DNA of 43,151 nt from Faecalibacterium sp. Its GTDB lineage: Bacteria > Bacillota > Clostridia > Oscillospirales > Ruminococcaceae. Within the stretch, counting starts at the first letter, position 1; each line of letters opens with the position of its first letter. Below the pieces are notes generated by a model, which made no database searches, was not told the DNA's origin, and saw nothing but the letters and a program-made list of their open reading frames with translations. Shown one piece after another: positions 1-43,151 of the stretch. The position numbers were made by a program, and so were the translations under genes. Location of the stretch: contig JARHYC010000018.1 of the NCBI GenBank assembly GCA_029264955.1, forward strand, positions 1 to 43,151, in the 5' to 3' direction.

Positions 1-330
1 CGTAAAATAGACAGTGACTGGAAGCGCATCCAGCGTCAGCGCAATGTCATCCAAGCTGCTTTAAATCAAGTGAAAAGCTCGGATCTTGTTACGTTGAACA
101 AGTTGGCTGATACCATTTTGCCCATGATTCAAACCAATCTGACCAAGAGTGAAATGACCAGTTTGTTGTTGGAGGTACCTGGCTTTATCTCCAGCGGTTT
201 ACAAATCGAACAAATGACTTTGCCCACCAAAGAAACCTGTTGGAACACGGTTGGTGTTGATGGACGAAAGATGATTGGCGTAGATTTTCCGGCGAATGCA
301 AAAATCCTGCACGAGTTTTTCTATAAATAG
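1..330 (+). CDS. LytR-CpsA-Psr (LCP) family protein, C-terminal part
   Basis: This is the 3' end of a gene that begins before the window. The frame is open from base 1, and the first residues read R-K-I-D-S-D-W-K-R-I-Q-R-Q-R. The D-W-x-R-I-x-R-Q-R pattern followed by a hydrophobic helix is typical of the end of the LCP domain. LCP proteins are membrane-anchored ligases that transfer undecaprenyl-linked teichoic acid or capsule polymers to peptidoglycan. About 109 residues are visible; the membrane segment and catalytic arginines lie outside the window. A GTG at 70 could be taken as a start, but reading continues upstream and no ribosome site supports it. A strong terminator follows the stop codon. 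Confidence 0.8.
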   Translation, partial: RKIDSDWKRIQRQRNVIQAALNQVKSSDLVTLNKLADTILPMIQTNLTKSEMTSLLLEVPGFISSGLQIEQMTLPTKETCWNTVGVDGRKMIGVDFPANAKILHEFFYK

Positions 331-357
331 AATATAGCCCTTTATTTTATGGGGATG

Positions 358-393
358 AAAAAAGCGGTGTGACCGAAGTCACACCGCTTTTTT
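358..393 (+). terminator. Rho-independent terminator after the LCP gene
   Basis: A perfect ten-base stem (GCGGTGTGAC with GTCACACCGC) with a CGAA loop is flanked by A and T runs. It lies 28 bases after the LCP stop codon and could work in both directions. Confidence 0.93.
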
Positions 394-863
394 CGTTCCC
401 ATAAAACGGTTGCTTGCCACGCTAAATCATGAAATACCATAGCCTATATGAATTGTCCATCGTCATACTGCATCGAAAAAACAAGACTTTGTTTTAAATT
501 ATATCCCAACGTTCTTTTCTGTTCTTAAAAAAAACTGCCACACACATTGCATAAATGACATTGACAAGAATCATTGTTTTTTCAACCGTCTCTATTTTTG
601 TCTTTCTCTGAACGACATTTTCCTTTTTTCATCATTTAAATTACGCAAAATATTCACTTCTTGATAACTTTGTGTCAATCGAATTGGAGAAAAAGTAGAA
701 CGTTATCCATTTGATATTTTTTTACGTATATGCCCTTGTATCTAGTCCTTTGTCAGGTGTACAATCTTTTTTAGAAAAATTTTGTCTTTTTGCACAATTT
801 TATTTCCCCACTATGCGCGCCACATAATTTTTGCATTGGAAGCGCAATACAACGGAGGGCTGC
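394..863. other. 470-base AT-rich intergenic region upstream of sipW
   Basis: No credible gene was found. The stretch is rich in A and T and ends with the sipW ribosome site (GGAGGG at about 854-859). The only promoter-like element I can point to is listed separately at 736-765. The long leader between that candidate and the start codon could hold regulatory sites of the fibre locus, but I recognise none. Confidence 0.5.
736..765 (+). promoter_or_regulatory. Candidate promoter for the sipW/TasA-like locus
   Basis: TTGTAT (736-741) and TACAAT (760-765) are separated by 18 bases, about 100 bases upstream of sipW. Both boxes differ from consensus, so this is only a candidate. Confidence 0.3.
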
Positions 864-1403
864 ATGAGCAAAGGAATCAAAAAAGTTTGGAATATTTTCA
901 CAAGTATCATCGTTGCACTTGCTGTACTGCTAGCAGTGCTCCTGGTAGGTGCCCGTTTCATCGGATTGCAAATGTTCACTGTTCTTTCCGGTTCGATGGA
1001 ACCATCTTACCCTACTGGTTCGTTGATTTATGTAAAACAGATTCCCACTGACAAAATTGATGTTGGTACTGTGATCACCTTTATGTTAGATGAAAATACC
1101 GTTGCAACACATCGTGTCGTAGCAGTTCTTCCCGATGAGGAAGACTCCAGTATTGTACGTTTTCGCACCAAGGGCGATGCCAACGAGGCAGAGGACGCAA
1201 ATCCGGTACATTGCAACAATGTAATTGGCACACCGGTATTCCATATCCCACAGCTGGGCTACTTTGCCTCATATTTGCAAACACCTACAGGGCGATATAC
1301 CGCAATTTGTGTAGGCGCTATTGTGTTGCTGCTATTGTTTTTACCAGATTTCTTTTCGGTGATGACCGCAAAGGAAAAAATTGCAAAGCATGAAAAGCGT
1401 TAA
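864..1403 (+). CDS. sipW: SipW-type signal peptidase I (family S26B)
   Basis: This 179-residue membrane protease cleaves signal peptides on the outer face of the membrane. An N-terminal membrane helix covers about residues 12-36, followed by the catalytic serine in S-G-S-M-E-P (Ser44). The general-base position is histidine in A-T-H-R-V-V (His83) rather than the lysine of ordinary bacterial enzymes. That Ser-His pair is the signature of the ER-type/SipW group. Aspartates near 105 and 111 fit the last conserved box, and a second membrane helix lies near residues 150-168. ATG864 is chosen because GGAGGG lies five bases upstream; the frame is open to an ATG at 831 that lacks a site. It is the first gene of the locus, directly before proteins with SipW-type signals, which are its probable substrates. 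Confidence 0.9.
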   Translation: MSKGIKKVWNIFTSIIVALAVLLAVLLVGARFIGLQMFTVLSGSMEPSYPTGSLIYVKQIPTDKIDVGTVITFMLDENTVATHRVVAVLPDEEDSSIVRFRTKGDANEAEDANPVHCNNVIGTPVFHIPQLGYFASYLQTPTGRYTAICVGAIVLLLLFLPDFFSVMTAKEKIAKHEKR

Positions 1404-1438
1404 GCCTTTTCCGGCAGAAGAATCCATGTGTATAAAAT

Positions 1439-1455
1439 AGGCGCGGGCCTTTTTT
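1439..1455 (+). terminator. Weak hairpin with T run between sipW and the first subunit
   Basis: A four-base stem (AGGC with GCCT), a four-base loop and a run of Ts resemble a very weak terminator or an RNA processing site. It might lower sipW relative to the subunit genes or stabilise the downstream message. The short stem makes this speculative. Confidence 0.25.
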
Positions 1456-1489
1456 ATAAATAACAAACATTTTTTAGGAGGAAGAACAA

Positions 1490-2104
1490 ATGAAATTGAA
1501 GAAGACTTTGACCGCTGTTGTTGCTGTGGCTCTGGTTGCAGCTGTTTCCGTCGCAGGTACTCTGGCATATCTGTCCAAGAGCACTGGCCCCGTCACCAAT
1601 ACCTTTACTGCTGGTAGCTTGGGCAAAAACATGGCGCTGGAACTGAAAGAAACTCCGGTACAGCAGGGTACTGATGGTCAATACACTTTAACTAGTGAAA
1701 CCCCCATAGCTCAGGGCCAGAAGTACGAAAATGTTCTGCCCGGAAGCACCAATGCAAAAGATCCCCATGTTAATGTTACTGGTTTGACTACCGATGCATA
1801 CCTGTTCGTTGAGGTTGTTAACAACGACCCCAACATCATCGCTGAAGTTGACTCCACCAACTGGACTGAAGTTCCGGGTGCTGTTGCCAAGACTGAGGGC
1901 GCAAAGGTCTACATGTACAAGGCTGACGGCAAGGTTGCAACCGGCACCGACCTGAATAAGGTTTATGTTCTGAAGAACAACCAGTTCAAGGTGAGTGATA
2001 AGTTGACTGGCGATGTGACCTTCCAGGATATCGTTGTTAAGTCTTACATCTGCCAGGCTGCAGGCTTTACCAATGCTGCTGATGCATGGGCTAAGGCATT
2101 CTAA
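1490..2104 (+). CDS. TasA/camelysin-like fibre subunit 1, SipW-type signal peptide
   Basis: A 204-residue secreted protein. The N terminus has two lysines, a hydrophobic stretch and A-G-T-L-A-Y-L-S near residues 22-29, the hallmark of SipW-processed precursors such as TasA. Then come N-T-F-T-A-G-S-L and a V-L-P-G-S motif, which recur in the sister genes of this locus. The family folds as a beta-sandwich whose subunits polymerise into biofilm fibres. It follows sipW by 86 bases and has a very strong ribosome site (AGGAGGAAG, 1476-1484). Codon choice looks strongly biased (many CTG, AAG, GGC, AAC, GTT) compared with the vWA gene downstream, suggesting high expression and a major shaft subunit. 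That role is inference. Confidence 0.82.
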   Translation: MKLKKTLTAVVAVALVAAVSVAGTLAYLSKSTGPVTNTFTAGSLGKNMALELKETPVQQGTDGQYTLTSETPIAQGQKYENVLPGSTNAKDPHVNVTGLTTDAYLFVEVVNNDPNIIAEVDSTNWTEVPGAVAKTEGAKVYMYKADGKVATGTDLNKVYVLKNNQFKVSDKLTGDVTFQDIVVKSYICQAAGFTNAADAWAKAF

Positions 2105-2155
2105 TTAAACAAAACCTACAGCCTACCCCGGTAGTTTACCGAAGGAGAATAACCG

Positions 2156-2914
2156 ATGAAAAAGAAACTTTTGGCAGTTGCACTGGTTGTTGCCATGCTG
2201 TCTGTCGTAGTTGTCAGCGGCTCGCTTGCTTACTTTACCGATACCGATAGAGAAACCAATGTGTTTACCGTGGGCAATGTGAACATCGACCTGCACGAAG
2301 CCAACAATGCAGATACCCCCGCCGTTGACGAGGATTATCATGAATGGCTTGGCCGTCAGGTTTTGATGCCCGGCGACTCCAACACCAACACCATTGCAAA
2401 GCGTGTTTACGTTGAGAATACTGGCGACAACGACGTATACGTTCGCGTACATATCGCTGTACCTACCATTCTGGATGACGCACAGCATGGTTTCGATGCA
2501 TCACAGGGTTTATTGCACCTCAGCTCTGACGCCAATTACCTTGGTAAGGGCTTGTGGAACTGGGGTCATGCACTTGCCACAACCTCTGGCGAGTATTTCA
2601 ACGTCAGCGACACTTGGAACCGCTATACTACTTCGATCGATGGTATCAGCTACAACGTCTACGTTGTAACGTATGAGACCGCTTTGCGGAAAGGCGCTCT
2701 GACCAAGGACGCCATGTACCAGGTTTACCTGGACAGCAAAACGACCACAGACGATATCACCAAGGCAAACGCAGTTCTCGGTGAAAAATGGAACGTCCTC
2801 GTATTTGCAGAGGGCGCCCAGGCTGATGGCTTTACTGATGCGTTTACCGCTTTGAATGCTTCTTTTGGCGTTCCGAGTGCTGATAATAATCCCTGGGTTG
2901 CAACCGCCCCCTGA
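2156..2914 (+). CDS. TasA/camelysin-like fibre subunit 2, SipW-type signal peptide
   Basis: A 252-residue secreted protein with a lysine-rich start, a hydrophobic core and S-G-S-L-A-Y-F-T-D-T-D near residues 21-31, an almost canonical SipW-type motif. The mature start contains N-V-F-T-V-G-N-V-N-I-D-L, then M-P-G-D-S and V-E-N-T-G-D-N-D-V-Y-V-R-V. These match the order of motifs in TasA-like proteins and in its neighbours. Ribosome site GAAGGAGA lies at 2141-2148. It is 51 bases after subunit 1, so the two are likely co-transcribed. Hairpins follow the gene and may limit transcription into the second half of the locus. It could be a second shaft subunit or a minor adaptor. Confidence 0.85.
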   Translation: MKKKLLAVALVVAMLSVVVVSGSLAYFTDTDRETNVFTVGNVNIDLHEANNADTPAVDEDYHEWLGRQVLMPGDSNTNTIAKRVYVENTGDNDVYVRVHIAVPTILDDAQHGFDASQGLLHLSSDANYLGKGLWNWGHALATTSGEYFNVSDTWNRYTTSIDGISYNVYVVTYETALRKGALTKDAMYQVYLDSKTTTDDITKANAVLGEKWNVLVFAEGAQADGFTDAFTALNASFGVPSADNNPWVATAP

Positions 2915-2932
2915 CATCTAACATAACAAAGT

Positions 2933-2978
2933 GCAACCCAGCCGGACCCCAAAATCAGGGATTTTCTGGCTGGGTTGC
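2933..2978 (+). terminator. Hairpin after TasA-like subunit 2 (possible partial terminator)
   Basis: Perfect 11-base arms (GCAACCCAGCC and GGCTGGGTTGC) enclose a 24-base loop. No T run follows, so termination may be incomplete. The left arm can also pair with TGGGTTGC at 2894-2901 inside the end of the gene, giving an alternative fold. Confidence 0.55.
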
Positions 2979-2990
2979 GTCTGTTAACCC

Positions 2991-3094
2991 CGCCAAGATT
3001 CTCTAAAATATATCAAATATGTTTTAGAGAACCTTTTATGGCGAGGTTACAGAAGAGTACCCGAACATTCGGATTTTCTTCTGTGCCTTCGCCA
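2991..3094 (+). repeat. Two nested, mutually exclusive palindromes
   Basis: Hairpin A pairs CGCCA (2991-2995) with TGGCG (3039-3043) around an inner ten-base stem TTCTCTAAAA/TTTTAGAGAA. Hairpin B pairs TGGCGAGGTTACAGAAGA (3039-3056) with 3077-3094 at 16 of 18 positions, around an inner CCGAA/TTCGG stem. TGGCG can only serve one of them at a time. This may be an extragenic palindromic repeat or a transcription switch. Confidence 0.6.
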
Positions 3095-3201
3095 TATATC
3101 TTCTAACGATGGATTTGAAGTGCAGTTTTCACACTTTCAAATATAACCCGGCAAAAGAGAGCAGTGTGTTTCAAGTTCCTGCTCTACGGAAAGGAGCGAC
3201 T

Positions 3202-3774
3202 ATGAAAAAGAGAAGGGTCTTTATACTTGCAGTGATGCTGATCTGCCTTGCACTGGCAGCCACCGGCACACTGGCATATTTCAATGCCGATAAGCAAGTA
3301 CATAATGTTATTACCAGTGGTAACATTGCAATCGATCTGATTGAACAGAAACAGTTAGAGGACGGAAGCCTTGTCCCCTATACCGATCCTGTCGATGTGA
3401 TGCCTGGTACCGACGTGAGCAAAATCGTCACCGTGCAGAACAACGGTGTCGGTGATGCCTGGATTCGTGTTTGTGTTGATTCTGCCGTGACGTTCAAAAC
3501 GACTACGGGCGCTGCGCCCCAGGAGAGTGACATCGCATTGGATTTCGACACTGAAAACTGGATTCTGAAAGATGGCTATTACTACTACACCAAGCCTGTA
3601 ACTGCCAATGGCGTGACCACACCGCTTTTCACAACCGTCAGCTTCAGCCCCAAGATGGGTAACATCTATCAGGGCAGCAAGCTGGATATTGTGATTCAGG
3701 CACAAGGCGTTCAGGTTGCCAATAATGGCAGCACTGTACTGGAAGCAGCTGGCTGGCCCAGCAGCAATTCTTGA
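3202..3774 (+). CDS. TasA/camelysin-like fibre subunit 3, SipW-type signal peptide
   Basis: A 190-residue secreted protein. Residues 1-31 form a K-K-R-R start, a hydrophobic core and A-T-G-T-L-A-Y-F-N, a SipW-type cleavage motif. Downstream are V-M-P-G-T-D and V-Q-N-N-G-x-G-D-A-W-I-R-V, equivalent to motifs in the other subunits, and K-D-G-Y-Y-Y-Y, which is shared with the subunit at 6935. ATG3202 is chosen because GGAAAGGAG ends seven bases upstream; an earlier in-frame ATG at 3109 would add 31 residues before the signal peptide and has no site. The gene opens the second half of the locus, after the hairpin cluster, and is followed 19 bases later by the vWA adhesin. Confidence 0.85.
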   Translation: MKKRRVFILAVMLICLALAATGTLAYFNADKQVHNVITSGNIAIDLIEQKQLEDGSLVPYTDPVDVMPGTDVSKIVTVQNNGVGDAWIRVCVDSAVTFKTTTGAAPQESDIALDFDTENWILKDGYYYYTKPVTANGVTTPLFTTVSFSPKMGNIYQGSKLDIVIQAQGVQVANNGSTVLEAAGWPSSNS

Positions 3775-3793
3775 GAAAGGAGGAGCATAACCC

Positions 3794-6700
3794 GTGAAAA
3801 GAAAATTTATTGCGCTTGCATTGTGCATGGCTTTGGTAATGTCGATTGCTGTTCCCAGCACCCTTGCAATGGGTATCACAAGTGACTCCTCTGCCTATGA
3901 TATGACAGTGGGTACCGATTTACCGACCGAATCCACCACACCAGATTCCACACTTCCCACTGAAGAATCCCCCGAATCTATTCCTGCTGCAAGCGCAGAG
4001 CCTACCACAACGGAAACGCCTGTTGCAAGCGCAGAACCTACCATAACAGAAATGCCTGCTGCAAGCGCAGAACCCGATGAAGGCATGGTACTATCTTCCG
4101 AACAGGTAAACGCAATTTATAACGCTTTGATGGCTGCATCGACTCTGGAAGAAATGGAAAGTATCCTTACTCAATTGAGCGAAGCTGAGTTGGATGCATT
4201 GGCTACTAACCTAACCACAGAGCAACTGAATGAAATTGATTATAAAACCAATTCTTTTTCGCAACCGAAAGATTTTCCCAGCAATTATTCTGCAGTAAAC
4301 TTTACCAACGCTGCACCTTTTCTGCCTCCAGTAGATGGTTCTACCAATAGAAAAGATGATTACTTTTTTCAGTCACCAGAAAATCCGGATAACGGTATCG
4401 AAACAACCAAAACTGTTTCTAGCTCAGATAGCAACGGAACCTACACGCTGTCGCTAGAAGCTTGGGTAACTGGTGCCAAAACCATCACCGAACAAACAAA
4501 ACAAATCCCGACAGATATCATTCTCGTCTTGGATCAATCCGGATCTATGGAACAGCCTTTTCCTACTAAGGATTATGTAGCTGTCATTGATACGCAAAAC
4601 AGTAACCTATACAGTATTCACAGATCTCTCTATGTCAAATTAAAGAATGGTAATTTTGCAAAAGTTACCGTTGACCGCAGCTTTTCTATCCAGCAATTCC
4701 ACTATGTATACACATACTCCTATAAAGATGAATATGGCCAAACCGTGAAGGCAGAAAGTCACTCTGAAGCCTCCAACGGCCCTAACTGGGACTTTTATAC
4801 CAATCACCCCACTCGTATGATTGCATTGCAAAGTGCTGTTGCACAATTTGCAAATAGTGTAGCAAAAAAGGCCTTAGGGCCCGACAAACAAGCGGATACC
4901 TCTGACGATGTAAATCATCGAATCGCCATGGTAGGCTTTGGCTGCAGTAAAACACACCGATACCATTATGAAAATACCGAACTTTTTATTGGTGATCAAT
5001 CCTATCGATACGACGAGCTTACAGATGCTTTATACCAATCCGCCTTCCAAAATATGAATACAACAGCCGGCGTTCATAACATCGAACAATCCGTTGAGCA
5101 GCTGACTGCCGATGGTGCTACCTATGTTGATCTTGGTGTTGCTATCGGCAACACCATTTTCGCACAAAATGAGATTCCTGCCGGTGAAAAACGTAATCGC
5201 GTTATGATTGTTTTCACCGATGGTGAACCGGGTTATGATGGCTATGAGCATGATGTTGCCGCAAGTGCTATAGAACAAGCTAACATCACCAAGACGGCAC
5301 ATCTTGCCACCGTGTATTCTGTGGGTATTTTTGATGGTGCAAATGCAAACGATCCTGGTTCTTCCAACGATCACGCACCAATCAAAGATAAATGCAACTG
5401 GTTTATGCAAAATCTGTCCAGTAATAATGGCAAAGTGCAGGACCCCAGCTACTATCTCTCTGCAGCAGATTCAGACGCATTAAACAATATTTTTGAAACC
5501 ATTTCTGATAATATTGAAAGTGGCGGTTCTTCTATTCAACTGGAATCTCAATCCGTCATGAAAGATGTCATCTCTGACTATTTCCAGTTGCCCCAGAACG
5601 TCAATGAAACCGATATTAAAGTATACACTGCAGATTACATCGGAGAAAACACATTTAGCGACAAAACCCTGCTCCCAACTCCCACCGTTTCCATTTCTCA
5701 AGATCGCAAAACTATTTCTGTTACCAATTTCAATTATTCTGAAAACTGGGTAGGTACAGTACGCCAAAACGGAAAAACAAGCTATCGTGGTAAAAAGCTA
5801 ATTGTAGAAATTCCGATTGCTGTTCGCGATGGTTTCCTTGGTGGTAATCAAGTTCCCACAAATGGGGCCGCTTCGGGAATTTATGAAAATGCAGCTTCCA
5901 AACAAGCTCTCGAGCATTTCCAGATTCCTACTACCAATGTTGCAATCCCGCAGTTTTTGATTACCGCACAGGATAAGAATATGTACCTAAATGGGAAAGC
6001 TACCGATTTGCAGCTTTTGCATGGATCGCAGGTACAGTGCGGTGCAAAAACGCTGGATTTCAGCCAGCCAAATTTTGGTCTGGAAGCGTGGCAAACTAAA
6101 TTTATCGATATCTCGGTTCCCTCTGTTGTAAGTCGTAACTACGATGGAAAGAAAGATGGTACTTATACGGTTTCGGTCACTGTTAATCCGCGCAATAGTG
6201 GTACTGAAACGCCTCGTATCTATTCTGGCACAGGAACGATTACTGTGTTTCATCCTGAAATCGAATACAAGGACAGCACCATTTATTATGGAGAAACCGC
6301 TAATTATGCAGCGCAGAATACCCCTAAAAACAATGTTGCATGGACACATAATGGCACAGTTGATTCCAATGTTACCATGACTGGTGCAAAACCTGAGCTT
6401 CAGTACACTTATAATCCCGAAGAAGGCGCTTTCCAACATGATACCGACGTTTCGATTTCTGTTAGGATTGGAGCTGAAGATGTTACACCATATGTAACTT
6501 TTATCAACAACAGCAAAACCCATCAATCGGCATCCGATCACCAGTTTACTGTTTATGTAAAAACATGCAGTCTGACTGTTCAGAAAAACGCAAATGCACC
6601 AGGTGTCTTTAAATTCCATATTCACAACGACGCCAACACCGTCGATATGGATGTGGTAATTGAAGTAACTGCCAACTCCATCCATCAATCACAGATCGTT

Positions 6701-6916
6701 ACGATCAACGGTCTGCCTAAAGGCCAGTATACCGTTACAGAAGATACGAATTGGAGCTGGAATTTTACTACATCAGATAAGCCTCAAACGATAAGCCTTG
6801 ATAAAAACACACCTCATGCTACGGTTACATTCACCAATACGCTGCGCAACAAATGGCTCAATGACAGCGTTTGTGTCAAGAATTTTCCCGGCATGTCTAC
6901 TACCGGTAAATCGTAA
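3794..6916 (+). CDS. Large secreted vWA-domain adhesin, probable fibre tip
   Basis: A 1040-residue secreted protein starting at GTG3794 behind AAAGGAGGAG (3776-3785). It has an N-terminal signal peptide, then a Thr/Pro/Glu-rich stretch with 12-residue repeats (about 64-96). A vWA domain covers about 240-590: the metal-site motif is D247-Q-S249-G-S251, with a further acidic loop at F-T-D476-G. Ig-like beta-rich segments follow, and a C-terminal SpaA-like region (about 920-1020) contains G-L-P-K-G-Q-Y-T-V-T-E-D. vWA domains bind host ligands through a divalent metal, as in tip adhesins of Gram-positive pili. No LPxTG signal or C-terminal membrane helix is present, so attachment must be indirect. 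Its codon use is more relaxed and AT-rich than that of subunits 1 and 2, fitting a low-copy protein. Confidence 0.85.
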   Translation: MKRKFIALALCMALVMSIAVPSTLAMGITSDSSAYDMTVGTDLPTESTTPDSTLPTEESPESIPAASAEPTTTETPVASAEPTITEMPAASAEPDEGMVLSSEQVNAIYNALMAASTLEEMESILTQLSEAELDALATNLTTEQLNEIDYKTNSFSQPKDFPSNYSAVNFTNAAPFLPPVDGSTNRKDDYFFQSPENPDNGIETTKTVSSSDSNGTYTLSLEAWVTGAKTITEQTKQIPTDIILVLDQSGSMEQPFPTKDYVAVIDTQNSNLYSIHRSLYVKLKNGNFAKVTVDRSFSIQQFHYVYTYSYKDEYGQTVKAESHSEASNGPNWDFYTNHPTRMIALQSAVAQFANSVAKKALGPDKQADTSDDVNHRIAMVGFGCSKTHRYHYENTELFIGDQSYRYDELTDALYQSAFQNMNTTAGVHNIEQSVEQLTADGATYVDLGVAIGNTIFAQNEIPAGEKRNRVMIVFTDGEPGYDGYEHDVAASAIEQANITKTAHLATVYSVGIFDGANANDPGSSNDHAPIKDKCNWFMQNLSSNNGKVQDPSYYLSAADSDALNNIFETISDNIESGGSSIQLESQSVMKDVISDYFQLPQNVNETDIKVYTADYIGENTFSDKTLLPTPTVSISQDRKTISVTNFNYSENWVGTVRQNGKTSYRGKKLIVEIPIAVRDGFLGGNQVPTNGAASGIYENAASKQALEHFQIPTTNVAIPQFLITAQDKNMYLNGKATDLQLLHGSQVQCGAKTLDFSQPNFGLEAWQTKFIDISVPSVVSRNYDGKKDGTYTVSVTVNPRNSGTETPRIYSGTGTITVFHPEIEYKDSTIYYGETANYAAQNTPKNNVAWTHNGTVDSNVTMTGAKPELQYTYNPEEGAFQHDTDVSISVRIGAEDVTPYVTFINNSKTHQSASDHQFTVYVKTCSLTVQKNANAPGVFKFHIHNDANTVDMDVVIEVTANSIHQSQIVTINGLPKGQYTVTEDTNWSWNFTTSDKPQTISLDKNTPHATVTFTNTLRNKWLNDSVCVKNFPGMSTTGKS
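3983..4080 (+). repeat. 36-base in-frame tandem repeat in the vWA adhesin
   Basis: About 2.6 copies of a 36-base unit (3983-4018, 4019-4054 and a partial third) encode P-[AV]-A-S-A-E-P-T-x-T-E-x. Copies differ at only a few bases. It forms a flexible stalk after the signal peptide and could vary in length between strains. Confidence 0.8.
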
Positions 6917-6934
6917 CGAAGGGGGCTGAGATTT

Positions 6935-7513
6935 ATGTACACAAGAAAACATTCAGCGCCCCAAAAATGGCGCATGAACAAATTTGCATCGTTAGCCATT
7001 GCAGTGGCCCTAGTGATGCTGGTATCCATCGGTGGTACCTGGGCATGGCGCACTGCACAAAGCAACCCTGTGCACAATACATTTACTGCTGGTACAGCAG
7101 ATATCAACATCGATGAAGTAATCAACCACAGCACAAAACAGGCAGTTACTATAAAAAACAATGGCACTGCACCTGTATATGTCCGAGTGGCAGTTGTAAT
7201 CAACTGCCGGGACACAGAAGGAAATATCATCTTTGGTAAAGCACCGGAGTTTGTATTAAATGGGGCAAACTGGACCAAGTTGGATGATGGTTATTACTAT
7301 TATAACGGTATCCTTGCACCAAGTACGTCCACTCAAGATCTTCTGAATGCACCGTTCTCCTTAGTTGATGGTGATAAACAATATGAGATGGATGTCCTCG
7401 CAGAAGCGATTCAGGCTGGCGGTGCAACGCCTGATGGAATCCCTGCTGTTGAAGATGCCTGGCACGCAAAATACACAGACGGTACTTGGACACTTGTGCC
7501 GCCGCAGGCGTAA
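6935..7513 (+). CDS. TasA/camelysin-like fibre subunit 4, SipW-type signal peptide
   Basis: A 192-residue secreted protein. After a hydrophilic start and M-N-K-F comes a hydrophobic stretch ending I-G-G-T-W-A-W near residues 32-38, close to the G-G-G-T-W-A of TasA itself. The mature part has H-N-T-F-T-A-G-T, I-K-N-N-G-T-A-P-V-Y-V-R-V and D-D-G-Y-Y-Y-Y, resembling subunit 3. The expected M-P-G motif is missing. AAGGGGG (6919-6925) supports ATG6935; an internal ATG at 6974 would give a more usual signal length but has a weaker context. The gene lies between the vWA adhesin and the wall-anchored protein, so a linker or minor subunit role is plausible. Confidence 0.8.
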   Translation: MYTRKHSAPQKWRMNKFASLAIAVALVMLVSIGGTWAWRTAQSNPVHNTFTAGTADINIDEVINHSTKQAVTIKNNGTAPVYVRVAVVINCRDTEGNIIFGKAPEFVLNGANWTKLDDGYYYYNGILAPSTSTQDLLNAPFSLVDGDKQYEMDVLAEAIQAGGATPDGIPAVEDAWHAKYTDGTWTLVPPQA

Positions 7514-7525
7514 GGAGGTACGGAT

Positions 7526-8224
7526 ATGAAAAAATCACTGAAAACACTTTCCGTGCTGGTTATGACTGTACTGCTCAGCGTCAATGTAACTGCATTTGCT
7601 GCAGATGCCAGCATCGTTTACAAAGGCAGCGGAAGTTCTGAACCGTTTGTAACGCTTCCCGGTGATGATTTGTTTGGCGGTTTCAAAAATGTAATGCCTG
7701 GTGATGTACGCACGGAAGACATTACCGTCAAAAACAAGTTTGATGGCTCTGACGAAGTCTTCATTTATATGCAGGCTGTTCCCCACAAGGTCAACAACCC
7801 GCTCAGCCCTGAAGTTGCAGCAAAAGAGGATCTGGACTCTATGAAGGATTTCCTCCATCAGATGAAACTGACTGTAACACAGGATGGCAAGGTTCTTTCG
7901 CAGGATACTTCAGAAAAGCCGGCCGGCTTAGCAGAAAGTATTCTGGTTGGACAATTTAAGGGCAAGGGTTCCAGTGAGATTCAGGTCACGCTGTCTGTTC
8001 CCATTGAGATGGGTAATGAATATGCAGACCGCATCGGTGAAGTTGACTGGGTTTTCTACGCAAGCGAAATCAATAATCCCCCAGTTACTCCTAATACTCC
8101 TAACAATTCCAATAACTCCCATTCGCCTAAGACTGGTGATACAACCGACACAGCACTTTACCTGATGCTTATGTTGTTCAGCGCTGCTTCTGTAGTGGTT
8201 CTGATTAAGGAACGTAAATCCTAA
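7526..8224 (+). CDS. Sortase-anchored TasA-like protein, probable fibre base
   Basis: A 232-residue surface protein. It has an ordinary signal peptide ending A-F-A-A near residue 26, not a SipW-type one. The mature domain carries N-V-M-P-G-D and D-I-T-V-K-N with a beta-sandwich pattern like the fibre subunits. An Asn/Pro-rich linker leads to a sorting signal: S-P-K-T-G at 200-204, a hydrophobic helix and a basic K-E-R-K-S tail. Sortase would link it to peptidoglycan. No sortase gene is in the locus, so a housekeeping enzyme must serve. The ribosome site AAGGAGG (7512-7518) overlaps the previous stop codon. As the last gene and the only wall-anchored product, it is the best candidate for attaching the fibre to the cell wall. 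Confidence 0.85.
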   Translation: MKKSLKTLSVLVMTVLLSVNVTAFAADASIVYKGSGSSEPFVTLPGDDLFGGFKNVMPGDVRTEDITVKNKFDGSDEVFIYMQAVPHKVNNPLSPEVAAKEDLDSMKDFLHQMKLTVTQDGKVLSQDTSEKPAGLAESILVGQFKGKGSSEIQVTLSVPIEMGNEYADRIGEVDWVFYASEINNPPVTPNTPNNSNNSHSPKTGDTTDTALYLMLMLFSAASVVVLIKERKS

Positions 8225-8230
8225 TGTAAC

Positions 8231-8272
8231 AAAAACGGCACAGTCAATCTAACAATTGGCTGTGCCGTTTTT
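8231..8272 (+). terminator. Terminator at the end of the fibre locus
   Basis: Stem AACGGCACAG with CTGTGCCGTT, flanked by A and T runs. It ends the plus-strand locus and can also serve the converging Nudix gene. Confidence 0.93.
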
Positions 8273-8314
8273 ATTTGTGCTTCTAGTAATGCAAACAAAT
8301 GCAAAATCTGCTCT

Positions 8315-8707
8315 TTATTTCGCCTCATACTCTGCCTGCAACTTTTGTAATATCACTACATCTGCAGGGCAGAACTCGTATTCTGGGATTTCCTTTGGTG
8401 TGATCCAACGAATATCATTATGTTCCAGCATCTGTGGAACACCTTCCATAATCTGTGCATGAAACAGGGTCAAGTGTACTGTTAAATCCGGATAGGTGTG
8501 CGTCACTTCCATAAAGACTTCACCAACTGATACTGTGATATTCAGTTCTTCCTGACACTCCCGAATCAGTGCCTGTGGCTTTGTTTCGCCCGACTCGACC
8601 TTGCCCCCTACGAACTCCCACAAAAGCCCTCTGGCCTTGTGTTTTGGCCTTTGGCAAATCATAAAGCGCTCTCGATTCCAAATTAGTGCGGCTACCACTT
8701 CTGTCAT
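8315..8707 (-). CDS. Nudix hydrolase, MutT-like (8-oxo-dGTP diphosphatase type)
   Basis: A 130-residue cytoplasmic enzyme. The Nudix box is complete: G-G-K-V-E-S-G-E-T, seven residues, then R-E-C-Q-E-E-L. The N-terminal strand T-E-V-V-A-A-L-I and the W-E-F-x-G-G-K-V-E region match small MutT-type proteins that hydrolyse oxidised dGTP. Exact substrate specificity cannot be read from sequence. ATG8707 is preferred because AAAGGAGA lies seven bases before it; an in-frame ATG at 8734 would start inside the terminator of the upstream gene. The gene begins 27 bases after that terminator, so read-through from the reductase gene may express it. Confidence 0.88.
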   Translation of the reverse strand: MTEVVAALIWNRERFMICQRPKHKARGLLWEFVGGKVESGETKPQALIRECQEELNITVSVGEVFMEVTHTYPDLTVHLTLFHAQIMEGVPQMLEHNDIRWITPKEIPEYEFCPADVVILQKLQAEYEAK

Positions 8708-8733
8708 GGGCAGATCTCCTTTCCATCCAGACA

Positions 8734-8770
8734 TAAAAAGGCGACCCCGGCAAAATGTCGGAGTCGCCTT
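8734..8770 (-). terminator. Terminator after the flavocytochrome-type reductase
   Basis: On the minus strand, AAGGCGAC and GTCGCCTT form the stem, continued by a short C/G stem, and a run of Ts follows. It lies 25 bases beyond the reductase stop codon. Confidence 0.9.
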
Positions 8771-8794
8771 CTGCTTTACTGTAATATTCCGTAA

Positions 8795-10681
8795 TCAGCC
8801 TACATAAGCACTTGCGCTCTCGCCAGCAATGTGACCAAAGACCGTAAAGTCTGCCACAGCGTTGCCGCCCAGACGGTTTGCACCGTGGACGCCGCCAGCT
8901 ACTTCGCCTGCTGCAAACAGGCCCGGAATCACGTTACCCTCAGCATTCAGGACCTCGGTCTTAGCATTGATTGCCAAGCCGCCCATGGTGTGATGAACAC
9001 CAGCGGTAACCTTGATTGCATAGTAAGGAGCCTTGTTCAGCTGCTTGGTGAAGCTAGTACGACCAAAATCGGGGTCATTCTTCTGCTCCACATAACTGTT
9101 CCAATTCTGCATCGTTTCTGCAAGTGCAGCCGGATCAACTTCGATTGCTGCGGCCAACTCCTCAACAGTTTCACCAGTGAAGGTAAATCCCTTCTTGATA
9201 TATCCCTGGATAACAGCGGAATTGTCGACCATCTCCTGGTCAACAACCAGCCAGCTGTAGCTGCCAGGCTGTGCGATTTCTGCTGCGGAAACCACGTCGC
9301 GTGTGCTAACTTCATCAATGAAGCGCTTACCCTCAGAGTTAACCAAGATTGCACCATCGCCACGCAACCCCTCAGTAATCAGAGCTGCAGAATCAAACTG
9401 AACAGTGGGATGAATCTGGATCTGATCCATATCCACGGTATCTGCACCGATAGCAGTTGCCATCTCAATACCCTGACCCATTGCACCAGGAGCGTTGGTG
9501 GACATGAACCCCTTCAGGTTCGGTGCATACTTAACGACCATTTCGGAATTATAACCGAAACCGCCCGTTGCCAGAACCACAGCCTTTGCATTCACAGTAA
9601 TAGTCTCGCCGTTCTTGCCAGTAGCAACAACGCCGGTAACTTTACCGTCAGCCGTCAGGATTTCGTTTGCGGTAGTTTCCATCAGGATCTCAATGCCGCG
9701 AGAAGTACAGTTCTCTTGCAACAGAGGAATCATGTAAGAGCCAACCGCAACTGTCTTGCCCTCGTCGTTGACAGGCTTGTGAATACGCTTGACAGAAGCA
9801 CCACCAAATGCACCAACCTGCTTCAAATCGATATTGATGGACTTCAGCCACTCGATAGCCGGAGCAGAATTCTCGCACAGAGCATCTACCAGAGCGGGAT
9901 TGTTCACACCCTTACCACCAACCAGAGTATCCAGCTTCATCAGTTCGACAGAGTCAAAGTAACCCTGCGGGTTCTTCTGATACTCTGCCCACTGCTGTGC
10001 CACGGTTTCAGCTAGGCTGGTGATCACTTCGTTATCTGCGTAATCTTTCTTAGCCTTTTCCAACGTCTTTTCAACGCCAGCTGCTTCACCGAATTCGTTT
10101 TCGTCCTGGTTCGGGGTGTGAGCCGCATTCATACCGCCAGTTGCCAGCTTAGAGTTGCCACCAACCAGTGCCTGGCTCTCCAGAATAATGACCTTCTTGC
10201 CAGCATCTGCTGCAGTAATGGCCGAAACCATACCTGCGCCACCTGCACCGACAACAACGACATCTGCATCGTAAACAACATCCTCTGCATCAGCAGAACT
10301 TGCTGCACCACTCTTCAGATCAGCAACAGTCAGACCAGCATTTTCCAGAGCAGCAGCTGCTGCTTCCAGAATTGCCTTAGAGGAAATCGTTGCACCGCTC
10401 ATGGTGTCCACTTCAATGGAGTTCTGCTGCATCATTGCTGCAGGCAACTTTTCCAGAGCGACAGAACCAACGCCCTCAGTCTCATCGGCGCCTTCAGCCG
10501 TTGCGGCAGTAATTACACCGCCATCAACAGTCAACGTAACGGTAATGTCACCGCCAAAGCCTTTTGCTGTAGCGGTACCGGTAACAGCGGCTGCACCAGC
10601 ATCCTTGCTGGAAGCGCCGCAGGCTGCCAGCGACAGTACCATTGTCAGAGCCATTAGGATTGCAATTACGCGATTTTTCAT
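8795..10681 (-). CDS. Secreted flavinylated FAD-dependent reductase (fumarate reductase/UrdA type)
   Basis: A 628-residue lipoprotein. Residues 1-21 are a signal with lipobox L-A-A-C21. An FMN-binding domain (about 33-112) carries D-T-M-S-G-A-T98, the site where ApbE enzymes attach FMN to threonine. An FAD domain begins near residue 135 with V-V-V-G-A-G-G-A-G and ends with G-V-H-H-T-M-G-G and R-L-G-G-N-A, typical of flavocytochrome c, fumarate and urocanate reductases. Such extracellular enzymes pass electrons from FMN through FAD to a small unsaturated acceptor. The actual acceptor is unknown. No haem motifs are seen. The start has AGGAGA upstream. It lies 61 bases after the related FMN lipoprotein and is probably co-transcribed with it. 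Confidence 0.88.
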   Translation of the reverse strand: MKNRVIAILMALTMVLSLAACGASSKDAGAAAVTGTATAKGFGGDITVTLTVDGGVITAATAEGADETEGVGSVALEKLPAAMMQQNSIEVDTMSGATISSKAILEAAAAALENAGLTVADLKSGAASSADAEDVVYDADVVVVGAGGAGMVSAITAADAGKKVIILESQALVGGNSKLATGGMNAAHTPNQDENEFGEAAGVEKTLEKAKKDYADNEVITSLAETVAQQWAEYQKNPQGYFDSVELMKLDTLVGGKGVNNPALVDALCENSAPAIEWLKSINIDLKQVGAFGGASVKRIHKPVNDEGKTVAVGSYMIPLLQENCTSRGIEILMETTANEILTADGKVTGVVATGKNGETITVNAKAVVLATGGFGYNSEMVVKYAPNLKGFMSTNAPGAMGQGIEMATAIGADTVDMDQIQIHPTVQFDSAALITEGLRGDGAILVNSEGKRFIDEVSTRDVVSAAEIAQPGSYSWLVVDQEMVDNSAVIQGYIKKGFTFTGETVEELAAAIEVDPAALAETMQNWNSYVEQKNDPDFGRTSFTKQLNKAPYYAIKVTAGVHHTMGGLAINAKTEVLNAEGNVIPGLFAAGEVAGGVHGANRLGGNAVADFTVFGHIAGESASAYVG

Positions 10682-10742
10682 CGTTTCATTCTCCTCACCG
10701 TACAGTATTCATTTCCTTGTATCCTTGCGGATAATGAATGGA

Positions 10743-11111
10743 TTACTGAGCGTTCTTCAGAGCCTCTGCAGCAGCGGTCTTGATAGCCTCAGAAGTGATG
10801 GTTGCACCAGCATGTGCATCAACCTCAACGCTGTTCTTTTCAATCATTGCCTTGGGCAGTTCTTCCAGAGCAACGGAGCCAACACCCTCGGTCTCGTCTG
10901 CGCCTTCAGCAACAACATTAGTGATCTTGTCGCCTTCCTTGGTAACGGTAACCTTAACTTCACCGCCGAAGCCCTGAGCGGTAGCAGTGCCGGTAACAGC
11001 AGCTGCGCCAGCGCCACCGTTAGCCTCGCTGGAGTTGTTGGAAGAGCCGCAAGCAGCCAGAGCCATGACCATAGACAGAGCCATCAGAATTGCAATAATA
11101 CGCTTGTTCAT
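10743..11111 (-). CDS. Small FMN-binding domain lipoprotein
   Basis: A 122-residue lipoprotein with lipobox L-A-A-C21 and one FMN-binding domain. D98-A-H-A-G-A-T104 matches the ApbE flavinylation motif D-x-x-[SA]-G-A-T. It is clearly homologous to the first 112 residues of the adjacent reductase; both share a V-T-G-T-A-T-A-x-G-F-G-G segment and an A-D-E-T-E-G-V-G-S-V-A-L-E segment, so one arose by duplication of the other. It may be an electron shuttle on the outer membrane face that feeds the reductase. ATG11111 is chosen for AAAGGAG ten bases upstream; a longer frame to 11186 has no ribosome site and would hide the lipobox. Confidence 0.87.
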   Translation of the reverse strand: MNKRIIAILMALSMVMALAACGSSNNSSEANGGAGAAAVTGTATAQGFGGEVKVTVTKEGDKITNVVAEGADETEGVGSVALEELPKAMIEKNSVEVDAHAGATITSEAIKTAAAEALKNAQ

Positions 11112-11443
11112 TGTTATAATCTCCTTTGTTACGTTAAAAATCGTGTGTACCTTCTGCACAGATGAAACCGCTATCAACAACTTCATCTATGCGTTTATGC
11201 ATTATATCACAGACATTGCTAAAAATCTACCCACCCTGTCTCCCAGAATGATAAAAACAAATCGAAGCGCCCATTTTTCCACAAATGCGCTATTTTTATA
11301 AAATATTCTGCAAGTTTTTTATATCTTTTGACTATGCATTTCTGCATTTCTCTTTTATTTCCTACTACTGGCTTTCTCTAATTTGTGGTATACTCAATTT
11401 ATCAATTATTTTCCTGTCTGTACAAACCACAAAGGAGCTTGAT
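11112..11443. promoter_or_regulatory. 332-base divergent intergenic region with two outward promoters
   Basis: No gene is credible here. On the minus strand an extended -10 element (TGATATAAT, TATAAT at 11201-11206) lies about 90 bases before the FMN lipoprotein. On the plus strand TGGTATACT (TATACT at 11389-11394) lies 50 bases before the lipoprotein at 11444. Neither has a good -35 box. The remainder is AT-rich. Confidence 0.55.
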
Positions 11444-12046
11444 ATGAAAAAAAACTTTCAGCTTAGTCTTTTGACTGTTATTTTAGTAAGTGTGCTCGTC
11501 TTGCCCGGCTGCGGAAAAAGCAAACCATCCATATCGGAACCAACTGCACAATCTCCTACTCAGGCTACCCCCACACCCACACCAAAACCAACTGCAGCAC
11601 CTACCACCACACCTGGACCCAATCAGCCTACTGCTGAACCCACTGCTACTCCCGATCCTGATCTGGTAAAAATCACAGATGAAACCTATGCGCATACCAT
11701 GGATGAAATTCTGAATGTCCCCGAGTTATATTTTGAAAGACCCATTCGGATTGAGGGACTATATCTGAAGGAAGAACCAGAGGGCTTGGGCATTACGACA
11801 CACCTTGTCTATCGCATCAGCGATGGATATGGCGCCGATGATGATGGGGACGGCGGTCACGATACGCAGGGTATCCTATTCATTCCTCCCGAAGATTTTT
11901 CTGCGCAAGATGGCGACTGGATTATTGTGCAGGGTATCCTGCGCGACGTGACGATCGACGGGTATCCTTTCCTCGCATTGGATGAAGCACAGGTCATCAT
12001 CGACAATGAGCACCGCGGCTCGGATACCGTGGTCAACTTGCACTGA
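11444..12046 (+). CDS. Lipoprotein of unknown function, paired with a Fur-family gene
   Basis: A 200-residue secreted lipoprotein. A signal peptide ends with V-L-P-G-C (cysteine near residue 25), followed by a Pro/Thr-rich linker of about 45 residues and then a compact domain of about 115 residues. I do not recognise the domain with confidence. It is acidic, contains G-A-D-D-D-G-D-G-G-H-D-T-Q, and has alternating strands with I-R-I-E-G, D-W-I-I-V-Q-G-I and L-A-L-D-E-A, which resemble an OB-fold. ATG11444 has AAAGGAG upstream; the frame is open to 11285 without support. It lies 24 bases before the Fur-family regulator, so a role in metal sensing or acquisition is possible, but this rests on context only. 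Confidence 0.75.
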   Translation: MKKNFQLSLLTVILVSVLVLPGCGKSKPSISEPTAQSPTQATPTPTPKPTAAPTTTPGPNQPTAEPTATPDPDLVKITDETYAHTMDEILNVPELYFERPIRIEGLYLKEEPEGLGITTHLVYRISDGYGADDDGDGGHDTQGILFIPPEDFSAQDGDWIIVQGILRDVTIDGYPFLALDEAQVIIDNEHRGSDTVVNLH

Positions 12047-12070
12047 CTTTACATAAAAGGAGGCAGTATC

Positions 12071-12502
12071 ATGCCACGAAGTCACGGATACAATACAAAA
12101 ACCAGACAGCTCATTCTGGTCTATCTCCAGCAAAATCGTAGTCATGCCGTATCGGCTGCAAACATTTTGCAATACTTGGAAGATTCTGATTTGCCCACCA
12201 GCCCCACCACGGTTTATCGCTATCTGGACAAACTAGCAGCTGAAAATCGTGTGATGAAATATGTTGCTGACAAAGGGGAAAAAGCAGTCTTTCAATATGT
12301 GGATGAAGGTGCACACTGTCAGGAACATTTGCATCTGAAATGCGTTGCATGCGGCAAGATTTACCACTTAGATTGTGGTTTTATGGATGAATTCCGCCAC
12401 CATTTGAAGGAAAGCCACGACTTTGAGCTGGAGTGCAATGGCAGTATTCTGTACGGAACTTGTGCCCAGTGCCGTGCAAAGAGAGCTGGCGAAAAAGAGT
12501 AA
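12071..12502 (+). CDS. Fur family metal-dependent regulator (Zur-like)
   Basis: A 143-residue DNA-binding protein. Residues 1-75 form a winged helix with T-S-P-T-T-V-Y-R-Y-L-D-K-L as the recognition region. The dimerisation half carries H-C-Q-E-H-L-H-L-K-C91-x-x-C94 and a second pair C131-x-x-C134, which bind structural zinc. This layout is common to Fur, Zur and PerR; which metal it senses cannot be decided by eye. ATG12071 has AGGAGGC upstream. It is the second gene after the lipoprotein and is followed by a terminator shared with the copper gene on the other strand. Confidence 0.88.
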   Translation: MPRSHGYNTKTRQLILVYLQQNRSHAVSAANILQYLEDSDLPTSPTTVYRYLDKLAAENRVMKYVADKGEKAVFQYVDEGAHCQEHLHLKCVACGKIYHLDCGFMDEFRHHLKESHDFELECNGSILYGTCAQCRAKRAGEKE

Positions 12503-12520
12503 CACAACTGCCAATACAAT

Positions 12521-12557
12521 AAAAAAGCCCAGATCCTACAGGACCTGGGCTTTTTTT
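12521..12557. terminator. Bidirectional terminator between the Fur gene and copA
   Basis: GCCCAG and CTGGGC arms with further inner pairing are flanked by A and T runs. The two genes converge here, so it probably serves both. Confidence 0.9.
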
Positions 12558-12565
12558 ATTTCACA

Positions 12566-12760
12566 TTAGTCGATGCTGGTAACCGTGTAACCTGCATCGG
12601 TAATAGCCTTGGTTACAGCTTCATCAGAAGCATCGCCGGAAACGGTAGCAATCCCCTTTTCCAGATCGACCTCAGGCGTCAGGCCCAGATTTTCCAGAGC
12701 CTTCTTAACGTGAGCGACACAGTGCATACACATCATACCTTCAATATGAATCGTTTTCAT
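12566..12760 (-). CDS. copZ: Possible internally initiated CopZ-like copper chaperone
   Basis: The last 64 codons of copA can be translated alone. ATG12760 is preceded by a perfect GGAGG (12769-12773) at eight bases, as good as any site in this window. The product would be a complete 64-residue heavy-metal-associated domain with M-x-C11-M-H-C14, the usual CopZ length. Read in frame, the ribosome site encodes T-E-E-T. Cu(I) chaperones of this type hand copper to CopA and to regulators. Either fusion, free chaperone or both may be made. A sequencing error that joined two genes is also possible. Confidence 0.6.
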   Translation of the reverse strand: MKTIHIEGMMCMHCVAHVKKALENLGLTPEVDLEKGIATVSGDASDEAVTKAITDAGYTVTSID

Positions 12761-15151
12761 AGTAGTTTCCTCCGTTGTATTGGTTGTATTATCGTCCTGC
12801 TTTGCTGCAAGATTCAGCGGGCAGGCTTTCGGCATATGATCTTCTGCCAAAAATTCCGGCAGCGGGATTGGTTTCTTACGACTATCATGCTTTGTATTCC
12901 GTACATTGAACAGGTTCAAACGCAATGCATTTGTCACCACGCAGAAGCTGGAAAGACTCATTGCTGCCGCACCCAGCATAGGATTCAGAACAATGCCCCA
13001 GATGGGGAACAACAAACCAGCTGCAACCGGAATACCAATGGTGTTATAGAAGAATGCCCAGAACAAATTTTCATGAATGTTGCGCAGTACCTGACGGGAC
13101 AGACGCATTGCTGCCGTTACATCCAGTAGATTGGAACGCATCAGAACAATATCCGCAGCATCCAGTGCAACGTCTGCACCAGCACCGATGGCAATACCAA
13201 CGTCTGCACGGGTTAGTGCGGGTGCATCATTGATGCCATCACCAACCATAGCAACCTTGCCTGATTTCTGCAATGCACGAACCACTGCTTCCTTATCACC
13301 CGGCAAAACGTCTGCAATCACATGATCCAGACCAGCCTGTGCGCCGATTGCGTCTGCTGTACGACGATTATCGCCCGTCAGCATGACAACGTGTACGCCC
13401 ATTGCCTTCATTTCTGCGATTGCCTGCTTGCTGTCCGGCTTCAGTGCATCTGCTACAGCAATGATACCCAGAATGGTATTGTCCCATGCAAAGTACAGTG
13501 GGGTCTTGCCTTGCTCAGACAGCTGCTCACCCAGCTTCTGCCAGCGATCGGTCAGCAGACCCTTTTCCTGCATCAGAACGGCATTACCGCCCAGCGCAAT
13601 TTTGCCTTCGACGGTACCCTGCACGCCGTGACCCGGCAATGCAGCAAAGCCAGCAGCTTCCTGTACAGAAATGGAACGCTTTTCGCTCTCATCGCAAATT
13701 GCACGCGCCAACGGGTGCTCACTCTTTACTTCCAGTGCTGCTGCAACGGTAAGCAAACGGCTTTCCTCCACGTTTTCTGCGGGGCAAATATCAGTTACAC
13801 CAGGCTTACCTTCGGTGACGGTACCGGTCTTATCCAGCACAACAATATCAGTCTTGCCTGCTGCTTCCAGGACTGCAGCCGTCTTGAATAAAATGCCATG
13901 TTTTGCGCCCATACCGCTGCCGACCATAATGGCAACCGGAGTAGCCAGACCCAGCGCACAGGGGCAACTGATGACCAGAACGCTGATACTGCGTGCAAGT
14001 GCAAAGCCGAAGCTCTGACCTGCCAGCAGCCAAGCAGCAAACGTAATGACTGCAATGGTAATAACAACCGGTACGAAAACGCCGGAAACTTTATCTGCAA
14101 TCTTAGCAATGGGAGCCTTAGTTGCCGAAGCATCCTCCACCATGCGGATAATCTGGGATAAGGTAGTATCGCCACCAACGCGGGTTGCGCGGCATACCAG
14201 AAAACCATTCTGGTTCAAAGTTGCTGCACTGACCAGACTTCCCTCTGCCTTATCCACAGGCAGGCTTTCACCTGTCAAAGCTGCTTCATTTACAGCACTT
14301 TCGCCTTCCAGCACTTCGCCGTCCACTGGGATGCTCTCGCCGGGGCGAACCACAAACACGTCGCCGACCTGCACATCTTCAGCAGGAATTTCCACCTCTT
14401 CACCGTTGCGGCGAACACGGGCAGTTTTGGGTGCCAAATCCATCAAGCTCTTGATTGCATTGGTTGTCTTGCCCTTGCTGCGCGCTTCCAGCATCTTACC
14501 CACGGTAATCAGGGTCAGAATCATTGCAGCGGACTCGAAATACAGGTCATGCATCCAGTGCATTGCACCTGTCATATCTCCATTCCACATGGCGTGTGCC
14601 ATCAGAAAGGTAACCGCCGCACTGTATGCAAAGGACGCTGCGCTGCCCAGCGCAACCAGCGTATCCATGTTCGGTGCACCGTGAATCAATCCCAGTGTGC
14701 CATTCACAAAAAACTTTTGGTTGATGACCATAACCGCCATCGTCAGCACCATCTGATACAGTGCTACCATCATGGGGTTACCGGCAAACCATGCCGGGGC
14801 GGGCCAGCCCCACATTGCTACACCCATGGAAACATACATTAGCGGAATCAGCAATGCAACGCTGGCAATCAGACGACGCATCATTTTCGGGGTTTCGTGA
14901 TCCTCCAAAGCCTCGCGTGCTGCCGCCGGGGATGGCGTCTGCGCCGCATTTTCGGGTGTTGCACCATAGCCTGCTGCGGCAACCGCATCACAAATGCTCT
15001 GTGCAGTAGCCGGTGCGCTGAAGTCAACGCCCATCGAATTGGTAAGCAGACTAACTGACACATTGGTTACGCCCGGTACTGCCGCAACTGCTTTTTCTAC
15101 ATGTGCGCTGCACGCAGCACAGGACATTCCTGTAACAGAAAATCTCTGCAT
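12566..15151 (-). CDS. copA: Copper-exporting P1B-type ATPase with a C-terminal CopZ-like domain
   Basis: An 861-residue membrane pump that expels Cu(I) using ATP. Order: heavy-metal-associated domain with G-M-S-C11-A-A-C14; membrane helices; actuator domain with L-T-G-E-S; the transport motif C396-P-C398; phosphorylated D440-K-T-G-T; S-E-H-P-L-A in the nucleotide domain; and G-D-G-I-N-D-A-P hinge. After the last helices, a linker of about 60 residues leads to a second metal-binding domain with G-M-M-C-M-H-C, close to free-standing CopZ chaperones. A terminal extra domain is unusual for CopA, and an internal ribosome site may release it as a separate protein (see 12566-12760). The gene starts 12 bases after csoR and is copper-regulated through it. 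Confidence 0.93.
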   Translation of the reverse strand: MQRFSVTGMSCAACSAHVEKAVAAVPGVTNVSVSLLTNSMGVDFSAPATAQSICDAVAAAGYGATPENAAQTPSPAAAREALEDHETPKMMRRLIASVALLIPLMYVSMGVAMWGWPAPAWFAGNPMMVALYQMVLTMAVMVINQKFFVNGTLGLIHGAPNMDTLVALGSAASFAYSAAVTFLMAHAMWNGDMTGAMHWMHDLYFESAAMILTLITVGKMLEARSKGKTTNAIKSLMDLAPKTARVRRNGEEVEIPAEDVQVGDVFVVRPGESIPVDGEVLEGESAVNEAALTGESLPVDKAEGSLVSAATLNQNGFLVCRATRVGGDTTLSQIIRMVEDASATKAPIAKIADKVSGVFVPVVITIAVITFAAWLLAGQSFGFALARSISVLVISCPCALGLATPVAIMVGSGMGAKHGILFKTAAVLEAAGKTDIVVLDKTGTVTEGKPGVTDICPAENVEESRLLTVAAALEVKSEHPLARAICDESEKRSISVQEAAGFAALPGHGVQGTVEGKIALGGNAVLMQEKGLLTDRWQKLGEQLSEQGKTPLYFAWDNTILGIIAVADALKPDSKQAIAEMKAMGVHVVMLTGDNRRTADAIGAQAGLDHVIADVLPGDKEAVVRALQKSGKVAMVGDGINDAPALTRADVGIAIGAGADVALDAADIVLMRSNLLDVTAAMRLSRQVLRNIHENLFWAFFYNTIGIPVAAGLLFPIWGIVLNPMLGAAAMSLSSFCVVTNALRLNLFNVRNTKHDSRKKPIPLPEFLAEDHMPKACPLNLAAKQDDNTTNTTEETTMKTIHIEGMMCMHCVAHVKKALENLGLTPEVDLEKGIATVSGDASDEAVTKAITDAGYTVTSID

Positions 15152-15163
15152 GAATATTCCTCC

Positions 15164-15475
15164 TTATTTCATCAATTTTTGCAGCGTCGCACACAATTCA
15201 TCTACCGTATCTAAACGGCCATCCTGAATATCATGCACGACACAGCCTTTAATATGTTGGCCGAGCAGTTCCTTATTGAACGCATTCAGTGCCGCTGTAA
15301 TAGCGCTAACCTGTGTCAGAATATCTACACAGTAGCGGTCGGATTCTACCATATTGCGAACGCCGCGCACCTGACCTTCGATACGGTTTAAGCGGCGAAT
15401 CAAATCCTGGTATTGTTTTTCTTCCCGGTGTTTTGTTTTGCAGCAAGTACAAACTACTTTTTCTTCGTCTGCCAT
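15164..15475 (-). CDS. csoR: CsoR family copper-sensing repressor
   Basis: A 103-residue all-helical repressor. The copper-binding triad typical of CsoR is in place: C49 in Y-C-V-D-I-L-x-Q, H74 and C78 in Q-H-I-K-G-C. The N-terminal helix has R-L-N-R-I-E-G-Q-V-R-G-V, the family signature. An additional C-T-C-C cluster at residues 9-12 is not part of the usual site. Copper binding releases the protein from DNA and turns on the pump. ATG15475 is chosen because AGGAGGA lies five bases upstream; a longer frame to 15571 crosses the operator and promoter. It is the first gene of the csoR-copA operon and sits just behind its own operator. Confidence 0.93.
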   Translation of the reverse strand: MADEEKVVCTCCKTKHREEKQYQDLIRRLNRIEGQVRGVRNMVESDRYCVDILTQVSAITAALNAFNKELLGQHIKGCVVHDIQDGRLDTVDELCATLQKLMK

Positions 15476-15493
15476 GGTATTCCTCCTCGTCAT

Positions 15494-15510
15494 ATACCCC
15501 CCTGGGGTAT
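15494..15510 (-). promoter_or_regulatory. CsoR-type operator
   Basis: ATACCCCCCTGGGGTAT is an almost perfect inverted repeat of the A-T-A-C-C-C-C/G-G-G-G-T-A-T form recognised by CsoR proteins. It lies between the -10 box and the csoR ribosome site, where bound repressor would block initiation. Confidence 0.85.
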
Positions 15511-15514
15511 GTAT

Positions 15515-15543
15515 ATCATAGCATAGCCCCATCCCCTTGTCAA
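15515..15543 (-). promoter_or_regulatory. Strong sigma-A promoter of csoR-copA
   Basis: On the minus strand TTGACA and TATGAT are separated by exactly 17 bases, with a TG-type extension before the -10. It is among the best promoters in the window and is followed at once by the operator. Confidence 0.88.
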
Positions 15544-15544
15544 G

Positions 15545-15576
15545 AAAAAAGGTGCCAACTTGCGTTGGCACCTTTT
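15545..15576 (-). terminator. Terminator after the nitroreductase gene
   Basis: On the minus strand GGTGCCAAC and GTTGGCACC form a nine-base stem with a four-base loop and a run of Ts. It isolates the glgB operon from the copper promoter next to it. Confidence 0.92.
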
Positions 15577-15578
15577 CC

Positions 15579-16085
15579 TCAAAGCAAAATATCTGTAACG
15601 GATTTTGTCACGGCATGATTGGCACGCGGTGTACTATCTTCTGCCGGATACCCCATATACAGAAGTGCCATCGGCTGGATATTTTCCGGCAATGCAAACA
15701 TTTCCCGCATTTTGTCCGGGTCCCAATTCATCACCCAGATTGTACCAACGCCCTGGTCGGCTGCTTCCATCATCATATGGGTTGTTACGATAGCAGCATC
15801 AACCTCGCCGCTGGATTTACCATCTACCGGGCGATGCCAGCAAGCGTTTTCATCCCAACAGACCAATAACGCCGTATCAAAGTACATATCCGCTTTTGCC
15901 AAATGACTCAGCTTCTGCTTGCGATCCTGCGTACGAATCACCAGAATACGTTGTGGCTGATTATTGCAGGCCGTTGGTGCCAACATACCCGCTTCCAGTA
16001 TTTTATCCAGAACACCGGGTTCAATACGTCTTGCACTATACTGGGTAACCGAATACCTCTTTTTCGCTAAATCCAAAAACTCCAT
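15579..16085 (-). CDS. Nitroreductase family protein
   Basis: A 168-residue FMN-dependent oxidoreductase of the short nitroreductase type. The N-terminal R-Y-S-V-T-Q-Y-S and A-P-T-A-C-N-N-Q-P-Q motifs contact FMN phosphate, and a late G-V-G-T-I-W-V motif fits the flavin-side strand. The physiological substrate is unknown; relatives reduce nitroaromatics, quinones or flavins with NAD(P)H. ATG16085 gives the usual family start; a GTG at 16112 would add nine residues. Neither start has a strong ribosome site. It follows cutC closely and ends the glgB-cutC operon. Confidence 0.85.
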   Translation of the reverse strand: MEFLDLAKKRYSVTQYSARRIEPGVLDKILEAGMLAPTACNNQPQRILVIRTQDRKQKLSHLAKADMYFDTALLVCWDENACWHRPVDGKSSGEVDAAIVTTHMMMEAADQGVGTIWVMNWDPDKMREMFALPENIQPMALLYMGYPAEDSTPRANHAVTKSVTDILL

Positions 16086-16115
16086 GGTTTTCTCGCTTTC
16101 TATTTTCACCACCGG

Positions 16116-16871
16116 TCAACCTTTTGCTGCCAGTGCATCGAGCGCAGAACGTGCAGCGCACACTGCTTCCGGGTCGGTATACTGGCGATCAAACTCGCTT
16201 GCCATGGGCAGACCCATCGGGACACCCTCTCTGCGGTAACGCATGGGGCCTGGCTCCGTATGTTTACCGGACAGATGAAACTGTCGGATACCGGTTGCCT
16301 GACCGATTTGCGCAATATTATTGGCATTTACGCCGCTGCCCGCCAGAAGGTGAATCCGTCCTGCCGCCTGATCATGCAGCTGACGCAGCAAATCCGTTCC
16401 GTCTACTGCACAAGCAGCCTGACCAGAAGTCAAAATGGTATCAAACCCCAGTGCGATTGCCCGCTCTAACGCGGCAGATGCATCCCGACATACATCAAAG
16501 CAGCGATGCAGGGTCTTGTACATGCTGCCTGCGTGCTGCATACACTCCCGTAAAAAAGTCTCATCCAAATCACCATCCGGTGTCAGCGCACCGATTACGA
16601 CCGCATTTGCGCCGCACTCCCGGCAGAAATCAATTTCCTCCAGCAGCACCTGCTTTTCCGAATCGGTAAAACAAAAATCACCAAAACGAGGACGCAGCAA
16701 AACATTGACAGGAACCTTCACGTTCTGCACGACCTGACGAATAAAAAACGGACTGGGCGATGTCCCGCCCACCAAAAGATCTGCACAAAGCTCCAAGCGG
16801 TCTGCACCGGCAGCTTCTGCGCGTCGTGCAGACTCCAGAGAATCCACACAGATTTCCAACTGATATATCAT
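16116..16871 (-). CDS. cutC: CutC family protein
   Basis: A 251-residue TIM-barrel protein. Features of the family are L-E-I-C-V-D-S-L-E-S-A near the start, G-A-D-R-L-E-L-C-A-D-L, N-V-L-L-R-P-R, H-R-C-F-D and L-L-A-G-S-G-V-N-A. CutC has been linked to copper tolerance in Escherichia coli, though its real reaction is disputed. The gene is less than 1 kb from csoR-copA but lies in a different transcription unit, so the link to copper may be coincidence. AAAGGAG supports the start. It is 24 bases after glgB. Confidence 0.92.
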   Translation of the reverse strand: MIYQLEICVDSLESARRAEAAGADRLELCADLLVGGTSPSPFFIRQVVQNVKVPVNVLLRPRFGDFCFTDSEKQVLLEEIDFCRECGANAVVIGALTPDGDLDETFLRECMQHAGSMYKTLHRCFDVCRDASAALERAIALGFDTILTSGQAACAVDGTDLLRQLHDQAAGRIHLLAGSGVNANNIAQIGQATGIRQFHLSGKHTEPGPMRYRREGVPMGLPMASEFDRQYTDPEAVCAARSALDALAAKG

Positions 16872-16895
16872 CGTGTTCTCCTTTTCACTACTTCA

Positions 16896-18725
16896 TTACA
16901 AAGAATGCAGTTCATATAGCATTCCGCTCAGCGGCGGGACATTTACACGCAATGTATAATCTCGCTCATATACGCCGCCTTCTGTGGTATGCAGCTCTGC
17001 GTGCTGTGTGCTCTTTCCGCCCCACTCTTTTGCTGCACTGTTGATTAGTAAGGTTGCTTTGGCGGGATATTTCAGATACAATGGAAAGTTTTTCAGTGAC
17101 TGGTCCAGCGTGTTCATCACAAACAGTATCGTCTGCCCCTGTGATTTCCGCAGCCAAGCATATGTACCTTGATCCACACTCTGGCAAGCCACCCACTCAA
17201 AGCAATCGGGATGATACTCGCCACTATACAATGCCGGCATCTGGGTATACAATTCCCCCAGTTTTGCCATATATTTTTGGAATGCGTCATGTATCGGATA
17301 CTCTAGCAGTTTCCAATCCAGTTCACGATCCTCATCCCATTCACGCCAATGGGCAAGTTCATTGCCCATGAAGTTTAATTTCTTGCCGGGATGGGCATAC
17401 ATATAGAGATACAGCATCCGTGCTTGGGCAAACTTTTCTTCATAAGTGCCCCACATTTTATCAATGATGGTCTTTTTGCCATGGACAACTTCATCGTGGC
17501 TCAGACTGAGCAAATACAGCTCGTTGTAAAAATAGTGCATACTGAAGGTGAGCTTATGATAGTGGTCTTTGCGCTCCCCAAAAGGGGTTGCAAAATAATC
17601 CAGCAAATCATGCATCCAGCCCAGATTCCACTTATAGTCAAAACCTACACCATCATAACTGGTTGGTGCGGTCACTTTCAGATAATTGGTACTATCTTCT
17701 GCCATATAGATTCCCGTAGGCCAATGAGCGTTCAATCCATGATTCAGCTTTTGCAGGAAACGCACTGCACCACTGTTTACTCCACGCTTTGGATCACCGG
17801 ACCAGTAGATAGCACGTGAAATAGCATCCATTCGGATACCGTCGCAATGGTAAACATCCATCCAAATGGCAGCCGCACTGCACAAGAAGCTGCAAACTTC
17901 ACCCCGATAGAAATTGAAATTATTGGTTCCCCATTCGCTGCGCCCCACATCGCTGTCGTATTCGTACAGATAGGTACCATCCAGCTTGGTCAAACCGTCC
18001 CGATTGCAGGCAAAATGCACTGGAACAAAATCAATCAGAACGCCAATATTTTCCCGGTGGCAGGCGTTGACAAAAGCAGCAAACTGAGTCGGCGTGCCGT
18101 ATCGACTGGTGGGTGCAAAATAGCCTGTGGTCTGATAGCCCCAGCTGCCATCAAATGGATATTCCGCAATCGGTAAAAGCTCCACATGAGTATAGTGATG
18201 CGCTTTCAGCCAAGGAATCAGCTCACTTGCTAATTCTTCGTAGTTGTACCAAGCATCATCCCCCGGTTCTGTATCCGAACGATGCTTCCAGCTGCCTGCG
18301 TGCATTTCATAAATGTTCAGGGGCATATCATAGCATTTACTGCGATTTTCCATCCACGCCTGATCCTGGAACGCAAAATCCAGCCGGGTCAATCGGCTGG
18401 CAGTTCCCGGACGCAACTCTGCTGACAAAGCATACGGGTCCGAATGCATCACCCAACTGTTATCTCTGCCGTGAATATTAAACTTATAGAGTTGTCCCTC
18501 CCGTGCAGTGGGAATCTCCGTTTCCCAATAGCCACCGGGGTAAAAAGTCATATCCTGACCCTGCCAGTGATTAAAATCGCCAACTACCTGAACCATAACT
18601 GCGCTGGGCGCCCAAATACGGAAGCGCCACCCATCCTGGTCTGATGCGCCGATCGGATGCCCACCGAAAAAGCGGTACGCATCAAAACAGTTTCCTGTAT
18701 AAAATGCCTGTGAAATCTCGTTCAT
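16896..18725 (-). CDS. glgB: 1,4-alpha-glucan branching enzyme
   Basis: A 609-residue enzyme that makes alpha-1,6 branches in glycogen. An N-terminal carbohydrate-binding module contains F-R-I-W-A-P-S-A and V-G-D-F-N-H-W. The GH13 barrel includes [10 protein letters not shown], the W-G-Y-Q-x-T-G-Y-F-A-P motif, the nucleophile in D-G-I-R-M-D300, the acid/base in M-A-E343-D-S and S-H-D-E-V. A C-terminal beta domain ends the protein. ATG18725 is preferred because GGGAG lies nearby and the fold begins there; the open frame extends to 18827, which would add 34 residues of no recognisable character. No other glg gene is in the window. It is transcribed away from the glycosidase at 19002. Confidence 0.93.
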
Positions 18726-19001
18726 CCCAAACGCTCCCTCTGCCTCCGTTTGCGCCATTCTTGCTTGCAGCATGCACTTCCTACGGACTCCATTCCATTT
18801 TGGAACATGCATCCAAAGTGTCTTCATTCAATCGTTCAAAAATAGACATCTATCACAAAATATGTTATACTATTTACAATTTTTATGATTGGTCTAACCA
18901 ATCTATATTTCTCGACACTTCTTATAATAGCAAAAAACACTTGCTTTTTCTACTATGATACTGGGAAAGCAATTTATCTCGATAGGAAAGGACTTTTTGC
19001 T
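18726..19001. other. Divergent intergenic region between glgB and the GH13 glycosidase
   Basis: No gene is credible. TATAAT at 18923-18928 suits the plus-strand gene but lacks a recognisable -35. A 17-base palindrome (18887-18903) covers the expected -35 region. Part of the stretch is the open upstream frame of glgB. Confidence 0.5.
18887..18903. promoter_or_regulatory. Palindrome GATTGGT-CTA-ACCAATC, candidate operator
   Basis: Perfect seven-base arms about a three-base centre lie 19 bases upstream of the TATAAT box for the glycosidase. A regulator bound here could control one or both divergent carbohydrate genes. The cognate protein is unknown. Confidence 0.5.
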
Positions 19002-20336
19002 ATGGCTTGGTACGACAACGCAAGTTTTTATCATATCTATCCGCTGGGTCTGTGTGGCTGCCCCACCGAAAACAACGGACAGCCGGGCAATGGCTTTGTA
19101 ACACTGACGCGCTGGGCTGACCACGCAAAAGATCTGGGCTGCAACGCGATTTATTTAGGACCTGTTTTTCAATCCGGAAGCCACGGCTATGATACTATCG
19201 ACTATCGCACAGTAGACTGCCGCCTTGGTACCAATGAGGATTTACGGGATTTCGTAGACCACTGTCACGCACAGAATATGCACGTCATTTTAGATGGTGT
19301 ATTCAATCACGTCGGTCGTGGATTTTTCGCTTTTCAGGATGTTAAGGAAAAGCGTGAAACTTCCCCCTATTGCAGCTGGTTCTGCAATCTGAATTTCTGG
19401 GGCAACAATGAATACAACGATGGTTTCTGTTACGAAAACTGGGGCGGATACAATCTGCTGGTCAAACTGAATCAGCAAAATCCCACTGTGCAGCAGTACC
19501 ACTTTGACACCATTCGCTATTGGGTCGATCAATTCCACATTGACGGTTTGCGGTTAGATGCCGCCGATGTGTTGGATTTTGGTTTCATGCAAAATCTGCG
19601 CCGCTTTGCCAATGACATCAAGCCGGAATTTTGGCTGATGGGTGAAGTGATTCATGGTGATTACAGCCGCTGGGTCAATGATGGGATGCTCCATTCTGTT
19701 ACGAATTACGATTTGTCCAAGGGCTTGTGGAGCGGTCACAATGACCACAACTATTTCGAGATTGCACACACAGTCCGCCGCCTACAGGGAATTTGCGGCG
19801 ACCATAAACTGTACACCTTTGTGGACAACCACGATGTTTCCCGCATCGCCAGTAAGGTAAATCATCCTGCGCATCTGCCGCTGATTGAGTTGTTAGTACA
19901 AACGCTGCCCGGCATTCCATCGCTATATTATGGTTCGGAGTTTGCTCTAAAAGCCGACAAGCAACGTGGTGACGACTGGAATTTGCGTCCAGCATTGGAT
20001 TTAGATACCTTGATGGCTGATCCACAGGCTGTTGCACACGCCGCTTTCATTGCAAAAGTGGGCAAAGCACGCGCTGAAAATCCGGCTTTATCACTGGGCA
20101 GTTATCAGGAGCTGTTGCTGACCAATCGGCAGTTTGCATTCGCCCGTATTCTGGACGGCAGTGCTGTTGTCACAGCACTGAATAATGATGATGCCCCCGC
20201 AAGATTGGAGATTCGTCTACCCATTTCTGCCGACAATTGTAGCGACCTTTTGGACAGCGGTGCGAATATCCGTGTGGAAAACGGCTTGCTGATTGCCGAA
20301 CTTGGGCCGAATCAGGGCACTTTGATTCATTTGTAA
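19002..20336 (+). CDS. Alpha-amylase family (GH13) glycosidase
   Basis: A 444-residue cytoplasmic enzyme, no signal peptide. The GH13 barrel starts with F-Y-H-I-Y-P-L-G. The catalytic set is complete: nucleophile D186 in G-L-R-L-D-A, acid/base E215 in G-E-V-I-H-G, and transition-state stabiliser D278 in F-V-D-N-H-D. It resembles neopullulanase- or maltodextrin glucosidase-like enzymes, which cut alpha-glucan oligomers. It lacks the long N-terminal domain that many of those have, so exact specificity is open. ATG19002 has AGGAAAGGAC upstream. It is divergent from glgB, consistent with a role in glycogen or maltodextrin use. Confidence 0.88.
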   Translation: MAWYDNASFYHIYPLGLCGCPTENNGQPGNGFVTLTRWADHAKDLGCNAIYLGPVFQSGSHGYDTIDYRTVDCRLGTNEDLRDFVDHCHAQNMHVILDGVFNHVGRGFFAFQDVKEKRETSPYCSWFCNLNFWGNNEYNDGFCYENWGGYNLLVKLNQQNPTVQQYHFDTIRYWVDQFHIDGLRLDAADVLDFGFMQNLRRFANDIKPEFWLMGEVIHGDYSRWVNDGMLHSVTNYDLSKGLWSGHNDHNYFEIAHTVRRLQGICGDHKLYTFVDNHDVSRIASKVNHPAHLPLIELLVQTLPGIPSLYYGSEFALKADKQRGDDWNLRPALDLDTLMADPQAVAHAAFIAKVGKARAENPALSLGSYQELLLTNRQFAFARILDGSAVVTALNNDDAPARLEIRLPISADNCSDLLDSGANIRVENGLLIAELGPNQGTLIHL

Positions 20337-20368
20337 AAATTTGTTTTGTCTTTGAAAGGAGACTCTCT

Positions 20369-20884
20369 ATGGTTGCCGCACAACGCCGCGAAATGATTCG
20401 CGAAACTTTGCTGAACACTGACACCCCTATTTCCGCTTCTATCCTTGCCGCCCAACTGGGCGTTTCCCGTCAGGTGGTAGTCGGTGACGTTGCCTTACTG
20501 CGCGCTGGCGGATTTGCTATTGACGCTACCCCCAGAGGGTATTTGGTACACACCTCCGACACGGGTTACACTGGTCTGGTGGCCTGTTCACATAGCACCA
20601 CAGAAGATTTGTGTCGTGAGCTTTATCTTGTTGTGGACAATGGCGGCTCCATCAAGGACGTTTCTGTGGAAAATCCGCTGTATGGTGAACTGCACGCCAA
20701 CTTGCATATTGCAAATCGTCAGGATGCAGATGCATTCCTGAAACAAGCCGACAGTCAGCCGCAAAGTTTGCTTTCCAGCATGACCAACGGTGTACATCTG
20801 CACAACATCAACTGCCCCGACAGAGAAACGTTTGATACTATCTGCAATGCACTGCGTCAGGCAGGTATCCTGTACCAAAAGTAA
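20369..20884 (+). CDS. niaR: NiaR-type transcriptional repressor (HTH plus 3H domain)
   Basis: A 171-residue regulator. The N-terminal helix-turn-helix covers about residues 5-60, with S-A-S-I-L-A-A-Q-L-G-V-S-R-Q. The second half matches the 3H domain, named for three histidine positions: C-S-H-S-T, E-L-H-A-N-L-H-I and N-G-V-H-L-H. Proteins of this layout bind nicotinate and repress genes for niacin uptake and NAD synthesis. No such target is adjacent here, so it probably acts elsewhere. AAAGGAG supports the start. It follows the glycosidase by 32 bases. Confidence 0.88.
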   Translation: MVAAQRREMIRETLLNTDTPISASILAAQLGVSRQVVVGDVALLRAGGFAIDATPRGYLVHTSDTGYTGLVACSHSTTEDLCRELYLVVDNGGSIKDVSVENPLYGELHANLHIANRQDADAFLKQADSQPQSLLSSMTNGVHLHNINCPDRETFDTICNALRQAGILYQK

Positions 20885-20914
20885 TTGCATTTTCTCTGAT
20901 ACGTAAAATTGAAA

Positions 20915-20953
20915 CAAAAAAGCGTCCGTTTGGTCTTTGCCAACGGGCGCTTT
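20915..20953. terminator. Convergent terminator between niaR and RNase Z
   Basis: Imperfect arms AAGCGTCCGTT and AACGGGCGCTT with flanking A and T runs sit between two converging genes. Confidence 0.8.
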
Positions 20954-20957
20954 CATT

Positions 20958-21878
20958 CTATTTCTCTATAAAATTCAGACGAATCGTCTTGCCGTCAAAT
21001 CCGGTTTCTGCCGATGGATAAACCTGTTGTGCGTTTGGCAGTTCTGCTTCCGGATCTGTTAATGCGCCGCCAAAATGGGTCAGCCATAGACGTTTGACAT
21101 CTGACTGCACCGCTAGCTGACCGCATTGCGCAAAGGTGCTGTGCCCATACAGCTGTGCTTTCTCCAGCGATTCTTCGTCTGCATAGGTGGCGTCACAAAT
21201 CAGCAAATCGGCATCTTTGGCAAATGCAGGCAGTTCTGCAAAAGGTGCTGTATCAGTCGCATATACCACCACCAGCCCTTGTCTTGGCTCACCCATTACC
21301 TGTTCGGGCAAAACTGTATCCCCGTTTGTATTTTGTACGGCTTCTCCTTTTTGGAGCTTTCCCCATAATCGGCAAGGCAGCCCCAGTTCCTTCGCTTTTT
21401 CTGGTTGAAAACGCCCCGCACGAGGAAGCTCAAAGCGATATCCTGTGCAAGCGATACGATGGTGCAAAAGCTGCGTTTTTACCTTCAGGCTATCCCACAA
21501 CGATACTGCATCCTGCGGCAGATGCAACGGTCGGCGTTGGATTGCAAACGGCAAGGGGCCTGCCAACGTCAGCAACAGTTCTACAGTTTCTGCATAGCCC
21601 TTTTCCGGCCCTAGTAGCAAGACTGGTTCGGTGCGTCCCTGACTTGCCATCGTCTGCAAAAGCCCCGGCAAACCGAACACATGATCGCCATGATAGTGCG
21701 TCAGGCAAATCACATCAATTCGTACCAAGCTGACCCCTGCCTGACGTGCTGCAACCTGTGTCCCCTCGCCGCAATCCAGTAATGCAACACGTCCATCATA
21801 TTTTATTGCGCACGTTGCGGTTGCACGACCCGGCAACGGCATTGTTGCACCGCAGCCCAAAAGCGTTACTTCCAGCAT
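20958..21878 (-). CDS. rnz: Ribonuclease Z
   Basis: A 306-residue metallo-beta-lactamase-fold endonuclease that trims the 3' end of tRNA precursors. The zinc motif is T-H61-Y-H63-G-D65-H66, preceded by L-D-C-G-E-G-T-Q, a pairing typical of RNase Z. Later ligands are in Y-A-T-D-T-A, C-D-A-T-Y and T-H-F-G. The length fits the short bacterial form. The start follows a GGAGG site. The gene stands alone between terminators. Confidence 0.92.
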   Translation of the reverse strand: MLEVTLLGCGATMPLPGRATATCAIKYDGRVALLDCGEGTQVAARQAGVSLVRIDVICLTHYHGDHVFGLPGLLQTMASQGRTEPVLLLGPEKGYAETVELLLTLAGPLPFAIQRRPLHLPQDAVSLWDSLKVKTQLLHHRIACTGYRFELPRAGRFQPEKAKELGLPCRLWGKLQKGEAVQNTNGDTVLPEQVMGEPRQGLVVVYATDTAPFAELPAFAKDADLLICDATYADEESLEKAQLYGHSTFAQCGQLAVQSDVKRLWLTHFGGALTDPEAELPNAQQVYPSAETGFDGKTIRLNFIEK

Positions 21879-21920
21879 TCTATCAGCCTCCTCTCTTCTT
21901 TTCTTTGCTTTGAAATGAAC

Positions 21921-21957
21921 AAGACCCGCCCAGCGATCCTGCCAGGCGGGTATTTTT
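21921..21957 (-). terminator. Terminator at the end of the opp transcription unit
   Basis: ACCCGCC and GGCGGGT arms enclose a 14-base loop just beyond the stop codon of the 142-residue gene. The T run is better on the plus side, so strength in the minus direction is uncertain. Confidence 0.65.
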
Positions 21958-21962
21958 ATTCG

Positions 21963-22391
21963 TTAGCTGCGCAGCTGATTCGGAGTGGAAAGTCCGAAAT
22001 TCTCTGCTCTATTTTCCGAATTTTCCCGTTTTAAGGTCAAATCTACGGCATACTGCTTGCCATCTCCCAGCACTTCCAGCTGCGCTAGCTTTGTATCAGC
22101 AGAAGCCTGGTCTGGATACCACTGCAGCAGGAAGAAGTTGTCTGCTTCCACGCCGTAATACAGCCATACGCCATCAGCCCGCACCATATCATCCAGATGA
22201 TCGACTTCATCACCATCCAGAAGCCCCAAGCCTTCTTCTACATAGATACTTTCCGGGTCCACCTGCATCATCTCGATAACACGGATGGCGCTTTCTAAAT
22301 ATTCATCCTGCGGCATGGTACGATCACTCTGCGTCCACCCAGTGAGGAACGCCTGCATAAGCAGGTTACGAACTGAAATCTTAGGAGGCAT
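21963..22391 (-). CDS. Protein of unknown function in the opp operon
   Basis: A 142-residue, acidic, probably cytoplasmic protein that I do not recognise. No signal peptide, membrane helix or cofactor motif is visible. Visible features are an acidic middle section (D-G-D-E-V-D-H-L-D-D) and W-L-Y-Y-G and F-F-L-L-Q-W-Y-P segments suggesting a small beta-sheet. GGGAG lies eight bases before the ATG. It starts 33 bases after oppF and is followed by a terminator, so it appears to be the last gene of the transporter operon. Its role there is unknown. Confidence 0.65.
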   Translation of the reverse strand: MPPKISVRNLLMQAFLTGWTQSDRTMPQDEYLESAIRVIEMMQVDPESIYVEEGLGLLDGDEVDHLDDMVRADGVWLYYGVEADNFFLLQWYPDQASADTKLAQLEVLGDGKQYAVDLTLKRENSENRAENFGLSTPNQLRS

Positions 22392-22424
22392 ACGCCAAAC
22401 TCCCTTTCTTTTTACGAATCCATT

Positions 22425-23360
22425 TTATTCGTACAAATTGTTCCATGCAGCAGCTTCGCTTTCGCTGCACAAGACATAATGCTCCGGACGCACTTCGCGC
22501 CACTGGGGCTGTTCGACGGAATAATCATGCATTGCCGGATCATAGGTCAACAGTTTCTTTTCCCGCTCACGAATCGGATCCGGCATGGGGATTGCACTCA
22601 GCAGCGCACGGGTATACGGATGCATGGCGTGCGTCACCAACTCATCCGCTTCTGCCAGTTCCACAATATTGCCCTGATGAATAACGGCGATACGGTCAGA
22701 AATGTAACGCATAACGGACAAATCGTGCGCAATGAACATATAGGTAATGCCACGATCCTTCTGTAGCTGACGCAGCAGATTCAGCACCTGCGCACGAATT
22801 GACATATCCAATGCGCTGATGGGTTCGTCAGCAATGATGAATTCCGGCTCCACAATCAATGCGCGTGCAATGCCGATACGCTGGCGCTGCCCTCCGGAAA
22901 ACTCATGCGGAAACCGGCTGGCGAACTCCGGCAAAAGACCTACATCCAAAAGTGCCTGACGGATTTTTTCTTCCCGCTGGGCTTTGGTCAAATCCTTGCG
23001 CACATTCATAAGGCCTTCGCTGACAATGTAGCTGACCTTTGCACGCTCGTTCAGACTCGCCTGCGGATCTTGGAAAATCATCTGGATTTCCTTCATGACC
23101 GCTTTATCCACCTCACGGGAAACACGTCCATTGATTTTTTCGCCCTTATACAGGATTTCACCGCCGCTGGTGGGCTGGATGCGCATAATTGCACGACCAA
23201 TAGTCGTCTTTCCGGAACCGGACTCGCCTACCAGACCAAAGGTTTCTCCTTTGTAAATCTGGAAGCTGGCATTGTTGACTGCGCGATATTTCTTTTTGCC
23301 GGAACCGTAGGTGACCTCCAGGTTCTTTACGTCCAGCAGAACTTCTTTGCTTTCAGGCAT
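22425..23360 (-). CDS. oppF: Oligopeptide ABC transporter ATP-binding protein
   Basis: A 311-residue ATPase on the inner membrane face. Walker A is G-E-S-G-S-G-K-T, the signature is F-S-G-G-Q-R-Q-R, and Walker B is F-I-I-A-D-E-P followed by [12 protein letters not shown]. The M-S-I-R-A-Q-V form marks the OppF/DppF type. With OppD it powers peptide import. The C-terminal extension after the conserved [12 protein letters not shown] is shorter than in OppD. It lies four bases after oppD. Confidence 0.94.
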
Positions 23361-23363
23361 AAC

Positions 23364-24416
23364 TTACAGCCCCCCTTTTCGCAGTTTTTCCACCACAGGC
23401 GGAGGTGCAACCTTGGGCGCGCGGGGGTCCAACAGCCAAGTTTTCGCCTTATGAGTGGGAGTAATCTCAAAATACGGCGGACATTTGACAAAGTCGATTT
23501 TCAAAGCGTGCGGGTTGCGCGGTGCAAATGCATCGCCGCGAATCGGCTGGAACAGATTCGGCGGAGTTCCGTGAATGCTGAACAGTTCTTCGCCTTTGAC
23601 ACCCACTTGCGGCATACTGGAAAGCAGTGCCCAAGTGTACGGATGGCGGGGATCATAATAGACTTCTTCCGCTGTACCGATTTCTACGATATCGCCGGCA
23701 TACATGACAGCCACACGATCCGCAATATTTGCCACAACACCCAAATCGTGGGTAATTAACACAACGGTCAGGTCGTACTTAATTCGCATTTCTTTCAACA
23801 GCTGCAAAATCTGTGCCTGAATGGTCACATCCAGTGCAGTCGTTGGCTCATCACAAATCAAAATCTGCGGGTTGCATGCCAGTGCAATGGCAATGACCAC
23901 ACGCTGACGCATACCACCGGAAAACTCGTGCGGATACTGCTTGTAGCGTACTTCTGGGTTAGTGATACCAACGTCACGCAAATAATCCAGCGTTTTTTCC
24001 TTTGCCTCTTTCCCCTTCAATCCCTGATGCAGCACAACCGATTCACAAATCTGATCACCAATCGTTTTCAGCGGGTTCAGGCTGGTCATGGGGTCCTGCA
24101 TAATCATGGCGATTTCATGACCACGAATCTGACGCCACTCTTTTTCCGTTTTCAAATCAGACAAGCGCATCGGTCGGTCTGCATCGCGGCGGAAATAATC
24201 AATGGTACCATCAGTGATTTTTCCGTTGGCATCCAAAAGACCCATAAAAGTCTTAGTAAATACCGATTTGCCGGAACCGGATTCACCAACGATTGCCAGC
24301 ACCTCGCCCTTGTAAATGTCCAAATCAATCCCACGGAGCGCATGTAGATACTCGCCACGCAAATTAAACTTCACATTTACATTGCGCGCCTGGAGGATCA
24401 CTTCTTTGTGTTCCAT
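23364..24416 (-). CDS. oppD: Oligopeptide ABC transporter ATP-binding protein
   Basis: A 350-residue ATPase. Walker A is G-E-S-G-S-G-K-S, the signature F-S-G-G-M-R-Q-R, and Walker B I-C-D-E-P-T-T-A-L-D-V-T, which is the OppD/DppD form. An OppD-type C-terminal tail contains H-P-Y-T-W-A-L-L-S-S-M-P, but the cysteine cluster that binds an iron-sulphur centre in many relatives is reduced to a single K-C-P-P, so it is probably absent. AGGAGG lies upstream of the start. It is 14 bases after oppC. Confidence 0.94.
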   Translation of the reverse strand: MEHKEVILQARNVNVKFNLRGEYLHALRGIDLDIYKGEVLAIVGESGSGKSVFTKTFMGLLDANGKITDGTIDYFRRDADRPMRLSDLKTEKEWRQIRGHEIAMIMQDPMTSLNPLKTIGDQICESVVLHQGLKGKEAKEKTLDYLRDVGITNPEVRYKQYPHEFSGGMRQRVVIAIALACNPQILICDEPTTALDVTIQAQILQLLKEMRIKYDLTVVLITHDLGVVANIADRVAVMYAGDIVEIGTAEEVYYDPRHPYTWALLSSMPQVGVKGEELFSIHGTPPNLFQPIRGDAFAPRNPHALKIDFVKCPPYFEITPTHKAKTWLLDPRAPKVAPPPVVEKLRKGGL

Positions 24417-24430
24417 ATTTGTGTTCCTCC

Positions 24431-25447
24431 TTACAGCATGTGATTCTTCGGATCAGCTGCATCCGAGAATGCATTGCCGATCAGATAGAACGAAATCGTT
24501 ACAAAGCTCAAAATAATGGTAGGATACAACAGCTGATAACGCAATGCGCTGCTCATCATAACCTTACGACCTTCGTCAATCAGATTGCCCAGGCTGGGTA
24601 CTTCAACACCCAGACCCAGACCGATATAGGTGATAAAAACTTCGCTGCCAATGGCTGCCGGAATCGTCAATGCCATGCGCAGCATGATAACCGATACCAG
24701 ATACGGCAGCAGGTTTTTCATCACAATACGGAAAGTGGGCGTACCCAAACAGCGAGAAGCTACGTTATAATCACGATCTCGAATAATCAAAATCTGATTA
24801 CGAATAAAACGCGCCATCTGAATCCAGCCTGTCAAAGACATACCCAAAATCAGAGTCCCCACGCTGGGGCTGGCAATGTAGGAAATCAGAATCAATACAA
24901 TCGTGCTGGGGATGTTATCCAGAATGTTATACATTTCGGTAAACAGCCAATCCAATTTACGGACATAACCCCACAAAACGCCCACGGTAATGCCTACACC
25001 TGCTTCGATCATTGCCACGCAGAATGCAATGGTCAAACTGGTACGCACACCTGTCCAGATACGCGCCCACAAATCCTGGCCGATTGCATTGCAGCCCCAA
25101 ATGAAGCCCAATTCACCCGGTGCAATATTGCGATACGGCAAACCCGTAGCCGGATCAATATTGCAGTAATTTGGGTCCATCTGGCCCGGCAAATACGGCT
25201 GAATAAACGAGAACACCAGCAGTGCTGCCAACAAAATCAGCAAAACCACAGCAAAACGATTTTTCAAAAATGCCCGAACTGTACTGCCCCAATAAGAATA
25301 ATTAGAGTACGCCACAGCTTCGGCTTTTTCCTCACTGAACTCCGCAGGGGTGAACAGTTCATTCTCCTGTTCTGCCGTCAACTGAACTTCTTCCATCGAC
25401 TGGGTCAGCTTTTCTGCGTGGGCGTCTACAAAATGAAACCATTTCAT
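24431..25447 (-). CDS. oppC: Oligopeptide ABC transporter permease
   Basis: A 338-residue membrane protein. A cytoplasmic N terminus of about 85 residues precedes the first helix, as in OppC/DppC. The coupling loop is in A-S-R-C-L-G-T-P-T-F-R-I-V, a variant of the usual E-A-A-x-x-x-G motif. With OppB it forms the channel. The start codon shares one base with the oppB stop (TGATG), a sign of translational coupling. Confidence 0.93.
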   Translation of the reverse strand: MKWFHFVDAHAEKLTQSMEEVQLTAEQENELFTPAEFSEEKAEAVAYSNYSYWGSTVRAFLKNRFAVVLLILLAALLVFSFIQPYLPGQMDPNYCNIDPATGLPYRNIAPGELGFIWGCNAIGQDLWARIWTGVRTSLTIAFCVAMIEAGVGITVGVLWGYVRKLDWLFTEMYNILDNIPSTIVLILISYIASPSVGTLILGMSLTGWIQMARFIRNQILIIRDRDYNVASRCLGTPTFRIVMKNLLPYLVSVIMLRMALTIPAAIGSEVFITYIGLGLGVEVPSLGNLIDEGRKVMMSSALRYQLLYPTIILSFVTISFYLIGNAFSDAADPKNHML

Positions 25448-26391
25448 CAGCGTCCACCTTCTTTCTTTCCAAAGCTGATGCGCGGGTCAACCAGCACCAT
25501 CAGCAAATCACCCAGAATCAGACCTACGATACCTACGCAGGCGTATAACAGCACGATCCCCTGTACCATGGTGTTATCGTGCTTTTGCACGCAGGTAACC
25601 AGCAGACCACCCATACCGGGAATACTATACAAACTTTCAATGTAAATGGAACCAACCACCGTATTCAAAAATCCGGAAGGAATATACTGAATCAGCGGAA
25701 CCATGGCGTTACGGAATATGTGCTTGAAAGCAATCCCATTTTCGCTGACGCCTTTTGCGCGTGCCAGGCGTACATAGTCCTTATTGCTTTCATCCACCAT
25801 GTATCGGCGTAGCCACATCGCATAAAAAGCAATGTTTACAAGGCTCATGGACAGGACCGGCAAAACCCAATACTGCCATTTTTTCGCATTGAACAACAGC
25901 CCCACATTCAACAGCTGGGTACCGTACATCTGAATATACAAGTAATACACCGCAACAGGGACCGCCTGAATCAGCACAATGATAGCCGTCCCGATTTTAT
26001 CCGGCAATCTGCCTTTATACCGCGCCATCAGCATACCCATCGGTAAACCAACAATCAACGCCACCAGCAAGCCCAAACCGCCCATTTGAATGGAAATTGG
26101 CAGCTTTTGCAGCAAAATTTCCGTAACCGGCACGTTTTGCCGATATACATGACTTACACCCAAATCACCTTTGATGAGCAGATTTTTCCAAAAGTGGAAA
26201 ACCTGTACCGGCATGGGGTCCAGCAGCCCCATGGATTGCAGACCTGCCTGAATCTGGGCTTCTGACATTTTTTCATAGTTTGTAAAATACCCTTCTACGG
26301 GCATCAAACGCAGCAGGCAAAAGACGATGGTCACCACAAGGAACAATGTGACGATAGAACGTCCAATGCGTTTTGCAAGATATTTCAGCAT
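25447..26391 (-). CDS. oppB: Oligopeptide ABC transporter permease
   Basis: A 314-residue membrane protein with six predicted helices. The first helix starts at about residue 10, and the coupling loop reads Y-V-R-L-A-R-A-K-G-V, the standard OppB/DppB form, followed by H-I-F-R-N-A. A large outside loop lies between helices 1 and 2. The gene begins 136 bases after oppA, beyond a stem-loop, and leads the permease and ATPase genes. Confidence 0.93.
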   Translation of the reverse strand: MLKYLAKRIGRSIVTLFLVVTIVFCLLRLMPVEGYFTNYEKMSEAQIQAGLQSMGLLDPMPVQVFHFWKNLLIKGDLGVSHVYRQNVPVTEILLQKLPISIQMGGLGLLVALIVGLPMGMLMARYKGRLPDKIGTAIIVLIQAVPVAVYYLYIQMYGTQLLNVGLLFNAKKWQYWVLPVLSMSLVNIAFYAMWLRRYMVDESNKDYVRLARAKGVSENGIAFKHIFRNAMVPLIQYIPSGFLNTVVGSIYIESLYSIPGMGGLLVTCVQKHDNTMVQGIVLLYACVGIVGLILGDLLMVLVDPRISFGKKEGGR

Positions 26392-26459
26392 ACGGTTTGC
26401 GCCTTTCTATCAAGTTTTGTGAGGAACACGCATTTTAAGGGAATTTGTAATAGCACAAA

Positions 26460-26487
26460 TGCGCAGTGTCCAACAGGGCACTGCGCA
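26460..26487 (-). terminator. Stem-loop between oppA and oppB (partial terminator or RNA stabiliser)
   Basis: TGCGCAGTG and CACTGCGCA arms with a short loop lie after the oppA stop codon. T-rich but interrupted sequence follows on the minus strand. Such stem-loops often let the binding protein be made in excess over the membrane subunits. Confidence 0.7.
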
Positions 26488-26527
26488 ATTCTATGCATCA
26501 ACGCTCGAAAACAACGATTTTATGTCC

Positions 26528-28531
26528 TTAACGTGCGTCACGATTTGCTTTATATTCGTCCATAGTGACATAGTGGTCCAGCACATGGATCCCCTTCATA
26601 CGCTTGTTGGAGAAGCCCGTAGAGGCATACTGTCCTTCCCAATAATTCAGCTTCGTTGCAATGTACGGAGGGATGCTCATACCCATGGGAATGCACAGTG
26701 CATTCTCAATCAGCGTAGCTTCTGCATTTGCAAACGCCTCATAACGAGCGTTCATGTCGTCAGTAATCAGCTTTGCATCTTCGACCTGATGCATATAGCT
26801 CATAATAGCGTCTGCCGTTTCACCATTGACCAGACCGCGCTCCACTGCTGTACGCAGGTAGCAGTAACGGCCGCCGCGCTCGCCCTCTGCCTGATAGAAA
26901 GGATCGGTTTCTGTTTCGGGGTCCGAGTAGTCAGCACCCCAGTTGCAGTATAGCAGTTCGTACTTGCCTGCACGGCGCACATTGCTCAGGAATCCATCGG
27001 TGGGGCCTTCCGTAATCATCACATTGATAAAGTCGGTCCCCAGCAGGGTTTCCAGCTGCTGCTTCAACACCTGACACATCTTATCCCAGCCGGAAGTAGA
27101 GGGGTTATAGGGCAGCTGTACCTTAATCGGGAAAGTACAGCCTGCAGCTTCCAGCTCTGCCTTTGCCAAATCACGATATTCTTTTGCCTTCTCCTCGTTA
27201 AAGAAGGTATTCAGTTCTGCCAGACGACCACACTTGGTGTAATCCACACCATCCGCATTTGCACAGAAGTTTGGCGGTGTAATGGTGTTCAGTTTGTAGG
27301 ATTCAAAACCCTTGGGCGCTTGCACAGCCAGGGTCAGATCGTTATTGATACCGTACAGGAAAGCCTTGCGGAAATTGGTATTATTGATTGCCCTCAACCA
27401 ATTTTCCGGCTCATACTGTGCATCTACGCCCTCTACCTCACTGTTTGCGAAGCTGTGGGCAACAGGCATAAAGTTAAACAGGTAAAAGTACGTGTAGTTG
27501 GTGTTGGGGCGATCCATCGAAACTAGATTTGCAGTCTCGCTGTTTGCCAGCCAGTCATCCAGAATATCACTGCCGATGGTTGCTTCGTCAATTTCGCCGC
27601 GCTTAACCATCTCGGGACCAACTGTGCTTGCTTCTGCTACATAGGTACGGCGAATCTCATCAATAAAGACATTGTCTGCATCGTAGTTTTCCGGGTTCTT
27701 GGTCATAACCCAGCTTTCCAGAGACTCGTACTCGCTCAGGTAGTAAGCGCCGCAGCTGTACAAAGTATCTGCGCTGGTAGCGAACTGATCGCCGGTCTGC
27801 TCCAATAAAGGGCCGTAAGCCGGCTCGTAAGGCAGGTAAACCAGCAGACTCAGGAAGCCTGGGAAGTCATAGGTCAAGGTGTACTGCAGAGTGTGGTCAT
27901 CCACTGCCTTTACGCCAACGGACTCAAACTCTACACACTCGAAAGTTTCCGATGTCCCGTCTGCCTTGGTAACGACGACTTTGTCGCCATTCATTGCATA
28001 CTTGGTGCCATCCTCATCCGTCAAACCAGCTTCAGCGCTTGCGCGATAGGTCCAGTAATGAAAGTACTCCTCCGCACCTGCAATATAACCAGTGACCAAG
28101 TAGGTGTTCGATGCTGCATTTGCCGGATTCAGAACATACTTCATGGCATCCACAAAGTCCTGTGCAGTAACCGGTGCTACTGCAGCACCGGTTTTATCTA
28201 CCCAATTTTCGTCACGCAGCGTGAAAGTCCAAGTCAGCGTATCTGCATCCCACTCCCACTTTGTAGCCAAGCCTTCACGCAGTACACCCTTATTGGTAAA
28301 CTCCACCAGGGTGTCTACACAGTTTGCACCAGTCTGCATCTCTACATCGGATGCAGTAATCAGGTAATTCTGCGTAGCAGGCTGGTTCTCGTACAGAATA
28401 TTGTAGCTACTGGTTCCATCTGTTCCATTTCCACCAGTGCCATTGCCACCACCGCAGCCAGCCATCAATCCAGCAGTTGCCAATAAACCAGATGCTTTCA
28501 AAAACTGTCGACGTGTAATTGTCTTTTTCAT
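26528..28531 (-). CDS. oppA: Oligopeptide ABC transporter substrate-binding lipoprotein with Tat signal
   Basis: A 667-residue extracellular binding protein of the family-5 type. It begins T-R-R-Q-F-L-K (residues 6-12), a full twin-arginine motif, then a short hydrophobic stretch and lipobox L-M-A-G-C26. The mature part has the large two-lobed layout with L-V-E-F, V-L-R-E-G-L-A-T-K-W-E-W and W-T-F-T-L-R near residues 75-115, typical of OppA/DppA. It delivers peptides to OppBC. At 667 residues it is longer than the usual 540-600. The Tat signal suggests export after folding, unusual for an OppA. Its promoter is at 28639-28666. Confidence 0.92.
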   Translation of the reverse strand: MKKTITRRQFLKASGLLATAGLMAGCGGGNGTGGNGTDGTSSYNILYENQPATQNYLITASDVEMQTGANCVDTLVEFTNKGVLREGLATKWEWDADTLTWTFTLRDENWVDKTGAAVAPVTAQDFVDAMKYVLNPANAASNTYLVTGYIAGAEEYFHYWTYRASAEAGLTDEDGTKYAMNGDKVVVTKADGTSETFECVEFESVGVKAVDDHTLQYTLTYDFPGFLSLLVYLPYEPAYGPLLEQTGDQFATSADTLYSCGAYYLSEYESLESWVMTKNPENYDADNVFIDEIRRTYVAEASTVGPEMVKRGEIDEATIGSDILDDWLANSETANLVSMDRPNTNYTYFYLFNFMPVAHSFANSEVEGVDAQYEPENWLRAINNTNFRKAFLYGINNDLTLAVQAPKGFESYKLNTITPPNFCANADGVDYTKCGRLAELNTFFNEEKAKEYRDLAKAELEAAGCTFPIKVQLPYNPSTSGWDKMCQVLKQQLETLLGTDFINVMITEGPTDGFLSNVRRAGKYELLYCNWGADYSDPETETDPFYQAEGERGGRYCYLRTAVERGLVNGETADAIMSYMHQVEDAKLITDDMNARYEAFANAEATLIENALCIPMGMSIPPYIATKLNYWEGQYASTGFSNKRMKGIHVLDHYVTMDEYKANRDAR

Positions 28532-28638
28532 ACTTGCTTCCCCTTCTCAAAATAATTCTATTGTGTAATCTGCGGCACATAGTATCTTTTTATCGAATAC
28601 CTGCCTTTTCAGAATGGAATCTGCTTTTTTCACAATCT

Positions 28639-28666
28639 ATTATATGCGAAAAGATTGCAACGTAAA
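28639..28666 (-). promoter_or_regulatory. Promoter of the opp operon
   Basis: On the minus strand TTTACG (28661-28666) and a perfect TATAAT (28639-28644) are separated by 16 bases, about 110 bases before the oppA start. Confidence 0.7.
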
Positions 28667-28674
28667 TTGCACGT

Positions 28675-28689
28675 AATGCTTAAAGCATT
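28675..28689. promoter_or_regulatory. Palindrome AATGCTT-A-AAGCATT upstream of the opp promoter
   Basis: Perfect seven-base arms lie eight bases upstream of the -35 box. TTGCA or TGCAA repeats surround it. The position suits an activator or repressor site for peptide uptake; the regulator is unknown. Confidence 0.5.
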
Positions 28690-28867
28690 GCAAAAAGTGC
28701 TATACGTCCAATTTCTATGCAGCCACACCAATCGAAATGTTGTATAGCCTACCTATTTTTACGAAAATGCTCCGAAGGTTACATTTTTTCCTCTCAAAAA
28801 GATTTCGCAAAAAACAGCACAGACTCTTCATATAGCTACTAAAATATATACTTATTATTATAACAAT

Positions 28868-28904
28868 AAAGCCCCTCTGCGTCAATTTTGCAGAGGGGCT
28901 TTTC
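28868..28904 (-). terminator. Terminator after the ferredoxin-like gene
   Basis: GCCCCTCTGC and GCAGAGGGGC form a ten-base stem extended by A-T pairs, with T-rich sequence beyond it on the minus strand. Confidence 0.93.
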
Positions 28905-28979
28905 CGAATCAAATCGATTCTTTCACAATCTTTTTATATTTCGCAAAAGTTTTTCCGCACACATATGCAAACTTTTGTT

Positions 28980-30242
28980 TCAGTTCTTTTCATTTGCTGC
29001 GTGCGCTGACGCATTTGCTTCTTGTGACGCCTGCTGTGCCAGTTTTTCCTGATGCTGGGCTGCCAGCTGATCCAGTTCTTCTTCTGTTTTACCAGTTTTC
29101 TCCATCAGCTTCGCCTTTGCGCGTTCCGCCTGTTGCTTTTCCTGCTGTTCCTTGCGGCGACGTTCTGCCGCTTCACGAGCCAGCTTTGCCTTATGGCGAC
29201 CATAACACACTTTGCACAGTCCGTCATGGTTATCTGCTGACATTGGTTTTCCACATTCCGAACAGCAGTTTTTCTTGAACTTATACACGCTTACAGGGCC
29301 CAGCGTGGTCAGCTGACGTAGCACCATACCGTCCATTGCCTTTTCCAGACAGCTGGAAATACACAAACCGCACTCGCTGCATTTCCAAGGTGTTATCACT
29401 ACACGAGAAACACCATCCGCTCCATCACGGATTTCCAACGCACCGGAACGGCAGATACGCGCACAACGACCACAGCCGTAGCAATTTTCATTGATAGCTG
29501 GCAGATAATAGCCAAAGGTAGCTTTTACGTCGCTACCCTCTTTGATTTGCTTTAGACGATGGTGCAGCAGCTCACGATGCACCAATCCGCGATCCTCAGT
29601 CTGCTCTTGTACACCAGGAATCATCCGCAGCAACTGTTTGGTACCAGAGCGAGACCCTTTTGTCATACGCTGCATCATCTCGCGGCGATCATATTCCTTA
29701 CTTTCAAAGGGAGCCTGCTCTTGCTTCTGTGCCAGCGTGATGCGCGCCGTAAACAACTGCGGTCCCAGAAACTCCAGTAGACGGCGCGCCACATTGCGTA
29801 CATGTTCCACACAAATGCGATTTTCACACTGTGCACAGGGGGTCAAATCCAAAACAAGTTTCTTGTTCAGCGCCAAGTAAGCCAGATATTCCCAATCCAA
29901 GCTGCCTACGCAAGTACGCACAACGCTGTTTTTGCGCTGGGACTGCTCACAGCCAATCCAGATTGTATCCCCTTCCAGATCTGCAATATGTAAATCCTTC
30001 TGCAGCTGTTCTTCTGATGGAACAATGCAGCGCGTCTTACACACCGAGACGCACAGACCGCAGTCGATGCAGTTCGTGAAATCCTTTGCCATACCCGCAC
30101 GCTCAAAAACACCGGCGGGGCAAATGTCCATACAGGCATTGCATCGCTCCTTATGGGGCTGCATATTCCAGCAACTGCGCCGATTGATTGTAGGATTAGA
30201 CTGCTTCATCAGTGCTCCTACCGCCATATTAAAAATGCCCAT
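28980..30242 (-). CDS. Multi-cluster 4Fe-4S ferredoxin-like protein with C-terminal zinc ribbon and charged helix
   Basis: A 420-residue cytoplasmic protein of uncertain role. Near the N terminus C34-x-x-C37-x-x-x-C41-P and then C-I-D-C-G-L-C-V-S-V-C suggest two [4Fe-4S] clusters. A central segment has C-A-Q-C-E-N-R-I-C. A second ferredoxin domain carries C-Y-G-C-G-R-C-A-R-I-C and C-S-E-C-G-L-C-I-S-S-C. Then C-C-S-E-C-G and C-K-V-C-Y-G-R look like a zinc ribbon. The last 70 residues are Lys/Glu/Gln-rich and probably helical. It is likely an electron carrier or assembly factor; partners are not evident. GAGG precedes the start. It follows the trigger-factor-like gene by 32 bases and probably shares its transcript. 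Confidence 0.8.
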   Translation of the reverse strand: MGIFNMAVGALMKQSNPTINRRSCWNMQPHKERCNACMDICPAGVFERAGMAKDFTNCIDCGLCVSVCKTRCIVPSEEQLQKDLHIADLEGDTIWIGCEQSQRKNSVVRTCVGSLDWEYLAYLALNKKLVLDLTPCAQCENRICVEHVRNVARRLLEFLGPQLFTARITLAQKQEQAPFESKEYDRREMMQRMTKGSRSGTKQLLRMIPGVQEQTEDRGLVHRELLHHRLKQIKEGSDVKATFGYYLPAINENCYGCGRCARICRSGALEIRDGADGVSRVVITPWKCSECGLCISSCLEKAMDGMVLRQLTTLGPVSVYKFKKNCCSECGKPMSADNHDGLCKVCYGRHKAKLAREAAERRRKEQQEKQQAERAKAKLMEKTGKTEEELDQLAAQHQEKLAQQASQEANASAHAANEKN

Positions 30243-30274
30243 ACTTCAAACCTCTTTTATTTCGTTTCTGTGCA

Positions 30275-31216
30275 TCACTCGGTATAAACCGCATTGGACA
30301 CCAATATCTGCTGTACTTTACGTGTCAACAACGCAGTTTCCGCCGTTTCTCGTTTCAATGCCTTTACATTCGTCTTTCCTTGCGAAACCCTTGCAAGTTC
30401 TGCATCTATCTCCGCATCCGAAACCGTCAACTGTTCCGCCCTTGCAATTTCCTGCACCGCCAAGCGACGACGCCAATCCACTTCGATTTCCAATGCGGCG
30501 CGCTGCAAATACCACGCTCTGTCGTGCCCTGTCAGCCGATAATATAAGCTGGGCTGCTGTCCGGCAGCAAGTAAATCTCTCTCCATTACACTAACGCGCC
30601 GTTCTGCCTTTTCTTCCAGATAGCCTTCCGGAAATTCCACCTGCATTGCGGCACCCGCCTGTGCAAGTAACAGCGTTTCGATTCGACGATCCTCTACCGA
30701 CCGATTTTTTTCCAATACCTGCTGTTTCAGCTTTGCACGCAGTTCCACCATAGTTTCACATCCGTGTGCCTGTGCAAATGCATCATCTGCATTCGGCATA
30801 CAGCGATGCTTCACACAATGCAATGCAATAGAAAATTCCACCTTACGCCCAGCCAGACTTTTTAGTGGAAACTGTTCCGGATATGTTACTGGAATACGAA
30901 AGGTTTCGCCCGCACAGTGACCGCAAATAGCATCTTCGACTCCGGGCAACATTTTTCCTTGTCCCAGTGTTACAGTTACGCCTTCCGCCTTACTATCCGG
31001 GATTGGCACCCCATCTGAAAAAAAGCCTTCAAAGTCCAAAAGTGCTTGATCTCGCCGCTCTGCCGGACCCGTTACTTGCTTCCAAACGGACTCTTTATAG
31101 CGGAGTGTGCGCAATGCTTCTTCCACCTGTTTTTCCGTCGGCTGAATAGCCCGTTTCATCACCGGCAATTTCTTATATTGCCCCAACTGTCCCATTGGCT
31201 CAACTTTGTTCGGCAT
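30275..31216 (-). CDS. Trigger-factor-like peptidyl-prolyl isomerase lacking the ribosome-binding domain
   Basis: A 313-residue cytoplasmic protein. After a short N terminus (residues 1-50) comes an FKBP-like domain with D-F-E-G-F-F-S-D-G, T-L-G-Q-G-K-M-L-P-G-V-E and a late G-R-K-V-E-F. The rest is helical and resembles the C-terminal chaperone arms of trigger factor. The G-F-R-x-G-K-x-P loop that docks trigger factor on the ribosome is absent, so it cannot be a standard Tig. It may fold or isomerise particular clients, perhaps in the iron-sulphur context of its neighbour. ATG31216 has AAAGGAG upstream. It is the last cellular-type gene before the phage module. Confidence 0.82.
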   Translation of the reverse strand: MPNKVEPMGQLGQYKKLPVMKRAIQPTEKQVEEALRTLRYKESVWKQVTGPAERRDQALLDFEGFFSDGVPIPDSKAEGVTVTLGQGKMLPGVEDAICGHCAGETFRIPVTYPEQFPLKSLAGRKVEFSIALHCVKHRCMPNADDAFAQAHGCETMVELRAKLKQQVLEKNRSVEDRRIETLLLAQAGAAMQVEFPEGYLEEKAERRVSVMERDLLAAGQQPSLYYRLTGHDRAWYLQRAALEIEVDWRRRLAVQEIARAEQLTVSDAEIDAELARVSQGKTNVKALKRETAETALLTRKVQQILVSNAVYTE

Positions 31217-31333
31217 TGTAAATCCACTCCTTTGAAGGCCAAATACGAAACACATTATAGCATTTTTTCCAGATGTCGTCTACCCGCTGCCAGAGGCACC
31301 TTCACTTGAGTGATGCAGCAAATTTTATCTTTC

Positions 31334-32407
31334 TCATCGCATGATGCTGCCGATTCCTCCCATCATAAAATCTCTGCGCACTTCCGCCTTATCTTTCTTT
31401 TTCAAGCTGGATTTTTTCTTGTGATTGCTACCCATTTCGCCGATGTAAAGGTCGAACTTTTCCTTTTTGGTCAAATCCTTTGACGGGAACACCGGCCGTT
31501 TTGTTTCCTTCTCTTTTTTCTTTGGCAGAGACTTCTTATACGCCAGCCGTTCCCGATTCAATGCCATCTGTTCGCGCCACTTTTGCTGTGCATTAGCCTG
31601 TTCGATTTCCCACCGTCGTGTTGATTCCGCCTGTCGTGCTGCCGCAGCTTCCTGCTCAGCCTGCCACTGACGAATACTTTCCTCAAACTTTTTCACTGCC
31701 AACTCATGTGCAAGTTCATCCTGTCTTCGCTGGAACTCCTGCTGATCCTGGCTGGCATAATAATCCCGCATATCCGTCAGTGATTCCAGCAAATCCTGAT
31801 ATTCGCCATAATCTTTTTTGTATGCACTGTCCGCCATGTCCATATAGCGGTCCAAGCCTTTATAGTAACTATCTACCTGATCCTTATATGCATCGTGTGC
31901 CGATTTTTCCACACTCATCAGCTGATCCAGTGCATCATGCATTCCCTTACCTTCGCTGTCATAGCGATCCAGTGCCATCTGATACAATTCCGGAATTTTA
32001 TCATTCAGCTGATTCAAATATCCCTGATATGCCTGGCTTCCCGCAGCCATCGCAAAGGACGAACCATAGCCACCTGTCAGCGCAGCTGCACCTGCCATAC
32101 TATCCTGCATGGCAAGTTTACCCTGATGTACATACTGATTTTTGTAGGTTTTGTACATTGGATCTGTAGAAAAATCATAGGAAAATCCTTCCCGATTCAA
32201 AATCTGGTCCAGTAAGCCATCGATTTTCTGCTGATAGCCCGACGTATACTCGCCAGGCTTAGACTGCATATACTGCTCCAGCTGGTTTTGTGCATTCTGT
32301 ACCGCTTGGCTTGCCTGATATCCGGAACTTGCTTCCTGCAAAGCCTGTTCAGCGCTTGTCTTATCGGTTACCCCGTACAGAAGGTCTTCTTTCCTTCTTG
32401 CTGCCAT
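31334..32407 (-). CDS. Phage structural protein of unknown function, coiled-coil rich
   Basis: A 357-residue protein. The middle has a segment rich in Gly, Ala and Tyr (A-L-T-G-G-Y-G-S-S-F-A) followed by long helices full of Gln, Glu and Arg. That layout recurs in uncharacterised Firmicute phage proteins; an internal or ejected virion protein is one possibility for a short-tailed phage. The C terminus is very basic. AAGGAGG lies upstream of ATG32407. It is the leftmost gene of the phage module, and no lysis gene follows it. Confidence 0.6.
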   Translation of the reverse strand: MAARRKEDLLYGVTDKTSAEQALQEASSGYQASQAVQNAQNQLEQYMQSKPGEYTSGYQQKIDGLLDQILNREGFSYDFSTDPMYKTYKNQYVHQGKLAMQDSMAGAAALTGGYGSSFAMAAGSQAYQGYLNQLNDKIPELYQMALDRYDSEGKGMHDALDQLMSVEKSAHDAYKDQVDSYYKGLDRYMDMADSAYKKDYGEYQDLLESLTDMRDYYASQDQQEFQRRQDELAHELAVKKFEESIRQWQAEQEAAAARQAESTRRWEIEQANAQQKWREQMALNRERLAYKKSLPKKKEKETKRPVFPSKDLTKKEKFDLYIGEMGSNHKKKSSLKKKDKAEVRRDFMMGGIGSIMR

Positions 32408-32420
32408 ACTGCCTCCTTTT

Positions 32421-33923
32421 TTATGCAATGCCTACCGTATAGACTTCTGTATCCTGCAATCCATTTTGCGTCGGAACAACATAGATTCCTCCATGTTCCG
32501 TTACATATCCCGTACACGGAACGCCATTTTGTACCGCAAATACGATTGGCAAATACTGTGCGTTGAAATACCCCACCGGAAAGTCTGCCACATGGTAATG
32601 TACACCCGCATATGGCATCCCACCGCCATCACTCAGCACACCTGCCAGCCTCGTCAGTACCAACCTACCGTACTTCACTGCCTGATTGTTCGTCACATCT
32701 GTCAGGCTACTCTGACAGGGAATGTGTGCCGTTTCCACCGAATTCAAATCCTTCAGCACCGTCGCCACATCTGTTTGTCCCAGCAGCATCCTGCCTGTAA
32801 CTGCAAGATCACCACCGACCGACACATCCCGGCGAAACACACTGTCCAAACCGACATCAAACAAATTGCTTTTTTCTGCGGCCTTTCCCACCGCAATACC
32901 CGTACCACCTTTTAAGAAATGCAGCAAATACACCGTGCTGGAAATATAGTCAAAATAATCGATTACATGGAATGCATCCGAAACCGTATATTTCACATCA
33001 TAGGTTGCACCATCTTCCAAATTAGCTTCCAGTGCTTTTCCTGGAATCGGTTCGTGCGGACCGCCATATCCAGTATCTGTTACTTTTTTCCAGCGGCAGA
33101 TAACGCGCGGAACATTAAGCCCGTTCAAATCACTGAACTGCATATTAAATTTCGGCATAAATGCAGTACCATTTTCCGCCGGGGTTCCATCCGGATTGCA
33201 TCTAAAACTAGAAATTTGAGAAATACTCGGTGGCTGATAGGGCTGTACATCCAGCAGAAGATCTGCTGTTGCAATGCGCAGCCGACTATCTGTTACTGTA
33301 ACAGGAATCGTTACTGCACCGCTTTGTGCCAATATTAGATCTGCCTGTGGCTGATCCTGATTTTGTCCGCTGCCAAATCTCCAGCTGATGATTTTGCTTC
33401 CATACGTTCCGGCAGCCTCTTTTGCCGCAATGCGCGCCACGGACTTGCCCTGCACCCAAATATTCCAGTCCTGCGGCACCACGCCATCCGCTGCCTGAAC
33501 AGCGATTGCCCCCACCGTGGGCAATAAATCTTCCCGCACACCACCGGGCATCTGCGCCGCATATCCCGTATAGTCATGTTCAAAGACCAAGGTTCCTGCG
33601 TAACCGGTATAATGCGCCGTCATGGTTGCCTGAAATAAACCGCAGGCTCCTTCATGCGCCAGATCACCAATGTTGGTCGTAAAATCATTCGCCCATTCCA
33701 TCGGCGGAACAAACGGAATTGATACGCTTGTTTTTCCGTTCGGCATCTGCACACCTATCCAGGTTTTGCTGTATTTTTTTGCGGTACTATACAGCGTTAC
33801 ATCGAAACTGTACTGAACTGTCGAACTCGCTGGTTCATCTGTGGTACACACCAAATGCAGCGCACGGCTGCCGGTAATTTCCATATACGTTTCCTGAAAG
33901 GACAGGTTAAATCGTAATGCCAT
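32421..33923 (-). CDS. Phage tail fibre/appendage protein (DUF859-like)
   Basis: A 500-residue beta-rich protein. The pattern of repeated domains, with V-P-P-M-E-W-A-N-D-F, W-R-F-G-S-G-Q and a closing G-T-G-I-A-V-G-K-A-A-E-K-S-N-L-F-D-V, resembles putative minor tail or host-recognition proteins of streptococcal and related phages. Its terminal part probably forms a trimeric fibre. GGAGGG precedes ATG33923; the longer frame to 34052 overlaps the upstream gene and lacks a site. Start and the previous stop are one base apart. Confidence 0.7.
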   Translation of the reverse strand: MALRFNLSFQETYMEITGSRALHLVCTTDEPASSTVQYSFDVTLYSTAKKYSKTWIGVQMPNGKTSVSIPFVPPMEWANDFTTNIGDLAHEGACGLFQATMTAHYTGYAGTLVFEHDYTGYAAQMPGGVREDLLPTVGAIAVQAADGVVPQDWNIWVQGKSVARIAAKEAAGTYGSKIISWRFGSGQNQDQPQADLILAQSGAVTIPVTVTDSRLRIATADLLLDVQPYQPPSISQISSFRCNPDGTPAENGTAFMPKFNMQFSDLNGLNVPRVICRWKKVTDTGYGGPHEPIPGKALEANLEDGATYDVKYTVSDAFHVIDYFDYISSTVYLLHFLKGGTGIAVGKAAEKSNLFDVGLDSVFRRDVSVGGDLAVTGRMLLGQTDVATVLKDLNSVETAHIPCQSSLTDVTNNQAVKYGRLVLTRLAGVLSDGGGMPYAGVHYHVADFPVGYFNAQYLPIVFAVQNGVPCTGYVTEHGGIYVVPTQNGLQDTEVYTVGIA

Positions 33924-33924
33924 A

Positions 33925-34680
33925 TCAACTTGCCCTCCATTTAATTCCCAGCCCGGTTGCCGTTGTAATGAAATCGTAGTAGCCTTCTCCCGCACTACCG
34001 CCAATAGAAATTCGGTCTGTCGCTTCTGCCGCACTGATGTACAACTTATCATACTGCAAACTTGCTACCGGCATACCATACCGCAAAAACGCCAGCTTTT
34101 CGTTATCAATGCATAGTGCATAGGGTGAAGCTTCTCCGTTTTCACCTGCGCCGATCTCCAAACCATTGTGCGTAAAACGGAACCAGGTTTCCGCCGCATT
34201 CTGCATGGTTTTTAACGCATCATCTGTCTGTTCCGTCAACTTTGATACTTCTGCCAGCTTGATCTGGAATTCTCGGCTGGTCTGACTCACCTGACTGGTG
34301 ACCAAGCTTTCCATGCTCGCCTGTAAGCTCTGACTCTGGGCTGCATACCGTTCTTCCACACGACTTTCCAGTTCCGACGCACTCTGTTTGATTGCGCTCT
34401 GGTAATCGTGCGCAATCTGATCTGCTTTTTGAATCAACGCCTGACGCAGACTTTCAATGTCTGCTTTCTGCTGTTCCGTCAGCTCCACCAGCTTCACGCC
34501 ATTCGCACTGACTGCCTGATTATAGGCAGAACTCATATTGTCGCTGTCCAGATTTCCCAGCACATACCGCAGCTGTTCTGTCAGCTGATACAGATAATTT
34601 TTCAACTGCCTCCCATCTGTATTAGATAGTCCCTGTGCATTCAAATTGGTGGGCAGCGTAATGGTTGTAATATCCGCCAT
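33925..34680 (-). CDS. Phage coiled-coil structural protein, probably tail-fibre associated
   Basis: A 251-residue protein. Residues 25-60 and 75-165 are predominantly helical, heptad-like and rich in Gln, Ser, Glu and Ala. The C-terminal 80 residues form a beta-rich domain with G-L-E-I-G-A-G-E and a final strand pair. This helix-then-beta arrangement is common in fibre adaptors and neck appendages. The ATG directly follows the previous stop codon, with GGGAG inside the preceding gene. Confidence 0.65.
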   Translation of the reverse strand: MADITTITLPTNLNAQGLSNTDGRQLKNYLYQLTEQLRYVLGNLDSDNMSSAYNQAVSANGVKLVELTEQQKADIESLRQALIQKADQIAHDYQSAIKQSASELESRVEERYAAQSQSLQASMESLVTSQVSQTSREFQIKLAEVSKLTEQTDDALKTMQNAAETWFRFTHNGLEIGAGENGEASPYALCIDNEKLAFLRYGMPVASLQYDKLYISAAEATDRISIGGSAGEGYYDFITTATGLGIKWRAS

Positions 34681-36420
34681 TTACAGTTCACTCCCTTGTT
34701 CCTGCATTTTGCTGATAGAGTACAGTCGCACGTCGCCAACGCCGACCAATTTCAGTCGCATTCTACTGCATCTCTGGGGCAGGATAGGTAATAGCAGCGT
34801 ATGCTCGTTTGCCAAAATGCGGCTTGCCAGCAGTTCCCAACTGCCACCATCCCAGGATGCCAAAATCTGCAATTTTGTATCCCTTTTGCCTGCTAAGCGT
34901 AGAATCAATCGAGACACAAACCGATTTTCCGCATCATACAAACCGATGTCACCGGTTTCCACACTCCATCGAACCTGTTTTTCTCTGCCGCTGTGATCCT
35001 CATACGGATCATCTTCACACCCCATCGCCCACAGCGCACCATCTCTGCTCAACGCATATAGCGTATTGCCATCTGCGGAGAACTGCATTACATCCAGTGC
35101 ATCCTCTTTGTGCCATACCCCTCTTGTCATATCCCAGGTAAACAGCGACTTGTTTCCTTTCACACTGGTCAGCGCAAAATACAGCTTATCTCCTACCGCT
35201 CCTGCAGCACCTTTTCCATAACGAATCGTGCCCAGCTTATTGCCAAAAGCCGTCGGCAAGCTGCCGTCATAACGCACCATTCCTTCCGGTGCCAGATAGT
35301 GCAATGCGCCCTGTGCCAAAACTAAAGTTTCTGCTGCACCTTTCTGCACGCCGGAACACAGCACCGTCGTAATTTGATAATTGCCGGGTTTGGTGCCGTA
35401 TACTTTGTGAATACATCCCGCCTTAAACAGCAGCACATAGCCCATGCAGGTTGCCGCACCGGTAAAATCTCCATCTGAGCCCACGGTTACTGCATAACTG
35501 TCTGCCGCTGTACCCATGTAATTGAACCAGTTGGTCGGGTCTCCCTGTTTACAGGCGTAAATCGTGTGATCTACGCTGCAGCACCCCCAGATTCGGTTAT
35601 CCTGCTGGGTTAGGTAGTCCAAATCCGGCACACGTCGTTCCAGTATAACTATTCCGCTCTGCGGTGTCTGTACTGTCACTTTGTTTGTCAGTCCGGTTAC
35701 CGTTACATAATCTTCACCCCGATCCCACAGAATACAGTCCGTGTTCAAACTTTCTGCCAATTCGCCCATATCAGCCGGGGCAAAGCCGCTGATGTGCACC
35801 GTGTCATACTTGGCAAATGCCGCACCGATCCCTTTTGCCGCCAGTTTCACATAAGTAGTCGGCACTGCACCCCAGCTTCCGGATGCCTCACTGTACACAC
35901 GCAATACCGCACCGCCACCACTGGTATCCATCCAGTATTCTCCATTACTGGGCTTTTCCGGTGGAACGCTTCCCGTGTAGGAAATGGTGTACTCTCTGCC
36001 ATCTTCCAATACCGGCGATGTCGTTACATTTCCATCTGCCTGCCATTTCGCTCCCAGCGGCTTCAAGCTCTGATCCACCGTATCAAAGCAGAGTTTATCC
36101 GGCCAAATCAACACCTTGCTGCCCATACCGCAGAACTGCTTATCACTATCTGCTACCTGTCCTACATCCAAACCGTTATAAAAAAGCCGTGTGCCGTCTA
36201 CCCACAAAAGGCCATTTTTTGCATAGAGTCCATGCGGCTTTGTCAGCTGCTGCACTTTCGTACGCGGCAAACGAGGGCGCAGCGCAGGCCAGCTGCGGCT
36301 GGAAAGGTTTTCTTCATCGTAAAACCAGCCTTCCGCGCAAGCATCCGTGTGGTCATATCCGGCAAATACCTTTACCGTCCTTTTTGTGCGCTTCGGCTCC
36401 GTAAGTCTCGGTAAATGCAT
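34681..36420 (-). CDS. Phage tail hub protein, probably beta-propeller (packaged-DNA stabilisation type)
   Basis: A 579-residue protein. Repeated short strand blocks occur (Y-A-K-N-G-L-L-W-V-D-G, N-R-I-W-G-C-C-S-V-D-H, A-L-H-Y-L-A-P-E-G, N-T-L-Y-A-L-S-R-D-G-A-L-W), as expected of propeller blades. Position after the head-tail adaptor suits a nozzle protein such as P22 gp10 or T7 gp12 in short-tailed phages; this is inference from layout, not from recognised homology. AAAGGAGG supports ATG36420. The final 120 residues form a separate beta-rich domain. Confidence 0.6.
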   Translation of the reverse strand: MHLPRLTEPKRTKRTVKVFAGYDHTDACAEGWFYDEENLSSRSWPALRPRLPRTKVQQLTKPHGLYAKNGLLWVDGTRLFYNGLDVGQVADSDKQFCGMGSKVLIWPDKLCFDTVDQSLKPLGAKWQADGNVTTSPVLEDGREYTISYTGSVPPEKPSNGEYWMDTSGGGAVLRVYSEASGSWGAVPTTYVKLAAKGIGAAFAKYDTVHISGFAPADMGELAESLNTDCILWDRGEDYVTVTGLTNKVTVQTPQSGIVILERRVPDLDYLTQQDNRIWGCCSVDHTIYACKQGDPTNWFNYMGTAADSYAVTVGSDGDFTGAATCMGYVLLFKAGCIHKVYGTKPGNYQITTVLCSGVQKGAAETLVLAQGALHYLAPEGMVRYDGSLPTAFGNKLGTIRYGKGAAGAVGDKLYFALTSVKGNKSLFTWDMTRGVWHKEDALDVMQFSADGNTLYALSRDGALWAMGCEDDPYEDHSGREKQVRWSVETGDIGLYDAENRFVSRLILRLAGKRDTKLQILASWDGGSWELLASRILANEHTLLLPILPQRCSRMRLKLVGVGDVRLYSISKMQEQGSEL

Positions 36421-36436
36421 TTTGTTTTTCCTCCTT

Positions 36437-36808
36437 TCACAGCACAAATTGTCCTCTCTTCACCGGCAGATGGCTGCGCTTGTAATCCACAGCATATTCG
36501 GTCAACGCCATGTTGTACAGCATCATATCGTTGTTGTATCGGTTCAATTCTCCCTGTGCCAAATCAATTTGTGCCATTAGCCAGTACGAATAAATCCCAG
36601 TAAAGGGCTCCTGTGCCAAAAGCACAGTTCCATCCTCCTGGTTTTTGTCAGCACCCCCACTGTTTGATTCTTCTGCCTGTTCATGCTGACCGTGAATCTG
36701 TCTGCGCATTGCGCCATCCAGCTGTGCAAGCCATACCCGTTTTTCACTTTCTGACACCATATTAGGGCGCAGCGTATCTGCTTGATCGATTGCTTCACGA
36801 ACCGTCAT
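36437..36808 (-). CDS. Phage head-tail adaptor (gp6-like)
   Basis: A 123-residue helical protein. The start T-V-R-E-A-I-D-Q-A-D followed by L-R-P-N and W-L-A-Q-L-D-G, and an ending with Y-W-L-M-A-Q-I-D, Y-N-N-D-M and a Y-x-x-x-Y-K-R-S-H-L-P tail, match small head-completion proteins coded after major capsid genes. It would form the ring under the portal. AAGGAGG precedes ATG36808. Confidence 0.72.
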   Translation of the reverse strand: MTVREAIDQADTLRPNMVSESEKRVWLAQLDGAMRRQIHGQHEQAEESNSGGADKNQEDGTVLLAQEPFTGIYSYWLMAQIDLAQGELNRYNNDMMLYNMALTEYAVDYKRSHLPVKRGQFVL

Positions 36809-36870
36809 TTCGTTTCCTCCTTCCAGTACAAAAATACCCGGCAGGCACGTAATCCTCCCGGGCAAGATTT

Positions 36871-37080
36871 TTACAGCGCTGCGCCGTGCAAAGCCGCCTG
36901 ATCCTGTGCAGCCGAATGTTCCAGTACCTCAGCAACTTCGGCAGGCACCTCCACTTCTTCACCACGGCGAATCACATAACTGCGTCCGTTCACACCCACA
37001 AAAACATCGTTTTTGTAGCGAGCATTATCCTTGAACAGGCGAATCTTCACTTTTTCTTCCTTATGTTCATTCTTATTCAT
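36871..37080 (-). CDS. Small phage protein
   Basis: A 69-residue protein that I do not recognise. It has a basic start, a small beta-like core (V-F-V-G-V-N-G-R-S-Y-V-I-R-R-G) and an acidic, alanine-rich tail. AAAGGAG supports the start. Its place between the capsid and head-tail adaptor genes suggests a head accessory protein. Confidence 0.7.
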   Translation of the reverse strand: MNKNEHKEEKVKIRLFKDNARYKNDVFVGVNGRSYVIRRGEEVEVPAEVAEVLEHSAAQDQAALHGAAL

Positions 37081-37138
37081 TCTGTACTCCTTTTCCCAGC
37101 CCTCCCGCCCTGTTTCTGCGGCACAGTTACCGCTTGAG

Positions 37139-38134
37139 TTAGTTGGCAGCTGCGGTATCGCTGTAGCTGGACAGACTTTCGATACGAACCATGTACTGTT
37201 CCACCAGGCGTTCAGCAGCCTTCAAACCTTTCCAACCAATGGACGCACGCTGATTCAGCGGGTCATCGCCGTAACCCAGCTGCTTAACGATATGTTCCAG
37301 ACCGCCGCCTTCCAGTTCGGTAACGCCGTAAGCATGTGCTCCCAGCACCAAAGTGCAGAACACAGCCTTGCCCGCCGGGCAGGTTTCATCCTTCCAGATT
37401 TTTGCTTCGCTGGACTCCACAAAGCGGATATTGCCCAGTTTGCCGATTTCGCCGTTGTAGATGGTTTCCGGGTGAGCATACTTGGAAATCTCGATGAAAT
37501 CCTTATTGCTCTTCAGGTCGTATGCCGCATAAGGGTGAATGATTGCCACATAGCTGTCACCGATGGTGTCTGCATTCATGGCACTCAGCTGTGCCGCCGC
37601 CTTGAAAAAGATGTTCGGGGTCAAGTTGCAGCCATCTGCCAGTTCCTTGCGGCTCTTCACCTCGGTTTCCTGACCATCCGGACCAATCTTAGACGCATAC
37701 ATCACATTCGTGCCACCGCACAGCACATCACGGGTGACCGTATCCATCGTACGGCCCGCCTGACTTGCCAACACCTTGGTTGCATTCAGGATAGTATTAT
37801 CAATGGCAGTCATGGAAAGCAGATCACTTTCAGGGGTCCAGCCACCATACTGGGTCAAGTTTGCCGTCACAGTAGTGACATTCAAGTTCTGACCTTCGGG
37901 GGTCACGCCTTCGGTCAGCGGCTTCGTTGCCTTGGGCAAACTATCAAAACGCCGGAATTCAATGGTCTTACCGCCATGCTGCGGAATTGGATAAAAGTCA
38001 CCAAACTGGTCATGTACCAGCTTTGGCTGCGCCTGATCGATCAGACGCTTTTCGTAATAGGTTTTCATTTCTGCGCTCATACCAGAGCTTGCAGTGGTAT
38101 CCATCTCTGCAAAATACTGCAAATCAAACATCAT
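37139..38134 (-). CDS. Phage major capsid protein, N4-gp56 family
   Basis: A 331-residue shell protein. It shows the N4-gp56 family pattern: Y-Y-E-K-R-L-I-D-Q-A-Q-P near residue 26, G-K-T-I-E-F-R-R-F, T-P-E-G, L-T-Q-Y-G-G-W, then V-A-I-I-H-P-Y-A-A-Y-D-L and Y-N-G-E-I-G-K-L-G-N-I-R-F. The N terminus contains L5-Q-Y-F8-A9, which resembles the site cut by Prp proteases, so the first eight residues may be removed. AGGAG lies upstream. It follows scaffold by 23 bases. Confidence 0.9.
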   Translation of the reverse strand: MMFDLQYFAEMDTTASSGMSAEMKTYYEKRLIDQAQPKLVHDQFGDFYPIPQHGGKTIEFRRFDSLPKATKPLTEGVTPEGQNLNVTTVTANLTQYGGWTPESDLLSMTAIDNTILNATKVLASQAGRTMDTVTRDVLCGGTNVMYASKIGPDGQETEVKSRKELADGCNLTPNIFFKAAAQLSAMNADTIGDSYVAIIHPYAAYDLKSNKDFIEISKYAHPETIYNGEIGKLGNIRFVESSEAKIWKDETCPAGKAVFCTLVLGAHAYGVTELEGGGLEHIVKQLGYGDDPLNQRASIGWKGLKAAERLVEQYMVRIESLSSYSDTAAAN

Positions 38135-38157
38135 AACAATCTCCTTTTTTCTGTTCC

Positions 38158-38976
38158 TTAAAAGCGGATTCTTTCTCCTCTTGCCACACGGCGCTCAATC
38201 TGTTCTCGTTGGGCAAGGGTCAACGCATTTACATCCGGCTGCATCACACTGCTTGCACTGGGTGTCACACCATTTTCCGCAGGTCTTGCGGCGCGCGCAG
38301 TTGCACGCATTTCTGCAGCCGCTGCCGCTCTATCCGCCGCATACTGCATGGCACCGCCCAAAAGCTCGTCCAGATGTCGTGCTTCGTATGCCGTGCGCAG
38401 CGGCACACCTGCACGCAACAGTCGTGTAAAGGTATCATCGGTCAGTTCCCGTTCCATCACAAAGTTCGGATACATCTGCTGTAATTGCTGGCTTTCTTCT
38501 TGCCACTGTACATAGATTTGTTCCGCACTGCGTTCCCGATACTGCTGCATCAGCGCCTGCGCCTTTTCGCGGCGTGTGTCGGCATTCTCTTTGCTGTGCT
38601 GTACCACAGCCTGCTCAATGCCCTTATAATCGCCTTCTGTCAGTCCATAGTGTTCCGCCAGTGTTTTCGCCAGTTCCTGCGCGCCTCGGCTTTCCCGAAA
38701 GCGCTGATCGATGATGCGTTGGGTACGGGCAGCAAATTGTTCTTTGTACTGCCCCCGAATCAGCTTTTCGAATTCTGCGGATTTATCCTGTCCAGAACCG
38801 TTTGCCTTTCCGACAGCAGACAGCTTCTGCCCTTGGGCGGCGGCGTCCCGTCCATTGCTGTTTGTTTCGCCCGAATCAGCCGCATCAGCGCCGCCTTCGG
38901 CAAACTGCTGCAACTCTAATGTATAACAGCGCTTCGCACTGCAAAGCGCAGGAAGCAAAGGATAATCATTCTTCAT
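38158..38976 (-). CDS. Phage scaffold protein
   Basis: A 272-residue, highly charged, mostly helical protein coded directly before the capsid gene, the usual place for scaffold. Long Glu/Gln/Arg/Ala helices dominate residues 65-235, and a basic R-V-A-R-G-E-R-I-R-F tail may bind capsid. Near the N terminus L22-Q-Q-F25-A26 repeats the Prp-type cleavage motif found in the capsid protein. GGAGGA supports ATG38976. The start overlaps the end of the protease gene by 11 bases. Confidence 0.8.
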   Translation of the reverse strand: MKNDYPLLPALCSAKRCYTLELQQFAEGGADAADSGETNSNGRDAAAQGQKLSAVGKANGSGQDKSAEFEKLIRGQYKEQFAARTQRIIDQRFRESRGAQELAKTLAEHYGLTEGDYKGIEQAVVQHSKENADTRREKAQALMQQYRERSAEQIYVQWQEESQQLQQMYPNFVMERELTDDTFTRLLRAGVPLRTAYEARHLDELLGGAMQYAADRAAAAAEMRATARAARPAENGVTPSASSVMQPDVNALTLAQREQIERRVARGERIRF

Positions 38977-39355
38977 AGAGTTTTTCCTCCTCCGCAAATA
39001 AATCCCCTGTGGACACATAGTCCGGATATGCCTTTCCCAACAGATAAAATCCGGTCAGTGCCATCTGAAACATTCCATAAACCCGATCCCACCCCTGACT
39101 GGTAGGGACTGCCGTGATTCCGGCGCAACCGCTGTCTGCAATTCCATCGACCGCGAAATCAAACAATCGATTTTCATCCAGTCTGGAAAGTGCACCTGCC
39201 AGTGCCTGCACCAAAACGCTTACCGCAGCGCAGACAATGTCCTGTCCTTTCGGTGCATAACCAGCATGCCCTTCCACCGTCAGGCACAGCATATAGGTAT
39301 CTTCTTTGGAATCCGGCAGTACAACCGGGTCCATTCTCATGTTTACTTTTGTCAC
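38966..39355 (-). CDS. Phage-encoded Prp-type cysteine protease
   Basis: A 129-residue protease. It has the two catalytic motifs of the ribosomal-processing cysteine protease Prp: E-G-H30-A-G-Y and G-Q-D-I-V-C42-A-A-V-S. Cellular Prp trims the N terminus of ribosomal protein L27 in Firmicutes and also cuts capsid and scaffold of some staphylococcal phages. Here the gene lies between portal and scaffold, so its likely substrates are the adjacent scaffold and capsid proteins. The start is GTG39355, with GGAGG seven bases upstream, overlapping the portal stop (GTGA). Confidence 0.88.
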   Translation of the reverse strand: MTKVNMRMDPVVLPDSKEDTYMLCLTVEGHAGYAPKGQDIVCAAVSVLVQALAGALSRLDENRLFDFAVDGIADSGCAGITAVPTSQGWDRVYGMFQMALTGFYLLGKAYPDYVSTGDLFAEEEKLYEE

Positions 39356-41103
39356 GGTTCCACCTCCATCGCCTTTCGTGCCGCCGTGTCCGGTCTCGGC
39401 ATTGCTTCTTCCGCTGTTTCACTTGCCTGTTGCACCGCAGCTATCTGCATCGCCTGCAGTATTGCCTGCCGCTGTGCCACATCTGCATTTTCTCGAATGC
39501 GATTCCGCACTTTTTCAATGCCCTCAAAATCCATCATCTCCAGGCAAGCCAGCGCTGGCACTGCATTCTCTGGTACAAACATACCTAAACGGTACAGCTG
39601 CTGTGCCATTTCGTTCTGGCTCAGTCGGCTGAATGTAGATTTCTTTGCCGCGGTTACCTGCACATCAAATTCCGGGCTGTGTAGTCCCATATCCATACCA
39701 AACGCCGGTTCTAACGGGTGGGCACGCAGTCTCTGACCGGAAAATTCCGCAAAGAATACTGCACCACTTTCTCCCGTAATACGGAAGCATCTGGGTGTAT
39801 CATAAAACTGACGCATCAGTTCGATGCACAGGTAGCATTCTTTTACAAATGCTCTGTACGAGCTCTTCACCATATCGCGACTCAGCTTACTGCCAGCCTC
39901 CTGCAAAGCAGCAATCGCAGAAGCCGCTGTTACGCCGCTGTTGACACCACCCTGCGAAAAGTCACGGTTGCCGCTGGTTTCTTTCAACTCTTCAATACGT
40001 CTGTCCAGGTAGGTCAAACTGGTTGCATCCAGCGGCCGCACGCTCTGCTGGCGGAAGTTATCGTCAGCCAATCGGCCCGTAAAATGCACCACATCCCGCG
40101 AAAAATCCGCCAATTCCCGTTCATTCACGCCGGTATTGTCCGCCAGAAAATATCTGGGCTTGCTGGACAGAATCGCATTCTCCTGCATCACATGATTCAT
40201 CTGATCGATTGCCGTCTGGCAATCCTTCATGATGTCAATATAGCCAAAGCCCGCCGGGGTATCTTCTTCTACAAACAATGTGTCAAACACAAACGGATAC
40301 TTGCCGTGTTCGTAGTAACCCACATCTGCCAGCAGTGGATCGTTTTCACTTGCATACAGCACCACATCATTGCAGAACTTGCAGTAATGCAAAATCATCT
40401 TTCCGTCGCGCGGCACTTTGTAATACCAGTCCACCACCAGGCTCTTATTGCTGGTATCAATGTTGTCATCATGCACATATCTGGCGATATCCATTGTCTG
40501 ACCGGTATGTCCTTTCATCTGCGGCCATCGTGCCAGCAAGGTATCGTTATCTTCCAATGCCAAACTGAAAAAGTGCGGACTGTCCTGAATGTCCATTACG
40601 CCCGGCGCCCAGAACAGCATCAGCAGATCCATGCGTCGAATCACAATATCGCCCATGCCGTCATGCTGGCTCTGATCCCAGAAGATGCCTTTTACACCGG
40701 TCCCCTGTTTCAACTTGTACCACCAGGTATCGCTGTACACCTGTTCATAACCGCATCGATCCAGCAATGCCGGCAGAATCGCACTCAGCTGTTGTGCTGT
40801 TTCTGTATCTTCTTCCGTTCTGGGCAAAACGCTGGGTTCCGGGTAGTTGTCCATCGCATCTGCGTGCTTGTTGGCAATCGAGTTAAACAGCCATGCCGAT
40901 GCAGGCTGTGCTTTGCCATCCATCAGTCTGTTTTTATACTGTTTCCAGTGTGCCATCTTGAACCACAGCTCATTATCTACGATTCGTCGATCCAACGCCG
41001 CCTTACCGTTTCGATAATTCTGCAAAATCTGGGCAGCCTGTGCTACCTGTACCGCACCGATGGGCGGCAATGTCGGATTCTTTGTATTCACCATTTCCGT
41101 CAT
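39352..41103 (-). CDS. Phage portal protein
   Basis: A 583-residue protein. Features typical of portals are N-E-L-W-F-K-M-A-H-W near residue 43, the W-L-F-N-S-I-A-N-K-H-A-D-A segment, a central beta region with V-L-Y-A-S-E-N-D-P-L, the long helix after Q-T-A-I-D-Q-M-N-H-V-M-Q-E-N, and a Gln/Ala/Glu-rich helical C terminus. Twelve copies form the ring through which DNA enters the head. AAGGAG supports the start. It lies 21 bases after the terminase gene. Confidence 0.88.
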   Translation of the reverse strand: MTEMVNTKNPTLPPIGAVQVAQAAQILQNYRNGKAALDRRIVDNELWFKMAHWKQYKNRLMDGKAQPASAWLFNSIANKHADAMDNYPEPSVLPRTEEDTETAQQLSAILPALLDRCGYEQVYSDTWWYKLKQGTGVKGIFWDQSQHDGMGDIVIRRMDLLMLFWAPGVMDIQDSPHFFSLALEDNDTLLARWPQMKGHTGQTMDIARYVHDDNIDTSNKSLVVDWYYKVPRDGKMILHYCKFCNDVVLYASENDPLLADVGYYEHGKYPFVFDTLFVEEDTPAGFGYIDIMKDCQTAIDQMNHVMQENAILSSKPRYFLADNTGVNERELADFSRDVVHFTGRLADDNFRQQSVRPLDATSLTYLDRRIEELKETSGNRDFSQGGVNSGVTAASAIAALQEAGSKLSRDMVKSSYRAFVKECYLCIELMRQFYDTPRCFRITGESGAVFFAEFSGQRLRAHPLEPAFGMDMGLHSPEFDVQVTAAKKSTFSRLSQNEMAQQLYRLGMFVPENAVPALACLEMMDFEGIEKVRNRIRENADVAQRQAILQAMQIAAVQQASETAEEAMPRPDTAARKAMEVEP

Positions 41104-41124
41104 GAAATTATCTCCTTCCTTGCT

Positions 41125-42582
41125 TTATATGCGAAAAAACTTTACGCTTCTGGGCGAAAGCTCCAGTGGATCATCCTGTATTGGCGGAGGTGCTGTGCGC
41201 TTGCGCGGTGAAATTGGGCTTTCCATCAGCACATAGCGACATTCATCATAAATGTGGTCTTCCTGATCCGAGTTCACATCTTCCACATTTGCCGTATCAT
41301 ATACCAGGTTCGGAATCGTCCGCAAAAAGTGCTTGCAGGTCTTGAACACCTGAAACATCGGTCTGCCATCCTTGTCAAATGCTAATCGGTAGTGGAACTG
41401 CATTTTTCCCGCCAAACGTGTGTTATCCCCCGGAAACCAGTGCAAAAAGTTTGGGCTGCGTTCCATCATGGCTGCAATACTTTCTCCTCGGCTCTCATCA
41501 AAAATAGCCGGGTCTGCCACCGCCGTAATAACTTTTCCTTTCAGCATCGGGTCCGTGTCCTCAATTTCCCGAATCCGCCTTGCCTGCTCTACCGGATCGA
41601 TGCGTAAGCCCGTGTTAGGGGTGTCTGTACATCCGTAATACTCTCGAATCCGGTACAGCCGACCTTCCTCATCTGCTGCATACCACCCAACCGAAAACGG
41701 TTTGGAAAAACCAAAGTCATAGCCTCGCCAGATTTTCCAATGTGCGGGAATCTCAAACGGTTCCACCACATGCGTCCATCGCTGGTCCTGATAATGGGTC
41801 GGATCATCTCTCCACTCGGTAAATACCTGTCCTTCAAAGCTGTCCCACCTGCCATACAGAAGTGCCTGTTTTTCGGCTTCCGGCAACGCTGCAAGACTCG
41901 CCAAATAAGCAGGATCATTGTCCAGCAGAATTTTATTATCAAAAACCGTACTGGGTACAAATACCCGGCTGCGCCGCACTTTCAAAATTTTGCCCTTGGG
42001 TCCTCGTACACTGTACGTTTCCGTCACAGGGTTCAAGGGTGGTGCCGGAGAAATGAATCGTTCTCTCACCCATCCATGCCCCACACCCCCCGGATTGGTC
42101 GCAGCACGCATATAGACGCGTGTACCGGGTCCGGTTGGTCGGTTTCGGCTCAACATATAGCTGTACTCTTCCCAGGTAAAATGAGTCAATTCATCAAATG
42201 CAATGAAGTCATATGCTTTGCCCTGATAATTGATTCGGTCTTTTGCATACTGCATACTGCCGAAGTAAATCTTTGCACCGCTGGGAAATTTCCAGCAATG
42301 TTCCGATGCGTTGTATACTGCATCTGGGCAAGCGCTGCCATACATGGCACGGCTTCGATCCACTAGATCTGTCAGTTGGGGGTACGTCTTTCTTAAAATC
42401 AGGCCCCTGTAATGCGGAATATGAACCTGCCGCAGCGCTTCTGCCAAAAGTGCATCACTTTTTCCACCGCCCGCCGCACCACCATACAACGCTTCTTCTT
42501 CCGGTCGTGCCAAAAAGTCCAGTTGTCTGGGTTGCGGCTTCCAAACGATTTTTGCCGGATCAATTAGCTGCTGCTTATTCAC
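41125..42582 (-). CDS. Phage terminase large subunit
   Basis: A 485-residue packaging motor. Walker A is G-G-A-A-G-G-G-K-S (residues 34-42) and Walker B D-F-I-A-F-D130-E131. The nuclease half includes R-G-Y-D-F-G and V-A-D-P-A, whose aspartates bind metal. GTG42582 is chosen because GGAGGT lies about nine bases upstream; an ATG at 42633 in the same frame would add 17 unusual Cys- and Trp-rich residues. The start overlaps the end of the preceding gene by eight bases. Confidence 0.92.
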   Translation of the reverse strand: MNKQQLIDPAKIVWKPQPRQLDFLARPEEEALYGGAAGGGKSDALLAEALRQVHIPHYRGLILRKTYPQLTDLVDRSRAMYGSACPDAVYNASEHCWKFPSGAKIYFGSMQYAKDRINYQGKAYDFIAFDELTHFTWEEYSYMLSRNRPTGPGTRVYMRAATNPGGVGHGWVRERFISPAPPLNPVTETYSVRGPKGKILKVRRSRVFVPSTVFDNKILLDNDPAYLASLAALPEAEKQALLYGRWDSFEGQVFTEWRDDPTHYQDQRWTHVVEPFEIPAHWKIWRGYDFGFSKPFSVGWYAADEEGRLYRIREYYGCTDTPNTGLRIDPVEQARRIREIEDTDPMLKGKVITAVADPAIFDESRGESIAAMMERSPNFLHWFPGDNTRLAGKMQFHYRLAFDKDGRPMFQVFKTCKHFLRTIPNLVYDTANVEDVNSDQEDHIYDECRYVLMESPISPRKRTAPPPIQDDPLELSPRSVKFFRI

Positions 42583-42925
42583 TTTGGTGCACCTCCACTG
42601 ATTCCGGTGTTTCCACTTGCGGCAGCAACACAACGCCGCTCACCATATCTTTTTGCTCCTGCCCACTTCGTTCATCCAACGCTTTAGTCACCGCCGCAAT
42701 ATCTTTTAGTAATGCCGTCAAGTCTTTCATTTCTCCAGGGCTATAATCTTGGTTCAGTTCCGTCTTATCCTCATACTTGCGTCCCAATGCTTTTTCCTGC
42801 TGCTTTTGCAGCCGTCTTGTTTCCGCCACTGTGTGTGCCAGCATATCGCTCAACAGCGCTGCGGCCCGCCGCATATTGCATTCGGTGCGGTCCCGGGCGA
42901 CGGATCGTTTCTTCTCTTTCTGCAT
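42575..42925 (-). CDS. Candidate terminase small subunit
   Basis: A 116-residue, mostly helical protein coded just before the large terminase, the usual place of the small subunit. The first part is basic (K-E-K-K-R, R-D-R), followed by A-A-L-L-S-D-M-L-A and A-E-T-R-R-L-Q-K-Q-Q, then an acidic coiled-coil segment around L-T-A-L-L-K-D-I-A. I do not see a clear DNA-binding helix-turn-helix, so the call rests on position. GGAGA precedes ATG42925. It overlaps a longer upstream frame (42771-43049) in another phase. Confidence 0.6.
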   Translation of the reverse strand: MQKEKKRSVARDRTECNMRRAAALLSDMLAHTVAETRRLQKQQEKALGRKYEDKTELNQDYSPGEMKDLTALLKDIAAVTKALDERSGQEQKDMVSGVVLLPQVETPESVEVHQSE

Positions 42926-43049
42926 CTTGCATCTCCTTTCGTTCCGCATCCACCAGCAACACCTTCCATTTGGAATCCATCGGTTCCATTTGTTGCTTTT
43001 CCAGTTGTACCAACTGTTGCCGACATCGCTGTCTAAAATCAGATCCCAT
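42771..43049 (-). CDS. Small phage ORF overlapping the terminase small subunit gene
   Basis: A 92-codon frame with an excellent ribosome site (GGAGGG, 43053-43058, four bases before ATG43049). Its first 45 residues look natural (R-Q-Q-L-V-Q-L-E-K-Q-Q, W-K-V-L-L-V-D-A-E-R-K-E-M-Q). The last 47, read in the other phase of the gene at 42925, look like noise. Either it is a short gene that ends by chance inside the next, or it is the true start of the small subunit with a frameshift, natural or erroneous, near 42925. Confidence 0.45.
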   Translation of the reverse strand: MGSDFRQRCRQQLVQLEKQQMEPMDSKWKVLLVDAERKEMQDAEREETIRRPGPHRMQYAAGRSAVERYAGTHSGGNKTAAKAAGKSIGTQV

Positions 43050-43058
43050 ATTCCCTCC

Positions 43059-43073
43059 GTAACTTAAAGTTAC
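43059..43073. promoter_or_regulatory. Palindrome GTAACTT-A-AAGTTAC before the first phage structural gene
   Basis: Perfect seven-base arms directly abut the ribosome site at 43053-43058. It may be a regulator site or an RNA hairpin that controls access to the message. Nothing else is visible from 43074 to the window end. Confidence 0.45.
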
Positions 43074-43151
43074 TTTTTATGCATAAAAAATATCCATGCT
43101 TGACAAGCCGCAACCCTTAATCCGCCGATTTTATCAGAAAATCTGGTCTAG

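Follow-up and report, generated by a model that had tools for sequence, protein, structure and literature searches.

The window (the whole stretch of DNA analysed, 43,151 nucleotides from a Faecalibacterium sp.) contains seven collinear open reading frames at 864-8224, all on the + strand, encoding a SipW-type signal peptidase, four TasA-like proteins (Tas1 to Tas4), a 1040-residue vWA protein and a protein that we call Base (Table 1). The gaps between them are 86, 51, 287, 19, 18 and 12 bases, the third of which, between tas2 and tas3, is 287 bases with the Tas3 start used here and 194 with an earlier one. The collinearity and close spacing described in the initial annotation were thus borne out. 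The grouping is more than chance: the set is retained in relatives from other genomes, commonly with its order.

Table 1. Features of the locus, with positions in the window
Feature	Position	Strand	Evidence
SipW-type signal peptidase	864..1403	+	TIGR02228 99.6 bits; NF046067 115.1 bits
Tas1, presumed shaft subunit	1490..2104	+	AF2 model; best-hit position
Tas2, presumed shaft subunit, canonical donor motif YFTDTDRETNVF	2156..2914	+	TIGR04088; donor profile
Intergenic RNA element, three strong stem-loops	2915..3201	+	fold z -8.07
Tas3, presumed base-side adaptor	3202..3774	+	TIGR04088; best-hit position
vWA adhesin	3794..6916	+	PF00092; MIDAS-type motif
CnaB/SpaA-like C-terminal domain of adhesin	6572..6844	+	DUF5979 and SpaA, both below cut-off
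Donor-strand-like C-terminal tail of adhesin, WLNDSVCVKNFPG onwards	6854..6913	+	invariant residues; donor profile
Tas4, presumed tip adaptor, without proline box	6935..7513	+	TIGR04088; best-hit position
Base, TasA-like domain, proline box FKNVMPGD	7526..8224	+	anchor models; structure match
SPKTG sorting signal, hydrophobic stretch and charged tail of Base	8123..8221	+	TIGR01167
Terminator-like site 3' of Base	8231..8272	+	18-pair stem, then T-rich tail

Signal peptidase, TasA-like proteins and RNA elements

The first gene product scored well above the cut-off of TIGR02228 (99.6 against 51.85 bits), which identifies it as an archaeal-type signal peptidase I; with the Bacillus SipW equivalog model NF046067 it remained below the cut-off (115.1 against 190 bits). 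Of the four SipW-type signals originally proposed, three are clear in the curated model TIGR04088 (cut-off 19; Tas2 33.6, Tas3 28.6 and Tas4 24.0 bits) and that of Tas1 is weak (11.4 bits), with the motif visible by eye. Tas1 is nonetheless related to the other subunits (phmmer 1e-07 to Tas4 and 5e-05 to Tas2). Partial matches to the BsaA family TIGR04090 (30-48 bits, cut-off 60) and sub-threshold matches to camelysin PF12389 (22.2, 18.2 and 18.5 bits, cut-off 22.5) were found for Tas2, Tas3 and Tas4, and neither profile matched Tas1 or Base. The AF2 model of Tas1 (pLDDT 86.9) consists of beta strands, with residues 30-48 lacking secondary structure. Among the fold-search matches listed for it there were only generic beta sandwiches, with 7ueg_A at rank 43 in Foldseek, and TasA was not among them; on fold evidence of moderate strength, the subunits may be kin of TasA and share its jelly-roll fold. 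Searching PDB sequences with Tas2, the adhesin and the Tas and Base alignments yielded no informative relative; weak matches to La protein were taken as chance.

The long gap between tas2 and tas3 lies between the presumed shaft genes and those for tip and base. It contains stem-loops at about 2933-2978, 2999-3031 and 3037-3097, and none of 200 shuffled sequences reached its fold z of -8.07. Of 15 equivalent gaps (60-400 bases), 14 contain a hairpin with an energy between -21 and -37 kcal/mol. We rejected an intrinsic terminator here because the hairpins have no T run, and the scan placed no + strand terminator-like site in the gap; they may act in attenuation by RNA processing or stabilisation. 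Across both strands of 300-8800 there were 11 terminator-like sites against 8.4 in shuffled sequences, and the one downstream of Base has the longest stem listed. No promoter could be placed, since the promoter scan gave fewer sites (10) than shuffled sequences (15.8). Rfam models reached no gathering score over 300-8400, and a SodB_thermometer match (27.8 of 98 bits) was taken as chance.

A donor-strand-like tail on large proteins

The vWA protein, hereafter the adhesin, matched PF00092 just above the cut-off (24.4 against 23.8 bits) and has a MIDAS-type motif, DQSGSM, at residues 247-252, together with a Sec-type signal recognised by eye. It has no sorting signal, and when all seven proteins were searched, neither the adhesin nor Tas1-4 matched an anchor model. 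Residues K931, E983 and N1015 are invariant in 12 aligned large proteins and are candidates for forming an isopeptide bond. Equally invariant in this alignment are W1021, L1022 and N1030, which lie in the C-terminal tail.

These tail residues recall the N-terminal motif of the Tas proteins, in which an aromatic residue precedes an Asn by 9 or 10 positions in 154 of 174 sequences having the signal motif (drawn from 259 with complete 5' ends). The tails were compared with a donor profile whose 12 columns derive solely from the N termini of 73 non-redundant Tas sequences; Tas2, itself included in the profile rather than held out, scored 31.6 on it. The tail is the best window of the whole adhesin (score 4.5); it passes a relaxed pattern and fails the strict one, having N-F-P instead of N-x-F. 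In 28 of 49 large proteins the best window fell within the C-terminal 40 residues. The corresponding figure for control ORFs, which were called mechanically and may include some that are not genes, was 28 of 310 (Fisher p 1.2e-13). At the same place the strict motif was present in 30 of 43 distinct proteins, as against 5/310 controls, and 17/1142 internal 40-mers contained it. The mean score of 39 non-redundant tails was 3.92, whereas shuffled tails averaged -7.19 and the best of 1000 reached -4.97. We conclude that the tail of these large proteins resembles, in sequence, the donor strand found at the N terminus of TasA-like proteins.

The tailed proteins share a constant C terminus and differ in their heads (vWA, BNR, GH20 or repeats). 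None of the 38 with complete 5' ends has a SipW motif. Conversely, 22 large proteins carry the donor motif at a SipW-type N terminus, and of these none has a strict and three have a relaxed tail. Among 100 loci, 49 had a tailed protein, 13 an N-donor protein, none both and 38 neither; there are at least this many loci of the N-donor kind, because the pattern misses proteins with a start called far upstream. Duplicate contigs account for at least five of the 100 loci (L044/L069, L045/L062, L046/L061, L047/L079 and L049/L093). The 43 distinct proteins and 39 tails are corrected for this, and duplicates are kept in the 49 large proteins, the 49/13/38 loci and, below, the best hits by position and the Tas4 linkage.

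Position-specific subunits and a probably wall-anchored Base

By best hit, the Tas types are specific to position. Subunits in the shaft position of other loci were closest to Tas1 or Tas2 in 37 of 45 cases, those immediately 5' of the adhesin to Tas3 (29/34) and those 3' of it to Tas4 (35/38). Tas4 differs in that the proline-box column is a gap in all 36 sequences aligned, and it travels with the tailed protein, being present in 46 of 49 loci with such a protein (training sequences among them) and in 6 of 51 without. Of these six, two (L064 and L074) hold a strict-tail protein that had been missed and a third (L077) a deviant tail. Among held-out loci found through the Tas4 profile, 13 of 17 had a large relaxed-tail protein nearby, eight of them strict. 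Tas3, on the other hand, goes with Base, and where no adhesin was called its type occurred in 45 of 51 loci. These associations, like the tail itself, go beyond what the initial annotation had recognised.

Base scored 16.4 bits with the LPXTG_anchor model TIGR01167 (cut-off 15.9) and 17.6 with srtB_target, just below its cut-off of 18.15. It has a Sec-type signal by eye and the features of a sortase substrate, namely an LPXTG-like signal, a hydrophobic stretch (a helix at 209-231 in the model) and a charged tail. Its structure matched TasA at a middling Z, and the proline-box residues P58, G59 and D60 are invariant in 55 aligned sequences. The strict donor motif, in contrast, was found in the first 90 residues of none of 80 Base proteins compared with 104 of 220 Tas, and a donor-profile score of at least 5 in 1/80 and 151/220, respectively. 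Two loci (L055 and L056) encode Tas-Base fusions, for which the best Tas hit was Tas3.

No sortase match was found on this contig, and six lie on other contigs of the genome. C. difficile SrtB is reported to cleave SPKTG peptides (PMC4155245).

A proposed tipped and anchored fibre and its alternatives

Taken together, the operon probably makes a hair that is anchored to the wall, composed of TasA-like subunits plugged into one another and fitted, through its C-terminal end, with an exchangeable adhesive or enzymatic tip. More specifically, we think it reasonably likely that the product is a fibre with polarity, its parts linked through donor-strand complementation, with the adhesin at the tip and Base tied to the wall. 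From these patterns we infer the following scheme. SipW would cleave Tas1-4 and so free an N-terminal strand ([YW]F[TS]D...N.F), which would enter the following subunit's groove in the manner of TasA, whose donor strand is given as residues 28-38 (PMC9674648) and whose proline box is described as contacting A28/F29 (PMC10151520). The adhesin, exported by the ordinary route, would be donor-only, its tail imitating a Tas strand and filling the free groove at the start of the fibre. Tas4, lacking the proline box, may be a dedicated adaptor that holds this tail, with Tas1 and Tas2 making up the shaft and Tas3 joining it to Base. Base would be acceptor-only, having a TasA-like domain and proline box, and because it lacks a donor motif it could only end the chain opposite the donor-only protein. 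The predicted order is adhesin tail, Tas4, Tas1/2 shaft, Tas3, Base and cell wall. A sortase, probably of class B and acting on SPKTG, would fix Base to the wall, anchoring being its sole role, and the stem-loops 3' of tas2 could ensure that shaft subunits outnumber those of the tip and the base.

An alternative, which we consider unlikely, is a biofilm matrix fibre of the TasA/BsaA type made of Tas1-4 only, with the vWA and anchored proteins co-expressed and lying outside it. BsaA of C. perfringens is described as polymerising without BsaB, BsaC or SrtB (PMC7395162), and in 22 of 80 loci no tailed protein was called beside SipW, Tas and Base, although some of these calls were missed. Against this stand the donor motif of the tail in proteins free of SipW signals, the linkage of Tas4 to the tailed protein, and the likeness of Base to TasA and its fusion to Tas in two genomes. 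Somewhat more doubtful is the idea that the tail serves as another docking or export signal, such as a ligand for the wall or Base, its likeness to a donor strand being convergence on a short aromatic/Asn motif. The motif is short, and most tails begin W-L-[DNS]-[GD] rather than Y-F-T-D, some with a spacing of 10. However, none of 2000 column-permuted donor profiles reached the observed tail mean, several tails are near the Tas form (for example YFTDTDIVNNQF in L054), and in large proteins the motif sits at either the N or the C terminus, no locus combining the two kinds.

We regard as very improbable a sortase-polymerised pilus with the Tas proteins as accessories and the vWA protein joined covalently. 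A relative (L062) has a GBS104-like_Ig (tip pilin) domain (26.2 bits, cut-off 26.0), the adhesin has a CnaB-like domain, and the genome encodes a class C sortase; the latter, however, lies on a different contig, next to LPXTG proteins of its own, and in the locus neither sorting signals on shaft subunits nor a pilin sortase were found. Hardly credible at all is a reversed layout, with the adhesin near the wall as a TapA-like initiator and Base an occasional anchor: TapA has been proposed to initiate the filament close to the cell and to anchor it there (PMC9674648), and the present results are compatible with either direction of growth, but it is Base that carries the wall anchor.

A TasA fibre with tip adhesin and wall-anchored base is thus the best reading, and this part of the original proposal is supported. 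A hybrid in the sense of polymerisation by sortase is not, since only Base matches an anchor model and the contig has no sortase match. Sortase pili of the GBS104/RrgA type do share a vWA tip with a CnaB-like stalk and an anchored base pilin; here, no sorting signals were found on shaft or tip and no sortase in the locus. In chaperone-usher pili, tip adhesin, adaptors, shaft and anchor are joined by donor strands and the tip is the acceptor-only end. The present families are unrelated, no chaperone or usher was seen, and the tip would be donor-only. Chaperone-usher pili have been compared with TasA (PMC9674648, PMC10151520).

The TapA-SipW-TasA system of B. subtilis (PMC9674648, PMC10151520) shares SipW, a TasA-like subunit, the N-terminal donor motif and, in our scheme, a donor-only protein starting the chain, TapA being found only at the filament start (PMC10151520); here the adhesin tail could play this part. 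Since TapA is reportedly not conserved even within Bacillus (PMC10151520), its absence is unremarkable. Unlike the B. subtilis system as described there, the donor-only role would fall to a large adhesin of several domains, whose strand is C-terminal and which has no SipW signal, and the locus would provide several specialised subunits and a wall-anchored TasA-like base. The claim of a new architecture needs qualifying, as the arrangement is found in many Clostridia and a relative, sipW-bsaABCRSD of C. perfringens, has been partly studied (PMC7395162). That operon has SipW first, a BsaA subunit, secreted accessory proteins, srtB nearby and, downstream of the gene for the main subunit, a predicted terminator that allows read-through. 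Its description names no vWA protein, BsaA sorting signal or donor tail; this comparison is by description only, and BsaB, BsaC or BsaD may still match present parts. The SipW-TasA-CalY-CapP system of B. cereus shares two TasA-like subunits, sortase-independent fibres and a wall-associated assembly factor, CapP, described as DUF4047 plus repeats with no mention of vWA, a sorting signal or a C-terminal donor tail (PMC13082335). Beyond these papers, neither such a tail nor the present operon appeared among the titles and abstract openings listed from the open-licence literature.

The locus looks like a TasA fibre variant laid out as a tipped, anchored pilus. TasA fibres are known as matrix fibres, and the cited accounts describe no adhesive tip or sortase-anchored base. 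We lean, if only slightly, towards a distinct class of Gram-positive pilus, assembled by donor strands rather than by sortase, taking any large protein with a C-terminal donor strand as its tip through a dedicated adaptor, Tas4, and tied to the wall by an acceptor-only TasA-like end. If correct, Clostridia would possess pili distinct from the sortase and type IV kinds, a modular display system with a wall base and swappable tips, from vWA adhesins to BNR or GH20 proteins. A polar tipped fibre would help to explain why a locus has several SipW substrates, and the short tail sequence would predict which proteins are displayed.

Many Clostridia have this arrangement as an accessory locus, and conserved co-occurrence, set beforehand as a check that could have failed, was found: the set is kept and often the order, which is the same in 17 of 80 loci. 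Searches of plasmids with Base and of phages with the prophage part gave no match. SipW-TasA pairs near GH53 or GH92 proteins on one Enterococcus and one Lacticaseibacillus plasmid, seen among the three of 25 SipW-matching plasmid records inspected, were not counted as this system because they lack the tail. Merdimmobilis hominis An559 (L093) has the full set and a strict tail. Hespellia stercorisuis DSM 15480 (L077) has Tas, a short deviant-tail protein and Tas4, with no SipW called in its 20.6-kb locus. Finally, a SipW-led match in Acetoanaerobium noterae runs from a large protein with WFYDDDEEKNYF near its C terminus through SipW and two Tas to an LPRTG protein.

The operon and its conservation

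The operon's contig, C31, belongs to a genome of 1.88 Mb (completeness 99.6%). Its seven genes, for SipW, the TasA-like subunits Tas1, Tas2 and Tas3, the vWA protein (adhesin), Tas4 and the anchored Base, all run in one direction, and together they work like a predicted donor-strand fibre of the TasA kind, laid out as a tipped and anchored pilus. The initial annotation had proposed a hybrid of TasA fibre and anchored pilus; the TasA-kind fibre with its tipped, anchored layout is retained, but the locus is not a sortase-polymerised pilus. SipW is what its name says. Tas2-4 likely belong to the TasA family, and homology suggests that Tas1 and Base do as well; none of the five reaches the formal family cut-offs. 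The peptidase, vWA domain (barely past its cut-off) and sortase-type anchor read from the sequence are each backed by curated models, as are three of the four SipW-type signals claimed, that of Tas1 falling under the cut-off.

Features of the window and of two related loci
Feature	Position	Strand	Remark
SipW	864-1403	+	curated model support
Tas1	1490-2104	+	SipW-type signal under model cut-off
Tas2	2156-2914	+	SipW-type signal supported by curated model
Tas3	3202-3774	+	SipW-type signal supported by curated model
vWA protein	3794-6916	+	GTG start; vWA domain marginally above cut-off
Tas4	6935-7513	+	SipW-type signal supported by curated model
Base	7526-8224	+	sorting signal supported by curated model
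Terminator-like hairpin	8231-8272	+	directly 3' of Base
FAD protein, flavocytochrome c type, FMN-binding domain	8795-10681	-	domain models
Small protein, N-terminal half similar to adjoining FAD protein	10743-11186	-	sequence reading only
Tas-Base fusion with SPKTG anchor	L055 7806-9344; L056 3807-5579		

Used as a probe, Base matched 36 of 197 family genomes at E <=0.01, many at the anchor alone, and its profile matched 24 of 391 class genomes at 1e-5 (own genome counted in both). Since the two same-genus genomes of the family sample gave no Base match, the operon is an accessory locus. Of the four 2-kb blocks that cover the operon (window 1-8224), block 2001-4000 has a G+C of 0.485 and the other three 0.42-0.45, against 0.465-0.521 past 8 kb; the low G+C of the operon blocks perhaps reflects foreign origin. 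Elsewhere in the window, phage structural genes occupy 31334-42633 (minus strand), where PHROGs names a role for five of seven proteins (terminase large subunit, portal, major head protein, internal virion protein and tail protein); the region has no near match in 50,697 phage records.

When named genomes were scanned with eight Base queries, 156 confirmed stretches resulted. Tas genes occurred in 71 of the best 80 loci, which were retained, and a large protein sharing the adhesin's conserved C terminus in 34; 17 loci, that of Merdimmobilis hominis An559 (L093) included, combined both with SipW and Base to a complete set. Contig ends truncate many of the 80, and 15 lack an ORF classed as Base owing to the ORF caller or threshold. 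All 17 complete sets start with SipW, followed by one to five Tas, then the large protein, a further Tas and finally Base. Co-occurrence of the families in other genomes, a check proposed with the initial annotation, is thus borne out.

A donor-like tail on the large protein

By eye, 14 of 22 large ORFs inspected, some of them unrelated neighbours, have, behind a CnaB-like domain, a C-terminal tail that matches [WY]-[LF]-x-[DG]-x5-N-x-[FYW] or comes close; in loci L059 and L060 a tail-like stretch is internal, well ahead of the protein end. TasA-like subunits have [YW]-F-[TS]-D-x5-N-x-F directly behind the SipW-type signal; where the signal motif is present (174 Tas), the Asn is at offset 9 in 100 and at offset 10 in 54. 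In B. subtilis TasA, residues 28-38 are described as the donor strand, with contacts F29, I32 and F39 (excerpts of PMC9674648).

A donor profile was derived from the N termini of 73 non-redundant Tas and nothing else. Its best window fell within the C-terminal 40 residues for 28 of 49 large proteins versus 28 of 310 other ORFs of at least 350 residues (Fisher p 1.2e-13); the 49 had been picked with a profile derived from nine C-terminal sequences, but the likeness test used Tas N termini alone. The strict tail pattern occurred in 30/43 large proteins against 5/310 control ORFs and 17/1142 internal stretches, the relaxed one in 40/43 against 18/310 and 111/1142. Shuffles and column permutations agree with the likeness. 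Counting against it, 21 of the 49 have a better window outside the tail, and 17 of 39 non-redundant tails fail to outscore every internal stretch. A literature search of open-licence papers found no description of a C-terminal donor tail.

Held-out loci are free of the C-terminus selection bias. At 1e-10, the Tas4 profile matched 33 of the 391 genomes of the class and 37 of the 197 of the family, other Tas types included. Eighteen loci were drawn from its strong matches and 17 counted, L193 being taken as identical to L063 because the two contigs are equally long. A nearby large protein had the relaxed tail in 13 of the 17, strict in 8 of these 13, and none was found in L184, L190, L191 or L192; in L184 both tails are variants whose first residue is not aromatic. 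Acetoanaerobium noterae DSL2, found by SipW search alone, encodes a large protein in which WFYDDDEEKNYF (score 16.1) lies 22 residues short of the C terminus, together with SipW, a pair of Tas and a protein with an LPRTG anchor. SipW-TasA pairs also lie near a GH53 or GH92 protein on plasmids of Enterococcus faecium and Lacticaseibacillus paracasei (L194 5565-9085; L196 3756-9111); there the GH53/GH92 proteins have no donor-like tail and no anchored protein is annotated alongside.

The SipW motif was absent from all 38 distinct tailed-type proteins whose 5' end is complete. In another 22 large proteins, SipW-type signal and donor motif both sit at the N terminus; the strict tail occurs in none of them and the relaxed form in three. 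Among 100 loci, 49 are of the tailed kind, 13 of the N-donor kind, 38 neither and none both, a pattern expected of donor strands, with each protein carrying a single one at one of its ends. In the sister loci (L082, L085, L088, L091, L097, L099, L105, L106, L111, L117, L121, L131 and L135) the N-terminal signal and donor motif are on proteins of 472-1982 aa near Base, and six of the 13 have two SipW genes.

Ahead of the tail, the head of the large protein appears to be swappable. Eight of nine relatives examined have vWA domains above cut-off (L098 has none), one of the eight with a GBS104-like tip-pilin domain marginally above cut-off. In a second set of seven, five have Listeria-Bacteroides repeats above cut-off, in L065 together with a BNR domain; L073 has GH20 and L067 has DUF7601 and DUF5979. 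Twelve aligned proteins keep W1021, L1022 and N1030 of the tail and K931, E983 and N1015 of the CnaB-like domain. An intramolecular isopeptide bond is expected to involve K, E and N, and such a bond is predicted here.

Specialised subunits and the proline box

In loci with a large protein (window rows left out, duplicate contigs counted), the Tas directly before it hit window Tas3 best in 29/34, the Tas directly after it Tas4 in 35/38, and earlier Tas hit Tas1 or Tas2 in 37/45, so Tas1-4 are distinct subunits rather than interchangeable copies. The TasA 'proline box' around P62 contacts A28 and F29 and is described as more conserved than any other part of the interface between protomers (excerpts of PMC10151520). 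Judged by alignment column, its proline is kept in 39/39 shaft subunits and 26/30 Tas3, and the column is a gap in 36/36 Tas4; Base has PG at the corresponding stretch in 71/72. A plain search, not used to judge this loss, finds PG within mature residues 15-85 in 18/35 post-adhesin Tas, mainly as N-x-F-x-PG right behind the donor motif and in a few elsewhere (L043, L065); two PG-positive rows, L053 and L058, are not of Tas4 type.

Tas4 is present in 46/49 loci with a large protein (training sequences among the 46) versus 6/51 without. Three of the six turned out to hold a tailed protein: in L064 and L074 it is shorter or hidden and has the strict tail, and in L077 its tail deviates. The cases of L123 and L134 are weak, and L095 is a true exception. 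L095 (880-8809) has nine consecutive Tas genes ahead of Base, one Tas4-like, and no tailed protein was found there. Tas3 is present in 45/51 loci without a large protein versus 35/49 with. Two genomes (L055, L056) encode a single-chain Tas-Base fusion with Tas3 as best Tas hit; its neighbours resemble, by eye, leucine-rich repeat proteins. On the simplest reading, Tas4 would receive the adhesin tail, which offers no free N terminus for the proline box, and Tas3 would partner Base.

Intergenic stem-loops and anchoring

The tas2-tas3 gap holds three stem-loops (fold z -8.07, 0/200 shuffles). In a comparison that used crude shuffles, a hairpin of -21 kcal/mol or stronger was found in 14/15 equivalent gaps of 60-400 bases (window counted; exception L045), and six gaps between shaft genes had none stronger than -16; hairpins of -20 or stronger also occur in five other gaps (L052 two, L058 two, L068 one). 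In C. perfringens, a predicted terminator with read-through lies downstream of bsaA (excerpts of PMC7395162). We infer that the stem-loop element would hold the shaft subunits in excess.

The C-terminal signal of Base is SPKTG. C. difficile SrtB cleaves SPKTG, PPKTG, SPSTG and SPQTG peptides, and not LPETG, according to excerpts of PMC4155245. The genome has six sortase matches: four of class B, one of them above cut-off, one of class C adjoining LPXTG proteins, and one weakly of class D. A separate sortase-pilus-like locus, with LPSTG and LPQTG proteins and the class C sortase, lies on another contig of the same genome (L141, G000:C29, 2-3893).
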